Both the position numbers and the translations under genes were made by a program. 64,000 nucleotides of DNA from Euphorbia lathyris (Eukaryota; Streptophyta; Magnoliopsida; Malpighiales; Euphorbiaceae): assembly GCF_963576675.1 (NCBI RefSeq), contig NC_088919.1, positions 42,492,501 through 42,556,500 on the forward strand, read 5' to 3'. Shown in pieces: positions 1-64,000 of the stretch. Every line of letters starts with the position of its first letter. The first letter of the stretch is position 1. The notes beneath the pieces were generated by a model. The model saw nothing but the letters and a program-made list of their open reading frames with translations, made no database searches and had not been told where the DNA came from.

Positions 1-2482
1 CGATCTCTCCGGTCGGGCTGCGCTGGAGGACTCGCCGACGAAGTAGGGCTGCTCGCGCGCTGGTGTCTGAGTCTGAGTGCCATCGAAAAAATCAGATAAG
101 TGGGCACTCCTCCAAGATCCCTCCTGCAAAAAAAACACACAATAAAACCTCCGAGCATATCATGAATAAAATGAAAAGAGGGCGGAATCACTCACCGGAA
201 CCTCCGCCTGACCAAAGACGGCCTCGACCGCCTCTCTCGAAAACACGTCCGCCACTGGATCTACCTCCATCGATGCCGTCGGGGCATCCCTCGCGCTCAG
301 TAAAGTAGACAAATAAGGCTCGCGCCCCCCGGCATGAATCCAGACCACTCTACCGACAAAATGGCGGGTCAGATCTCGACGAATAGTCGATAAGGGCAGA
401 GTCCGTACAGCAAACATGGAAACGGGAATCTCCCCCGGCGTCCAGTGAACATCACTCACTCCGGTGATGCCTCGATCTCCCAAATCCCACGCCCGCACAC
501 AAGGGCCGGTGAGCACGCACTGCTGCTCCTGGATCATCGATGCGTATGCATAATCAGGGCCGAAGTCAAGATCATCCCACCTGAACTTAATCTAAAGAAA
601 AATGCACAAGGAGAAAGTCAGAGGGACTCAAACAAAAATCTAGCTTGATTAGGCAAAATCTACCTGTCCCAGGGTCAGCGAGTCGATCCAATCCAGAAGC
701 CGTGACACTGTCCGACTCCTCTCAGCGCTGAAGTCGAAGTCCCTCCATCGGGTCATAAATGGCGGCCTCGGCACTCTCGGTCGAGGTCGAGACCGGCTAG
801 GAAGGATGTGTCTCTCGTATGCCCACACCTGCGGTAAAAATAAGGACTAGGAGTGTGAAAAAGGCGAAAAAGATAAGACGGATAAGTCAAGAAGGCGCCA
901 CGTACCAACAGGGCAAAGGTATAACCGCCGAAGTCCTTGCGCTTCCGGCAAGTCAGATCCAAGAATTTGTAAAGAAAGGCTAAGCCTGCCCCTGCCCAAT
1001 CATAAGAAGCCGCTGCATCCAGATCGCTAAGTGCCTGAATGAGACCTGCGTGTACCTTCCCGCCCTTCGTGCGGAAAATCATCTCACTCAGAGCATATAC
1101 TAAGAAACTACGAACCGCCAGGTCGGTAGCGTCAGTCTCGCAGAAATCACGTCTACTCAAGAGGCTCGCGGTAGAGACAAACTTCACCGGAGTAGACTTG
1201 GCGTATAGACGAACTCCCGGTCCAATCAAGGCGGCAAGCCTAGCAGGGTCGACCCGTGGTCGCATCATACCAAAGTGGAAAGGGACGGGAGTGTTGCTCC
1301 CTCGCAATCCTATCAACAGCAAAAAATCTCGAGGCGAGATGGTCATCTCCCTAAAGGAAAGGTGGAAGGTGTGGGTCGAGTCAACCCACCGCTCGCATAA
1401 GGCCCGTAGGCCAAAAGGATCACACACCCCGTTGGTGCGGGGCAGCGCTGTAATAAAGGGCTCGAAGCCCAACTCGCGCACGCGGGCTCTCGCCGCAGCA
1501 CCTAGCCTATCATACCATGAGAGAACCTCGGCGGTGGTCCCCGAAATCTCAATGAACTAAAAAGGAACAAGACAAGAAAATTTAAATACAGCTCCTAAAG
1601 CAGGCAATTGAAAAGAACGCGTTAAGACTAGGTATTCTTCCATTATCTAACCTAGAGACATCCGGTCAGTTAGGACCAATTTTCGGTAAAAATCTCTCCT
1701 GTAGGGTCATTCACGTAAGGTTTAGTCAATTCTTTAATCCACCATCGTCTGCAGTAACGAGGAGCGTAGATTAGGTTTTACTATTCACGTTCTACTATTC
1801 ACGTGCATTAGCTAAGTTTTTACTATTCACGTTATCACTATTCACGTCGTTTTCACTATTCACGTGCATTAGCTAAGTTTTTACTATTCACGTTGTCACT
1901 ATTCACGTTCTACTATTCACGTGCATTAGCTAAGTTTTTACTATTCACGTTGTCACTATTCACGTGCACTATTCACGTTCTACTATTCACGTGCATTAGC
2001 TAAGTTTTTACTATTCACGTTGTCACTATTCACGTGCACTATTCACGTTCTACTATGCACGTGCATTAGCTAAGTTTTTACTATTGACGTTGTCACTATT
2101 CACGTTTTACTATTCACGTGCACTATTCACGTTTTTACTATTCACATCGTTTTTACTGTTAACATGCATAAATTCGTAGTGTACTATTCACATGCATATA
2201 GCGCGCATTCTTACAAAAACAAACAAGTGTTACGTGTAAATAAAGGAATTCACGTTTTCTAGCTAAAGTCTTCTAAGACAGTCTAAGAGTTAGCATGCAA
2301 ATCATGTTCGTATAGGAGTGCTAAAGCCTAGAGTTCAAATCAAATAAAAGTGAGAAACCACTTACCTCATTGCAGCGTGTCCTGCTCAAGTGTGTCGTAG
2401 GGTCGTGGAAGGTATCCACTCTATCCAGGTTCACATAAACCTCGTCCATGCCTCTGGTGCCATCCCATTCGTCTAAATCCAT
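1..2482 (-). CDS. PMD (plant mobile domain) gene of Tat-1, partial, six-exon plan
   Basis: The gene encodes a plant mobile domain protein (aminotransferase-like family, related to Arabidopsis MAIN/MAIL1). Exons on the - strand are 2366-2482, 906-1556, 664-828, 196-591 and 1-123 (runs off the window). Each junction has GT and AG ends and each complete exon (117, 651, 165, 396 nt) is a multiple of three. The PMD signature is in exon 2: ALCERWVDSTHTFHL, then EMTISPRDFLLLIGLRG, and further on FLYKFLDLTCRKRKDFGGY; exon 3 continues with VWAYER. No stop or frameshift is seen in the visible exons, unlike the other two copies. The start ATG at 2482 is about 80 nt below a TATA box. It is antisense to the retrotransposon. 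PMD proteins are known in gene silencing and as domains in transposons; the role of this one is unknown. Confidence 0.85.
1779..2195. repeat. ACGTGAATAGT-type repeat array in PMD intron 1 (Tat-1)
   Basis: Many copies of CTATTCACGT (ACGTGAATAG on the PMD strand) lie in loosely ordered higher units with GCATTAGCTAAGT between them. Several make CACGTG palindromes. The array lies wholly inside intron 1 of the PMD gene. Similar arrays occur at the same place in the other two PMD copies. Confidence 0.9.
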
Positions 2483-2569
2483 CCCGAGAATAATCCAAAT
2501 TGAAGTCTAGTGAGAGAAAGAGGAGAGAGAGGGTGTGAGGTTGAAATGAAACCCCACCACCTTATATAG
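2483..2569 (-). promoter_or_regulatory. Core promoter and leader of the Tat-1 PMD gene
   Basis: CTATATAAG (complement of 2561-2569) is followed by a pyrimidine-rich stretch (complement of about 2507-2535) and then the ATG at 2482. The same order and spacing occur in front of the PMD genes at 18988 and 41450. The upstream part to about 2880 is unique sequence with no gene, also conserved at the other two copies. Confidence 0.7.
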
Positions 2570-2911
2570 GAAAAGGGAATGGCATTCCCATAAATAGTGA
2601 AAAAGTACGATTTGACATAAAGGTAAAAAGTAAATAATTAATTACCAGGTGCATAGACCTCCGATTTGCAGTCCGTTTCAGCCTGCATTTCTCCCAGACA
2701 GTGACTAACATTGTCAAAAGAACAATTCCAGACAACAGCTAATTTTTACAGAACAGTGACACCAGTCAAAATACAGACGACAGTCAATAGAAAAACAATT
2801 AGTAGTCTATTTCATTTCGGACTCAGACGTGTGCCCATCGAATCGTCGAGATGATAGCTCTAGTGAGAAAATACAGACAACCGTGTGGTAAGAAAATCCA
2901 GAAACAGAACC

Positions 2912-4122
2912 CGCTTTTGAGCCATTTGACTCACGGTCGCAGACCGAAGTTGCTTTTGAGCCATTTGACTCTCGGTCGCAGACCGGAGTTGCTTTTGAGC
3001 CATTTGACTCTCGATCGCAGACCGGAGTTGCTTTTGAGCCATTTGACTCTCGGTCGCGGACCGTAATTGCTTTTGAGCCATTTGACTCTCGGTCGCAGAC
3101 CGGAGTTGCTTTTGAGCCATTTGACTCTCGGTCGCAGATCGGAGTTGCTTTTGAGCCATTTGACTCTCGGTCGTAGGCCGGAGTTGCTTGTTAGCCATTT
3201 GACTCACGGTCGCAGACCGGAGTTGCTTTTGAGCCATTTGACTCTCGGTCGCGGACCGAAGTTGCTTTTGAGCCATTTGACTCTCGGTCGTGGACCGAAA
3301 TTGCTTTTGAGCCATCTGACTCACGGTCGTTGACCGGAGTTGCTTTTGAGCCATCTGACTCACGGTCGTTGACCGGAGTTGCTTTTGAGCCATCTGACTC
3401 ACGGTCGTTGACCGGAGTTGCTTTTTAGCCATCTTCACCGCAATTTTGAAATAGGGTAGCTGTTTAGCCATTATCCCCGTAATCTTGAAATAGGGTAGCT
3501 GTTTAGCCATTATCCCCGCGATCTTGAAATAGGGTAGCTGTTTAGCCATTATCCTCGCAACCTTGAAACCAGGGTAGCTGTTTAGCCATCATCCCCGCAG
3601 TCGTAAACCAGGGTAGCTGTTTAGCCATCATCCCCGTGATCTTGAAATAGGGTAGCTATTTAGCCATTATCCCCGTGATCTTGAAATAGGATAGCTGTTT
3701 AGCCATTATCCCCGCAATCTTGAAATAGGGTAGCTGTTTAGCCATTATCCCCGTAATCTTGAAATAGGGTAGCTGTTTAGCCATTATCCCCGTGATCTTG
3801 AAATAGGGTAGCTGTTTAGCCATTATCCCCGCAACCTTGAAACCAGGGTAGCTGTTTAGCCATCATCCCCGCAGTCGTAAACCAGGGTAGCTGTTTAGCC
3901 ATCATCCCCGCGATCTTGAAATAGGGTAGCTTTTTAGCCATTATCCCCGCGATCTTGAAATAGGATAGCTGTTTAGCCATTATCCCAGCAGTCGTAAATT
4001 AGGGTAGCTATTTAGCCATTATCCCCGCAATCTTGAAATAGGGTAGCTGTTTAGCCATTATCCCCGCGGTCGTAAACTAGGGTAGCTATTTAGCCATTAT
4101 CCCTGAGGTCGTGAACTAGGGT
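2912..4122. repeat. 39-bp tandem array, two subtypes (Tat-1 3' region)
   Basis: The period is 39 bp. Subtype 1 (about 2912-3430) contains GAGCCATTTGACTCTCGGTC and a small palindrome CGGTC-N3-GACCG. Subtype 2 (about 3430-4122) has TAGCCATTATCCCCG and AAATAGGGTAGCTG. On the - strand subtype 1 is an open frame repeating a 13-residue unit MAQKQLRSATESQ (2860-3549). Because 39 is a multiple of three, the frame may be open by chance. Tat/Ogre elements are known for variable tandem repeats just before the 3' LTR. Confidence 0.9.
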
Positions 4123-4293
4123 GCAGCCCGAAGCAGAGTCTGATGCAGTCAGAGAGCAACGCCGGAGCGCGCAGCGCAAAGGTCAGGTATGTTTCCTCCT
4201 ACTCGTTACGTGTCTTTTACTTTTATATGTTTTACATTGCATGTGTTACGTTAGCAAAAACGTTTTCGAACCACACACATCACTGTCAAAATA

Positions 4294-4309
4294 GAAAAGT
4301 AGGGGCAAC
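4294..4309 (+). other. Polypurine tract of Tat-1
   Basis: GAAAAGTAGGGGCAAC lies directly before the LTR. The same tract precedes the 3' LTR of Tat-3 (complement of 17794-17809) and of Tat-2 (42756-42771). It would prime plus-strand DNA synthesis. Confidence 0.75.
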
Positions 4310-4789
4310 TATAGACACCGAGTCGGAGGACCTGTGATGAAAACCTGAAATAAGACGGTCGAAGCGATTGATTCCGGAAGTTTTGAAAAATATATAGAGA
4401 ATAATAAGCTGAGGAAAATTAACGGCACGGCGCGGACACACAACGGCATCCCGCACGCGGACGACGATGGTCGAACGCCCGCTTGACGGCTCGAGACGTG
4501 CGCGCGGCGTCCGTCGGACGCACCGCGAGTGGCACGCTGTCGACGCCCGAGCAATGCCTAGGACCGCTGGCGGTGCGTGCCCTCGTGGGCCGTTGAGCAC
4601 ACGTGCCTGGCAGCGCGGAGCGCGCGTTCGGCGGCCGCGACGTGCGAGCGTCTAGCTGCACAGAACGCGCGCTCGGTGGCCACGGAGTGCACGCGTCCGA
4701 CGGCGCGGGGCACGCCCCGAGGGTCGCCGAGCGGGCACCCAACCGCGTCGGTCGAACGCCCAACGCATCGGGCGGACGCCCGACGAGGG

Positions 4790-4965
4790 TTGGGCGCGGG
4801 CGCCCAACCTCGCGTTGGGCGCTCGCCCAACGCCGTTGGGCGGCCGCCCAACGCCGTTGGGCGGCCGCCCAACTCATGTTGGGCGGTAGCCCAACACTAG
4901 GTTGGGCGACCGCCCAACCACAATGGGCGACGCCCAAATTTTTTTGGGCGTCGCCCATTGTTCCG
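4790..4965. repeat. Cluster of GTTGGGCG-N-CGCCCAAC palindromes in LTR A U3
   Basis: About eight short palindromes of the form TTGGGCG-N(2-4)-CGCCCAA follow one another just upstream of the LTR TATA box. They are very rich in CpG. Equivalent clusters occur at 17100-17345 (LTR B), 34228-34490 (LTR C) and 43010-43205 (LTR D), with different numbers and spacers. Confidence 0.85.
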
Positions 4966-4977
4966 GGATCCGTTTCC

Positions 4978-4986
4978 CTATATAAG
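4978..4986 (+). promoter_or_regulatory. LTR A TATA box
   Basis: CTATATAAG sits at the end of the U3 palindrome cluster, at the expected place for the promoter of element RNA. Equivalents are TATAAAAAG in LTR B (complement of 17074-17082), LTR C (complement of 34201-34209) and LTR D (43227-43235). Confidence 0.7.
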
Positions 4987-5681
4987 GGCACGGATCCCAA
5001 GGTGAAAAAAAGAGAGGAGGAGGGGCCTTCTTTTTTGGAAGAGGAAAACTTTCTCACTCTAAACATTTTTAGAGAGAGAGAGTGGATTTTTTTGAGAAAA
5101 ATATTTTTTTTTCTCAAAAATTCCAAATTTCCTAAGTTCAATTTTTACTAAATTTTCATTAAAAAACGGAAGCTCGCGGTTCGTGGAATCAATCGGCTTC
5201 GACTGTCAGATACCGAATTAAAGGTATTATCCGAGGACTAGACTCTTTATTTAATTTATTTCTCTCCTTCCATTTATTCTTTTTTATGTTATAGTTTTTT
5301 ATTCCTTTAGTCATTTATTTATTTTGTCACGTTTTATTTAGTTAGCATATTTATTTAATTTTCGTTTCGTGTTAAATAAAATTCGGTTTTGTTTTAAAAT
5401 AAAAACCTCGTTTTGACATCCCAATACGAACCGGGATCCGATAAAAAGGTAGTTCGGGTGTCGAAAACGTTGTAATTATAAGTTTTTTAATTTAAAAGAA
5501 ATTTCCAAATAATGTTTTAAAATAAAAACATCGTTTTAGGAACTTCTGTTTTCGACTATGATCCATTTTCGGTAGTTCGGAAGTCCAAAACGATTGAATT
5601 AGATTTAATTTAAGGCTTTTGAACAAATCTGGAAAATATTGGAGTGCTGCTGTAATTTGCCAATTCTGTCACTAAAGGCTG

Positions 5682-5708
5682 TTTACCGACGGATTTTCCG
5701 TCGGTAAA
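5682..5708. other. Perfect 12-bp hairpin in LTR A
   Basis: Arms TTTACCGACGGA and TCCGTCGGTAAA are separated by three bases. The hairpin is also in LTR B (16376-16402), LTR C (33504-33530) and, with paired base changes and longer arms, LTR D (43889-43921). Confidence 0.85.
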
Positions 5709-6520
5709 TCTGCCAAAATGTAAAAAATGCCATTTCAGTCCCTTTTTCTTAACTTTTAGACTTTTAATCCTTAGTATATATATATATATATATGATTATG
5801 TAATACATGTTTTTCAACTTATTTTAGAACTTTAGTATATATATCTATTTTAGAATATTTGTATATCTCTTTTTATTCTATTTTGTAATATAAGTATAAA
5901 TATATATATATGTATTTCCCTTTTTTATTAATTTAGGTTATATTTAAATATTAGTTACTTGATATTTTGAGAAATAATGAATAGACATTAGCATATGGTA
6001 TTTTTGATATTTAAACTATATTAATTATGTATATATATGTATAGTTTTTTTTAGAATTTTTGGGTTATTTTAGTGATTATTGAGTTAAATTATTTTTAGA
6101 TAAGTATTACTTTCTTAGTTATAGGATTTACTTATTATTTTCACATTTCAAAGTATAAGATATATTGTGTTTATTATCTTCATATACATATAGTGATTTT
6201 TGGTTAAATCTTATTTTCTTATCTTCCTTTTTGATTTAAATGTATACATATATATATATGGTCTAAAACCATTTTCTTTATTCTTTTGGCCCATTCATGG
6301 GTCCATGTTTCAAAAGGGCTTCATTTGAGTGTAAATGTTAGTTTATTGTAATTATAATAGTTAAAGAGTCCATTAAAGTAAGTGGGGAAAATAAATCACC
6401 AAAAAGAGAGTTTTCAATTGAATTATTTAAACTAATGTTTTTTTTAGATTTGTAATGTAAATAAATGGAGTCATTCTTGTTAATATTTCAAATCATCTTC
6501 AAAATACCAAGTTTTAAAAC

Positions 6521-6782
6521 CCTAATCCGTTCCAAAGGCGGATTAAAGGATCATTGTAATTAAAATCGTTTTCTTTGCGAATAATAGAGTTTTAAACCAT
6601 TTTCTTAAAGAATTTGTACAAAATAAAATTGACTTGTATGTTTAACCATGTTTTCTCATTAAAAGGTTTTTTTATCTCAAACGTTTTCAAATACTCGAGT
6701 CGTTCCAACGGCGATTCAGGTAAACTTCATCAAACAGGGTTTTAAAACGCACCTGAATCGTTCCAACGGCGATTAAGGTGCG
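6521..6782. other. Three stem-loops sharing loop TTCCAACGG (LTR A)
   Basis: Inverted repeats at about 6521-6549, 6692-6720 and 6748-6782 each enclose TTCCAACGG or a close variant (TTCCAAAGG in the first). The third has arms CGCACCT-AATCG and CGATT-AGGTGCG. All four Tat LTRs keep the three in the same order (D: 44619-44647, 44793-44820, 44854-44888). They lie downstream of the TATA box and so would be in the RNA leader. Confidence 0.8.
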
Positions 6783-7346
6783 AACCATGTAAATAAATCC
6801 GTTTTTGGGAAATAAGTTAGTGTAGAATAAACACACGATATAATATTTAATACGGTTGTAAATAAATCATTTCTTTCTTCCCCCTCTCTGTGTATGTATA
6901 AACATAAATGGGTGATTCTTTACTGATGTGGCTTTTCAATATCATATGCTCAAAACGGTTTCTAAAAAGAGAAAGAAAAGGGTTTCAAATGAATTTTAAA
7001 CTTAAAGAAGTATACGATTAGTCCGTTATCGCCTAACATGCTGAGTAGGAGGCCGGTGGTTCATAACCGGGCGATGTCGGGGTGCCTAGTAGCCTTTCTC
7101 CGGAAAGAAGCTAGCCTTCTCGGCTCGTACCTAAGTTTCCCGAACCCACACCGGTCTCCCGCAAGGGATCGGTGTTCATTTTCCCATTCGTGGGTGGCGA
7201 CTCTTCCATATCTCCGAGCTCCGGTCCTGCCGAGCAGCTTGATTCCACGATTGGTTGCTTTCGGCGCCAATCACCGCTTACGTCGCCATGAGGTTGTCCA
7301 CCCCCCGGTCCGCCCGGGAGATTAGGTCGCGGCACCTCGTCTAACA

Positions 7347-8300
7347 CGCGTCTCGGGCCTCGTTTTGACCTATTTTCGTGTCCTTGTTAGTGTAGGAAGA
7401 CGTGGGGCCGAACGTGGCTTCGTGGGGGCGGAATTGGTCTTTTTGACCAATTCCCGCAGGGCTGCTCGCGACGAGCAGCCCCCTGCTCGCCGAGCAGGCG
7501 CCTGCCGGCCTGCTCGCCGAGCAGGCGCCTGGTGGCCTGCTTGGCGAGCAGGCTCCTGCTCGGCGAGCAGAAATGGCCCACGGGGCCCTGCTCGCCGAGT
7601 GTTTTCGCTCGGGGCGTGCTCGAATCTCACCGAGTGTCCTCTAAGTCCCTTTTTCGCCCGAACTTACACCTGCACACGTACAAAAACTCCGGAAAACATT
7701 AGTCCAAAAGCCAAATTGATCCGTCAATCGCTTATTTTGAGCAAACGCTTCGCTTGGTGCGACTTTTGACGGACCAATCAGCTTCAAAAGATAACGGAAT
7801 CCTAACATGCATGCTATTTCGACCGTATTTGCCTAAATTGATCACAAAACGAGCCTAAACGACGAAAAGTAAATAGAACGTTTCCAATTCCTAATTAACT
7901 CACACAAAAGCATTTAAATGCGAGAATTACTCGCTTATTAACCAAATAACTCTAAAACCCGTCCTAAAACCGTACCCAAAGATAGGGGTTTTTGACCCCT
8001 ATCAGATATCTTAGTCACTAAACGTTGATACGTCAAAAACGAACTGTATTGTCTGATGGATGATTTACTTTTTCCGCAATAATCGACGGCATCATGCGTC
8101 CCCTGGACCGCAATGTGAGCCCCAAACCAAAATCCTAGGAAAGAGACTTGGACCGTCGAGTGTGTGGAGGAATAAGGGTAGAAGAGAGATGTTGTGATAC
8201 GTGTAATTAGACTGACGTTTGTTCTTCTTATCTTATATATTCGTAAATAAATAAACGCACACACCACGAATCATGCATATAAAATCATGCATACATACTA
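7347..8300 (+). other. Leader of Tat-2, partly of unknown origin
   Basis: From about 8018 to 8300 the sequence matches the leader of Tat-3 (complement of 29923-30210). Left of 8018 the two leaders differ completely. The unmatched 670 bp holds a GC-rich cluster of CTGCTCG-N-CGAGCAG palindromes (about 7460-7605) and a hairpin at 7981-8003 with arms GATAGGGGT and ACCCCTATC. No primer-binding site follows LTR A. I see no gene here. Confidence 0.6.
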
Positions 8301-9862
8301 ATGGATGCCGTTCGCGCAGACTTCATCATTAAGCGGTTGTGGTTTCGCGAGAGTAACCGGCTAGTTAGGCAGTTTGATCAGCTACAGATTGACAGTTCCG
8401 AATCGGCAGTTGTGGCTTTTGAATCATCTTCGTCCGAGTATACTCAGTCTTTTGCCAGTATGTCTGCGATCGACGAAAAGGTGTCCGAATTGGAAAACTC
8501 TGTGAACAACATTAATGATCAGTTGGCCGCAATTTTGCCCCAGCTAGCTGAGCTGGCATTGAAGGATAACAAGAGTGGTAGTAAGCGCGCTGAGAATGAG
8601 GTAAACACTAGTCCCCGCTTTGGGAACGAGGATGACTATCAGGATTACATCCAGAAACAACTTGAGAAGGAGAAAGCTAAGGAAGAGGAATGGAAGCAGC
8701 ACATTACTCAGGAGGTGCAGGATCTGCGTGGGGGAAGCTCCGGAAGTCAGGACTTTTATAATTTAAAGAATTATTTGTCGGCAACTGCTTTGCCTTTGAA
8801 ATTCCGGCTCCCCGACATGAAGAAGTTCGATGGAACTGGGGATCCCACTGCCCACATGAATCAGTATGTTGCTGTGATGAAACACACAATCTTAACCGAG
8901 GAACAAGTTCTTGGACTGTTCAATACTTACCTGGAGGGGGCTGCCCTCGTGTGGTTTCATGCGTTGCCATTGGTGATGAAGAGAGATTGGAAAGAGTTGG
9001 CGAAGTCATTCATCGCTCAATATAGTTTCAACACTATGCTTGAGGTTACGCTGAAAGAGCTGGAGAGCACTAAGCAGCAAATTGGTGAGTCTTTGTCCAA
9101 TTTTGTAAGGAGGTGGAGAGCCAAGGCGGCAGTTATGAAGCAGAAGCCGCTTGAGCAGGATCAGATCCGAATGGTAATTGGCAACACCTTGCCGTATATT
9201 AAGAATGAGCTGCGGTATATGCCCTTTACCGATTTCAACCAAATGTATAGTTGCGCCTTGACAGTTGAAGGGGATGGTGAGTCGAAGAAAGCTTATACCA
9301 AGTGGATGAAGTCGGGATATAGTGCCGGAGGGCCAAGCGCGAGTACAGAATCTGCTGCGGTGAAAGTGCTTGAACTTAATGCTATCGAGAAAAGGCAGTT
9401 TGCCAAGTTTGATCAGACCTACGCAAAAGTTTTTGAACGATTGCAGAAAAAGGGATTGTTGAAAGCCCTCACTCCTTACAACAAAGCACCACCTACTCCA
9501 CAGATACAAGCTAGGAGGTACTGCGAGTTCCACAGTAATTATGGGCACAACATTGAGAACTGTGAGAGGTTGAAGCACGAGATCCAAGATTTGATTGAGG
9601 AGAAGAAAATAGCTGATCCTTCATCAGTGAACCCTTCCACCAGGCGTAATCCATTGCCTAATCATAGGGTGAGCATGATCGGGTCTAGGCTCGAAGAGAG
9701 TTGGGTTATGGAATCCTTCGGGGAAAACGAAGAGGAGTTGTTGGACTCCGATGAGCAAAGTAATGTGGGAAATGGTTTGTATGTGTCCTTTATGGGAGAG
9801 GAGCAGGAGGATGAACCGATGGATGAAGGAATAGACGCCGGAGCACTGTATGATGAAGATAG
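8301..9862 (+). pseudogene. gag: Tat-2 gag, first part (capsid module 1 and zinc knuckle)
   Basis: This is the N-terminal part of the Gag polyprotein (structural core of the virus-like particle). A coiled-coil-like stretch lies at residues about 55-80. Capsid module 1 starts at residue 173 (KKFDGTGDPTAHMNQY) and has WFHALP and a second lobe to about residue 330. A zinc-knuckle-like C-X2-H-X4-H-X4-C lies at residues 408-421. The reading frame is open to residue 520, where a solo LTR is inserted; the last 19 residues of the open frame come from that LTR. The start matches the start of the Tat-3 copy (29922). The gene continues at 11943. Confidence 0.85.
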
Positions 9863-11942
9863 TGTTGGGGTTTTGTGTCCTATAGTCAATTGTTGCAGGA
9901 TACAAACTTATTGTAAATGAATTGTTCTTTATATCATTTGTTTTAATGAGATATATGTTTTATAACTATATAAAGGCAATCCCTTTTAAGCACTAAATAA
10001 AGTCTAATAAAAGGAAATCCGTAAGTTTGTTTAAAGTGATTATAAAGTGTTCATACAAGCATGAAGTGAGACAAAACTTTATAATAAACTAATAAACTTA
10101 AAACCACCCCAAGTCAAGTGATATATTTAGGATTGATATATCACAGTTGAGACTTGTATGTAACAATGTCTTCTGTCCGACAGAAAGCTGATCTCACAAG
10201 CTTCACATATATAGATATCTAGACAGTTACATAGATCCGGTGAAACGTTGTTCATTAGGATTGGGGATCCGACTTGAGATAACAGGATGGGTAGATTCAT
10301 CCTTGTCAATTATTCATCTCATTGGTATTAATAGGTATAACTAATCCTCAGACTCAAAGGAATGTTAATTGGTCATCCTGAATTACTGAATGTGAGACTT
10401 TGATCCTGTGGTCCCACGATCCTTAACAGAGATGACTCTGGGGTGTGAACTGCAAAGGTTGGGTGTCACAGGAAGTAATTTCAGGGTAGTTATACATTGG
10501 ATTGAGCATTTATCACTCCCGATTAATAGGAGATACATCCAAGGATCGCTTGTGGAAGACTCGACTCTAAACCCTTGCAAGGTGATAGCTTAAGAGTAGA
10601 AATTCGGATTTCACTTAACCTATCTTTTTGAGTTGACTCGGCCAATAACAAGTAAAACGAACGTCTCGCTATATGTGACTTGACATTACCCATAGTCATA
10701 AGATTCAGTTCAATGATGTAGTTGATAAAGGATCGTATTATACCGTAACTAATACGGAAGGGTTAACGACAGAATCAACCTGTCTTCTTAACGGACTCTG
10801 GGGGAATGATTACGGACTTGCCAATAACATACTCTGTACATCATTCCGTTATGCAAGGGATTAAATATAATTCTTGAAGAAATTAATTTAATAGGTTGCA
10901 TACGGCCAGAAGTAGTAAGGACCTAATGGATCACATATAAGACTTGGAACCAAAAGAGAGATGGATATGATTAATAGATGGAAGCCCAATTAAGCCCAGT
11001 AAGGCCTAAATACTAGGAGGGGGCCGAAATTTATATATGTTAGTAAGGAATTAATTTTATTCCATTAATCCTAATTAGATTAGGATTATGAATTAAATTA
11101 ATTAAGAGATAATTAAGTTAGGAGTTTTAATTAGATTAATATACTCCTATTATTATCCAATTAGGTTATTTATTATTATCCTAAATATATTAGATATATA
11201 GTGAGATAATAATTACGAATCCTTTTCCGAATTGGATTCCTATTAAGTAACCTATTCCTATCTAACTAGGGTTTAGATACAAGCTAATATATATACCCCT
11301 CCCCATGTGAATTTCAACCAAGCCCTAAGCCTATATCCCTCCCCACTTGTGATTTTCGAAATTGCTTAAGAGAGAGAGAAAAGAATTCTATTCCCAAGTT
11401 CGTGAACAAGAATTCATACGGCATTCCATCGATTGATTAATCTTATTCATCCCTCTTTCTCTTTGATCTTGTGTTGGTTTATTAGAGGCAATCTATTTTG
11501 GTTGCATCTCATAAGGGTTGATTCTAACTTAATCTCACCGTGTTCACGAAAGAAGGAAAAACAATCAAAAGGGAGAAATTCGTTTTTCTTCGCCTACATC
11601 AGGTCAGTTCACTATTTCGAGGATTCCTGGAGATTGAACCGTCGGATCGTCACGATTTTTGGACAGTAGCTTCTAGACATATTCGTCCACGTTTTCACCG
11701 AAGGGATTATCGTTCGGAGATCTGGAAGGTCTGTTTCGGATAGGGGCAGATTGGTAAACAGTTTACATCTCCTTTGAAGTTGTGGGCACTTCGTTTGCAA
11801 CGGTAGATTGATCATCGAAAGGTATTTCTTCTTATCCCTCTTTATATGAAATAACGATTAACAGATCCTATGGTTAAAAGGAAGTAGGCTAAAATTTTTA
11901 TATTTCCGCTGCTATACCTTAGCCTTAATTTCCTTCAGATAG
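9858..11942 (+). mobile_element. Solo LTR, 2075 bp, with 5-bp target duplication
   Basis: The insertion at 9863-11937 begins TGTTGGGGTTTTGTG and ends CCTTCA, flanked by GATAG at 9858-9862 and 11938-11942. Removing it and one GATAG restores the gag frame shared with Tat-3. It has no coding domain, and a TATA-like run (CTAATATATATACCC) lies near 11284, as in an LTR promoter. It is therefore most likely a solo LTR left by recombination. It does not resemble the Tat or SIRE LTRs here, and I cannot assign its family. No gene is seen in it. Confidence 0.85.
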
Positions 11943-14718
11943 TGCCGAAGAGACCGGGGAAGGGTCGTCTCGAACCATTGTGCCAGAGTTGAGTTTATTC
12001 AGTGGAGGGGAGAATCCCAATGTGCACTTGCGCGAGTACATGCATGATATGTTTGTTGAATCCTTTGGGGTGGATGAGGTGGCTCAGTGGTTCCACCATT
12101 CGTTAATAGGCGAGCCTTTGAGGTGGTTCCACTCATTGCCCGACTCTTGCAAGCACGATTGGGAACAGTTGTCCGATCTATTCCTAGAAAAGTACAAGAA
12201 GGCTAAAGATAGGACTGCGGAGTGTTTTGCGCTCCAAATTGGGCCTATTAAGCGTCCGTTGCCAGCTGTCAATAAGTATAACGGCAACAAGGATCCGATG
12301 GAACACCTTCACTTCTACTTATCGGCCATGGGGCCTTTGGGTTTTAATGAAGAAGAAATCACTAGTCTGTTTTGCAATTCACTGATGGGGGAGCCGCTAA
12401 TGTGGTATATGTCTCTCCCAATGCGTATCAAGTGCGATTGGGCCGCAATGACCAAGAGGTTCATTAAGGAATATACGGTGTGGATGCTTGGGGAGCAAAC
12501 ACCCGACTCACCCTCTTACGAGACGCCTAAAGCAGTATTAGCAATGCCCAAGTATGGTGGATACCGGGATCCTGCTGAACACGCAAAGTTATTCCGCAAC
12601 CATATGTATGACGCGGGGTTCCCTCAATATGAGTTACATGAACACTTCCCGGAAACTCTCATGGGAGAAGCTTTGTTGTGGCACCAAGGCCTATCAGAGG
12701 AAGAAATGGGTCATTGGATACCTCTTCGGGATGCGTTTGTGTCGAGGTATGAGATGTATGTTCCATGGACGGGATCCTTGGAAGATTTGGATAGGGTCAA
12801 GCAATTCCCCGAGGAACCATTTGTGGATTACACTAAGAGGTGGAGGTACCACTATGAGCAGTGTCAAGAAACAATGAGTGATAAGGTACAGCTCATGTGC
12901 ATACATAGAGGCGCTATTCCGATGGCGGCAAGAAGGATGAACAGAGTGTCCCTCAGGGACTATGAGGAGTTGATAGGCTGGGCCATGTATGGATCGGCGG
13001 ATCCCTTGTATTTGAACTCAAATGTCCCTCACGTAATGGATCTGATGGTTGTGGACATTTGGGAAAGTTCCTCGGAGGAGGAGGAGGCCGATCAGAGAAT
13101 TCCTATCAATATTTGGGATGAATCGGATGATGAGCCGGAGATTGCCGTTATGACAAGATCAGGTCGAGTGGCCGAGGGAAAGGCACCAATGGTGGAAACG
13201 GAGGCGGGAGAAGGATCGGCTCCCAAGCCCGATGATCAAGTCCTCGAGCAGTTGAAGAAAACGCAAGCGAAGTCTACTGTGTGGGAGGTCTTGTGCCATT
13301 CTAAGTACCACCGTGAGAATTTGATGAAAGAGCTGCAGAATTTGGTCATCTCTACCGATACTGAGCCGACGGCACTAGTAGGGGTAATCATGGCCCGAAA
13401 GAGAACTGAAATCACCTTCACTGACGAAGATCTCCCGAAAGAGGGGAAGGCTCACAACAAGCCTTTATACATCCGAGCTGAAATTAATGGGAAGAAAACC
13501 AGCTGTGTAATGGTTGATGATGGATCGGCCATTAATGTTTGCCCGCTGAAACTCTTGTCCAAATTGGGAGTAGAAAGAGGAGATTTGACTGCCTCAGAAA
13601 TCGTGATCAGGGCTTATGATGATAGCCGTAGGCACATTGAAGGAGTCTTTAAGGCCAAGCTGAAAGTAGGGCCGCATGAGGAAGAAACTGAGTTCACTGT
13701 GCTGGATATACCGGTGAACTTTGCTGTGTTGTTGGGACGCCCATGGTTCCATAAGCTAGGAGGTGTGCCCTCCACGCTCCACCAAATGATCAAATTCCCC
13801 TTCGGGGAGGAGATAGTGACTATCCGAGCCGAGAAGCTAAGTTCAGTGGCTGCATTAGGAATTGAGCCTCAACTTTTCTCCGGATTCCAGGTTTCTGGGA
13901 TCTACGAGTCCAGTATGACCACCGATGTGGTGAAGATGATGAAAGGGAGTTTCATCCCCGGTATGGGCTTGGGAGCACACCATCAAGGGTTGCCAGAATC
14001 TCCAGACTTCAAGAGTCAGAAAACCCAGAGGGGTTTGGGATATGAGCTAGGAGGTCCGTCCAACACAGGCAGTGAAGGAAGGGTGGGCCTAAAGAAGTAT
14101 TTTGTGAATGAGGGTCACGGGAAAGTCTATTCTGGGACTCCCGAGTCATGGACTAGCACCGAAGGAAAGATTCTACCAGGCTTTGAGATTTTCAACGATG
14201 TCACCAGCTGGGGCAAAGGAGAGGCAAGCTGCTTCATCGAGGAGATCACGATGTTAGATCTGAATGCCGAGGAGCAGGTCATCACTGTTGAGGCAACTGT
14301 GGGAGCGGTGGATGAGCCCAACACCTCCAAGGCCTATGAGAAACCCGGGAACCCCGATGATGAAAATTGTATTACTGCTTTATTTGAATCTGATGATGTA
14401 CTCGCCAATACTATCAATGAAATGAATTCTGATTTTGCTTACTTGCTTGATGTTGATTCTGATCATTCCATGCATTCTCATTCATATAACATGCCTACAT
14501 TTGAAATCAATACAATAGAAATGTCAACTTTCAATCTTGGCACGGATGAAAATCCTAAACTTATACAAATTGCTCAAGAATTAACTACTGAAGAGAGGAA
14601 AGAATTTGAGAGAATAATTAAAAAATACGAAATAGTGTTTGCTTGGACATATAAAGACATGCCAGGAATCGATCAATCAATGGTAACTCACCGTATTCCA
14701 ACATACCCCGATGCTAAG
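11943..14718 (+). pseudogene. gag-pro: Tat-2 gag modules 2-4 and protease
   Basis: The polyprotein continues in the frame of 8301. Three further capsid-like modules follow: module 2 at about 11983-12199 (LFSGGENPNVHL, RWFHSLP), module 3 at 12268-12474 (KYNGNKDPMEHLHFY, MWYMSLP) and module 4 at 12541-12750 (KYGGYRDPAEHAKLF, LLWHQGL), the last with a second lobe to about 13010. An acidic linker leads to an aspartic protease with DDGSAINVCP (near 13515), then a G-patch-like GMGLGAHHQG. The frame has no stop up to 14718, where Tat-3 is inserted; pol resumes at 34930. Four Gag-like modules in one protein is unusual. The repeat assignment rests on my own alignment by eye. Confidence 0.85.
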
Positions 14719-14723
14719 CCCGT
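14719..14723 (+). other. Left target duplication of Tat-3 (CCCGT)
   Basis: CCCGT here and at 34930-34934 flank Tat-3 exactly. Joining the two sides restores the Tat-2 reading frame (AKPV to KQKLR). Confidence 0.97.
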
Positions 14724-17700
14724 TGTTAGACGAGGTGCCGTGGCCTAATCTCCCGGGCGGACCGGGGGGTGGACAACCTCATGGCGACGTAAGCGGTGAT
14801 TGGCGCCGAAAGCAACCAATCGTGGAATCAAGCTGCTCGGCAGGACCGGAGCTCGGAGATATGGAAGAGTCGCCACCCACGAATGGGAAAATGAACACCG
14901 ATCCCTTGCGGGAGACCGGTGTGGGTTCGGGAAACTTGGGTACGAGCCGAGAAGGCTAGCTCCTTTCCGGAGAAAGGCTACTAGGCACCCCGACATCGCC
15001 CGGTTATGAACCACCGGCCTCCTACTCAGCATGTTAGGCGATAACGGACTAATCGTATATTTCTTTAAGTTTAAAATTCATTTGAAACCTTTTCTTTCTC
15101 ATTTTGGAAACCGTTTTGAGCATATATTATTGAAAAGCCACTTTAGTAAAGAATCACCCATTTACATCAGTTCAATATAAAAGAGAGGAGAGGAAGGAAG
15201 AAGTGGTTTATTTACAACGTGATTTACATGTCGTGTTGCGAGTTAATTCTACACTAACTTATCTCCCCAAAACGAGTTTATTTACATGGTTCGCACCTTA
15301 ATCGCCGTTGGAACGATTTAGGTGCGTTTTAAAACCCCGTTTGATGAAGTTCACGCGAATCGCCGTTGGAACGACTCGAGTGTTTGAAAACATTGAGATA
15401 AAAACTTTTAATAAGAAAACGTGGTTAAACATACAAGTCAATTTTATTTTTATACAAATCCTTTAAGAAAACGATTCAAAACTTCATTATTTACAATGAA
15501 AACAATTTTTAATTACAAGGTTCGCTTAATCCGTCGTTGGAACGGACTAAGGTTTTAAAACGCGGTGTTTTGAGAAACGATTTGAAATGTCAAGAAAACA
15601 CTATTTATTTACATTAGGAACCTCTAAAAATTCATTAGTTTAAATGATTAAATTGAAAACTCTTTTTGTGATTTATTTTCCCCTTTTTCTTTAATGGATT
15701 CTCTATGTGTCATAATTACAATAATAAACATATTTAAACCAAAATTCACTCCCAAATAAAGTCCAATTGAAATATGGACCCATAAATGGTCCAAAAGAAT
15801 AAAGGAAATAACATAAACATATATATATACATTTTAATCAAAAAAGGAATATGAAATAAAAGTTAATGGAAAGAGTTTAAATAATACATGTATGAAAATA
15901 CTAAACATAATACATTTATACTTTAAACATTCGAAAATAGTAAATAAAACTCTTAAATAAGAAAATAACATTTATCCCCAAAATAGTTTTATTTAATAGT
16001 AATTAACATAGCCCAAATATCCCAAAAACTATATGTATACATAACCAATATAATTTTAAATGTCAAAAATACTATATATTTATCCACTAATATCTATTAA
16101 TTATCTCCCAAAATGTCCAAGTAAATGACATTTAAAATAAAATCTAATATAATTCAAATGAATGAAAAAGAGAGTATATATATACATACATGTACCTATA
16201 TTTAAAAAAATAGAATAAAAAAATGATATACAAACATCCTAAATAATTATATATACTAAATGTCTAAAATAATTGGAAAATATATATTACATAACTATAC
16301 ATATATATATAAAGGATTAAAAGCTTAAAAGTTAAGAAAGATGGACTAAAATGGCATTTTTTACATTCTGGCAGATTTACCGACGGAAAATCCGTCGGTA
16401 AACAGCAATTAGTGACAGAAATGGCAAATTACAGCAGCACTCCAATTATTTCCAGATTTATTCAAAAGCTTTAAATTAAATCTAATTCAATCGTTTTGGA
16501 TTTCCGAACTACCATATATGGATCATAGTCAACAACGGAAGTTCCTAAAACGACGTTTTTATTTTAAAACGTTATTTGGAAATTCTTTAGATTAAAACTT
16601 ATAATTACAACGTTTTTAATACCCGAACTACCTTTTTATCGGATCACGGTTCGTATTGGGATATTAAAACGAGGTTTTTATTTCAAAACAAAACCGAATT
16701 TCATTCAATACGAGACGAAAATTAAATAAATACGCCAAATTAAATAAAAAGTGATAAAATAAATGAACAATTAAATGAATAAAAACATAACCTAAAAAAT
16801 AAATAGAAGAAGGAAATAAATTAAATAAAATAAAAGAGTCTAGTCCTCGGATAATACCTTAAATTCGGTATCTGACTGTCGAAGCCGATTGATTCCACGA
16901 GTCGTGATTTTCCGTTTTTTGTATTTTTTAGTAAAAATTTAACTTTGGAAAATTCGGAATTTTTAAGAAAAAAAAATATTTTTCTAAAAAAAAATCACTT
17001 TCTCTCTCTAAAAATGTCTAGAGTGAGAAAGGCTCCAAAAATCCCTCCCCCTTTCCATTGGGATCCATGCCCCCTTTTTATAGGGAAACGGGTCCCGGAG
17101 CAATGGGCGACGCCCGAGTAAAATCGGGCGTCGCCCAAAGCCGTTGGGCGGCCGCCCAACGTTACGTTGGGCTACCGCCCAACATTGTTGGGCGGCCGCC
17201 CAACGATTGTTGGGGGATCGCCTAACAATTGTTGGGCAGTCGCCCAACAGCGTTGGGCGTCCGCCCGACGCGGTTGGGCGCTCGCGCCCGCCTACCGTTG
17301 GGCTTCCGCCCGACGCGGTCGGGCATTCGCTCAACGGCCACCGGGGCGCGTCTCACGTCATCGGGCGTGCACGCCCCGCGGCCGTTGAGCTCGCGCTCCG
17401 CATCGTCGGGCGTTCATGCGTCGTGACCGCCGAGCGCGTGTTCCGCGCTGCCGGGCGCACACGCCTCGTGGCCGACGAGCGCGCATCCCGTGCCGCCAAG
17501 CTCGTGTCTTGCTCGGACACCAAGCGCGTACCATTCATGGTTGGATGCGTGCGTCCGACAGACGTCGAGCGCGCGCTTTGCGTCGTCGAGCGCGCGTCCG
17601 ACTGTCGTCGAACGCGCGCCGGCCGTTGCTAAGCACTCGCACCGTGCCGTTAAGCATTCGTGAGCTATCCGATCGACAACAGCGACCGACCGTAACTTAT

Positions 17701-17793
17701 TTATTTTATTTTTTTTTGAAACTTTCGGAATCAATCGCTTCAACCGTCTTGTTTCCAGGTTTTCGTCACAGGTCCTCCGACTCGGTGTCTACA
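14724..17793 (-). repeat. LTR B (3' LTR of Tat-3), 3070 bp
   Basis: On the element strand it starts TGTAGACACC and ends CGTCTAACA. Its U3 palindrome cluster is at about 17100-17345, the TATA box at the complement of 17074-17082, the 12-bp hairpin at 16376-16402, and the three stem-loops at 15523-15553, 15351-15382 and 15292-15326. It fuses 25 bases in frame to the Tat-2 protease frame at its left edge (stop at 14746-14748), which is a by-product of the insertion. Confidence 0.95.
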
Positions 17794-18036
17794 GTTGCCC
17801 CTACTTTTCTATTTTGACAGTGATGTGTGTGTTTTGAAAACGTTTTTTCCTAACGTAACACATGCAATGTAAAACATATAAAAGTAAAAGACACGTAAAG
17901 AGTAGGAGGAAGCATACCTGACCTTCGCGCTATGCGCTCTGGTGTCGTTCTCTGATTCCTTCCGTCGTTGTCTTTGGAGCGGCCGTCGACGAATGTTCTT
18001 TTCTCGGAATCTAGCGTACGTTGGTTATGGGTAAGA
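17794..18036 (-). other. Polypurine tract and conserved spacer of Tat-3
   Basis: The polypurine tract (complement of 17794-17809) touches the LTR. Beyond it a ~130-bp block is conserved in all three Tat elements (4180-4309 and 42640-42771). It includes CATATAAAAG on the PMD strand at about 17876, a TATA-like site upstream of the 39-bp array. No gene is seen. Confidence 0.55.
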
Positions 18037-18558
18037 ATGGCTCAAAAGCAATTTCGGTCCACGATCGTAAGTGAAATGGCTCAAAAGCAGCTCCGGTCTG
18101 CAACCGTAAATAGGATGGCTCAAAAGCGACCCTGGTCCACGACCGCGGGTAAAATGGCTCAAAAGCAACTCCGGTCTGCGACCGTGAGTCAGATGGCTCA
18201 AAAGCAACTCTGGTCTGCGACCGGGAGTCAAATGGCTCAAAAGCGACCCTGGTCCACGACCGCGGGTAGTATGGCTCAAAAGCGACCCTGGTCCACGACC
18301 GCGGGTAATATGGCTCAAAAGCAACTCAGGTCTGCGACCATGAGTCAAATGGCTCAAAAGCGACCCTAGTCCACAACCGCGGGTAATATGGCTCAAAAGC
18401 AACTCAGGTCTGCGACCATGAGTCAGATGGCTCAAAAGCAACTCCGGTCAGCGACCATGAGTAATATGGCTCAAAAGCAACTCAGGTCTGCGACCATGAG
18501 TCAGATGGCTCAAAAGCAACTCCAGTCTGCGACCATGAGTAATATGGCTCAAAAGCGG
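18037..18558 (+). repeat. 39-bp tandem array of Tat-3, 14 units
   Basis: ATGGCTCAAAAGC recurs every 39 bp exactly, first at 18037 and last at 18544, with no indels. Units alternate between a CCGGTCTGCGACCG-type core and a CCCTGGTCCACGACCGCGGG-type core. The + strand is open except for one stop (TAG at 18367-18369), repeating MAQKQLRSATVSQ-like units. The - strand is also open. The array lies upstream of the PMD promoter. From 18559 to 18900 the sequence is unique and conserved in the three copies, without a gene. Confidence 0.92.
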
Positions 18559-18900
18559 GGATTGTTTCTGGATTTTCTTACAACACTGTTGTCTGTATTT
18601 TCTCACTGGAGCTATCGTCTCGGAGGTTTAATGGGAATGTGTTTTAGTCTGGAATGATATAGACTAACGATTGTTTTTCTGTTGACTGTCGTCTGTATTT
18701 TGACTGGTGTCACTGTTCTGTAAAAATTGGCTGTTGTCTGGAGTTCATATCTTGACAATATTGGTGGCTGTCTGGGAGAAATACAGGCTGAAACAGACTG
18801 CAAATCGGAGGTCTGGGCACCCGGTAATTAATTATTTACTTTTTACCTTTATGTCAAATCGTACCTTTTTCACTATTTACGGGAATGTCATTCCCTCTTC

Positions 18901-18987
18901 CTATATAAGTTGGTGGGGTTTCATATCAACCCCACACCTTCTCTCTCTTCTTTCTCTCTCTAGACTTTGATTTGGATTATTCTCGGG
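18901..18987 (+). promoter_or_regulatory. Core promoter and leader of the Tat-3 PMD gene
   Basis: CTATATAAG at 18901-18909 is followed by a CT-rich patch (18938-18962) and the ATG at 18988. TATA box, pyrimidine patch and ATG keep the same order and distance in all three PMD copies, and the sequence upstream (GTCATTCCC, TTTTACCTTTATGTCA) is conserved as well. This suggests that the cargo gene has its own promoter. Confidence 0.7.
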
Positions 18988-21900
18988 ATGGATTTGGATG
19001 AATGGGATGGCACGAGAGGAATGGACGAGGTTTACGTGAACCTAGATAGAGTGGACCCTTTCCACGACCCTACGACACATCTGAGCCGGACACGCTGCAA
19101 CGAGGTAAGTAATTTCTCACTTTTGTTTTATTCAAATTCTAGGCTTTAGTATCCCTGTCCGAACATGATTTGCATGCTAACCTTTAGACTGCCTTAGAAG
19201 ACTTTAGCTAGAAAACATGAATTTCTTCACTTACAAGCGACACCTGTTTATTTTTGTGTGAGACTGCGCGCTATATGCATGTGAATAGTGACACTACAAA
19301 TTAAAGCACGTGAATAGTAAAAACTTAACTAATGCACGTGAATAGTGAAAACTTAACTAATGCACGTGAATAGTAAAACGTGAATAGTAAACGTGGATAG
19401 TGCACGTGAATAGTAAAACGTGAATAGTGCACGTGAATAGTGAAAACTTAACTAATGCACGTGAATAGTAAAACGTAAATAGTGCACGTGAATAGTGAAA
19501 ACTTAACTAATGCACGTGAATAGTAAAACGTGAATAGTGCACGTGAATAGTAAAAACGTGAATAGTGAAAACTTAACTAATGCACGTGAATAGTATAACT
19601 TAACCTATGCTCCTTGCCAATGCGGACGAGAGTGGATTAAAGAATGAACTAAACCTTACATGAACGACCCTAAAGGATAGATTTTTACAGGAAGTTGGTC
19701 CTAACTGACCAGATGTCTCTAGGTTAGATCATGAAAGAATACTTAGTCTTAACGCGTTCTCATCAACCGTATGCTTTAGGAATCGTATTTAAATTTTCCT
19801 ATCTTATTCTTTCTAGTTTATCGAGATCTCCGGGACCACCGCCGAGGTTCACTCATGGTATGCTAGGCAGGGTGCCACGGCGAGGGCCCGCGTGCGCGAG
19901 TTGGGCTTCGAGCCTTTTATTGCAGCGTTGCCCCGCACCAACGGGGTGTGTGATCGTTATGGCCTACGTGCCTTATGCGAGCGGTGGGTTGACTCGACCC
20001 ACACATTCCACCTTTTTTTCGGGGAGATGACCATCTCGCCCAGAGATTTTTCATTGCTGACAGGGTTGCGAGGGAGCAGCATTCCCATTCCCTTTTATTT
20101 CGATATGATGCGACCATGAGTCGACCTTGCTAGGCTCGCTGCCTTGATTGGACCGGGGGTTCGCCCATGCGCCAAGTCTACTCCGGCGAAGTTTATTTCC
20201 ACCGCGAGCCTTTTGAGTCGGCGAGATTTCTGCGAGACCGACGACACCGACTTGGCGGTTCGTAGTTTCTTGGTATATGCTCTGAGTGAGACAATTTTCC
20301 GCACGAAGGGCGGGAAGGTACACGCGGGTCTCATTCAGGCACTCAGCGATTTGGATGCGGCGGCTTCCTATGATTGGGCGGGGGCAGGCTTAGCCTTTCT
20401 CTACAAGTTTTTGGATCTGACTTGCCGGAAGCGCAAGGATTTCGGTGGTTATACCTTTGCTCTGTTGGTACGTGACGCATCCTTGACTCGCCCATTCTAT
20501 CTTCTTCGCGCTTTTCACACTTATAATCCTTGTTTTTACCGCATGTTTGGGCGTATGAGAGGCGAATTCTTCCTAGCCAGTCTCGGCCTCGGCCACGAGT
20601 ACTGAGGCTCCCTCTCATGACCCGATGGAGAGATTTTGACCTAGGCGCCGAGAGGGGACGGACTATGGCGCTGCTCCTAGATTGGATTGACTCGCGGACT
20701 CTGGGACAGGTAGATGTCGTCTAGTCGTGCTAGATTCTTGTTTGAGCCATTCTGACTTTCTCTTTGTGTATTTTTTAGATTAAGTTCAGGTGGGACGACC
20801 TTGACTTCGGTCCCGATTATATGTATGTATCTGTGATCCAGGAGCAGCAGTGCGTTCTCTTCGGTCCCTGCGTGCGGGCATGGTATTTGGGGGACCGAGG
20901 CATCACCGGGGTTAGTGACGCACACTGGACACCGGGCGAGATTCCCGTTTCTATGTTCGCGGTGCGGACCATGCCCCTGTCAGTCATCCGTCGGGACTTG
21001 ACCCGTCGGTTCGTTGGTCGAGAGGTGTGGGTTCACGCCGGGGGCCGTGCTCCTTACTTATCTACTCTGCTGAGCGCGAGGGATGCCCCGGCGGCAGCGA
21101 TGGAGGTGGATCCGGTGGCTGATGTATTTTCGAGGGAGGCTGTCGCGGCAGTCTTTGGTCAGGAGGAGGTCCTGGTAAGTGGTTCCGTCCCCTTCTTATT
21201 TCACCTTTTATTAATGAGGGGTCTTGGAGGAGTGCACATCTATCCGATTTCTTGGAGGAGTGCACATCTATCCGATTTCTTAGAGGTTTTTATTGTGTTT
21301 TTTGTTTGCAGGAGGGGTCTTGGAGGAGTGCACATCTATCCGATTTCTTTGACGGCACTCGAGCTCAGACACCTGTGTGCGAGCCACCCTACTACGTTGG
21401 CGAGTCCTCCAGCGCCGCCCGACCGGAGGGGTCTTCCCTAGGTGTGCCTGTACCGGACTACGGGAGGGATTTTGCCACGGTTTGTTACGATGAGTCCGGG
21501 GCAGCTTATGCGGGATTCGAGACGGCTCCTTCTATCTTTACCTCGAGGGTCCCATTTGATCCTTCAGATGCTTCTCTGACTACGAGGGAGACCTGTTCGG
21601 ATTATGTGGGGCTGTCTGGTTATCTCTGAGACCGCCTCAGCTTGGTATGTATCATTACTTTACTTTAGTGTAGTGGAATGTATGCATGTATGTATGATTT
21701 ATGTTCTTGCCTATGTTGTTTCTTATTTTTATCTGTTTTTCCCTTCTTTTTCTTTAGAGCGATCTACATGCCCATGAGCGGAGACAGAGCGAGTTGGTGT
21801 GGGAGGCCGATGCCTGGGTTGGTCAGGTGTACCAAGAGCGGAATGACCACTGGTCGGGGGTGATACGGCGGGAGACTGAGGGTTGCCTTGCTGCCAAGGA

Positions 21901-22075
21901 GAGAGCGCGTGATGAGTCGACTGGACGCCTTGCTGCCGAGGAGAGAGCACGAGTCACCGATGAGCGAGCACGAGTTGCCGATGAGAGAGCACGAGCTGCT
22001 GAGGAGACATTATCTGTGGAGCGGGCATCGCATTTGAGGGAGTTTGAGGCCTATTGGGACTTCCCTCCATATTAG
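18988..22075 (+). pseudogene. PMD gene of Tat-3, six exons, disabled
   Basis: Exons are 18988-19104, 19817-20467, 20545-20709, 20779-21174, 21312-21644 and 21758-22075 (117, 651, 165, 396, 333, 318 nt; 659 codons plus the stop). All introns are phase 0 with GT donors and AG acceptors, except that the second acceptor reads AT instead of AG (20543-20544). The PMD core is in exons 2-3 (RWVDSTHTFHL, EMTISPRDFSLLTGLRG, VWAYERRILPS). Exon 6 encodes an Arg/Glu/Ala-rich coiled-coil-like tail ending in DFPPY. Two in-frame stops: TGA at 20117-20119, where Tat-1 has CGA, and TGA at 21627-21629. Intron 4 holds extra copies of the start of exon 5 (about 21221-21290). The gene is antisense to gag-pol and converges with integrase. 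Confidence 0.88.
19278..19595. repeat. ACGTGAATAGT repeat array in PMD intron 1 (Tat-3)
   Basis: Repeated ACGTGAATAGT units are separated by AAAACTTAACTAATGC or run head to tail. Many contain CACGTG. The array occupies the middle of intron 1 (19105-19816). Confidence 0.92.
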
Positions 22076-22529
22076 GCTTATTATGTATTGCTTTGTAGTT
22101 TTTATTAGAGTTACCCCGATGTATAGCTGATGTATAGGGAGTGGGGTGGATAGCAGGTAGGATTTTTTGTGAAAAGTAAGATAGGAAATGTATAACTCAT
22201 GATTCATATTACCATGCATTCAGTAGATTATGATGATTCCAATCATTCTCGTCAAATATATTCATGCCTTTATTTATTTACAAACAACAGAAATACTTAG
22301 TCGCTTATACATTGTTTTTGTAATTGCTCAAGTTATAACTATTGTTACCAGGACCCGCCTTTCGGTTTTCGGATCCTGGCGATTTTTCTCCTCTCCTTTT
22401 ACTATCCCGAAATTTTCAAATGAGTGCCCTTTCGGGTTTTCACCCATTGGGATGTCCCTGACTGTTGCATAGGTCGCCCTTTGCGGGTTTTCGACCTACC
22501 GGGAATTTTTTTTTTTTTTTTTTTTTTTT
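22076..22529. other. Region between the converging PMD and integrase genes (Tat-3)
   Basis: This 454-bp stretch holds the 3' ends of both genes. At 22350-22500 three related motifs of the form GCCCTTTCGGGTTTTC recur (near 22353, 22428 and 22473), each able to form a small hairpin. A T-run (22507-22530) lies next to the integrase stop. The same three motifs occur in Tat-2 (38025-38180). A role in RNA 3'-end formation is possible but not shown. No gene is seen. Confidence 0.6.
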
Positions 22530-23626
22530 TTACGAAAAGTATTTCTTAAGCCTATCCAGGTTGGTAGGTTCGGAGAATTCCATGCCATCCATAGTAGTTA
22601 ACTTCACCGCTCCTTTGCTTAGTATCTTCTTCACGATGAATGGCCCTTCCCAGTTAGGCTTGAACTTGCCCTAGGGTCGGTATGCGTCACGCGGATCTGT
22701 TTTAGCACCATATCCCCTTCTTTGATAGGGCTGGCCTTGACCTTTTTGTTGAAGGCTCGGGCCATCCTTCTCTGATATAGCTGCACATGGTAAAGGGCTT
22801 CCATCCTTTTCTCGTCTACTAGTGCCAACTGTTCATATCGCTTCTTCACCCATTCCGTCTCGGGAATCTCTGCTTCCACTGCGATTCTCAACGATCGCTT
22901 TTCAATCTCGATCGGGAGAACGGCTTCTGCACCGTATACCAAGGAGAACGGCGTTGCCCCAGTCGAGGTTCTAACTGTCGTGCGATAAGCCCATAATGCG
23001 AGTGGGAGCTTCTCATGCCAATTCCGATGTGATTCCACCGTTTTTACGAGAATTCTCTTAAGGTTCTTATTAGCTGCTTCTACTGCCCCATTAGCTTGTG
23101 GACGGTACGGAGAAGACCTGTGATGTTCAATGCCATATTCTCGGAAAAGATTTTTTACTTCCCCCTGAAACTGGACCCCATTATCCGTAATCATGTGATG
23201 AGGCACTCCGAACCTGGTGATCAAGTGTTTCTCAATGAACTTTCTCATCTGCTTGGATCCCAATTTGCTAAACGACTCTGCCTCTATCCACTTGGTGAAG
23301 TAATCGATGGCAACTGCAATAAACTTGTGCCCATTCGAAGCATTAGGCCTTACCTCACCAATGATGTCAATGCCCCAAGCAGCGAATGGCCAAATAGGTG
23401 CTAACACATGTAATTCCATGGCCGGCAGATGACTACAATCGCCGTGGATTTGACAATCGTGGCATTTCTTCGCATACTCGTTACAATCTCTTTCCATAGT
23501 GAGCCAATAGAAGCCTTGTCTGACGATTTTCTTAGCTAACACTGCTCCTCCCATATGGGCCCCACAAATTCCCGAGTGTACAGATTCCATTGCCTCGCGG
23601 GCTTCTCCCGCATCCAAACACCTTAG
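22530..23626 (-). pseudogene. Tat-3 integrase
   Basis: DDE integrase inserting element DNA into the host genome. The zinc-binding part has H-X5-H (VHSGICGAH) and C-X2-C (CHDC). Catalytic residues are D in WGIDIIG, D in ITDNGVQF and E in NGAVEAANK. The C-terminal end (KASPIKEGDMVLKQI) is followed by a one-base loss near 22672 that shifts the frame; Tat-2 shows the intact end. An in-frame TAA at 23627-23629 (CAA in Tat-2) separates it from the RNase H part. There is no chromodomain. Confidence 0.9.
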
Positions 23627-25577
23627 TTATAACCCATCAATGTGCCTTTTGTAAAGTAAATCGTTATGGATGACTAACTGCTGAGCCAATCTTCTAATCA
23701 CAGCTTGATCTCTAGGTTCTGACTCTGCCGGATATGTTCCACTCTTCATGAAGTTCACGATGTCGAAATACCATGGCTTTTCATCTGCCCCTAATAGCAT
23801 TACGTCTTCGTAGCATGGTTTGTGAGATCTCTTCAATACCAACGGTTTCGAGGTGAGGTTCCGGGGATTGTCCCAAACTGACACCAAAGTGGCCAAAGCA
23901 TCCGCTGCCTGGTTCTGTGCTCGAGGGATATGATGAAAACGACATTCTTTGAATCTTTGTGCCAACCCATCTAGTTGGTCTAGGTATGGACGTAGCCTTT
24001 CTTCCCTTACTTCCCAGTTTCCTTGCGCCTGTTCGATGATCAGCTTTGAATCACCCCAAATTTCGACATACGATGCTCCCAGTGCTGCTAATGACTCTAA
24101 ACCATAAATGCACGCTTCATATTCGGCCATATTATTGGTGAGAGGGAAGGATAACTTTTTTGGCCATCGGGATCCTTTCTCCTTCCGGTGAAATAAGTAG
24201 TACTCCAGCTCCGGCTCCATTCGAATTAACTGCTCCGTCGAAGAACATTTTCCAGGGTATGACTTCTATTGCGTTCAAGTGTTCATCGGGGAAATCATAG
24301 CTTATCTCTTCCTCTTCTGCATTCAGGGGTTGGTTGGCCAGAAACTCTGCCACGGCCCTCCCTTTGACAACCTTCTTCGTTATATATTCAATGTCAAACT
24401 CGGATAAAAGTAGTAACCATCGGGCTAACTTCCCTGTCAAAGATGGAGTTCGGTACAGATACTTCACGGGGTCCATCCGAGAAATAATGATTACTTTATA
24501 TGATTGAAAATAATGCCGTAGTTTCTTCGTTATCCATACTACCGCTACACACGTCTTTTCGATCATGTTGTACTTGAGCTCGTACTCCAGGAACTTCTTA
24601 CTCAGATAATACACCGCGTGCTCCACACCGGTGTCTCCCTCTTGGGCCAGCATTGCCCCAATAGATCGCTCTTCAATCGCTACGTAGAGGAGAAGCGGTT
24701 TTCCTAGTTTAGGCGGTCTTAGCACTGGCGGATTAGACAAATAGTTTCGGACGCTCTCCAAAGCTTGCTGACACTTATCATTCCAGATTGTGGGTTGGTC
24801 TTTCCTTAACAACTTAAAGATTGGCTCGCAGATTGCGGTGAGTCTTGCTATGAACCGACTGATATACTGAACCTGCCATAGAAACCCTCTCACTTCTTTC
24901 TCATTCTTTGGTGCCGGCATTTCCTGTATAGCCTTCACTTTATCGGGATCTACTTCGATTCCTTTATTCCCGATTATGTAGCCTAAGATTTTCCCCGATG
25001 AAACGCCGAAAAAGCACTTCTTCGGGTTTAACCTTAGCTTGAATTCTGCAATTCGGGCCAAAAACTTCTCGAGTGCGACAAAATGCCCCTTTCTTGTCTC
25101 CGACTTGACCATCATGTCATCCACGTACACTTCTACTTCCTTGTGTATCATATCGTGGAACAGTGCTGTAGCCATTCGCTGGTAAGTTGCCCCGGCATTT
25201 TTCAAACCAAACGGCATCACTCTGTAACAGTATGTCCCCCACTCAGTTGTGAACGAGGTTTTTGCTTTGTGTTTTTCGGCCATCTGAACTTGCATGTAGC
25301 CCATGAAACCGTCCACATTCGTGTGTAAGACGCTCGATGCCGCACTGTCGATCAATACGTCAATATGAGGCAATGCGAACTCATCTTTCGGGCACGCTTT
25401 GTTAAGATCTCTATAATCAACGCACATTCTCACTTTGCCGTCTTTCTTTGCGATGGGCACCACATTTGCGACCCAAGGGGGATAGTCGATTACTTCGATG
25501 AACCCTGCTTCTAACTGCTGCTTCACTTCCTCTCTGATCTTATCTGCCCATTCTGGTCTCATACGTCGGAGCTTCTA
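23627..25577 (-). pseudogene. Tat-3 reverse transcriptase and two RNase H domains
   Basis: The reverse transcriptase has VPIAKKDGKVRMCVDYRDLN, MPFGLKNAGATYQR and the active site YVDD (about 25110). A first RNase H follows with degenerate acidic residues (LLLYVAIEERSIGAMLAQE), then a second of archaeal type with FFDGAVN, NNMAEYEA, GDSKLII and NQAADAL. This dual arrangement defines the Tat lineage. A one-base gain in a run of six (24156-24161) shifts the frame between the two RNase H domains, and a TAG at 25575-25577 (CAG in Tat-2) closes the frame upstream. Confidence 0.92.
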
Positions 25578-26917
25578 TTTTACGGGCTTCGCCTCGGGAT
25601 ATGTTGGAATGCGGTGAGTTACAATTGATTGATCAATTCCTGGCATGTCTTCGTATGTCCAAGCAAACACTATTTCGTATTTTTTAATTATTCTCTCGAA
25701 TTCTTTCCTCTCTTCAATAGTTAAATCTTGAGCAATTTGTATAAGTTTAGGATTTTCATCCGTACCAAGATTGAAAGTTGACATTTCTATTGTATTGATT
25801 TCAAATGTAGGCATGTTATATGAATGAGAATGCATGGTATGATCACGATCAACATCAAGCAAGTAAGCAAAATCAGAATTCATTGCATTGATAGTATTGG
25901 CGATTACATCATCTGATTCAAACAAAGCAGTAATACAATTTTCATCATCAAGGTTCTCGGGTTTCTCATACGCTTTGGAGGTACTGGGTTCATTCGCCGC
26001 TCCTGCAGTTGCTTCAATGGTGATGACTTGCTCCTCGGCATTCAAGTCTAACATCATAATCTCCTCGACAAAGCAACTCGCCTTTCCTTTGCCCCAGTCG
26101 GCAACATCATTGAAGATTTCGAAGCCCGGCAGAATCTTCCCTTCGGTGCTAGTCCATGACTCAGGGGTCCCTGAATAAACCTTTCCATGCCCCTCATTCA
26201 CGAAGTATTTTCTTAGGCCCACTTTTCCTTCACTACTTGCATTGGACGGACCTCCCTGCTCATATCCTAAACCCCTCCGGGTTTTCTGACTCTTAAAGTC
26301 TGGAAATTCTGGCAACCCCTGATGGTGTGCTCCTAAGCCCATTCCTGGGATGAAACCTCCCTTCATCATCTTCACCACATCAGTGGTCATGCTAGACTCG
26401 TAGATCCCAGAAACTTGGAATCCGGAGAAAAGCTGGGGCTCGATCCCCAATGCTGCCACCGAGCTCAATTTCTCTGCTCTGATTGTCACTATCTCTTCCC
26501 CGAAGGGAAACTTGATCATTTGATGGAGTGTGGAGGGCACCCCTCCCAACTTGTGGAACCATGGGCGTCCCAACAATACAGCAAAGGTTACCGGGATATC
26601 CAGCACCGTGAACTCAGTTTCTTCTTCATGCGGCCCCACTTTCAACTTGGCCTTAAAGACTCCTTCAATATGCCTTCGGCTATCATCATAAGCCCTAATC
26701 ACAGTTTCCGAGGCCGTCAAGTCTCCTCTTTCCACTCCCAGTTTAGACAAGAGTTTCAACGGGCAAACATTAATAGCCGATCCATCATCGACCATCACAC
26801 AGCTAGTCTTCTTCCCGTTAATCTCAGCTCGGATGTATAAAGGTTTGTTGTGAGCTTTTCCCTCCTCTGGGAGATCCTCGTCAGTAAACGTGATCTCGGT
26901 TTTCTTTCGAGCCATAA
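25578..26917 (-). pseudogene. Tat-3 aspartic protease region
   Basis: The protease matures the polyprotein. The active-site motif is DDGSAINVCP (near 26790), with LLGRPWF (near 26570) as the flap-side motif; a G-patch-like GMGLGAHHQG follows (near 26330). In Tat-2 this region is fused to gag. Here one G is lost just upstream (26921 region), giving TAA at 26918-26920 and an ATG at 26915 in the other frame. The long stretch after the G-patch, about 250 residues, has no domain I recognise. Confidence 0.85.
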
Positions 26918-28417
26918 TTACCCTACTAGCGCTGCCGGCTCAGTATCGGTGGAAATAACCAAATTCTGCAGCTCTTTCATCAGGTTTTCACGATGGTACT
27001 TAGAATGGCATAACACTTCCCAGACTGTGGACTTAGCTTGTGTCTTTTTCAATTGTTCAAGAACTTGATCATCAGGCTTAGGAGCCGACCCTTCCCCTAT
27101 CTCCGTCTCTACCATAGGTGCCTTTCCCTCGGCCACTCGACCTGATCTTGTCATTACGGCAATTTCCGGCTCATCATCCGATTCGTCCCAAATATTAATA
27201 GGAATCATCCGATTAGCATCCTCCTCGTCCGAAGAGCTCTCCCAAATGTCCACAATCATTAAATCCATGACGTGAGGAACGTTTGGATTCAAATAAAAGG
27301 GATCTGCTGATCCATACAAAGCCCAACCTATCAGATCGTCATAATCCCGGAGGGACACTCTACTCATCCTTCTAGCTGCTAACGGAATAGCTCCTCTCTG
27401 TATACACATAAGCTGCACCTTATCGCTCATTGTTTCGTGACACTGCTCATAACGGTGCCTCCACCTTCTAGCATAATCTACAAATGGTTCCTCGGGGAAT
27501 TGCCTGATCCTATCCAGATCCTCCAGGGATCCCGTCCATGGAACATACATCTCATATCTTGCCACAAAGGCCCTCCTAAGCGGTACCCAATGACCCATTT
27601 CCTCCTCTGATAGGCCTTGGTGCAACAACAAGGCTTCTCCCATTAACGTTTCCGGGAAATGTTCATGTAATTCACATTGCGGGAATCCGGCGTCATACAT
27701 ATGATTGCGGAATAACCTCGCGTGCTCAACAGGATCCTGGTATCCACCATACCTAGGCATTGCTAACACCGCATCGGGTGTTTGGTAAGACGGGGAATCT
27801 GGGGTTTGCTCTGCCAGCATCCATACTGTATACTCCTTGATAAATCTTTTCGTCATTGCCGCCCAATCGGTCTTAACATACATCGGCAACGACATGTACC
27901 ACATTAACGGTTCACCCATCAACGAATTACAAAACAAGCTAGTGATCTCTTCTTCTTTAAAACCCAAAGGTGCCATGGCCGATAAGTAGAAGTGAAGGTG
28001 TTCCATAGGATCTTTGTTGCCATTATACTTGCTAACTCTCGGTAACGGACACTTGATAGGTCCAATCTGCATCGCGAAGCGCTCCGCAGTTCTATCCTCG
28101 GCTCTTTGGTACTTTTCTAAGAATAAATCTGATAATTGATCCCAATCATGCTTGCAAGAGTCGGGTAATGAGTGGAACCACCCCAAAGGCTCGCCTACCA
28201 GCGAATGGTGAAACCACTGAGCAATCTCATCCACCCCGAAGGATTCAACAAACATGTCGCGCATATATTCACGCAAGTGCGCCTCGGGATTACCTCCACC
28301 ACTAAACAGACCCAATTCTGGCACAATAGTCCGAGACGACCCTTCTCCGGTCTCTTCAGCACTATCTTCATCATACGGTGCTCCACTGTCCAACCCTTCA
28401 TCCATCAGTCCACCCTC
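26918..28417 (-). pseudogene. gag: Tat-3 gag modules 2-4
   Basis: The open frame of 495 codons covers capsid-like modules 2, 3 and 4, matching 11943-13420 of Tat-2. Each module has the pattern F/Y-x-G-x2-(D/N)-P-x2-H ... G-E-x-L ... W (LFSGGGNPEAHL, KYNGNKDPMEHL, RYGGYQDPVEHA). Module 4 also has a capsid second lobe (FPEEPFVDYARRWRHRYEQC). It ends in the acidic linker and a TAA at 26918-26920 created by a one-base loss. The TAG at 28418-28420 (CAG in Tat-2) separates it from module 1. Confidence 0.88.
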
Positions 28418-29922
28418 CTATTCCTCACCAAGGAAGGACATATATATACCATTTCCTACATTGCTCTTTTCGTCAGAGTCCAACAACTCCTCTACATTCT
28501 CCTCGAAGGATTCCATCACGACACCTTCTGCCAGACCAACTCCGATCATGCTCACCCTATGATTAGGCAATGGATTACGCCTAACGGAAGGGTTCGCTGA
28601 TGAAGGATCAGCTATCTTCTTCTCCTCGATTAAATCTTGGATTTCGTGTTTCAGCCTCTCGCAGTTCTCAATTGTATGCCCATAACTGCTATGGAATTCA
28701 CAATACCCTCTAGCCTGTATCTGCGGAGTAGGTGGAGCTTTGTTATATGGGGTAAGGGCTTTCAACAATCCCTTTTTCTGCAAACGTTCGAAAACTTTTG
28801 CGTAAGTCTGATCAAACTTGGCGAACCGCCTCTTTTCAATAGCATTTAGATCAAGCACTTTCACTGCTGTGGATTCCGTACTCGCACTTGCCCTCCGGCA
28901 CTATATCCAGACTTTGTCCATTTGGTATAAGCTTTCTTTGGTTCTCCATCTCCCTCAACTGTCAAGGCACAACTGTACATCTGGTTGAAATCGGTAAAAG
29001 GCATATACCGCAGCTCATTCTTGATATACGGCAACGTGTTGCCGACTACCATTCGGATCTGATCCTGCTCAAGCGGCTTCTGCTTCATAACCGCGGCTTT
29101 GGCCCTCCATCTTTTCACAAAATCGGAGAAAGATTCCCCAGTCTGCTGCTTAGTGCTCTCTAACTCCTTCAAAGTGACCTCAAGCATGGTGTTAAAGTTA
29201 TACTGTGCAATGAATGACTTCGCTAACTCTTTCCAATCCCTCTTCGTCACCATCGGCAATGCATGAAACCATGTGAGGGCAGCCCCCTCTAGATAAGTGT
29301 TAAACAACCCCAGGACTTGATCCTCAGTCAGGATCGTGTGTTTCATCACAGCAACATACTGATTCATGTGGGCAGTGGGATCCCCAGTTCCATCGAACTT
29401 TTTCATGTCAGGGAGTCGGAATTTCAAAGGCAGAGCAGTTGCCGACAAACAATTCTTCAAGTTATAAAAGTCCTGACTCCCGGAACTTCCCCCACGTAAG
29501 TCTTGCACCTCCTGCGTGATGTGCTGTTTCCACTCCTCTTCATTAGCTTTCTCTTTCTCAAGCTGTTTTCGGATGTAATCCTGATAATCATCCTCGTTCC
29601 CAAAGCGAGGGCCATCATTCACCTCATTCTCAGCGTGCTTGCTGCCACTCTTGTCCTCCTTCATGGCCAACTTAGCTATCTGGGCCACTATCGCAGCCAA
29701 CTGCTCATTAATGTTGTTCACCGAGTTTTCCAATCCGGCCACTTTTTCGTCGGTTGCAGACATACTGATGGAAGAATGAGAATATTCGGACGAAGATGAA
29801 TTAGAAGCCACAATTGCTGATTCGGGACTGTCAATCTATAGCTGATCAAACTGTCTAACTAGCCTACTGCTCTCTCGGTACCACAACCGCTTAATGATGA
29901 CGTCTGCGCGAATGGTATCCAT
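28418..29922 (-). pseudogene. gag: Tat-3 gag module 1 and zinc knuckle
   Basis: The start ATG (29922) corresponds to the one at 8301 in Tat-2. Module 1 has KKFDGTGDPTAHMNQY; the zinc-knuckle-like C-X2-H-X4-H-X4-C is near 28690. A TAG at 29836-29838 replaces a CAG, and a one-base loss near 28893 shifts the frame between the capsid and the knuckle. The relation between module 1 and modules 2-4 is the same as in Tat-2. Confidence 0.88.
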
Positions 29923-31831
29923 TAGTATGTATGCATGATTTTATATGCATGATTCATGGTGTGTGCGTTTATTATTTACGGATATATAAGATAAGAAGAA
30001 CAAACGTTAGTCTAATTACACGTATCACAACATCTCTCTTCCACCCTTATTCCTCCACACACTCGATGGTCCAAGTCTCTTTCCTAGGATTTTGGTTTTG
30101 GGCTCACATTGCGGTCCAGGGGACGCGTGATGCCGTTGATTATTGCGGAAAAAGTAAATCATCCATCAGACAACACAGTTCGTTTTGACGTATCAACGTT
30201 CAGTGACTAAGAAATTGACCAAGTTGGATTGTCCTTTCGGAATAACTCGTCTTTTATCCTTTCGTGAGACGCATTAATTCGGGTTTTGACTCCCTTTGAG
30301 CGCATCTCAGTTTTTAGACGCGGTACGAGTTATTCTTTTAGTCCAATCGTTCGTTATTGTCAATGACTCGTTCCCTTTTATTCGCGTGGGTTCGTATCTC
30401 GATTTTTGGATTACAACGGGATCTTTTGGATCTATCGAGAGACGTAACCACGTGTTTATTTAGTGATGAGATCACTTTTGAATTTAGGGAACGGACTCAT
30501 CGCGTAACGCGTTCGTTTTTAGCGTTAAGACTCCGTTTGCTCGTTTTGGCTACGTGAAAAGACGGCGAGTCTTATTTGAGTGTATGGTAATCTTTCGGCT
30601 AATCACTACTCTTTATTCCTTCTAATCTACGGGACATATCATCTTAGCGTGGTTATAGAAAATCAACGTTTCGTTGAATCGCGTGCTTATTCGAAGCATG
30701 GATATTACCGTTCTTTTTCATTTAGGCACAAGTTTAAGCAAACATGCATATCGGGCCATATTTCTTGTAGTTTTGGTAACGGTCGAAATGATCGAGCCAT
30801 TAGTCAAATCCACAGCCTCGTCCATATGGTGCGATAATGCGGTTTAGCTTAATTCGGCTTTGTGATTTTAAACGGCGTATATACCAGTTCGAGGCACGTA
30901 TTTAACGGCATTGGTTTATTTTCTTTAACTACTCTCGGGATTGACATATATCGTAGATACAGAAGGGTTTTGGTCGTTTATTTATTTTTTCTTATTTTCT
31001 TAGTCACTTTTGCGGATACGTCCATTTCTCTTAAGAACGACACAAGACATAACGCAAGAGCTCGTCTTTTATTCGGAAAGGGACGGGTCTTGTTTGCGAA
31101 ACTCTTTACGTTACAACGGGGTCATTCGAAACAGAAATGTTCTTCGTTTTCGTTTCGTCATAATTTCGTTTTATCCCAACCTATTTAAAGAATGTGAATA
31201 ACGGCTACTCGTTAATATAGTCTTTTGAATCAAGATATAACTATCCTTAATACCAAACCGATTCATACTAATACGTGCTTACGTCATAACGTATTTCCTA
31301 AACCTGTGCCTTCTTCGGGACACGGAAAGGGACCAGGCGGGTCGCACAAGTTCATTCATACGAGATGGCTAAGTCGTCTTTAGTTCGAATTGTTTCAATA
31401 TTTGGGGTAGTTTATATATCGGTTTAAGAGTATATATTAACGCATCGTTTCATTTTCTTTACATATGTTAGGATTAGACACGTATCATGGCAATTTGAAA
31501 ACACGAACTGATTCATTCATCACATCAAAAATGGTAACGGGTAATCCTATGGCAACTTCTAAGGCTACTATATGCTGACACGGCTGATCGCGGGACCTCA
31601 CAGGACCGCACAAATTCGCCCCTAACGAATGGATGGGGACCCTTTGGCGCCTTACTGTAAGGGGGAACTTACACTAGCCTCTTTCGAGCGACGAATGGAC
31701 TCTCGCTAGAGGTTTCGCGGAAATTACCCAAAAGGTTTGCAATAATGCGTATGAATGCATACGAAAAGAAATAATACGATCCGTCCCCGTTAAGGGCTTA
31801 ATACACGCCTTTCGAAATCAAATTTCTCGCT
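29923..31831 (-). other. Leader (5' untranslated region) of Tat-3
   Basis: This ~1.9 kb stretch lies between primer-binding site and gag. The part next to gag (to about 30210) is conserved in Tat-2. Short frames on the + strand (for example 30862-31188) show no domain and are not counted. I see no gene. Confidence 0.65.
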
Positions 31832-31849
31832 TCCCCAGCAGAGTCGCCA
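31832..31849 (-). other. Primer-binding site of Tat-3
   Basis: On the element strand TGGCGACTCTGCTGGGGA begins two bases after the 5' LTR end (31852). This is the usual place for the tRNA that primes reverse transcription. The sequence resembles sites of Ogre/Tat elements; I cannot name the tRNA with certainty. Confidence 0.8.
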
Positions 31850-31851
31850 CT

Positions 31852-34800
31852 TGTTAGACGAGGTGCCGCGGCCTAATCTCCCGGGCGGACCGGGGGGTGG
31901 ACAACCTCATGGCGACGTAAGCGGTGATTGGCGCCGAAAGCAACCAATCGTGGAATCAAGCTGCTCGGCAGGACCGGAGCTCGGAGATATGGAAGAGTCG
32001 CCACCCACGAATGGGAAAATGAACACCGATCCCTTACGGGAGACCGGTGTGGGTTCGGGAAACTTGGGTACGAGCCGAGAAGGCTAGCTCCTTTCCGGAG
32101 AAAGGCTACTAGGCACCCCGACATCGCCCGGTTATGAACCACCGGCCTCCTACTCAGCATGTTAGGCGATAACAGACTAATCATATATTTCTTTAAGTTT
32201 AAAATTCATTTGAAACCTTTTCTTTCTCATTTTGGAAACCGTTTTGAGCATATATTATTGAAAAGCCACTTTAGTAAAGAATCACCCATTTACATCAGTT
32301 CAATATAAAAGAGAGGAGAGGAAGGAAGAAGTGGTTTATTTACAACGTGATTTACATGTCGTGTTGCGAGTTAATTCTACACTAACTTATCTCCCCAAAA
32401 TGAGTTTATTTACATGGTTCGCACCTTAATCGCCGTTGGAACGATTTAGGTGCGTTTTAAAACCCCGTTTGATGAAGTTCACTCGAATCGCCGTTGGAAC
32501 GACTCGAGTGTTTGAAAACATTGAGATAAAAACTTTTAATAAGAAAACGTGGTTAAACATACAAGTCAATTTTATTTTTATACAAATCCTTTAAGAAAAC
32601 GATTCAAAACTTCATTATTTACAATGAAAACGATTTTTAATTACAAGGTTCGCTTAATCCGTCGTTGGAACGGACTAAGGTTTTAAAACGCGATGTTTTG
32701 AGAAACGATTTGAAATGTCAAGAAAACACTATTTATTTACATTAGGAACCTCTAAAAATTCATTAGTTTAAATGATTAAATTGAAAACTCTTTTTGTGAT
32801 TTATTTTCCCCTTTTTCTTTAATGGATTCTCTATGTGTCATAATTACAATAATAAACATATTTAAACCAAAATTCACTCCCAAATAAAGCCCAATTGAAA
32901 TATGGACCCATAAATGGTCCAAAAGAATAAAAGAAATAACATAAATATATATATATACATTTTAATCAAAAAAGGAATATGAAATAAAAGTTAATGGAAA
33001 GAGTTTAAATAATACATGTATGAAAATACTAAACATAATACATTTATACTTTAAACATTCGAAAATAGTAAATAAAACTCTTAAATAAGAAAATAACATT
33101 TATCCCCAAAATAGTTTTATTTAATAGTAATTAACATAGCCCAAATATCCCAAAAACTATATGTATACATAACCAATATAATTTTAAATGTCAAAAATAC
33201 TATATATTTATCCACTAATATCTACTAATTATCTCCCAAAATGCCCAAGTAAATGACATTTAAAATAAAATCTAATATAATTCAAATGAATGAAAAAGAG
33301 AGTATATATATACATACATGTACCTATATTTAAAAAAATAGAATAAAAAAATGATATACAAACATCCTAAATAATTATATATACTAAATGTCTAAAATAA
33401 TTGGAAAATATATATTACATAACTATACATATATATATAAAGGATTAAAAGCTTAAAAGTTAAGAAAGATGGACTAAAATGACATTTTTTACATTCTGGC
33501 AGATTTACCGACGGAAAATCCGTCGGTAAACAGCAATTAGTGACAGAAATGGCAAATTACAGCAGCACTCCAATTATTTCCAGATTTATTCAAAAGCTTT
33601 AAATTAAATCTAATTCAATCGTTTTGGATTTCCGAACTACCAAATATGGATCATAGTCAACAACGGAAGTTCCTAAAACGACGTTTTTATTTTAAAACGT
33701 TATTTGGAAATTCTTTAGATTAAAACTTATAATTACAACGTTTTTAATACCCGAACTACCTTTTTATCGGATCACGGTTCGTATTGGGATATTAAAACGA
33801 GGTTTTTATTTCAAAACATAACAGAATTTCATTCAATACGAGACAAAAATTAAATAAATACGCCAAATTAAATAAAAAGTGATAAAATAAATGAACAATT
33901 AAATGAATAAAAACATAACCTAAAAAATAAATAGAAGAAGGAAATAAATTAAATAAAATAAAAGAGTCTAGTCCTCGGATAATACCTTAAATTCGGTATC
34001 TGACTGTCGAAGCCGATTGATTCCACGAGTCGTGATTTTCCGTTTTTTGTATTTTTTAGTAAAAATTTAACTTTGGAAAATTCGGAATTTTTGAGAAAAA
34101 AAAATATTTTTCTCAAAAAAAATCACTTTCTCTCTCTAAAAATATCTAGAGTGAGAAAGGCTCGAAAATTTCTCCCCCTTTCCATTGGGATCCGTGCCCC
34201 CTTTTTATAGGGAAACGGGTCCCGGAGCAATGGGCGACGCCCGAGTAAAATCGGGCGTCGCCCAAAGCCGTTGGGCGGCCACCCAAGGCTTGTTGGGCGG
34301 CCGCCCAACGATTGTTAGGCGATCGCCCAACAATTGTTGGGCGGTCGCCCAACGCGGCGTTGGGCGAGCGCCCAACGCGAGGTTGGGCGCGTGCGCCCAA
34401 CTGCCGTTGGGCGTCCGCCCGATGCGGTTGGGCGCTCGCGCCCGCCTACCGTTGGGCTTCCGCCCGACGCGGTCGGGCATTCGCTCAACGGCCGCCGGGG
34501 CGCGTCTCACGTCGTCGGGCGTGCACGCCCCGCGGCCGTCGAGCTCGCGCTCCGCATCGTGACCACCGAGCGCGTGTTCCGCGCTGCCGGGCGCACATGC
34601 CTCATGGCCGATGAGCGCGCGTCCCGTGCCGCCAAGATCGTGTCTTGCTCGGACACCAAGCGCGTACCATTCATGGTTGGATGCGTGCGTCCGACAAACG
34701 TCGAGCGCGCGCTTTGCATCGTCGAGCGGGCGTCCGACTGTCGTCGAACGCGCGCCGACCGCTGCTAAGCACTCGCACCGTGCCGTTAAGCATTCGTGAG

Positions 34801-34929
34801 CTATCCGATCGACAACAGCGACCGACCGTAACTTATTTATTTTATTTTTTTTTGAAACTTTCGGAATCAATCGCTTCAACCGTCTTGTTTCCAGGTTTTC
34901 ATCACAGGTCCTCCGACTCGGTGTCTACA
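31852..34929 (-). repeat. LTR C (5' LTR of Tat-3), 3078 bp
   Basis: Nearly identical to LTR B over the AT-rich part and U5. The two differ mostly in the GC-rich U3 (34228-34570 against 17100-17440), where the numbers of palindromes and short segments differ. The hairpin is at 33504-33530 and the stem-loops at 32652-32681, 32480-32511 and 32421-32455. Confidence 0.95.
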
Positions 34930-37900
34930 CCCGTGAAACAGAAACTCCGACACATGAGGCTGGAATGGGCGGATAAGATCAGAGAGGAAGTGAAGAAACA
35001 GCTAGAAGTAGGGTTCATCGAAGTAATCGACTATCCCCCTTGGGTTGCAAATGTAGTGCCAATCGCTAAGAAGGACGGTAAAGTGAGAATGTGCGTCGAT
35101 TATAGAGATCTCAACAAGGCTTGCCCCAAAGATGAATTCGCATTGCCTCACATCGACGTATTAATCGACAGTGCATCATCGAGCGTCTTGCACACGAATG
35201 TTGACGGCTTTATGGGCTACATGCAAGTTTAGATGGCAGAAAAGCACAAGGCAAAGAGCTCGTTCACAACTGAGTGGGGAACGTACTGCTATAGAGTAAT
35301 GCCGTTTGGTTTGAAAAATGCCGGGGCAACTTATCAACGGATGGCTACGACACTTTTCCATGATATGATGCACAAAGAAGTGGAAGTTTATGTGGACGAC
35401 ATGATGGTCAAGTCGGAGACGAGAGAGGGGCATTTCCCTGCACTTGAGAAGTTTTTGGCCCGAATCGCAAAATTCAAGCTAAGGTTGAACCCGAAGAAGT
35501 GCTTCTTTGGCGTTTCATCAGGGAAGATCTTAGGCTATGTGATCAGTAAAAAGGGGATTGAGGTGGATCCCGACAAGGTAAAGGCCATATAGGAAATGCC
35601 AGCACCCAAAAATGAGAAAGAAGTGAGAGGATTTCTGGGGCAGGTTCAGTATATCAGTCGGTTCATAGCACGACTCACTGCGATCTGCGAGCCGATCTTT
35701 AAGCTGCTACGGAAAGATCAACCCACGATTTGGAATGATAAGTGCCAGCAAGCATTGGAGAGTGTCCGGAACTATTTGTCTAATCCACCGGTTTTAAGAC
35801 CGCCTAAACTTGGAAAACCGCTTCTCCTCTATGAAGCAATCGAGGAGCGATCTATTTGGGCAATGCTGGCCCAAAAAGGGGACACCGGTGTGGAGCACGC
35901 GGTGTATTATCTGAGTAAGAAGTTCCTGGAATACGAGCTTAAGTATAACATGATCGAAAAGACGTGCGTGGCAGTAGTATGGCTAACAAAGAAGCTACGA
36001 CACTATTTTCAATCTTACAAAGTGATCATTATTTCCCGGATGGATCCCTTGAAGTATCTGTACCGAACTCCGTCTCTAACAGGGAAGCTAGCCCGATGGT
36101 TGTTGCTCTTGTCCGAATTTGACATCAAATATGTAACAAAAAAGGTTATTAAGGGGAGAGCCGTAGCGGAATTTCTGGCCAATCAGCCTCTAAATGCGGA
36201 AGAGGAAGAGATAAACTATGATTTCCCCGATGAGCACTTGAACGCAATAGAAGTTATACCATGGAAAATGTTCTTCGATGGAGCGGTTAACTCAAATGGA
36301 GCCGGGGTAGGAGTGCTACTTATCTCACTAGAAGGAGAAAGGGTCCCAATGGCAAAGAAGTTATCCTTCCCTCTCACTAATAATATGGCCGAGTATGAAG
36401 CGTGCATCTACGGGTTAGAGTCGTTAGCAGTGCTGGGAGCATCATATGTGGAAATTTGGGGCGACTCAAAACTGATTATCGAACAAGCACAGGGAAACTA
36501 GGAAGTAAGGGAAGAAAGGTTGCGTCCATACCTAGACCAGTTGGAGGGATTGGCGCAGAGATTCAGCGAGTGTCGTTTTTATCACATTCCTCGAGCACAG
36601 AACCAAGCAGCGGATGCTTTGGCCACTTTGGTGTCAGTATGGGATAACCCTCGGAACCTTGCCTCGAAGCCTTTGGTGCTGAGGAGGTCCCACAAACCGT
36701 GCTATGAAGACGTAATGCTATTGGGAGCAGATGAAAAGCCTTGGTATTTCGATATCGTAAACTTTATGAAAAGTGGAACATACCCGGCAGAATCATAACT
36801 TAGGGATCAGGCTGTGATCAGAAGGTTAGCTCAGCAATTTGTCATCCACAATGACTTGCTTTACAAAAGACACGCCGATGGTTTACAATTGAGGTGCTTG
36901 GATGAGGGAGAAGCCCGGGAGGCAATGGAGTCAGTACACTCGGGAATTTGGGGAGCCCATATGGGAGGAGCAGTATTGGCAAAGAAAATCGTAAGGCAAG
37001 GCTTCTATTGGCTCACCATGGAAAGAGATTGTAACGAATATGCGAAGAAATGCCATGATTGTCAAATCCACGGAGATTATAATCACTTACCAGCTATGGA
37101 ACTGCACGTGTTAGCACCCATTTGGCCGTTTGCGGCTTGGGGCATTGATATCATCGGGGAGGTGAGGCCTAATGCGTCGAACGGACACAAATTCATCGCA
37201 GTCGCCATTGATTACTTCACCAAGTGGGTAGAGGCAGAATCGTTTAGCAAGTTGGGGTCTAAGCAGATGGGGAAGTTCATTGAAAAGCACTTGATCACCC
37301 GATTCGGAGTGCCTCATCACATGATCACGGATAATGGGGTCCAGTTTCAAGGGGAAGTGAAAAGTCTCTTCCAAGAGTACGGTATTGAGCATCATAGATC
37401 TTCTCCATATCGCCCGCAAACTAACGGTGCAGTGGAGGCCGCTAATAAGAACCTTAAAAGGATTCTTGTCAAGACGGTAGAATCGCACCGGAATTGGCAC
37501 GAGCAGCTTCCGCTCGCTTTATGGGCCTATCGCACGACGGTTAGAACGTCAACTAGGGCAACGCTGTTCTCCTTGGTATATGGGGCCGAAGCCGTTCTCC
37601 CGATTGAGATTGAAAAGAGATCGTTGAGAATCGCAGTAGAAGCAGAGATTCCCGAGACGGAATGGGTGAAGAAGCGATATGAGCAGTTAGCATTGGTGGA
37701 CGAGAAAAGGATGGAGGCTCTTTACTATGTGTAGTTATATCAGAGAAGGATGGCCCGAGCTTTCAACAAAAAGGTCAAGGCCAGCCCTATCAAAGAAGGG
37801 GACATGGTGCTGAAACAGATCCGAATGACGCACACCGACCCTAGGGGCAAGTTCAGGCCAAACTGGAAAGGATCATTCCTCGTGAAGAAGATCCTAAGCA

Positions 37901-37986
37901 AAGGGGCGGTGAAACTAACTACTATGGACGACATGGAGCTCTCCGAACCTACCAATCTGGATAGGCTTAAGAAATACTTTTCGTAA
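34930..37986 (+). pseudogene. Tat-2 pol: reverse transcriptase, dual RNase H, integrase
   Basis: It resumes the frame broken at 14718. Reverse transcriptase (MCVDYRDLN, YVDD near 35389), degenerate first RNase H, archaeal-type second RNase H (FFDGAVN, NNMAEYEA, GDSKLII, NQAADAL) and integrase (H-X5-H, C-X2-C, then D, D, E in WGIDIIG, ITDNGVQF, NGAVEAANK) lie in one frame without indels. Five in-frame stops: TAG 35230-35232, TAG 35590-35592, TAG 36499-36501, TAA 36796-36798, TAG 37732-37734. At the first, second and fifth the Tat-3 copy has CAG. The C-terminus reads through to a stop at 37984. Confidence 0.92.
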
Positions 37987-38441
37987 AAAAGTAAAAAAAA
38001 AAGAAAGAAATGAAAATTCCCGATAGGTTGAAAACCCGCAAAGGGCGACCTATGCAACAATAAGGGACATCCCACTGGGTGAAAACCTGGAAGGGCACTC
38101 ATTTGAAAATTCCGGGATAATAAAAGGAGAGTTGAAAAATCGCTGGGATCTGAAAATCGAAAAAAGGCGGGTCCTGGTAACAGTCGTTATATCTTGAGCA
38201 ATTATGAAAATAATGTATAAGCGGCTAAGTATTTCTGTTGTTTGTAAATAAATAAAGACATGAATATATTTGAAGAGGATGATTGGAATCATTATAATCT
38301 ACTGAACGCATTGTATTATGAATCATGAGTTATACATTTCCTACCTCTTTCACATAAAAAGCCTAAGTCCTATCCACCCCTCTCCCTATATACAAGCTAT
38401 ACATCGGGGTAATACTAATGAGAAAGCTACAAATAATGAGC
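37987..38441. other. Region between the converging integrase and PMD genes (Tat-2)
   Basis: It contains an A-rich run after the integrase stop and the three GGTTGAAAACCCGCAAAGGG-type motifs (about 38025-38180), as in Tat-3. The rest, to the PMD stop at 38442, has no visible feature. Confidence 0.55.
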
Positions 38442-41400
38442 CTAATAAGGAGGAAGATCCCAGAAGTCCTCAAAGTCCCTCAGACGAGAAGCCCGCTCCG
38501 CAGATAAGGCCTCCTCGGCAACCCGACGACCCTCCTCGGCGGCAAGACGCCTCTCGGTCTCCACTCGCGTCATCTCCTCTGCGGCAAGGCGCCCCTCGGT
38601 CTCCACTCGCATCATCCCCGACCAATGAGCATCTCTCTCTCGATAGACATGCCTGACCCTAGCATCGGCATCCCGCTGCGACTCACTGAACCGCTGCTCG
38701 TTCGCATGAAGATCGCTCTGGAAAAAAAACATCAAAACGGACAACAACATAAGTCATACATACATATGTGCATCACACGCATACATTTCACTACACTAAA
38801 ACAGAATAAGAATACTCACCAGGTGGCCGGCACAGCGCAGACTGAGCTGCTCTCTGAAATAACCAGACAATCCCATGTAATCAGTACACGTCTCCCTTGA
38901 AGTATGCAAGGCATCAGGAGGATCGAACAACATCCTCGAGGTGAAAACAGAAGGGGCGGTCTCAACGCTGGAGTAAGCTACGCCCGCCTCGCCATAATGA
39001 ATCGTTGAGAAATCTCTCTCTGGGATCGGGAAGGGGGTGCCAAGGCGGAGCTGCTCTGGTCGGGCAGTGCCGAAGGACTCGCCCACATGATAAGAAGCCT
39101 CGCTCACGGATGGCCGGGCTCGGGTGCCATCGAAAAAGTCCGACGTCCGAACGCTCCTCAAGGAACCCTCCTGCAAATAAAGGGAAAATGAATACACCTA
39201 ACTACCTCATAAACAAAGAATAAATAAGTCAGGCACTCACTGGAACCTCCTCTGATCCAAAGACTCCAGCAACGGCCGCTACCGAGAACACGTCATCCGT
39301 AGGGTCCACGTCCATCGCAACCTCGGGAGGATCCAACAGAGTCAACAATGTCGATAAATAATGGGCACGACCCCCCGCGTGGTCCCACACGTCCCGAGCC
39401 GCAAATCGACGAGTCATCTCACTGCGTATCTCCTGCAAGGACATGACCCTCACCGCAAACATGGACACATGAATCTCGCCGGGTGTCCAATGTGTGGCGC
39501 TAACCCCGGTAAAGCTTCGGCCGCCCAAATAGCATGCTCGCACGCACGGGCCAGTGAGAACACACTGCTGCCCCTGAATGCGGGTGACATAAGCATAATC
39601 GGGACCAAAGTTAAGGTCGTCCCATCTGAATGAAATCTGAAAAACAAAAGAAAAGTCAGACGAGATCAAACGAAAATCCAGCATAGCTATGAGACGTTCA
39701 CCTGTCCCAAGCTCCGCGTGTCGATCCATGATAGGAGTCGTGCCACCGTCCGGCTCTTCTCGTCGCGCAGATTAAAGTCACTCCACCTCACCATAAGTGG
39801 AAGCCTAACCGCGCACGGCCTACTCCTGCGGGCGCTCGGAAGAATCCGCCTTTCATAGGCCCAAACCTGCTCGTAGAAACTGATGTCAGAAGCAGAAATC
39901 GTGAAAAGAATAAAGAGGCAAGCCAATGATAGAGGACGTACCAGGAGGGCAAAGGTGTAACTGCCGAAATCCTTGCGCTTCCGGCAAGTCAAGTCCAGGA
40001 ACTTGTATAGAAAGGCCAAGCCAGCTCCCACCCAATCGTAGGACGACACGGCGTCCAAATCCCGGAAGGCCTGGATGAGACCTGCATGTATAGTTCCGCT
40101 CTTGGTGCGGAAGATCGTCTCACCTAAAGCATACAGAAGGAAGCTGCGAGTGGCCCGATCTGTGTCATCTCGGTCATAGAAATCCCTGCGGCTCAATAGC
40201 CCGAAGGTAGTAACAAAAATTTGCCGGGGTGGCCTTGACACCCGTGTAGGCTCCGGGTCCGATCAGATCAGATATCTCGGCACGGTCAACCCGAGGACGC
40301 ACCATGTCAAAGCAAAGTGGGACCGAGGTGCCGCTACCCCGCAATCCGGTCAGCAGTGAGAAGTCGTGGGGCAAGATCGTCATCTCCCCAAACGAGAAGT
40401 GGAAGGTGTGGGTCGAGTCTACCCATCTCTCGCATAAGGCGCGCAAGCTGAACCGGTCACACACTCCGTTGGCGCGAGGCAACGCCAGGATGAAGGGCTC
40501 GAAGCCCAACTCTCGTACTCGGGCTTTAGCCGCCGGGCTAAGCATGACATGCCAAATATGAATATCCACGGTAGTCCCACTGATGCCAATAACCTGGAAG
40601 GAACAGTACGGGTAAGGCAAGAGGCCAAACTAAAGTCATTACTCCTCGAGAGCCTCACTTCTATGCGTATGTCTAATATAGAAATTTTGTTAACCTAGTT
40701 ATTCTTTCGGTTATGTTTAAATCTAACATGGAAGTTCCTTTCAATTTGGATCGTTACTCTTTGAGATTTCATTCGTAGGATCATTTGTACAGGATTTGAT
40801 TAATTCGTTATTCTTTGGTGTTCGACTCTCCCGCGTGCTTGCGAGGGGCTGAATCCAATTCTAACTTGGGTTAAAAGCGTTTAAGTTAATTATTTACGTT
40901 TTTTGTGCACTATTCACGTTTTTACTATTCACGTGCACTGTTCACATTTTTTGCGGTTAGCATGCATTATTCATGTTTCCTACTATTCACGTGCACTATT
41001 CACATTTTTACTATTCACGTTTTTTGCGGTTAGCATGCATTATTCATGTTTCCTACTATTCATGTGCACTATTCACGTTTTTACTATTCACGTGCACTAT
41101 TCACGTTTTTACTGTGGGCATGCATTGTTCATATTTTTACTATTCACATGCATATAGTTTATATTCTTTCAACAAACAAAAAGCATAAAGCGTTGCTCAC
41201 GTGCATAAAAATTCGCGTTTTCTAACTAAAAGTCTTCTAAGCAGCTTAAAGGTTAGCATGCAAATGACGTTCGAAGTGGGGCTGCTAAAGCCTAGAAGTC
41301 TTGTCAAAGGATAAAAAATAAGGGGGTACTTACCGGATGGATGTTGGTCCAGCTCAGATGAGAAGCAGGATTTTGAAAAGGAGCCACTCTAGTCAAGTCC

Positions 41401-41450
41401 TCAAAACCCGCCTCCATACCCTTCGTGCCATCGTATCTATCCGAACCCAT
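38442..41450 (-). pseudogene. PMD gene of Tat-2, six exons, one frameshift
   Basis: Exons on the - strand are 41334-41450, 39942-40593, 39702-39866, 39241-39636, 38820-39170 and 38442-38717 (117, 652, 165, 396, 351, 276 nt). All splice sites are GT-AG. Exon 2 is one base longer than in the other copies because of an extra base in a run at 40215-40219, which shifts the frame; otherwise every exon is open. The PMD core reads CERWVDSTHTFHFSFGEM, GLRGSGTSVPL and YKFLDLTCRKRKDFGSYTF, then VWAYERRILPS. Exon 1 differs strongly from the other copies. The C-terminal exon is rich in Glu/Arg/Ala and ends DLPPY. A single-base change could be a real mutation or a sequencing error. Confidence 0.88.
40905..41155. 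repeat. ACGTGAATAGT-type repeats in PMD intron 1 (Tat-2)
   Basis: CTATTCACGT and variants (CTATTCATGT, CTATTCACAT) recur with GCATGCATTATTCATG between them. The position in intron 1 (40594-41333) matches the other two genes. Confidence 0.85.
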
Positions 41451-41890
41451 CACGAGAATGCTCTAAGTTTAGTGCTAGAGAGAGAGAGAAGAGAGAGAAG
41501 GTGTGGGGTTGAAATTAAACCCCACCACTTTATATAGAAGAAGGGAATGACATTCCCGTAAATAGCGAAAAAGGTACGACGTGACATAAAGGTAAAAAGT
41601 AAATAATTAATTACCAGGTGCACAGATCTCCGATTTGCAGTCCGTTTCAGCCTGCGTTTCTTCCAGGCAATGACCAATACCCTAAGGATATGACTCCAAA
41701 TGACAGTCGAAATTTTACAGAACAGTGGCGCCAGTCAAAATACAGACAACAGTCAACGGGAAAATAATTTTTAGTCTAAAATGTTCCCGATGAAGAGATA
41801 AGGATGTTCCTATCAACAAATCAAATACCCGAGACGATAGCTCCAGTCAAAATACAAACGACAGTGTTTTAAAATTTAGAACTGCTAGAG
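41451..41890 (-). promoter_or_regulatory. Promoter and upstream region of the Tat-2 PMD gene
   Basis: CTATATAAAG (complement of 41528-41537) lies about 80 nt before the ATG, with a CT-rich patch (complement of 41479-41505) between. Upstream sequence to about 41800 is shared with the other copies. No gene is seen. Confidence 0.65.
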
Positions 41891-42590
41891 AGAGCCATTT
41901 TACCTACGGTCGATTTAGAGACCAGGGTTGCTATTGAGCCATTTTACCCACGGTCGTTGACCAGAGTTGCTATTGAGCCATTTTGCCTGCGGTCGATTTA
42001 GAGACCAGGGTCGCTTTTGAGCCATTTTACTCACGGTCGTTGACCAGAGTTACTATTGAGCCATTTTACCCGCGGTCGTGGACCAGGGTTGTTTTTGAGC
42101 CATTTTGCCTGCGGTCGATTTAGAGACCAGGGTTGCTTTTGAGCCATTTTACCCGCGGTCGTGGACCAGGGTTGCTTTTGAGCCATTTTGCCTGCGGTCG
42201 ATTTAGAGACCATGGTTGCTTTTGAGCCATTTTACCCGCGGTCGTGGACCAGGGTTGCTATTGAGCCATTTTGCCTGCGGTCGATTTAGAGACCAGGGTT
42301 GCTTTTGAGCCATTTTACCCACGGTCGTGGACCAGGGTTGCTATTGAGCCATTTGGCCTGAGGTCGATTTAGAGACCAGAGTTGCTTTTGAGCCATTTTA
42401 CCCGCGGTCGTGGACCAGGGTCGCTTTTGAGCCATTTTACCCGCGGTCGTGGACCAGGGTTGCTTTTGAGCCATTTTACCCGCGGTCGTAGACCAGGGTT
42501 GCTTTTGACCCATTTTTTCTGCGGTCGATTTAGAGACTAGGGTTGCTTTTGAGCCATTTTACCCGCGGTCGTGGACTAGGGTTGCTATTG
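41891..42590. repeat. 39/44-bp tandem array of Tat-2
   Basis: Units begin GAGCCATTTTACCCGCGGTC. Some are 39 bp (core GTGGACCAGGGTTG), others 44 bp with GATTTAGAGACC in the middle. The mixed length breaks the reading frame, so there is no long repeat-coded frame as in the other elements. Confidence 0.88.
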
Positions 42591-42755
42591 ACGGGACAGA
42601 CAAGGCAAAGATCGAAGACAAGGCCGGAGCATGCGGCATGGAGATCAGGTATTCTTCCTCCTACTCTATACGTGTCTTTTACTTTAATATATTTACATTG
42701 CATGTGTTGCGTTAGCAAAAAACGTTTTCAAAACACACACATCACTGTCAAAATA

Positions 42756-42771
42756 GGAAAGTAGGGGCAAC
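42756..42771 (+). other. Polypurine tract of Tat-2
   Basis: GGAAAGTAGGGGCAAC directly precedes LTR D. Confidence 0.75.
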
Positions 42772-45450
42772 TATAGATACCGAGTCGGAGGACCTGCGAC
42801 GAAAACCCATAACAAGACGGTTGAAGCGGTTGGTTCCGATAATTTAAAGAAAAAATAATAATAATAATCACGAGAGGATCTGCAGGGGTTGCGATCGTCA
42901 AGTGGACGGCTCGCGGGTGCTCAGCGGTATTAGGCGAGCGCCTAGCGGCAACCGGCGTGCGTCCGACGGCAGTTGGATGCGCGCCCGGCAGCGCGGGGCG
43001 CGCGCGCCCAACCTACGTTGGGCGAACACCCAACATTTGTTGGGCACACGCCCAACGTTAGTTGGGCGCGCGCCCAACAGAGGTTGGGCGTTCGCCCAAC
43101 TGATGTTGGGCGTTCCCCCAACTGATGTTGGGCGTCCGCCCAACCATTTTGGGCGTAGGCCCAAAATTTTTGGGCGTAGCCCGACACCCGTCGGGCTATG
43201 CCCAAATTTTTTTTGGGATCCGTGCCTATAAAAAGGCATGGATCCCCATGCATTTAATGAGGGGAATTTTTGGAGACTCTCTCACTCTAAAACATTTTTT
43301 AGGGAGAGAAAGTAATTTTTTTGAGAAAAATATTTTTTTTCTTAAAAAATCCGAATTTCCTAAAAGTTAATTTTTTTACTAAAAACCCGAAAAACACAAA
43401 AAACGTAACTTGTGGAATCAACCGACTTCAGCTGTCAATACCGATCTTGAGCTATTATCCGAGGACTAGACTCGCTTTATGTATTTTATTTATTTATTTA
43501 TTCATCATTTTAGTTATTTATTTAGTTAATTATTTATTTATCACATTTTATTTATTATTCCGTATTTATTTAATTTTCGTTTCATGTTAAACAAACGTTT
43601 GGTTTTGTTTTTGAAATAAAAAACCTCGTTTTAATATCCCAATACGAACCGTGCTCCGACTCAAAGGTAGTTCGGGATTAAAAAACGTTGTAATTATAAG
43701 TTTTGAATTTTTTTCTAAATAACGTTTAAAAATAAAACGTCGTTTTAGGAGTCTCCGTTATAGACTGTGATCCTATTTTGGTAGTTCGGATGTCCAAAAT
43801 GATAGAATAGATCTAATCTAAAGCATTTGAATAAATCTGAAAAGTATAGGGACTGTTTCTGATATTCTGTCATTTCTGTCACTAACGGCAGATTAGCGAC
43901 GGATTTTCCGTCGGTAATCTGATGAAATCCGAAAATCACCCTTTTAACCCACTTTTCTCAACTTTTTGATATTTATACTTGTGTACATATGTATTTAATT
44001 ATGTAATATGTTTATAAAAATTATTTTTAAGTCCTATAATATTAATTATGTATTATATAGCTATTTATTTCATGTTGAAATTTAATTTGTTTGGATTTAA
44101 TGTTATAAAGTAATATATGTGTATATATATATATAGTTTTTGGGTTGTTTGGGTTATATTAGCTATTATTAGGTGAAACCATTTTGGGATAAATGATATT
44201 CTCTTATTTTGGGATTTTTGCCCATTATTTTTACATAGCTTTAACTAGAATAAAAAATGTATTATATTTAGTATTCTTTCTCATTTTCTTTATTATATCA
44301 TATAGTATTTCTTACTCATTTTTATCTATAGATATATCCTTATTTTTAGATAAAACTATGTATATATATGTATTTCTATTTTATTTTTGTATATATGTAT
44401 ATATTTTAAATATATTTGATTGGGTAAATTTGGCCTTGATTTGTTAATCATTGTAATGATGTTCAAGTAAGGGCTAATTGAGTGAAAAGGGGAAAATAAA
44501 AGACAAAAAAAAGATTTCAAGTTGTTTGTTTAAATTAAAGTTTTTCTAGATATTCTTCAAGTGCAAATAAAAGATTTTTGTCATTTTAAACCGCTTCCAA
44601 AATATCACGTGTTGAAAACTTAATTCGTTCCAACCGCGGATTAAGCGAACCTTGTAATTAAAATCGTCTTCTATTTGTAAATAATAGAGTTTTGAATCGT
44701 TTTCTTGTCTAAATGATTTTGTACAAAAATAAATGAACTTGTATGCTTAATCACGTTTTTTTTGTTAAAACTTCTTATCTCACATTTTCAAACGCTCGAG
44801 TCGTTCCAACGGCGATTCGGGTCGATGTCATGTAAATTAACAGGGTTTTGAAACGTACCTAAATCGTTCCAACGACGATTAAGGTACGAACCATGTAAAC
44901 AAACTCGTTTTTGGGGAATGAGATTAGCTTTGAATTAGTGTATAGCCTAAAGCATAAAATCACACTGTGAATAAATCAATTCTTTCTTCTTCCCCTATCT
45001 CTCCTGTGTATTTTAAATTTATGCAAAATGGGTGATTCTTTACTAAAATGGCTTTTAATAACATGCTCAAAAATGGTTTTTAAAACGAGAAAGAAAAGGT
45101 TTCAAATGAATTTTAAACTTAAAGAAATATGCGATTAGTCCGTTAGCGCCTAACATGCTAAGTAGGAGGCCGGTGGTTCATAACCGGGCGATGTCGGGGT
45201 GCCTAGTAGCCTTTTTCCGGAAAGGAGCTAGCCTTCTCGGCTCGTACCTAAGTTTCCCGAACCCTTATCGGTCTCCCGCAAAGGATCGGTGTTCATTTCC
45301 CATTCGTGGGTGGCGACTCTTCCATACTCCAGGCTTCGGTCCTGCCGAGCAGCTTGATTCCGCGATTGGTTGCTTTCGGCGCCAATCACAGCATCTGTCA
45401 TCAACGGTGTCCACCCCCCGGTCCGCTCGGGCGAGGCCGCGGCACCTACA
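42772..45450 (+). repeat. LTR D (3' LTR of Tat-2), about 2.68 kb
   Basis: It begins TATAGATACC. The right end reads GCACCTACA where the other LTRs have GCACCTCGTCTAACA, so a few bases are lost or the end is altered. U3 palindromes are at 43010-43205, TATA at 43227-43235, the hairpin at 43889-43921 and three stem-loops at 44619-44888. The AT-rich middle differs much from A-C; the last ~330 bp are close to them. The base after it begins copia gag sequence. Confidence 0.9.
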
Positions 45451-46260
45451 ACAGCCTTTTCATCTTTCTGGTAAACATAGCCATCTTTTCATCGTCTGTT
45501 GAGCTCCCATCAGTGGAGTCAGCTTTCATGACAAGAGACTTTTGCTTATTGTCTTCAGACTTTTCCTTCACCTCGAAATTCTTCATCGAGATCTCATGGG
45601 TCAGCAGTGAGCCAATGAGTTCATCATACTTATAGGTGGTTAAGTCTTGAGCTTCCTCAACAGCGGTCTTCTTTGCTTGCCAGCTTTTAGGAAGACTTCT
45701 AAGAATCTTCTTGACTTGTTCTTCCTCAGTGAAGATCTTTCCAAGTCTCTTGAGCTCGTTGATGATGTTTGTGAATCTTGCATTCATGTCTGAGATCCCT
45801 TCATCATCGTTCATTTTGAACAGCTCGTACAATCTCATATGCTGGTTCACCTTGGATTCTTTCACCTTGTTGGTTCCTTCGTAGGTGACCTCCAGCTTCT
45901 TCCAGATCTCCTACGCTGACTCACAACCTGAAATCTTGTTGTATTCTGCAGCATCTAGCGCACAGTGAAGCATGTTTATAGCCGAAGCATGATTTTGTAG
46001 CTTCTTGAGATCATCCTCTGTCCATCTGGTCTCAGATTTGACAACCGTTTGGCCATTAATAGTTTCAACAGGAACAAATGGACCTTGGACTATAGATAGC
46101 CATGCACTCATATTTGTAGCCTGAATGAAATCTTCATCCTATTCTTCCAGAAGGTATAGTTAGACCCGAAGAATAGGGGAGACCGAGTTATGGACAGACC
46201 CTCAGGTAGAATCTGAGTTGTCAGATTTCCTGAGAGAAACCGAGTGCTGTTTTCAGCCAT
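45451..46260 (-). pseudogene. gag: SIRE-2 gag (copia capsid), truncated
   Basis: Copia Gag (UBN2/gag-polypeptide type) forms the particle. The start ATG at 46260 lies 49 nt after the primer-binding site. Typical segments are SPLFFGSNYTFWKNRM, RLYELFKMNDDEGISDM, FTNIINELKRLGK, KILRSLPKSW and TYKYDELIGSLLTHE. A one-base loss near 46128 shifts the frame, and TAG at 45912-45914 stands where a TGG is expected. The frame then stays open to the edge of LTR D, before the zinc knuckle. Confidence 0.85.
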
Positions 46261-46308
46261 AGTGGGGATCAGCTCAAGGTAGTTAAACCTTGCACAGTGA
46301 GCTTTTAG

Positions 46309-46320
46309 GCTCTGATACCA
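46309..46320 (-). other. Primer-binding site of SIRE-2
   Basis: TGGTATCAGAGC on the - strand begins two bases after the LTR. This is the classic site complementary to initiator methionine tRNA in plant copia elements. Confidence 0.92.
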
Positions 46321-46322
46321 CT

Positions 46323-47659
46323 TGTTGGTCCCTTATAACGTAACAAGTTAGTTCCAAGGGGGGGATAGGAACTATTTAAAATTTTGTACGTTGAGACTGA
46401 CTTCTTTTTCTTAGAAAAAGGTTTACACAGCGCGCTGAGTGAACTTAAGACACTAGCTTAGTCAACTGGTGACTAAGTCAGCTTCTTTCTTTGAGTCAGG
46501 AGATAACACTTAAGTCTATTCCTGAACTCAGATACTCAATGCACACAACTCAGCGTGACCTCTTTACTTAGTCAGTTTTTAAGCAAGCAATATATATATC
46601 AAAGGAGTTTAAGGTTAGAAAGATGTTACTCAGCAGATTTATCCAGGTTCGGCCTCTATGCCTACGTCTTGTCCCCGGAACACGTTCCGAGCTTTCGAAT
46701 TCTCTACTGAGCTCTTTAAAGGTAGAGCACCAAACCTTTTACAATTAGAAGCTGAGTATAACAAGAGTACCTTCCTCTATACCTGTACTCACTCCTATTC
46801 TACCGCTGAGTACTATAACCGAGTACTCAGCCTCTCCTTTCTATTTCTAGAATTGATAATAAGATTGTCCTAAACAACGATTGCTAAGACACTTTAGATG
46901 ATTGGAAATCACTCTAGACTTTTACACAATAATCTGGAAATTGGTGTAAGGTATTTGCTTTGCTTTTCTCACAGAATCTTCGAGTGTGAATTTGGTCAGC
47001 GTAATGGTTAGTTGAAGATCTGCATCGAATGAAGCAACTGAAAGGCCTATTTATAGTGACACTTGAGGCATTTGGTGATTTCGAATTTCGAAATAACCGT
47101 TGGAGGGAAAACGGCTTCATTTCGTTGTCACTCAGTCTACTTCAGTCCCGTTGGCCAATCCGATTCTTGCATCTTCTATCTTTGGTCAGTGTAGAGCAGC
47201 TTTAGGTCAGTCCAGCAGAATGTCTCTCCTTTTATGGCAAAGTCAACCAGACAGCTTTCTGTGTCTTCTGAACTTTACCCTAAGTGGAAATACTTTGTCT
47301 GGAAGTTGCTCTTGCTCAGCTGCTGTCTTGTACTCTTTGTCGTTCAACTCAGCAGCTTCGTTCCGAAGTAGTCAAGGAAGGTCTTCTCGATCCTTCTCAT
47401 GCTGAGCTGCGTTTTATCAACAACGACAGCTTTTTGCTTACACGGGCCGAGTGGTCTTGATCTGTTTTGACTTGGGCCTTTGAGTTTCTTTTGGGCCTTT
47501 AGCCTTTTAATATTTGTTACTTATAAACAAGTAACTTAACATTGAACAAACACATTAGTATAAAAAATCAAAGCATTTAAACTTAGTGTGTTTAGAATAT
47601 TTTTTAATATACTTAAATAATTTTGTCAAATCAAAATCATGTGGAAAGGTGTTTCAACA
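46323..47659 (-). repeat. SIRE-2 LTR, 1337 bp
   Basis: On the - strand it starts TGTTGAAACACC and ends GGGACCAACA. It matches the 3' LTR of SIRE-1 (54566-55886) along its length. TATAAATAG (complement of 47047-47055) is the likely TATA box. Confidence 0.92.
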
Positions 47660-50609
47660 GTAATCCTACTATTGAGTCTGTCTCCCTAGTCAGCGGACTC
47701 AAATATAACTTACTCAGCGTAGCTCAGCTATGTAACAATGGGAGAAAAGTTATATTTGATGACACTGGATGTAAAATATTCGAGGGTAAAACAAATGAGT
47801 TAATTTTAACTGCCCCTCGTATTGATAATGTCTTAATGCTGAACTTAGAAAAGAAGTTTTCAAAAACTGTATGCATAGTGTCAAAGGAAGAAAATTCCTG
47901 GCTATGGCACATGAGACTTGGTCATGTAAGCATGGACATCCTGGCCAAATTAGCAAGAAAGCAATTGGTTGAAGGTCTGCCTGAACTTAAATTTGAAAAA
48001 GATCAACTATGCCACGCTTGCCAAACTGGAAAACAAACCAAACAATCTTTTCATAGTAAAAACATTGTCTCAACTAAGCGTCCATTAGAGTTACTACACT
48101 TGGATCTCTTCGGTCCAGTCCAGCCGCTGAGCTTGGGTGGAAGAAGATTTTCCTTGGTCATTGTAGATGACTTTTCTCGGTACACTTGGATCATCTTGCT
48201 GAGTAGCAAGGATGAAACCTTTGAGACATTTTCAAATTTGGTAAGAAAACTTGAAAATGATAAAGACCTTAAGTTAGCTCACATCCGAAGTGATAATGGT
48301 GGAGAATTCAAGAACCAACAGTTTGTTGAATTCTGTGAAACCAACGACATTGACCATAATTTCTCTGCTCCTAGAACGCCTCAACAAAATGGGGTTGTTG
48401 AAAGGAAAAACAGAACCTTGGTTGAAATAGCCAGGACAATGCTGAGTGAGCATAGGCTTCCAAAGTACTTTTGGGGAGAAGCTGTCAACACAACGTGCTA
48501 TATTCTTAATAGGGCTCTTGTTAGACCTATATTAAAGAAAACCCCATACGAACTTTGGAAAGGACGAAAGCCCAATATTGGATACTTTCGTGCCTTTGGC
48601 TGTAAATGTTTTATATTGAATACCAAAGATAGCCTAGCTAAGTTTGACTCAAAAGCTGATGAAGCTATCTTTTTAGGCTACTCAACAAATAGCAAAGCAT
48701 ACAGAGTTTTCAATAAACGAACTCAAGTTTTAGAAGAGTCAGTACATGTAGAGTTCGATGAAACTAACCCTGCAGGTAGATACCAGCCGCTGACCGAGGA
48801 TGATCCACACTCAGCACCCGCTGACCAAGAAACAGCTACTGAGTTATTCCCTCAAGGGCTGACCAAAGGTAAAAGTGAAACTCAAATTACTTTCACTGAC
48901 CAATCTACTCCTGTAGAGATTGTTGAAACACAGCCAGCGCAAAACATCAATCTACCAAAGGAGATTAGGATACCAAGAGGCCACTCAGAAAGTGCCATTG
49001 TTGATGCCGCTGGGAATACCCTAATGACAAGAAATCAACTCAGGAGATACCTCAGCAACGTAGCATTCGTCTCAATCCAAGAACCAAAGAATTTCGCTGA
49101 AGCTGAGTATGACGAATTCTGGATGAATGCAATGCAAGAAGAACTTGATCAGTTCAGACGAAATGAAGTATGGGATCTAGTGCCAAAACCAAGAAGCCAG
49201 AAGACCATAGGAACAAGATGGGTCTTCCGCAACAAGCTGGATGAACAAGGGAACGTGGTCAGAAACAAAGCAAGACTTGTAGCTCAGGGCTACAGTCAGC
49301 AAGAAGGTATTGACTACGGTGAGACCTTTCCCCAGTGGCAAGGCTAGAGGCTATTAGAATTTTATGTGCATATGCATCTTATATGAACTTTAAATTATTT
49401 CAAATGGATGTTAAGAGTGCATTTCTTAATGGAGTTATAAACGAGGAAGTCTATGTTAATCAGCCTCCAGGGTTTGAGGATCCTAAGTTCCCAAACCATG
49501 TTTATAAACTCAAAAAGGCTCTGTACGGCCTCAAGCAAGCACCACGTGCTTGGTATGAGAGGCTGACCAGTTTCCTGCTGACTAGAAATTACGTCAGAGG
49601 CAAAGCTGATACAACCTTATTCATTAAGAGGAAGGGTAAAGATACCCTGCTGGCTCAGATCTATGTGGATGACATTATTTTTGGTGCCACTAACGAGTCA
49701 ATGTGCAAGGAATTTAGCAAGCAGATGCAAACTGAGTTTGAAATGTCAATGATGGGAGAACTCAATTTCTTCCTTGGACTTCAAATCAAACAAGGGAAAA
49801 ATGGCATCTTCATAAGTCAAACTAAGTATGCAAATGAGATATTGAAGAAATATGAACTTGAAAATTATAAGCCAATATCTACTCCAATGGGCACTGACAC
49901 TGTCCTCTGCGCTGATGAGAATGGTAAGTCGGTAGACAGCAGACTGTATCGAGGTATGATAGGCTCTCTACTTTACTTAACAGCAAGTAGACCGGACATT
50001 CAGTTCTCAGTATGTTATTGTGCTAGATATCAATCTAACCCTAAGGAATCTCATTACATAGCTGTAAAAAGAATCCTTAGATATTTGCAAGGCTCAGTGA
50101 ATACAGGTTTATGGTATCCCAACACTTCAGATTTCACACTTCTTGGATACACTGACGTTGACTACGGACGAGACAAGCTTGAACGAAAAAGCACCTCAAG
50201 AGGATGCCACTTCCTTGGGAGCTGTCTTGTGTCCTGGTTCAGCAAGAAGCAGGCGTCGGTAGCCCTGTCAATCACTGAAGCTGAGTACATTGCTGCTGGA
50301 AGCTGTGTTGCTCAAGTCCTATGGATTAAGCAACAACTTGAAGATTATGGTGTTCAGACTAAAACAATTGAAGTCAAATGTGACAACAAAAGTGCAATTG
50401 ATCTATCAAAGAACCCAATCCAGCACAGCAGGATGAAGCATGTCAGCATCAGACATCACTTCATTAGAGACCATGTACTCAAAGGTGAGATCAAGCTGGC
50501 CTATGTCCCAACTGATGAGCAGCTTGCTGATATCTTCACAAAGCCACTGGCTCGTGAGCAATTCAACATACTTAGAGAAGCCATTGGTATGTTTAATCCT
50601 CTTCAATAA
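47660..50609 (+). pseudogene. SIRE-1 pol: integrase, reverse transcriptase, RNase H
   Basis: It starts within the end of protease (VSGLKYNLLSVAQLC). The pre-integrase zinc part has SWLWHMRLGHVS and CHACQTGK. Integrase catalytic residues are D in LDLFGP, D in RSDNGGEF and E in QQNGVVERKN. Reverse transcriptase has QMDVKSAFLNG, ALYGLKQAPRAWY and YVDDIIFG (near 49665); RNase H has GYTDVDY, ITEAEY and the end DIFTKPLAREQF. The domain order integrase before reverse transcriptase is the copia order. One G is missing between 49329 and 49330, which shifts the frame; otherwise it is intact. Confidence 0.93.
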
Positions 50610-51083
50610 ATTCCAAGTATGATATGCATGCTGAGTGAGTTTCCATGATGAATGATTTGTGATATTGCATGCTGAGTAGATAAATATATATATGCTGAGT
50701 ATTTACCTCAAGCTGAGCTTCTACACATTATATCTATTCCTCTGTATAACATTGACTACTCAGAATTTTAAACGCTTGAAATTCCTAACACTGAGTAAAG
50801 AGCCGTTGCAAAATTTAATGCAAAGCACACGAATTGAATAGCCACCTAGGATGATGTATAGGCTATAATTAGAAAACACACGCATCGTATATGTCATAAA
50901 TGCCAGAATCCTTGTCGTTTGAGAATCTCGAGGTAAAACGAACAACCCAACGCCTTGGATTAACTCAACATCTCTATAAATAGTAGATGAATTCCCACTT
51001 TTAATTCTTTACGCTTAGAAATCTTTGGCATTTATACTCTCTCTCTCAAAAATTCCCAAAATTCCCAAAACTTCTCTGAGATT
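50610..51083 (+). other. Spacer between SIRE-1 pol and extra ORF
   Basis: No gene is seen. The motif GCTGAGT occurs repeatedly. A TATA-like CTATAAATAG at about 50973-50982, 90 bp before the extra ORF, could serve a separate transcript; that is only a suggestion. Confidence 0.4.
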
Positions 51084-54016
51084 ATGACAAGAGTTTCTCT
51101 AAACATCTCCGATGCCGGTGTTTCCCATAACCGCTCCGATGACAATCCCACGTCTCCTACCCAGCGAAGTCCCACTGGAGCTACTACGCCGAGCAAGAAA
51201 GCTCAAGCTGTCCCAGCTACCTCTTCCAAAGGGAAACATCAACAAAAGGATAAGGGTAAGCAAGTAGTATAGCGCAACTACACTCGGGTATTCACAAATG
51301 TAAGGGAGTGGAAGATTGACCACTCGAGGTGGTTCTCACAAGGATTTGTGGATGCCGAGCAGTCTTTCTGTGAGTGGATCAAGAACAATGGATGGACCGA
51401 GCTGTTCTCGGTACGGGATCCCACTTACCCTGAGTTGGTACGTGAATTTTACGCCAATCTGAAAGTCGCCACTGACAACAAGAACTACCTAGCAACTAAT
51501 GTTCGAGGAAAGAACATCTCCATCACCCCAGCGTACCTAGCCTCACTGTTCAAGCTGAAAAACGAAGGGGCTATACTTCGTAAGTCAGGTGATCATGACA
51601 AAGTCACCTACGTTAAGACCTTCTGCAAACCTGGGGGTCATGTCGGTGAAATTTCAAGCACATCCATGGGTCAGCATCAAAAGATGGCCCATTACATACT
51701 GACAAATTTCCTCTACCCCAAAGTTAACTGCACCAACTCAGCAACCAACTTCGAGCAGTGCTTCATATGGCACATGCTGACCTACACGCCGAGTAACATG
51801 CCTGTTTTCATCATCGGTGGGTTTCTACGAAGTACCGGTACCTTTAGACTGGGCTCCTTCATCACGCGAATCCTTCTGGATCACAAAGTTGACACAGTTT
51901 CGGAAATTCGAGTTCAAGGAACCAAAATTACTGCTGCTGCCCTATTTGGATTGGCATACGTCTACCAATTGTGCCGAAGGAGGGAAAAGGGGAAGCTGTC
52001 CAGAACGCTGAAGGGACAGTGCCTAAGAAGGGCAGAACACAACGAAAGAGGAAAGTTGTGCAAAGCACCTCCAAAGGAGCTACCTCTACCCCGAAAAGGA
52101 TCAAGGTTGTGTGTAAAGGAACAAACCCGCTAACTCAGCAAAGTCCGAGTGGATCTAAGTCAGCTTTGAAATGATCTAGGCAAGCTGTGCCTGAGACAGA
52201 GGAAAGAGAGGACATTGAAGAGCAACCTTTGAAGAAGAAGAATAAGAAGCTCAATTTTGAGTTAAGACATATTGAGGCCATGCCGACAGATATCGTTGTT
52301 CCTCCTAACTCACACTATGCACAGAGTTAAGGAATTGACGCTGAGCAACAGGCTGAGGAAGAACAAGATCAAGACCAAGTAGGTGGTCAGCTTGATGAGG
52401 AAGAGTTGGATGACCAGTTTGAAGAAGAAGAACTGGATGATAAGTTTGACGAAGAAGAAAGTGGTCAGGATGACACTGAGGACCCAACAGATGATGAGTA
52501 TCTTAAACCAATCAACACTGAGTTGGTTGATGATGAAGAAGAACCTGAGCACCAAGAAAATGCTCCTGCTGTTCAAAGGGATGCCTCACCCACTGACTCC
52601 ATTAAGTCCATTCCATTTGACCCTACTCCTCCGAAGCTTAGGAGATTGAGAAAGAAGAAAGCTTTCAAACCACCGGTCATTAACCTAATGGGAGACTCCC
52701 CGCTACGAGATGAAATCACTGACCTAACTGAGGTACATCTCAAATACTTCTCCAACCCTCCTGAGTCTGACCAAGGGCACTTAGAAAATCAAGCCTCTGT
52801 TTCTCCAAAGGAACATGCCGACTTAATGCCTCCGCAAATCCAAGCAATGCCGAGCAATTACTCGAAGATTCCGCTCCTCAAACTGTTGAGCAAGATAAGG
52901 AATTTCCTGCCCATGTGGATGCTGAACTTCCTCAAATTCCATCACCAAGTCAGCTTCAGCCTGACACCGTGCAAGGAACTCTTTCTGCCGATCATCCACT
53001 TCCCCAAGTAAATGTGCAGAATCAGCTTCAGTCAGCCTCAACTGACAATGTTGGGCCAACCAATGTCGAGCAGAACCAAACATTGCCCCTATTCGGTTCT
53101 ACTCCACTTCCGGCATTTGGGCCAACACTGGACGGATCCTTTAATTACAACATTGCCTCTGAGTCTGGTAGACGAATTGTTGACTCAGCTCAAGCTCTCA
53201 TCAAGGACCTCCGCTGAATCCAGTTTTGTTGAGACAACTTCATTCTCATCTATCACTCAGCTTCTCACCGAGATTAAAGGTATGAAGGACCTTCTGAGTG
53301 TTATAACTACACTGCAATCTCAACAGCCCCGGCAGGACTCTATACTGAAACTGGCCGAACTCCAGCTGACCATTGTAAACCATATGAATTCTCTACAACA
53401 GGAGTTTCATCAACTGTCAGCTGCGAACTCAGCATATGCCACTTCTGCCGAAGTCCAACATCTCTTTTGCCAACTTCACACTGAGCAAGAGAAAACAAAT
53501 CACCAGCTTTCCACTTCCTCCCAATGCTCCATTGAGCAAATTTCTGAAGCTGTGCGTCTGCTGAACTTAAATAGGCAAGAGATGGCCACTGACGAGCTTA
53601 AAATGAACGAGATTCTGAAGTATTCTCGAGCAATCTACAGCGATGTGCGCAAAATCCAGGGTCAACGTGAGTATTATGATTCATCTCTGCTAAAAATGTT
53701 TCATCAAGCTTTTGCAGTACTCACTGACAACATGCACTGAATCGGCAAGTCTCAAGCCGCTGTTTTAAGCATGCTGAGTGCTACATCTATCGGTATTCCT
53801 CGAACCATTATCGATGATGGCGTTCCAATCTTCAACGGAATAAATGAAAGCATGAAAAAGCTAAAGGCATTTTCTCAGCGTCTTACTCAAGCTGCCAATG
53901 ACTCAATCTTCATTCCCAAACCTGATGATGGCAAAACGGGGGAGAAAGAACAAGCCCCAAGAACTCAGCAAGCTTCAGTCAGTCAGCAACACAAGGGCAA
54001 GGGCAAACAAAAATAG
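51084..54016 (+). pseudogene. SIRE-1 extra (envelope-position) ORF, decayed
   Basis: The ORF lies where SIRE-type elements carry an envelope-like or additional gene. The first part (51084-51970) has a Ser/Thr/Lys-rich start and a domain like the putative plant transposon protein domain (WKIDHSRWFSQGF, ELVREFYANL, VRGKNISITPAYLASLF, FIWHMLTYTPSNMPVFII). The middle is acidic (EEEELDDKFDEEE). The end is helical and coiled-coil-like, with many Gln/Leu (ITQLLTEIKGMKDLL), then a basic tail. It is broken by TAG 51270-51272, two stops near 52171 and 52328, several frame changes and TGA 53738-53740. I see no clear transmembrane segment, so a true envelope function is not supported. Confidence 0.75.
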
Positions 54017-54565
54017 CTTAACTTGTATCGTCTAGAATAGCTTTTGTTTTTTGAACCCTTTTTTTTATCTGTGTTCTTTTTGTATTGTGCTGACTTTAAA
54101 CTTGAAACAAATTATATGCATCTTTATCATTTCACACTGACTACTCTTATGCGATGCCTACTTAAGTGTTTGATATAATTTGTTAAAACGCATCTTCATT
54201 AAATCAACTGTGCTTTACTGTCTATATCAATTGATGATATGTTTACTGTGTTGATCATGCATGTTGACCACTTCTTCTATGTCCATTTAACTAAAACTCA
54301 TTGAACAAATTTTACTCAGCGCTCTCTGATATTTAAACATTCCGCGTAAAACTGAGTTAAATAGAATATGTTCCATGAGCTGACCTATCTCTGAAAACTG
54401 ACCTTAGACTTACTCAATTAAACCTTGAAATGGTTAGAGTAAAACTAAGTCGGTAGCTCAACCCTTACGGGGGAGTTATTTGATAAAATAGGTCAACTAT
54501 CATGGGGGAGCTCAACACTGAGTTCTTCGACTGAATATTTTTGCCAACATCAAAATGGGGGAGTT
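54017..54565 (+). other. 3' untranslated region and polypurine tract of SIRE-1
   Basis: No gene. AAAATGGGGGAGTT at 54552-54565 is the polypurine tract next to the LTR. A second copy-like GGGGGAG occurs at 54469-54475 and 54505-54511. Confidence 0.7.
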
Positions 54566-55886
54566 TGTTGAAACATCTTTCCACATGATTTTGATTTGAC
54601 AAAATTATTTAAGTTATGATAAAAATATTTTAACACATTAAATTTATAATGCTTTGATTTATTTACACTAATGTGTTTGTTCAATGTTGAGTTTAATTGT
54701 GTATAAGACATTGAGATTAAAAAGCCCAAAGGCCCATAAAGTAGAAGTCAAGCCCAAGTCAACACATCAACACCATTCGGCTTAGAAGTTCAAAACGAAG
54801 CCGTATCAACTAAAATAACGACTCAACAAGAGAAGGATCGAGAAGCCTTCGTGGCAAAAGCTTCAAGACGAAGCTGCTGAGTTGGACGACAAAGTAGTCT
54901 GGACAGCGGCAGAGAATGTTCAACTTCCAGACAAAGTATTTCTACTTTGGGAAAGATTCAGAAGGCGCAGAAAGCTGTCCCGTGGACTTTTCCATAAATG
55001 GCGAAACATTCTGCCGAAGACTGACGAAGACAGAAGATGCAAGAATTCTATTGGCCAACGACGCTGAGCATGCCCAGAGTGATAACGATAGGAAGCCGTT
55101 TCCCTCCAACGGTTATTTCGAAATTCGAAATGACCAGGTGCCTTAAGTGTCACTATATAAAGGCCATCCATATGCTTTAATCAATACAGAACTTCAAGTT
55201 GTCAAAACGCTGACCAATTTTATACTCGAAGATTCTGTGAGAAAAGCAAAGCAAATACCTTACACCAATTTCCATATTTTGTGTAAAAGTCTAGAGTGAT
55301 TTCCAATCATCTAAAGTGTCTTAGCAATCGTTGTTTAGGACAATCTTATTATCATTTCTAGAAGTATAGAAAGGAGAGGTTGAGTACTCGGTTATAGTAC
55401 TCAGCAGTAGAATAGGAGTGAGTAGAGGTATAGAGGAAGGTACTCTTGTTATACTCGGCTTCTAATTGTAAAAGGTTTGGTGCTCTACCTTTAAAGAGCT
55501 CAGTAGAGAATTCGAAAGACCGGAACGTGTTCCGAGGATAGGACGTAGGCATAGAGGCCGAACCTGGATAAATCTGCTGAGTAATATCTTTCTAACCTTT
55601 AAACTCCTTTAATATATTTTGCTTGCTCGAAAACTGACTAAGTAAAGAGGTCACGCTGAGTTGTGTGCATTGAGTATCTGAGTTCAGGAATAGACTCAAG
55701 TGCTATCTCCTGACTCAAGGAAAGAAGCTGACTTAGTCACAAGTTGACTAAGCTAGTGTCTTAAATTCACTCAGCGCGCTGTGTAATCCTTTTCATTATA
55801 AAAGAAGTCAGCCTTAATGTACCAAAATTTTAAATAGTTCCTATCCCCCCCTTGGAACTAACTTGTTACGTTATAAGGGACCAACA
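54566..55886 (+). repeat. SIRE-1 3' LTR, 1321 bp
   Basis: It starts TGTTGAAACATC and ends GGGACCAACA. The TATA box is CTATATAAAGG at 55153-55163. Together with the SIRE-2 LTR it forms an inverted pair about 7 kb apart around pol. Confidence 0.93.
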
Positions 55887-57947
55887 CGTTCATCCCCATT
55901 AATCATTTCAAGAGCATAACATTTTGCTCTGTAGCCCTTCATTCTCCCAACTGTCAACTGCATACTTCTTTGGACATGATCTATTAGTGCTTGAACCTTC
56001 CAGTCTTGGTCACTTCTAAAATCTTCCAAATATCTTTTGGCCAACCATTTTGATGTTAGGTGGAAGTTAGAATAGATCTTGCAGCATTCATGCACAAAAT
56101 GCCCACTTTTCAGTAACATAGTGGGGTTGTCTGGGTCCTTGAAATCTACTTTTGATGCATATGCACGCCATGGATAGCTTACATCTGGACCGACTACACC
56201 CTTGCATACAACTTCAACCTTTTCACGCATGTTCTTTTTAAATATCAACTGGAATCTATTTCCAATGCCATGATTCCTGCAAGCATCCTTGAACTGTTTT
56301 GGATTATCGAACAACATCCCAATCTGGAATTGTGGATCATTCATATCCCTTTCAACATTAAACTCTGGATATTTTGGCCTTCCTCCCATATCTATCTCTG
56401 AATCACTATCAGTGTGCAATTCATCTGAATTTTCGTATTCTGTGTCCTTATCACCAATTTCAAAATCCATGGTATGATCTACTCCACTACTACCCACATA
56501 AACCCCAGTACCAAATGGTCTACCTCTAGTCTTAGGCCTCCCTGTCCTTGCATCATTAACTCCTTCAACTAAATCTTCATCATTTTCCTCCATCACATAA
56601 TCAGGATCTACAAAGTCATCCTCATTATCCTGATTTGTAGGAGCTGCATTAACATCCCCTGCATTAACATCCCCTTCATTTACATCATTTTCATTAATAT
56701 CCCCTTCATTAACACCCCCCTCATAAACACGTCCTTCGTAAGGGTTGTCATTGAATTCAACTCCAGCAACATTTGCAGTTTCACAAAATGCATGAAACCT
56801 GTGCACACCACCATGTTCACCTCCATCCCCAACCACATCTTCACCTCCAGGCCCACTATTCTCAACCTCAGCCCCAACCACATCTTCACCTCTAGGCCCA
56901 CTATTCTCAACCTCAGCCCCGACCATATCTTCCTCAACTCTAGCCCCACCAGCCCCACCAGCCTCAAAACCAGCCCCACAAGCCTCATTATTAAATTCTA
57001 AGCGTTGGATACTCCCCCACATCTTAGGCTTACCCATTGCCTTCGTCTTCTTAAACCCTACAATTTCATTCCCTTCCCCAATCTCTTCTATCACTACACC
57101 ACTCCTCCCAACATCCAATGCTTCTTCTATGTCTTCCATTGTCAGTGTCTTCACATATACATCAATTTCTGCACATTCAACTCCAGCCAATGCCATATGG
57201 TAGACATCCACGTCACTACCCAGGGGCTTCAACCACTCATCAGTAAATGGATCCGTATAACACTTCCAGAAATACTAGAGAGTTCCTTCACATCCCAAGC
57301 TCAACAATTTCGCATCTATTGCCACCAGGGATAGCCTATCCCAATGGCAATCTGTCCATAGGAAGGTGTCTTCATCCACATATGCGTATCCCTTCAACCT
57401 TCCATTATAATGGAGCATTATATCAAAGTACCCCTGTTCTGGGTCTACAATTATAGAAATAAATGAACATAGTTAACACAGTTGAAAAACAAAGCTTACA
57501 TAAATGAAAACCAAAATAACAGAGCATACAATAACCAAAAAAACATGCATCTTCCATAAGTAATAACCAAGATAACAAAGCCTCCATGAATTAAAACCAA
57601 CAACACAGGGCATCCATAACTAAACAAAGCTTCCCATTATAATAACTAAAAAAACAAAACATGATAAATAATAACCATAAAAACAAAGCTCCCATGAGTC
57701 GAAACCAACAAAACAGAGCATCAATGAACATTTCTTCTTAAAACAAAGCTCCCATTAATCGCAACCAAAAAAACAGAGCATCAATGAACAATAACCATAA
57801 AAACAAAGCTCCGATGAATCAAACCCACCAATGAACAATAACAAAAAAAAAAAAAAAACAGAGCCCCCTTATCAAAATACCCAACAAAACGAAGACTTTC
57901 AATCACATACAGTAAGATCAAAGCGTTAACTTACATGGGAAGTCCAT
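55887..57947 (-). pseudogene. MULE-1 transposase, N-terminal half
   Basis: Exon 1 (57935-57947, ATGGACTTCCCAT) is joined by a GT-AG intron (57445-57934) to exon 2 (55887-57444). Exon 2 begins with a PB1-like domain (EQGYFDIMLHYNGRLKGY). It continues with Gly/Glu-rich repeats (GAEVENSGP-GGEDVV repeated; NEGDVNAGDVN). It ends with the MuDR-type DNA-binding domain: QFKDACRNHGIGNRFQLIF, then CKGVVGP and YPWRAYAS. A TAG at 57275-57277 interrupts the PB1-like part. The catalytic DDE domain is missing because of the SIRE-1 insertion. The intron (57445-57934) holds degenerate repeats with AACAAAACAGAGCATC. Confidence 0.85.
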
Positions 57948-58489
57948 ATTTTCTTCAAACTTCACGAAATATACGATTCTGCATTTGATATCACGAAACG
58001 AATGAAAATCGCAACTTGAGCGAACAAACAATATAGCAAAAATGAACAACTAGAAAAATACAACCGATGAATACAAAAAGACCAGATAAAAAAAGCAAAA
58101 GCAAGTTAGGTCAGAAACTAAAATCGCAACTCCATCACCCATGCATACCTCTATCAATACGATCTTCCAAAAGTGTGTTCCTTCGTCATGCGCTTCACAC
58201 CGCCTCTTTAATGGCTAATTTATGATATTCAGTACAAATTTTTACGAGTTTACATGGTGTTTGTGCTGGCCATATCAAATGGGTTTCGAATGGAAGAGAG
58301 CAAGAGAAGAAAGGAAGTTCGAATAGAAGAGAGAAAGAGAAGACTGTTGAATGACGTTTCGAGTGGACCGGGGAGAGAGAAGGTGCTCGAAATATGTGGG
58401 CAATTATGGAGGGAAATGAATAGGGGTGTTTTTGTCTTTTTACGTTCAACATATTAAGTGGGTCCCACTCTTTTTAAGTTAGTAATGGT
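57948..58489 (-). other. 5' region of MULE-1
   Basis: AT-rich sequence between the terminal repeat and exon 1; presumably promoter. I see no gene. Confidence 0.45.
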
Positions 58490-58636
58490 CAAACAGACGT
58501 TGACCAGCGAAAACCGGCTAAACGCACATAATTGTCCAGTCACCCATACTTAGGGTATATTTTTGGGACGAAATGTAATCCAGGTACCAAAGTGTGAGTT
58601 GGGGTATAGTTCAGGTACGATTGGTGTAATTTACTC
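58490..58636 (-). repeat. Terminal inverted repeat of MULE-1 (one copy)
   Basis: Read on the - strand from 58636 it starts GAGTAAATTACACC and goes on to GGTACCTGGATTACATTTCG. This resembles ends of plant MULEs. The matching end is not in the window, so the exact borders are uncertain. Confidence 0.6.
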
Positions 58637-58789
58637 TTCTAAATTTAATAACATTTTAGGTATTGTTTGATTTTCCTCTCAATATATACATGTATTACAT
58701 TACATTTATTCAGTATTGTTTATTGAATTGTTTTCTCAATGCATAAAAAATGTTTTCTCAATGCAAATATAAAGCTGAGATAGTAAAAT

Positions 58790-60350
58790 CCAATCTAGAC
58801 ATCACAATAATGCATTGATGGAAGACACAAAATTTGTAGGCATGTATGTGCTTTTGAATGCTCTCCAGTCAGCATTAGGGCCGGTCGTGGATCTAGGTCC
58901 GGGTGCGTCGCCCTAGGGTCCAAAGCTAGAAGGGGTAAAAAAAAAATTTAACTTTATATTATATATGAAGTTTACTTTTTTTTTTTTTGATATAGAAAGT
59001 AATAAATATATAGAGCCTATTTTTTTAAAGCTCATTGATAAAAGAAATTAAAAGTCCTACTCAATTTTTAGACAGTAATTAGTAAATTTATTATAGACTT
59101 TTAGACTCTTAATTTTTTTTCCAAACGTTTGCTCTTCCTCCTGCTCGTGCAATCAGAACCACGATTTCTCCTTATTCTATTCCAACTCTTCCTTTTAGTT
59201 TCCGACAACCTGAATTCGCGAGTCGCTTGCTTTATCAATTCGTTTAGTTCGTTCATCAATTCGTTCAAACAAATTCCTTTCCTTTCCTGCTCATGCACAA
59301 CACTCAGGTATTTCATTTTTTTTTCAATTATATATTGAGTATTTGATTTAGTTTTTATTATATTATTGCTTTTAGTTTTAGTTTTGATTGTATTTTTTTT
59401 GAATCAAATTTTATTACATACAAATTTTTTTATTATTAAAGGGGCCCTTTATTCTTTATTTTGCCTAGGACCCCTAAATTGTCAGGAGTGGCCTTGGTCA
59501 GCATTCAAGACAGGTTGCAAAAAACTCATATCGGTAGATAGTTGCTGGTTGAAAGGTTAGCATGAGGACAACTTTTATCTAGTATGATAATTGATCCAAA
59601 TGATTGCATATTTCCCATAGCATATGCAATGGCGGAGACAAAAAGTAACAAAGTTTGGATTTGGTTTTTCGAACTACTAGTAGATGATTTAGAAATCAAC
59701 AACATCAGCCAATGGACATTCATATCTGACAGACAAAAGGTAATTTATACATGATATTTATTAATGTTGTTTTATATTGTTTCTTAGTAGTTAATACATG
59801 ATTTTTTGTGTCATTTTTGTTGCTTTCATAGGAATTGATTAGGATACTTGGCAATTAATTTGGAATGACTGAATAAGATACGAGAGATATCACTTGAATC
59901 CAATGAATGGTTAAGAAAGAGACCAAGTGAATATTGATCCAGGGCTTGTTTTTTTTTTATTGGGCTCAATGTGATATGCTACTGAACAACCTTTGTGAAT
60001 GCTTCAACAAATACATACTTAATATAAGAGATAAAGGTATCATCACCTTGTTGGTAATTGTTAATTGCTAAATGTTATGTTACTGATCACTATAAGGATC
60101 AAACCAAAACAATTCAACTTCCAATGTTGCTAGAGTAGCACCAACTCAAGCCTCAAATGTTGCTGGAAATGTATCAACTCAAGCCTCAAATGTTGCTGGA
60201 AATTCTCAATGTAGTTATGCCACTAACAATGCACTAAGACGAAAACACAGGAATACTCGAGTAAGTAATGTGCATGGAAATACTCAAACAAGCAATGTGA
60301 CTGATGGTGCACGAAGAAGAACATTCACAAGAAGTTCGCAAAGGCCATAA
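58790..60350 (+). pseudogene. MULE-2 transposase remnant, C-terminal half
   Basis: A decayed catalytic part of a Mutator-like transposase. Before the hAT-like insertion: FVGMYVLLNALQSA. After it, in frame once the insertion and one target copy are removed: FKTGCKKLISVDSCWLKG, then PNDCIFPIAYAMAE and WIWFFELLVDDLEI up to WTFISDRQK (59740). A GT-AG intron (about 59741-59831) follows, then LIRILGN. AQCDMLLNNLCECFNKYIL lies near 59966. A Ser/Asn/Arg-rich tail ends at TAA 60348-60350. Several frame breaks and a deletion between these parts make it non-functional. Its strand is opposite to MULE-1. Confidence 0.75.
58868..59504. mobile_element. hAT-like non-autonomous element, 621 bp, 8-bp target duplication
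   Basis: GTCAGCAT flanks 58876-59496 on both sides. The ends (TAGGGCCGGTCGTGG and the complement CAAGGCCACTCCTGA) are imperfect inverted repeats of the type seen in hAT elements. Removing it restores the MULE-2 frame, which confirms the borders. The interior is AT-rich without a convincing gene. Confidence 0.8.
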
Positions 60351-60986
60351 CGTTGAGATTAGACTTGTTTTATGTGTACTTTTTGGGTTAGGAACATGTT
60401 TTTGTGCACCTTTTGGTGGTTATTAGATATACATTTTGGTTTACAGATTAGAACATTGGTATGCAGATTGTGCACATTTTGTGTGCTCTCTGTTGATTGT
60501 GCATGTGTTGTGTTGGGTTTTTTTGGTCTGTAAATCTTGACAACTTTTGCAACTATGAAATACAGAGCATATGTTCGAAATTACTCACTGTTATTCTTTT
60601 TTTTATTATGTTCCAATTTAGCACAAGTGTTGGTTTTATTTTATGTATGTTTAATATGTTTTTTTTTTTGTACATTTATATTGTTTGTAAATGTTGACAT
60701 CTTTTGCAAACAAATGATGGTTTCATTTTGTGTACATTTCATAGAGATAAAGGTGATATAGATTACCTAAAGCCAAAAGCAATAGAAAACATATTTGGAA
60801 GCAACACAAAATATGTAGTAGATAACTTTTCTTTTGATTGAATATGTTGGAAATACTGATTACATAAAACTGGAATCAAATTTATCAAAACAATGATATG
60901 GCAAAACATACTTAAAGACAACTCATATTTTCTAACTCAATAAAATTTGGAAATACAATAACCAAGCACAACAAAACAGAATATTC
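60351..60986. other. AT-rich region, no gene seen
   Basis: It lies between the MULE-2 tail and the GRF pseudogene, probably the 3' regions of both. Short frames rich in Phe/Cys come from T-rich sequence and carry no domain. Confidence 0.5.
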
Positions 60987-61423
60987 TTAGCCAATTGCAC
61001 AATCATCCTCCATTGCTTTCTTTGTCTTTGTTTTTTTTACAATGACCATTCCTTTTTTCTCTTTTTCTCTTTCGTTTTCCATTTCAAACTATGTACTTTC
61101 TCGTTCACACTCATCAATTTCTCACATTCTTTTTCAATTTTATCTACCTTCCTCAATAATCCAAGGATGACCATTTTTGCCATTTCATTCATAGGAGGGT
61201 CTATCCACTCAAAGAACTTGCATGCCTTTCGATTTTGGTACAGAGAGGAAAAAATTACAAAGAATTATAGACATAAGAAATCACTTACCTCATAGTGCCT
61301 ACAGTTAAAATATCTTCTCTATGGGTTCGAATCACTCTAAGAATAGAGGTGTTTGAATTCTACAGTGGCAAATCCAATCTCCCCAAAGTTGTGGATATTT
61401 TACGTGGAAGAAGAAGAAGGCAT
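60987..61423 (-). pseudogene. GRF-type zinc-finger protein pseudogene, two exons
   Basis: Exon 1 (61289-61423) codes a Ser-rich start and a decayed GRF zinc finger (SDSNP, RRYFNCRHYE), with several in-frame stops and shifts. A GTAAGT donor follows. Exon 2 (from 61225) begins ACKFFEWIDPP, the typical end of the GRF finger, and continues as a coiled-coil helix (LLRKVDKIEKECEKLMSV) and a Lys-rich tail; the exact end lies between 61041 and 60987. Small plant GRF proteins are common and mostly of unknown function. Confidence 0.65.
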
Positions 61424-61967
61424 CTTGCGTTTTTTTGGTTTTCGACCTCACGTTTCCGCAGTTCCTTTTTTTGATTTTTTAGATTAGGGTTTTCTAGGTT
61501 TTTTAGTTGTAGGGAAGATCGAATATGTAGAAGATGAAAGAAAAATAGAGGTGAGAGAAATATAAAGATGAAGCAGAAAATTTTGTATGAAAAATCGAAT
61601 ATCGTACACCAAAGTGTGAAATAGAATAAAAGTTGTACACTACGTATGTAATCAAATTGGATTTTGTAATTAAATACAAATTCAATGAACTGATTAATCA
61701 CCACAACTTTTAATTTGTAAAAAATATGATGCCGAAACCATCTATAATAGGAGTGGTTCTGGCGGCCGGAGAATCTGTACCTTCCAAACCCACTCATATC
61801 TCTACCCTTGCTTTTCGTTGTCTAAATTCTTACCAGCTTTGTTTACATAACTTTATCATATGATAAAATTTTAAACTTTTATTAAAAAAAATAGTATCTA
61901 AAATATTAGAATTCGAGAACTAATTTAAGCGATTTGACACTTTTAACCATCCAAGCAAATCTAACCA
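61424..61967. other. Region without a supported gene
   Basis: Upstream of the GRF pseudogene. A long - strand frame (61360-61797) crosses the pseudogene border and is rich in Phe/Ile; I take it as chance. Confidence 0.45.
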
Positions 61968-62782
61968 ATATTTAAGGGGATTTTATAGGGAGGTCAGGGT
62001 TTTCCAACTCTAAAAAATACCTTCCACTAAAAAACTGACACATGTATCCCACTTATCAGTTAAAAAACATTTTTATCTAATTAATTACAGGATCACAGCT
62101 CTCTTCTTCTTTCTTATTTCTTTGACGTACACCGGCGCCATTCTCCATCTCCTTCTTCAACTGAGCTCCGCCGCTGATCTTTGAGGTCGATTTTTGCCGC
62201 CGATCTCGAACATCATTAATGTGAAAGAATACAGCAAACATGGTGTCTCTATTATTGTCTCCCAAGCTTGAATACATAAACGAAATCATGATATTGATCA
62301 ATGGCTTGTTTCATGATATTTTAAGCAATTAATATGTATTGGATATGGATCGTTCTTCACACCAATCATCAAGCTGTGCAAACTAAAAATAAACAAGAAG
62401 AACAAAGACTTGACGGCGGTGGAGATCAGATGCAGAAGAGCGTAGCAGGAAAAGAAATAACAAAGAAGAAGAGGGTTGTAATTCTGTAATTAATTAAATA
62501 AAAATGTTTGTATTCTTTCAAATTGATGCTGTCTGAGATCGGTGGCAAAATTCGACCTCAGAGATCAATGGCCAAGCTCGGTTGAAGAAGGGCGACAGGA
62601 GATGGAGAATGGCGCTGGCCGACGTCAAAGAAATAAGAAAGAAGAAGAGGGCTATGATCCTGTAATTAATTAAATAAAAATGTTTTTTAACTGATAAGTT
62701 GGATACATGTGTCAGTTTTTGAGTGGAAGGTATTTTTTAGAGTTGGAAGACCCCAACCTCAGTATAAAATCCCATATTTAAG
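61968..62782. mobile_element. Non-autonomous MULE, 797 bp, long inverted repeats
   Basis: The element spans 61977-62773, flanked by 9-bp copies of ATATTTAAG (61968-61976 and 62774-62782), the length typical of Mutator. The ends are GGGATTTTATA and its exact complement; the inverted repeats extend about 190-200 bp inward (to about 62168, and from about 62577). A piece of the right repeat (AATTAATTAAATAAAAATG and neighbours) is duplicated inside at about 62440-62515. No transposase gene is present. I do not recognise a captured gene in the middle. Confidence 0.88.
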
Positions 62783-63167
62783 ACCCTTACTCAAGTTAAA
62801 CTTAATTAAAAGATAAAAGAAAGTTGCCAACATTCTCACCTCCGCCTGAGTTGAATTGGATCCCATCAAGAATGACAATAACCGTCTCTCAAAAAAAATA
62901 AAAAAAAATAAAAAAAAATAAAAAAAATAAAATAAAAGAAGAAGACAATAATGCTTTCAGTAATGAAAATAAAAGAAAGTTAAGGAAGGAAGGTAAATAC
63001 GTGGCATTTTAGAGAACATATTATCTTCTACGTCCACAAACTTCCACATGCCAAGCAGTTAGTGGTTGTTATGATCCACACATGCATACCCCTGATTCCA
63101 CTTGGATAAGTTTGTGTTTCTCTCTGTATCCATTCCTTCTTCCTCCCACTATGAATCTTCACTTCTA
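62783..63167 (+). promoter_or_regulatory. Upstream region of the PPR gene
   Basis: Includes a low-complexity AAAAAAAATA run (62892-62945). A five-codon upstream frame (ATG at 63151, TAA at 63166-63168) overlaps the main ATG by one base and might affect its translation. I see no certain TATA box. Confidence 0.45.
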
Positions 63168-64000
63168 ATGGCAGTTTCAAGCTCCCCAGATTGGTCACTT
63201 GCTTCCATCCACTCTTACAAAAAGCCCCACAACTTCTTCACCAAATCATGGAAGTCCTTCCCTTTCTCCTCCTTCCCTTTCCCCACTCTTTCCCCTTTTC
63301 AGGCCGATTCTTCCACCAGCTGCACATCTCCAATTTTGGAAGATCATTCCACAAATTTTCCTCTCGTTCAATTGGATTTGAGAGTGGAAGATTCTCAACA
63401 ATATCAGCAACCGGACTCCAAGCATTTGAACAAATTCTTATGTGGAATGCTTCAAGATCCAAGAACTGAAGCCATGGCTTATCAGTATTACAAGAAAGCT
63501 ACTCAAAGGAAGGATTTTATACCAGAAAGTTCAATGTTAAAGCTGCTGCTTAGGTACCTTATAAAATCAAAGAATTGGGATATGATTTCATCAGTTTCTG
63601 ATGATTTGCAGAACTACAATGTGTTTCCTGATAGTTTTACTTGTACAACACTTGTTAATTGTTGCATCAAAGCTAAGAAATTCAGAATTGTAGAATGTTT
63701 ACTTGATAATGTCAAATCTAATAGTGAAATTGCTGTCCTGGCTTTTGAATCAGCAATGATAGGGTATAATAAGCTACATTTGTATGGTAGAACAATTTCT
63801 GTCTATGAGAAAATGAAATCAGCTGGTGTTTTAATGGATTCCCGGTGTTATTTCCAGATTATCAAGGCATACCAGAAAATTGGTGATGCAGATAAGGTTG
63901 TTGCATTGTTTGATGAATTTGAAAGGAGAAAATTCCAACATCCAACATCAATTTTAACCCAAATTTACAGGATATTATGTGAGTCACTAGGGAAATCAGG
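63168..64000 (+). CDS. Pentatricopeptide-repeat protein, 5' part (At5g13770-like)
   Basis: Open for 277 codons from the ATG at 63168 to the window edge, without introns as usual for this family. The first ~60 residues are rich in Ser, Pro and Phe and fit an organelle (probably plastid) transit peptide. After a conserved segment (FLCGMLQDPRTEAMAYQYY) come helical PPR-type repeats, for example SFTCTTLVNCCIKAKKFRIV and SRCYFQIIKAYQKIGDADKV. PPR proteins bind organelle RNA and act in its processing, stability or translation. The similarity to Arabidopsis At5g13770 is from memory and not checked. It is the only gene here that looks like an active host gene; base use is unlike the transposons. Confidence 0.85.
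   Translation, partial: MAVSSSPDWSLASIHSYKKPHNFFTKSWKSFPFSSFPFPTLSPFQADSSTSCTSPILEDHSTNFPLVQLDLRVEDSQQYQQPDSKHLNKFLCGMLQDPRTEAMAYQYYKKATQRKDFIPESSMLKLLLRYLIKSKNWDMISSVSDDLQNYNVFPDSFTCTTLVNCCIKAKKFRIVECLLDNVKSNSEIAVLAFESAMIGYNKLHLYGRTISVYEKMKSAGVLMDSRCYFQIIKAYQKIGDADKVVALFDEFERRKFQHPTSILTQIYRILCESLGKS

Follow-up and report, generated by a model that had tools for sequence, protein, structure and literature searches.

An antisense, intron-bearing plant mobile domain gene in a Tat/Ogre-like retrotransposon family of Euphorbia lathyris

Introduction

The plant mobile domain (PMD) is the most frequent extra domain of LTR elements across 121 genomes (PMC9289625) and occurs in 57% of Ogre elements, which, like Retand, belong to the Tat group, in which an additional RNase H (aRH) separates RNase H from integrase (PMC6317226). 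The PMD-A clades are described as exclusive to Gypsy elements across the angiosperms, and the question of whether host or Gypsy had the domain first is left open by Ikeda 2017 (PMC5418596). Antisense ORFs between pol and the 3' LTR, adjoined by tandem repeats, are described for Retand, where they carry TRP28, for maize Grande (gene23) and for RIRE2; a nuclear protein or, in Grande, an own promoter is reported for this group, whose products hold TRP28 or no known domain and whose origin is called unknown (PMC11963269; PMC7264820). A review of such ORFs calls for looking for spliced transcripts (PMC7264820). The main texts of PMC7264820 and PMC5418596 do not contain the word 'intron', and in PMC6317226 it refers to the sense intron of Ogre, between GAG-PROT and RT. 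No paper among those listed by a literature search, which did not extend to the survey by Steinbauerova et al. 2011 (Genetica 139:1543), describes introns for an antisense gene with PMD.

The locus described here shares its domain and element group with the PMD-bearing Ty3/gypsy elements (Ogre extra ORFs, PMD-A1/A2; PMC6317226, PMC5418596); those surveys sought uninterrupted frames (at least 250 codons in PMC6317226), whereas here there are six exons with conserved splice sites. Strand, position and adjoining repeats are as in Retand, Grande and RIRE2, but the domain is PMD and its origin is traceable via shared introns. The Ogre intron is likewise a spliceosomal intron in a Tat element, yet it lies in the sense RNA and so must persist by partial splicing (PMC6317226), whereas the introns of the PMD gene are antisense. 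MULE elements with a captured PMD gene also combine a mobile element with this domain (PMC5418596). DNA transposons of that kind can carry introns in either strand; the element here replicates through RNA, and only an antisense gene can therefore keep its introns. That PMD occurs in Tat elements, and that some of these carry antisense ORFs, had both been raised in an initial annotation of the locus, the former tentatively, and are published; the sharing of introns with other PMD genes is new here.

Results

Three nested elements

The window, by which is meant the whole 64,000-nt stretch of DNA analysed (C10:42492501-42556500), includes parts of two LTR retrotransposons, A and C, and the whole of a third, B. 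Positions are those of the window and negative positions lie to its left.

14724..34929, minus strand: element B, complete Tat-type LTR retrotransposon (LTR pair, target duplication, domains)
14724..17793, minus strand: element B 3' LTR (96.6% identity to the other LTR)
17959..18635, no strand: 39-bp tandem repeat array between the 3' LTR and PMD gene of B (repeat family D3)
22631..26939, minus strand: element B pol block with protease/G-patch, RT, RNase H, second RNase H and integrase (Pfam)
22631-23626, minus strand: element B integrase (Pfam)
23627-24265, minus strand: element B second RNase H (aRH; RVT_3), between RT_RNaseH and rve (Pfam)
31852..34929, minus strand: element B 5' LTR (LTR pair; primer binding site next)
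4310..7346, plus strand: element A 3' LTR (98.7% LTR identity)
42774..45450, plus strand: element C 3' LTR, start approximate (LTR comparison)

Paired LTRs and a 5-bp target duplication, as expected of LTR retrotransposons, were found for all three elements, the duplication being exact in A (CGCGT) and B (CCCGT, at 14719-14723 and 34930-34934) and having one difference in C (ACAAC and ACAGC). Element B holds gag besides its protease with G-patch, RT, two RNase H domains and integrase, and its primer binding site lies at about 31832-31850, directly after the 5' LTR; the Pfam match to aRH between RNase H and integrase marks it as Tat-type. Element A spans -13438 to 7346 and element C about -25133 to 45450, such that C encloses both of the others (C pieces at window 7352-14718 and 34935-45450): A is inserted in the same orientation ahead of the gag of C, and B in the opposite orientation between its protease and RT. 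The LTRs differ by 1.3% in A and 3.4% in B, which at the substitution rates assumed for LTR dating (1.3e-8 and 7e-9) gives insertion ages of about 0.5-1.0 My and 1.4-2.5 My respectively. Tandem repeats separate the gene from the 3' LTR in A, B and C (2796-4124, 17959-18635 and 41892-42571), with a period of 39 bp in A and B and steps of 83 and 39 bp in C. To the right of element C, at window 47617-50609, there are frames that were named by eye as resembling a Ty1/copia element.

Structure of the PMD gene

Each of the three nested elements has a PMD gene of six exons and five introns, all of phase 0, which is placed antisense in the stretch from integrase to the 3' LTR; here the gene models bear out the initial annotation.

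18902..18908, plus strand: TATATAA, 86 nt ahead of the B PMD-gene ATG (sequence; same spot in 22/23 copies)
18988..19104, plus strand: B exon 1, 117 nt (gene model)
19817..20467, plus strand: B exon 2, 651 nt, PMD begins here, in-frame stop (gene model, Pfam)
20545..20709, plus strand: B exon 3, 165 nt, preceding acceptor lost (gene model)
20779..21174, plus strand: B exon 4, 396 nt (gene model)
21312..21644, plus strand: B exon 5, 333 nt, in-frame stop (gene model)
21758..22075, plus strand: B exon 6, 318 nt (gene model)
2366..2482, minus strand: A exon 1 (gene model)
906..1556, minus strand: A exon 2, PMD (gene model, Pfam)
664..828, minus strand: A exon 3 (gene model)
196..591, minus strand: A exon 4 (gene model)
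1..123, minus strand: A exon 5, first part (gene model; continues to -227, left of the window, L009)
-345 to -683, minus strand: A exon 6 (gene model; left of the window, L009)
41334..41450, minus strand: C exon 1 (gene model)
39942..40593, minus strand: C exon 2, 652 nt, frameshifted (gene model)
39702..39866, minus strand: C exon 3 (gene model)
39241..39636, minus strand: C exon 4 (gene model)
38820..39170, minus strand: C exon 5 (gene model)
38442..38717, minus strand: C exon 6 (gene model)

The gene thus runs from 2482 down to -683 in A and from 41450 to 38442 in C, both on the minus strand. Across the introns of the three copies, the donor is GT in 15/15 cases and the acceptor AG in 14/15, and G+C content is 50-61% in exons and 26-44% in introns. 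Only A is open throughout, with all of its introns GT-AG. Copy B, on which the initial annotation was centred, is itself broken (stops in exons 2 and 5, intron 2 acceptor not AG), as is C, and that two of the three window copies are broken had been overlooked. The plan of 117, 651, 165 and 396 nt for exons 1-4, proposed as common to all three, holds for A and B; exon 2 of C, at 652 nt, carries a frameshift, so it is not the case that every exon is a multiple of three. Nor are exons 5 and 6 variable as had been thought: their lengths are 351 and 339 nt in 18/23 family copies, from which B and C deviate. The TATATAA motif stands at -86 in 22 of the 23 copies, C included, and is absent from one (L053).

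Exon 2 of A scores 68.7 bits against the Pfam PMD profile (PF10536), above the curated cut-off of 34.9, and the 3' half of B exon 2 scores 37.1 bits. Exons 2-4 of A together reach 90.4 bits while covering only positions 21-242 of the 347 in the profile, and exon 4 alone gave no Pfam match. The presence of PMD, the typical extra domain of Ogre, is a point of likeness to Ogre as against Retand, and TRP28 (PF04195), the domain of Retand antisense ORFs, had no match in the predicted protein P0003 or in the exons scanned.

The family across the genome

A family search with A exon 2 as the query gave 3220 candidates, the 150 best-scoring of which were scored and are 94-100% alike; 145 of these 150 have no stop in exon 2, and at least 150 scored copies are spread over all ten large contigs. 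A further 20 copies, hand-chosen over the list and the contigs and including three with stops on purpose, were fetched and aligned with A, B and C, giving 23 copies in a sample that is biased to intact copies because it was drawn from the 150 best candidates. Exons 1-4 have exactly 117/651/165/396 nt in 20/23 copies, whereas intron 1 ranges from 605 to 893 nt; given this contrast, and the constraint on GT/AG, the exon plan stands above chance. Ten of the 23 copies are fully open with all ten splice dinucleotides, and 13 have lesions. Integrase lies downstream on the other strand at 19/20 fetched loci; together with the at least 150 scored places, this answers, within this genome, the concern that no such element would exist elsewhere. 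The exception, L046, has an insertion in its tail and was excluded from rate and splice-site counts, and C was excluded from within-family counts. At one place (G000:C1:73729843-73802381), six near-identical exon 2 copies lie in the same orientation about 13.6-14.7 kb apart, a tandem amplification.

Selection on the frame and the splice sites

Purifying selection was found on both the frame and the splice sites. Pooled Nei-Gojobori dN/dS is 0.154 over 21 copies (210 pairs) and 0.159 among the 10 open copies; pairwise values are 0.103 (A-B), 0.123 (A-C) and 0.143 (B-C), with 0.125 for C against the open copies, the synonymous estimates that involve C being near saturation. The range of 0.10-0.16 is not near 1, the value that the initial annotation had named as telling against the gene. 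By exon, from 1 to 6, the values over 21 copies are 0.04, 0.10, 0.22, 0.14, 0.19 and 0.30. Contrary to the suggestion that the tail diverged while the PMD core stayed, the tail too is constrained, at 0.19 and 0.30 in exons 5 and 6, although exon 6 rises to 0.46 in the set of 10 open copies. Letters that depart from the majority make up 2.5% of first, 2.0% of second and 8.2% of third codon positions, the third position varying 3-4 times more than the other two. The same measure gives 5.3% in introns 2-5 (350/6589 other cells) against 0.7% at GT/AG dinucleotides (3/420 cells; Fisher P 8e-7).

Between A and B, dS is 0.68 in the PMD gene and 0.47-0.69 in protease, RT-RNase H and integrase, which indicates that the gene travels with pol and is equally old in the element lines; pol has a dN/dS of 0.03-0.06, the PMD gene being somewhat less constrained. 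Synonymous divergence (dS 0.17-0.68) exceeds that of the introns (K 0.08-0.23), but this is not peculiar to the PMD gene, as the pol of the same elements has a like dS. Among open copies, the flanks (600 nt upstream and 350 nt downstream of the gene) vary by 3.5% and 2.5%, transitions and transversions combined, against 8.3% in introns 2-5 and 11.8% at fourfold sites; this low variation of the flanks may reflect constraint or exchange. That this is a selected, intron-bearing antisense gene is considered very likely.

Survival of the introns and predicted transcripts

In 1.02 Gb, neither the spliced exon 2|3 junction nor the spliced exon 3|4 junction had a match (patterns of 32 and 29 letters with up to 3 mismatches, which would miss more diverged spliced copies), while the unspliced end of exon 2 with its donor matched 1783 times genome-wide with a shorter and looser pattern (23 letters, 2 mismatches). 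This fits the earlier proposal that antisense placement keeps the introns. One full-length NCBI model joins the same exons. This protein, P0003, is 704 aa long and 82% alike across the full query; each of its five junctions agrees with the prediction, apart from an exon 3 that is shorter by four residues. Exons 2, 5 and 6 of P0003 match a single element copy on contig C2 at 99-100%. P0005, P0007, P0008 and P0009 agree at the junctions that they cover, whereas three of the seven E. lathyris models read across their PMD part differ: P0004 has an altered exon 3|4 join, P0006 keeps part of intron 2 and P0010 skips exon 2. The N-terminal parts of P0003 and P0006 hint, as an alternative to a start at the TATA box, at a leader exon farther upstream. 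The NCBI models are indirect evidence and may be predictions made without reads, although the isoform names suggest read support.

When proteins were searched with exon 2, with the spliced product of A and with an alignment (about 8000 candidates scored; 2, 11 and 11 matches respectively), the matches listed beyond E. lathyris were P0002 (40% over 56%) and Rhodiola P0013 (29% over 32%), and no relative was confirmed in viral_contigs. AlphaFold on P0003, with nine sequences, gave a pLDDT of 34.8, too low for any fold search.

Introns shared with other PMD genes

Two low-copy PMD genes of the same genome, L006 and L007, have phase-0 introns, and that some of these are common to the element gene had been overlooked. 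Both are taken to be putative host genes, not element parts, an assignment that rests on low copy number and, for L006, the full-length domain (377 bits against PF10536, compared with 88-90 bits for the element protein); for L007, the stretch read extends to the end of exon 3. A host-only profile was built from L006, L007, L008 and Rhodiola P0013. Against this profile, host and element coincide in the position of intron 2 (LLQ^CW in L006, ALL^VW in A) and in that of intron 3, at model positions 299|300. Intron 3 also falls at Pfam 238|239 in both, in the case of A by counting back four residues from the match end. For intron 1, placed by extrapolation only, Pfam gives equal positions and the host profile a difference of two residues. 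In a plain MAFFT alignment, intron 2 alone falls in the same column, intron 1 being displaced by nine columns and intron 3 by fifteen. Exon 2 encodes 217 aa in the element against 215 in the host gene, and exon 3 encodes 55 against 56. In a simulation with 2,000,000 random placements, only 2 brought the three introns to within one codon of each counterpart and into the same phase; because the position of intron 1 is uncertain by about two residues, this figure is not taken as a probability. The element gene therefore has introns 2 and 3, and exons 2 and 3 of near-equal length, in common with plant PMD genes (MAIN, MAIL1; L006 and L007 here), but differs from them in exons 4-6, in its score against the domain and in standing in hundreds of copies.

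Other PMD genes of the genome are built differently. L001-L004 (four within 0.2 Mb, G000:C2:96558736-96770266) and L005 have PMD whole in one frame and no introns. L008 has intron 3 at the common position, its sole shared intron, and no intron 2, and the frame ahead of its PMD gene resembles the N-terminal region of a MULE transposase. Elements of that type that have captured a PMD gene exist, and L008 may be one of them.

Discussion

The observations are best explained by an accessory PMD gene of host structure in a Tat/Ogre-like family, with its own TATA box and spliced to a protein of ~670 aa, a reading that is considered probable. Judging from the conserved signals, transcription would begin at the TATA box and head away from the 3' LTR, and the splicing of six exons would yield a ~670 aa protein composed of PMD and a charged, predicted helical tail. 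The genomic RNA would hold the complement of the introns only, which the spliceosome would not cut, such that each reverse transcription would copy them. Since a spliced mRNA would have lost its introns, the gene would have entered (or left) the element as DNA.

Given that the LTRs of A and B differ by 1.3% and 3.4%, little decay is expected since insertion, and with lesions in 13/23 copies it could be argued that a captured gene rides along unused, its frame intact only because the copies are young. This is quite improbable: A and C are 1.95 synonymous changes per site apart (the estimate used) yet dN/dS is 0.12, it is 0.10 between A and B, and the splice sites are also kept; low dN/dS in the face of such synonymous change indicates that selection acted on the lines leading to A, B and C. 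A role for the antisense RNA rather than a protein, with transcription from the TATA box giving double-stranded or interfering RNA, would agree with the low variation of both flanks, the upstream one containing the TATA box (3.5% and 2.5% against 8.3% in introns 2-5, open copies), and such roles are discussed for these elements (PMC7264820). However, it leaves the codon-position pattern, the exon lengths and the splice sites unexplained, and as a replacement for a protein role it is improbable, although the two roles may both hold. Finally, the proposal that a host gene lies by chance beside old element pieces, or that the gene is an artefact of gene finding, draws on the annotation of some copies by NCBI as ordinary genes. 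The copy number (at least 150 scored copies on all ten large contigs) and the placement of the A and B copies inside complete elements with target duplications refute it, and its probability is negligible.

The shared introns might also have arisen independently in the element gene and be silent on its origin. Intron 1 lies in a poorly alignable stretch, and the MAFFT displacement of introns 1 and 3 could be read in this way; nevertheless, intron 2 keeps its MAFFT column, introns 2 and 3 keep their host-profile positions, intron 3 its Pfam position, the lengths of exons 2 and 3 nearly agree and all introns are of phase 0, so that independent gain is very improbable. A common origin of introns 2 and 3 is strongly favoured. 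It implies that the element and host kinds of the gene parted as intron-bearing DNA and that the gene and its introns are old and moved as DNA. The shared introns do not say by themselves whether the transfer was from host to Gypsy or the reverse.

With regard to function, MAIN and MAIL1 act in silencing in Arabidopsis, where their mutants release silencing (PMC5418596, PMC7156037), and this makes their relative in the element a natural candidate for counter-silencing. By analogy, its most likely role would be that of a nuclear protein that meets the host MAIN/MAIL silencing pathway as a decoy or modifier, favouring the element; with the domain as its basis, such a counter-silencing role is nonetheless rather unlikely. 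The introns may also help the mRNA pass as a host mRNA. In Arabidopsis, the silencing of a transgene is lessened by an intron or its splicing (Christie 2011, cited in PMC7960677), and HUSH silences intronless DNA in human cells (PMC8770142), for which reasons a spliced gene may be useful to the element. It is suggested, tentatively and with more doubt than confidence, that the element has long carried, perhaps since early angiosperms, a host silencing-type gene with its ancestral introns and has used it against MAIN/MAIL-type silencing. On this view, the shared introns would show that the exchange of PMD between host and Gypsy took place at the DNA level, a point that matters for the question of which came first in Ikeda 2017.

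Introns are the mark by which a gene is told from copied RNA. Here, a selected gene has retained five of them at well over a thousand sites although its carrier multiplies via RNA, and it has done so by lying on the opposite strand. Surveys for uninterrupted ORFs split such a gene into pieces, and thanks to the shared introns the origin of Gypsy PMD genes can be tested through intron positions across plants. There is also a warning for annotators, in that copies of the element gene stand in NCBI as ordinary plant genes. On contig C5, P0006 and P0010, which are named isoforms, have a gag-like frame upstream that is fused via a 5' leader to the PMD exons.
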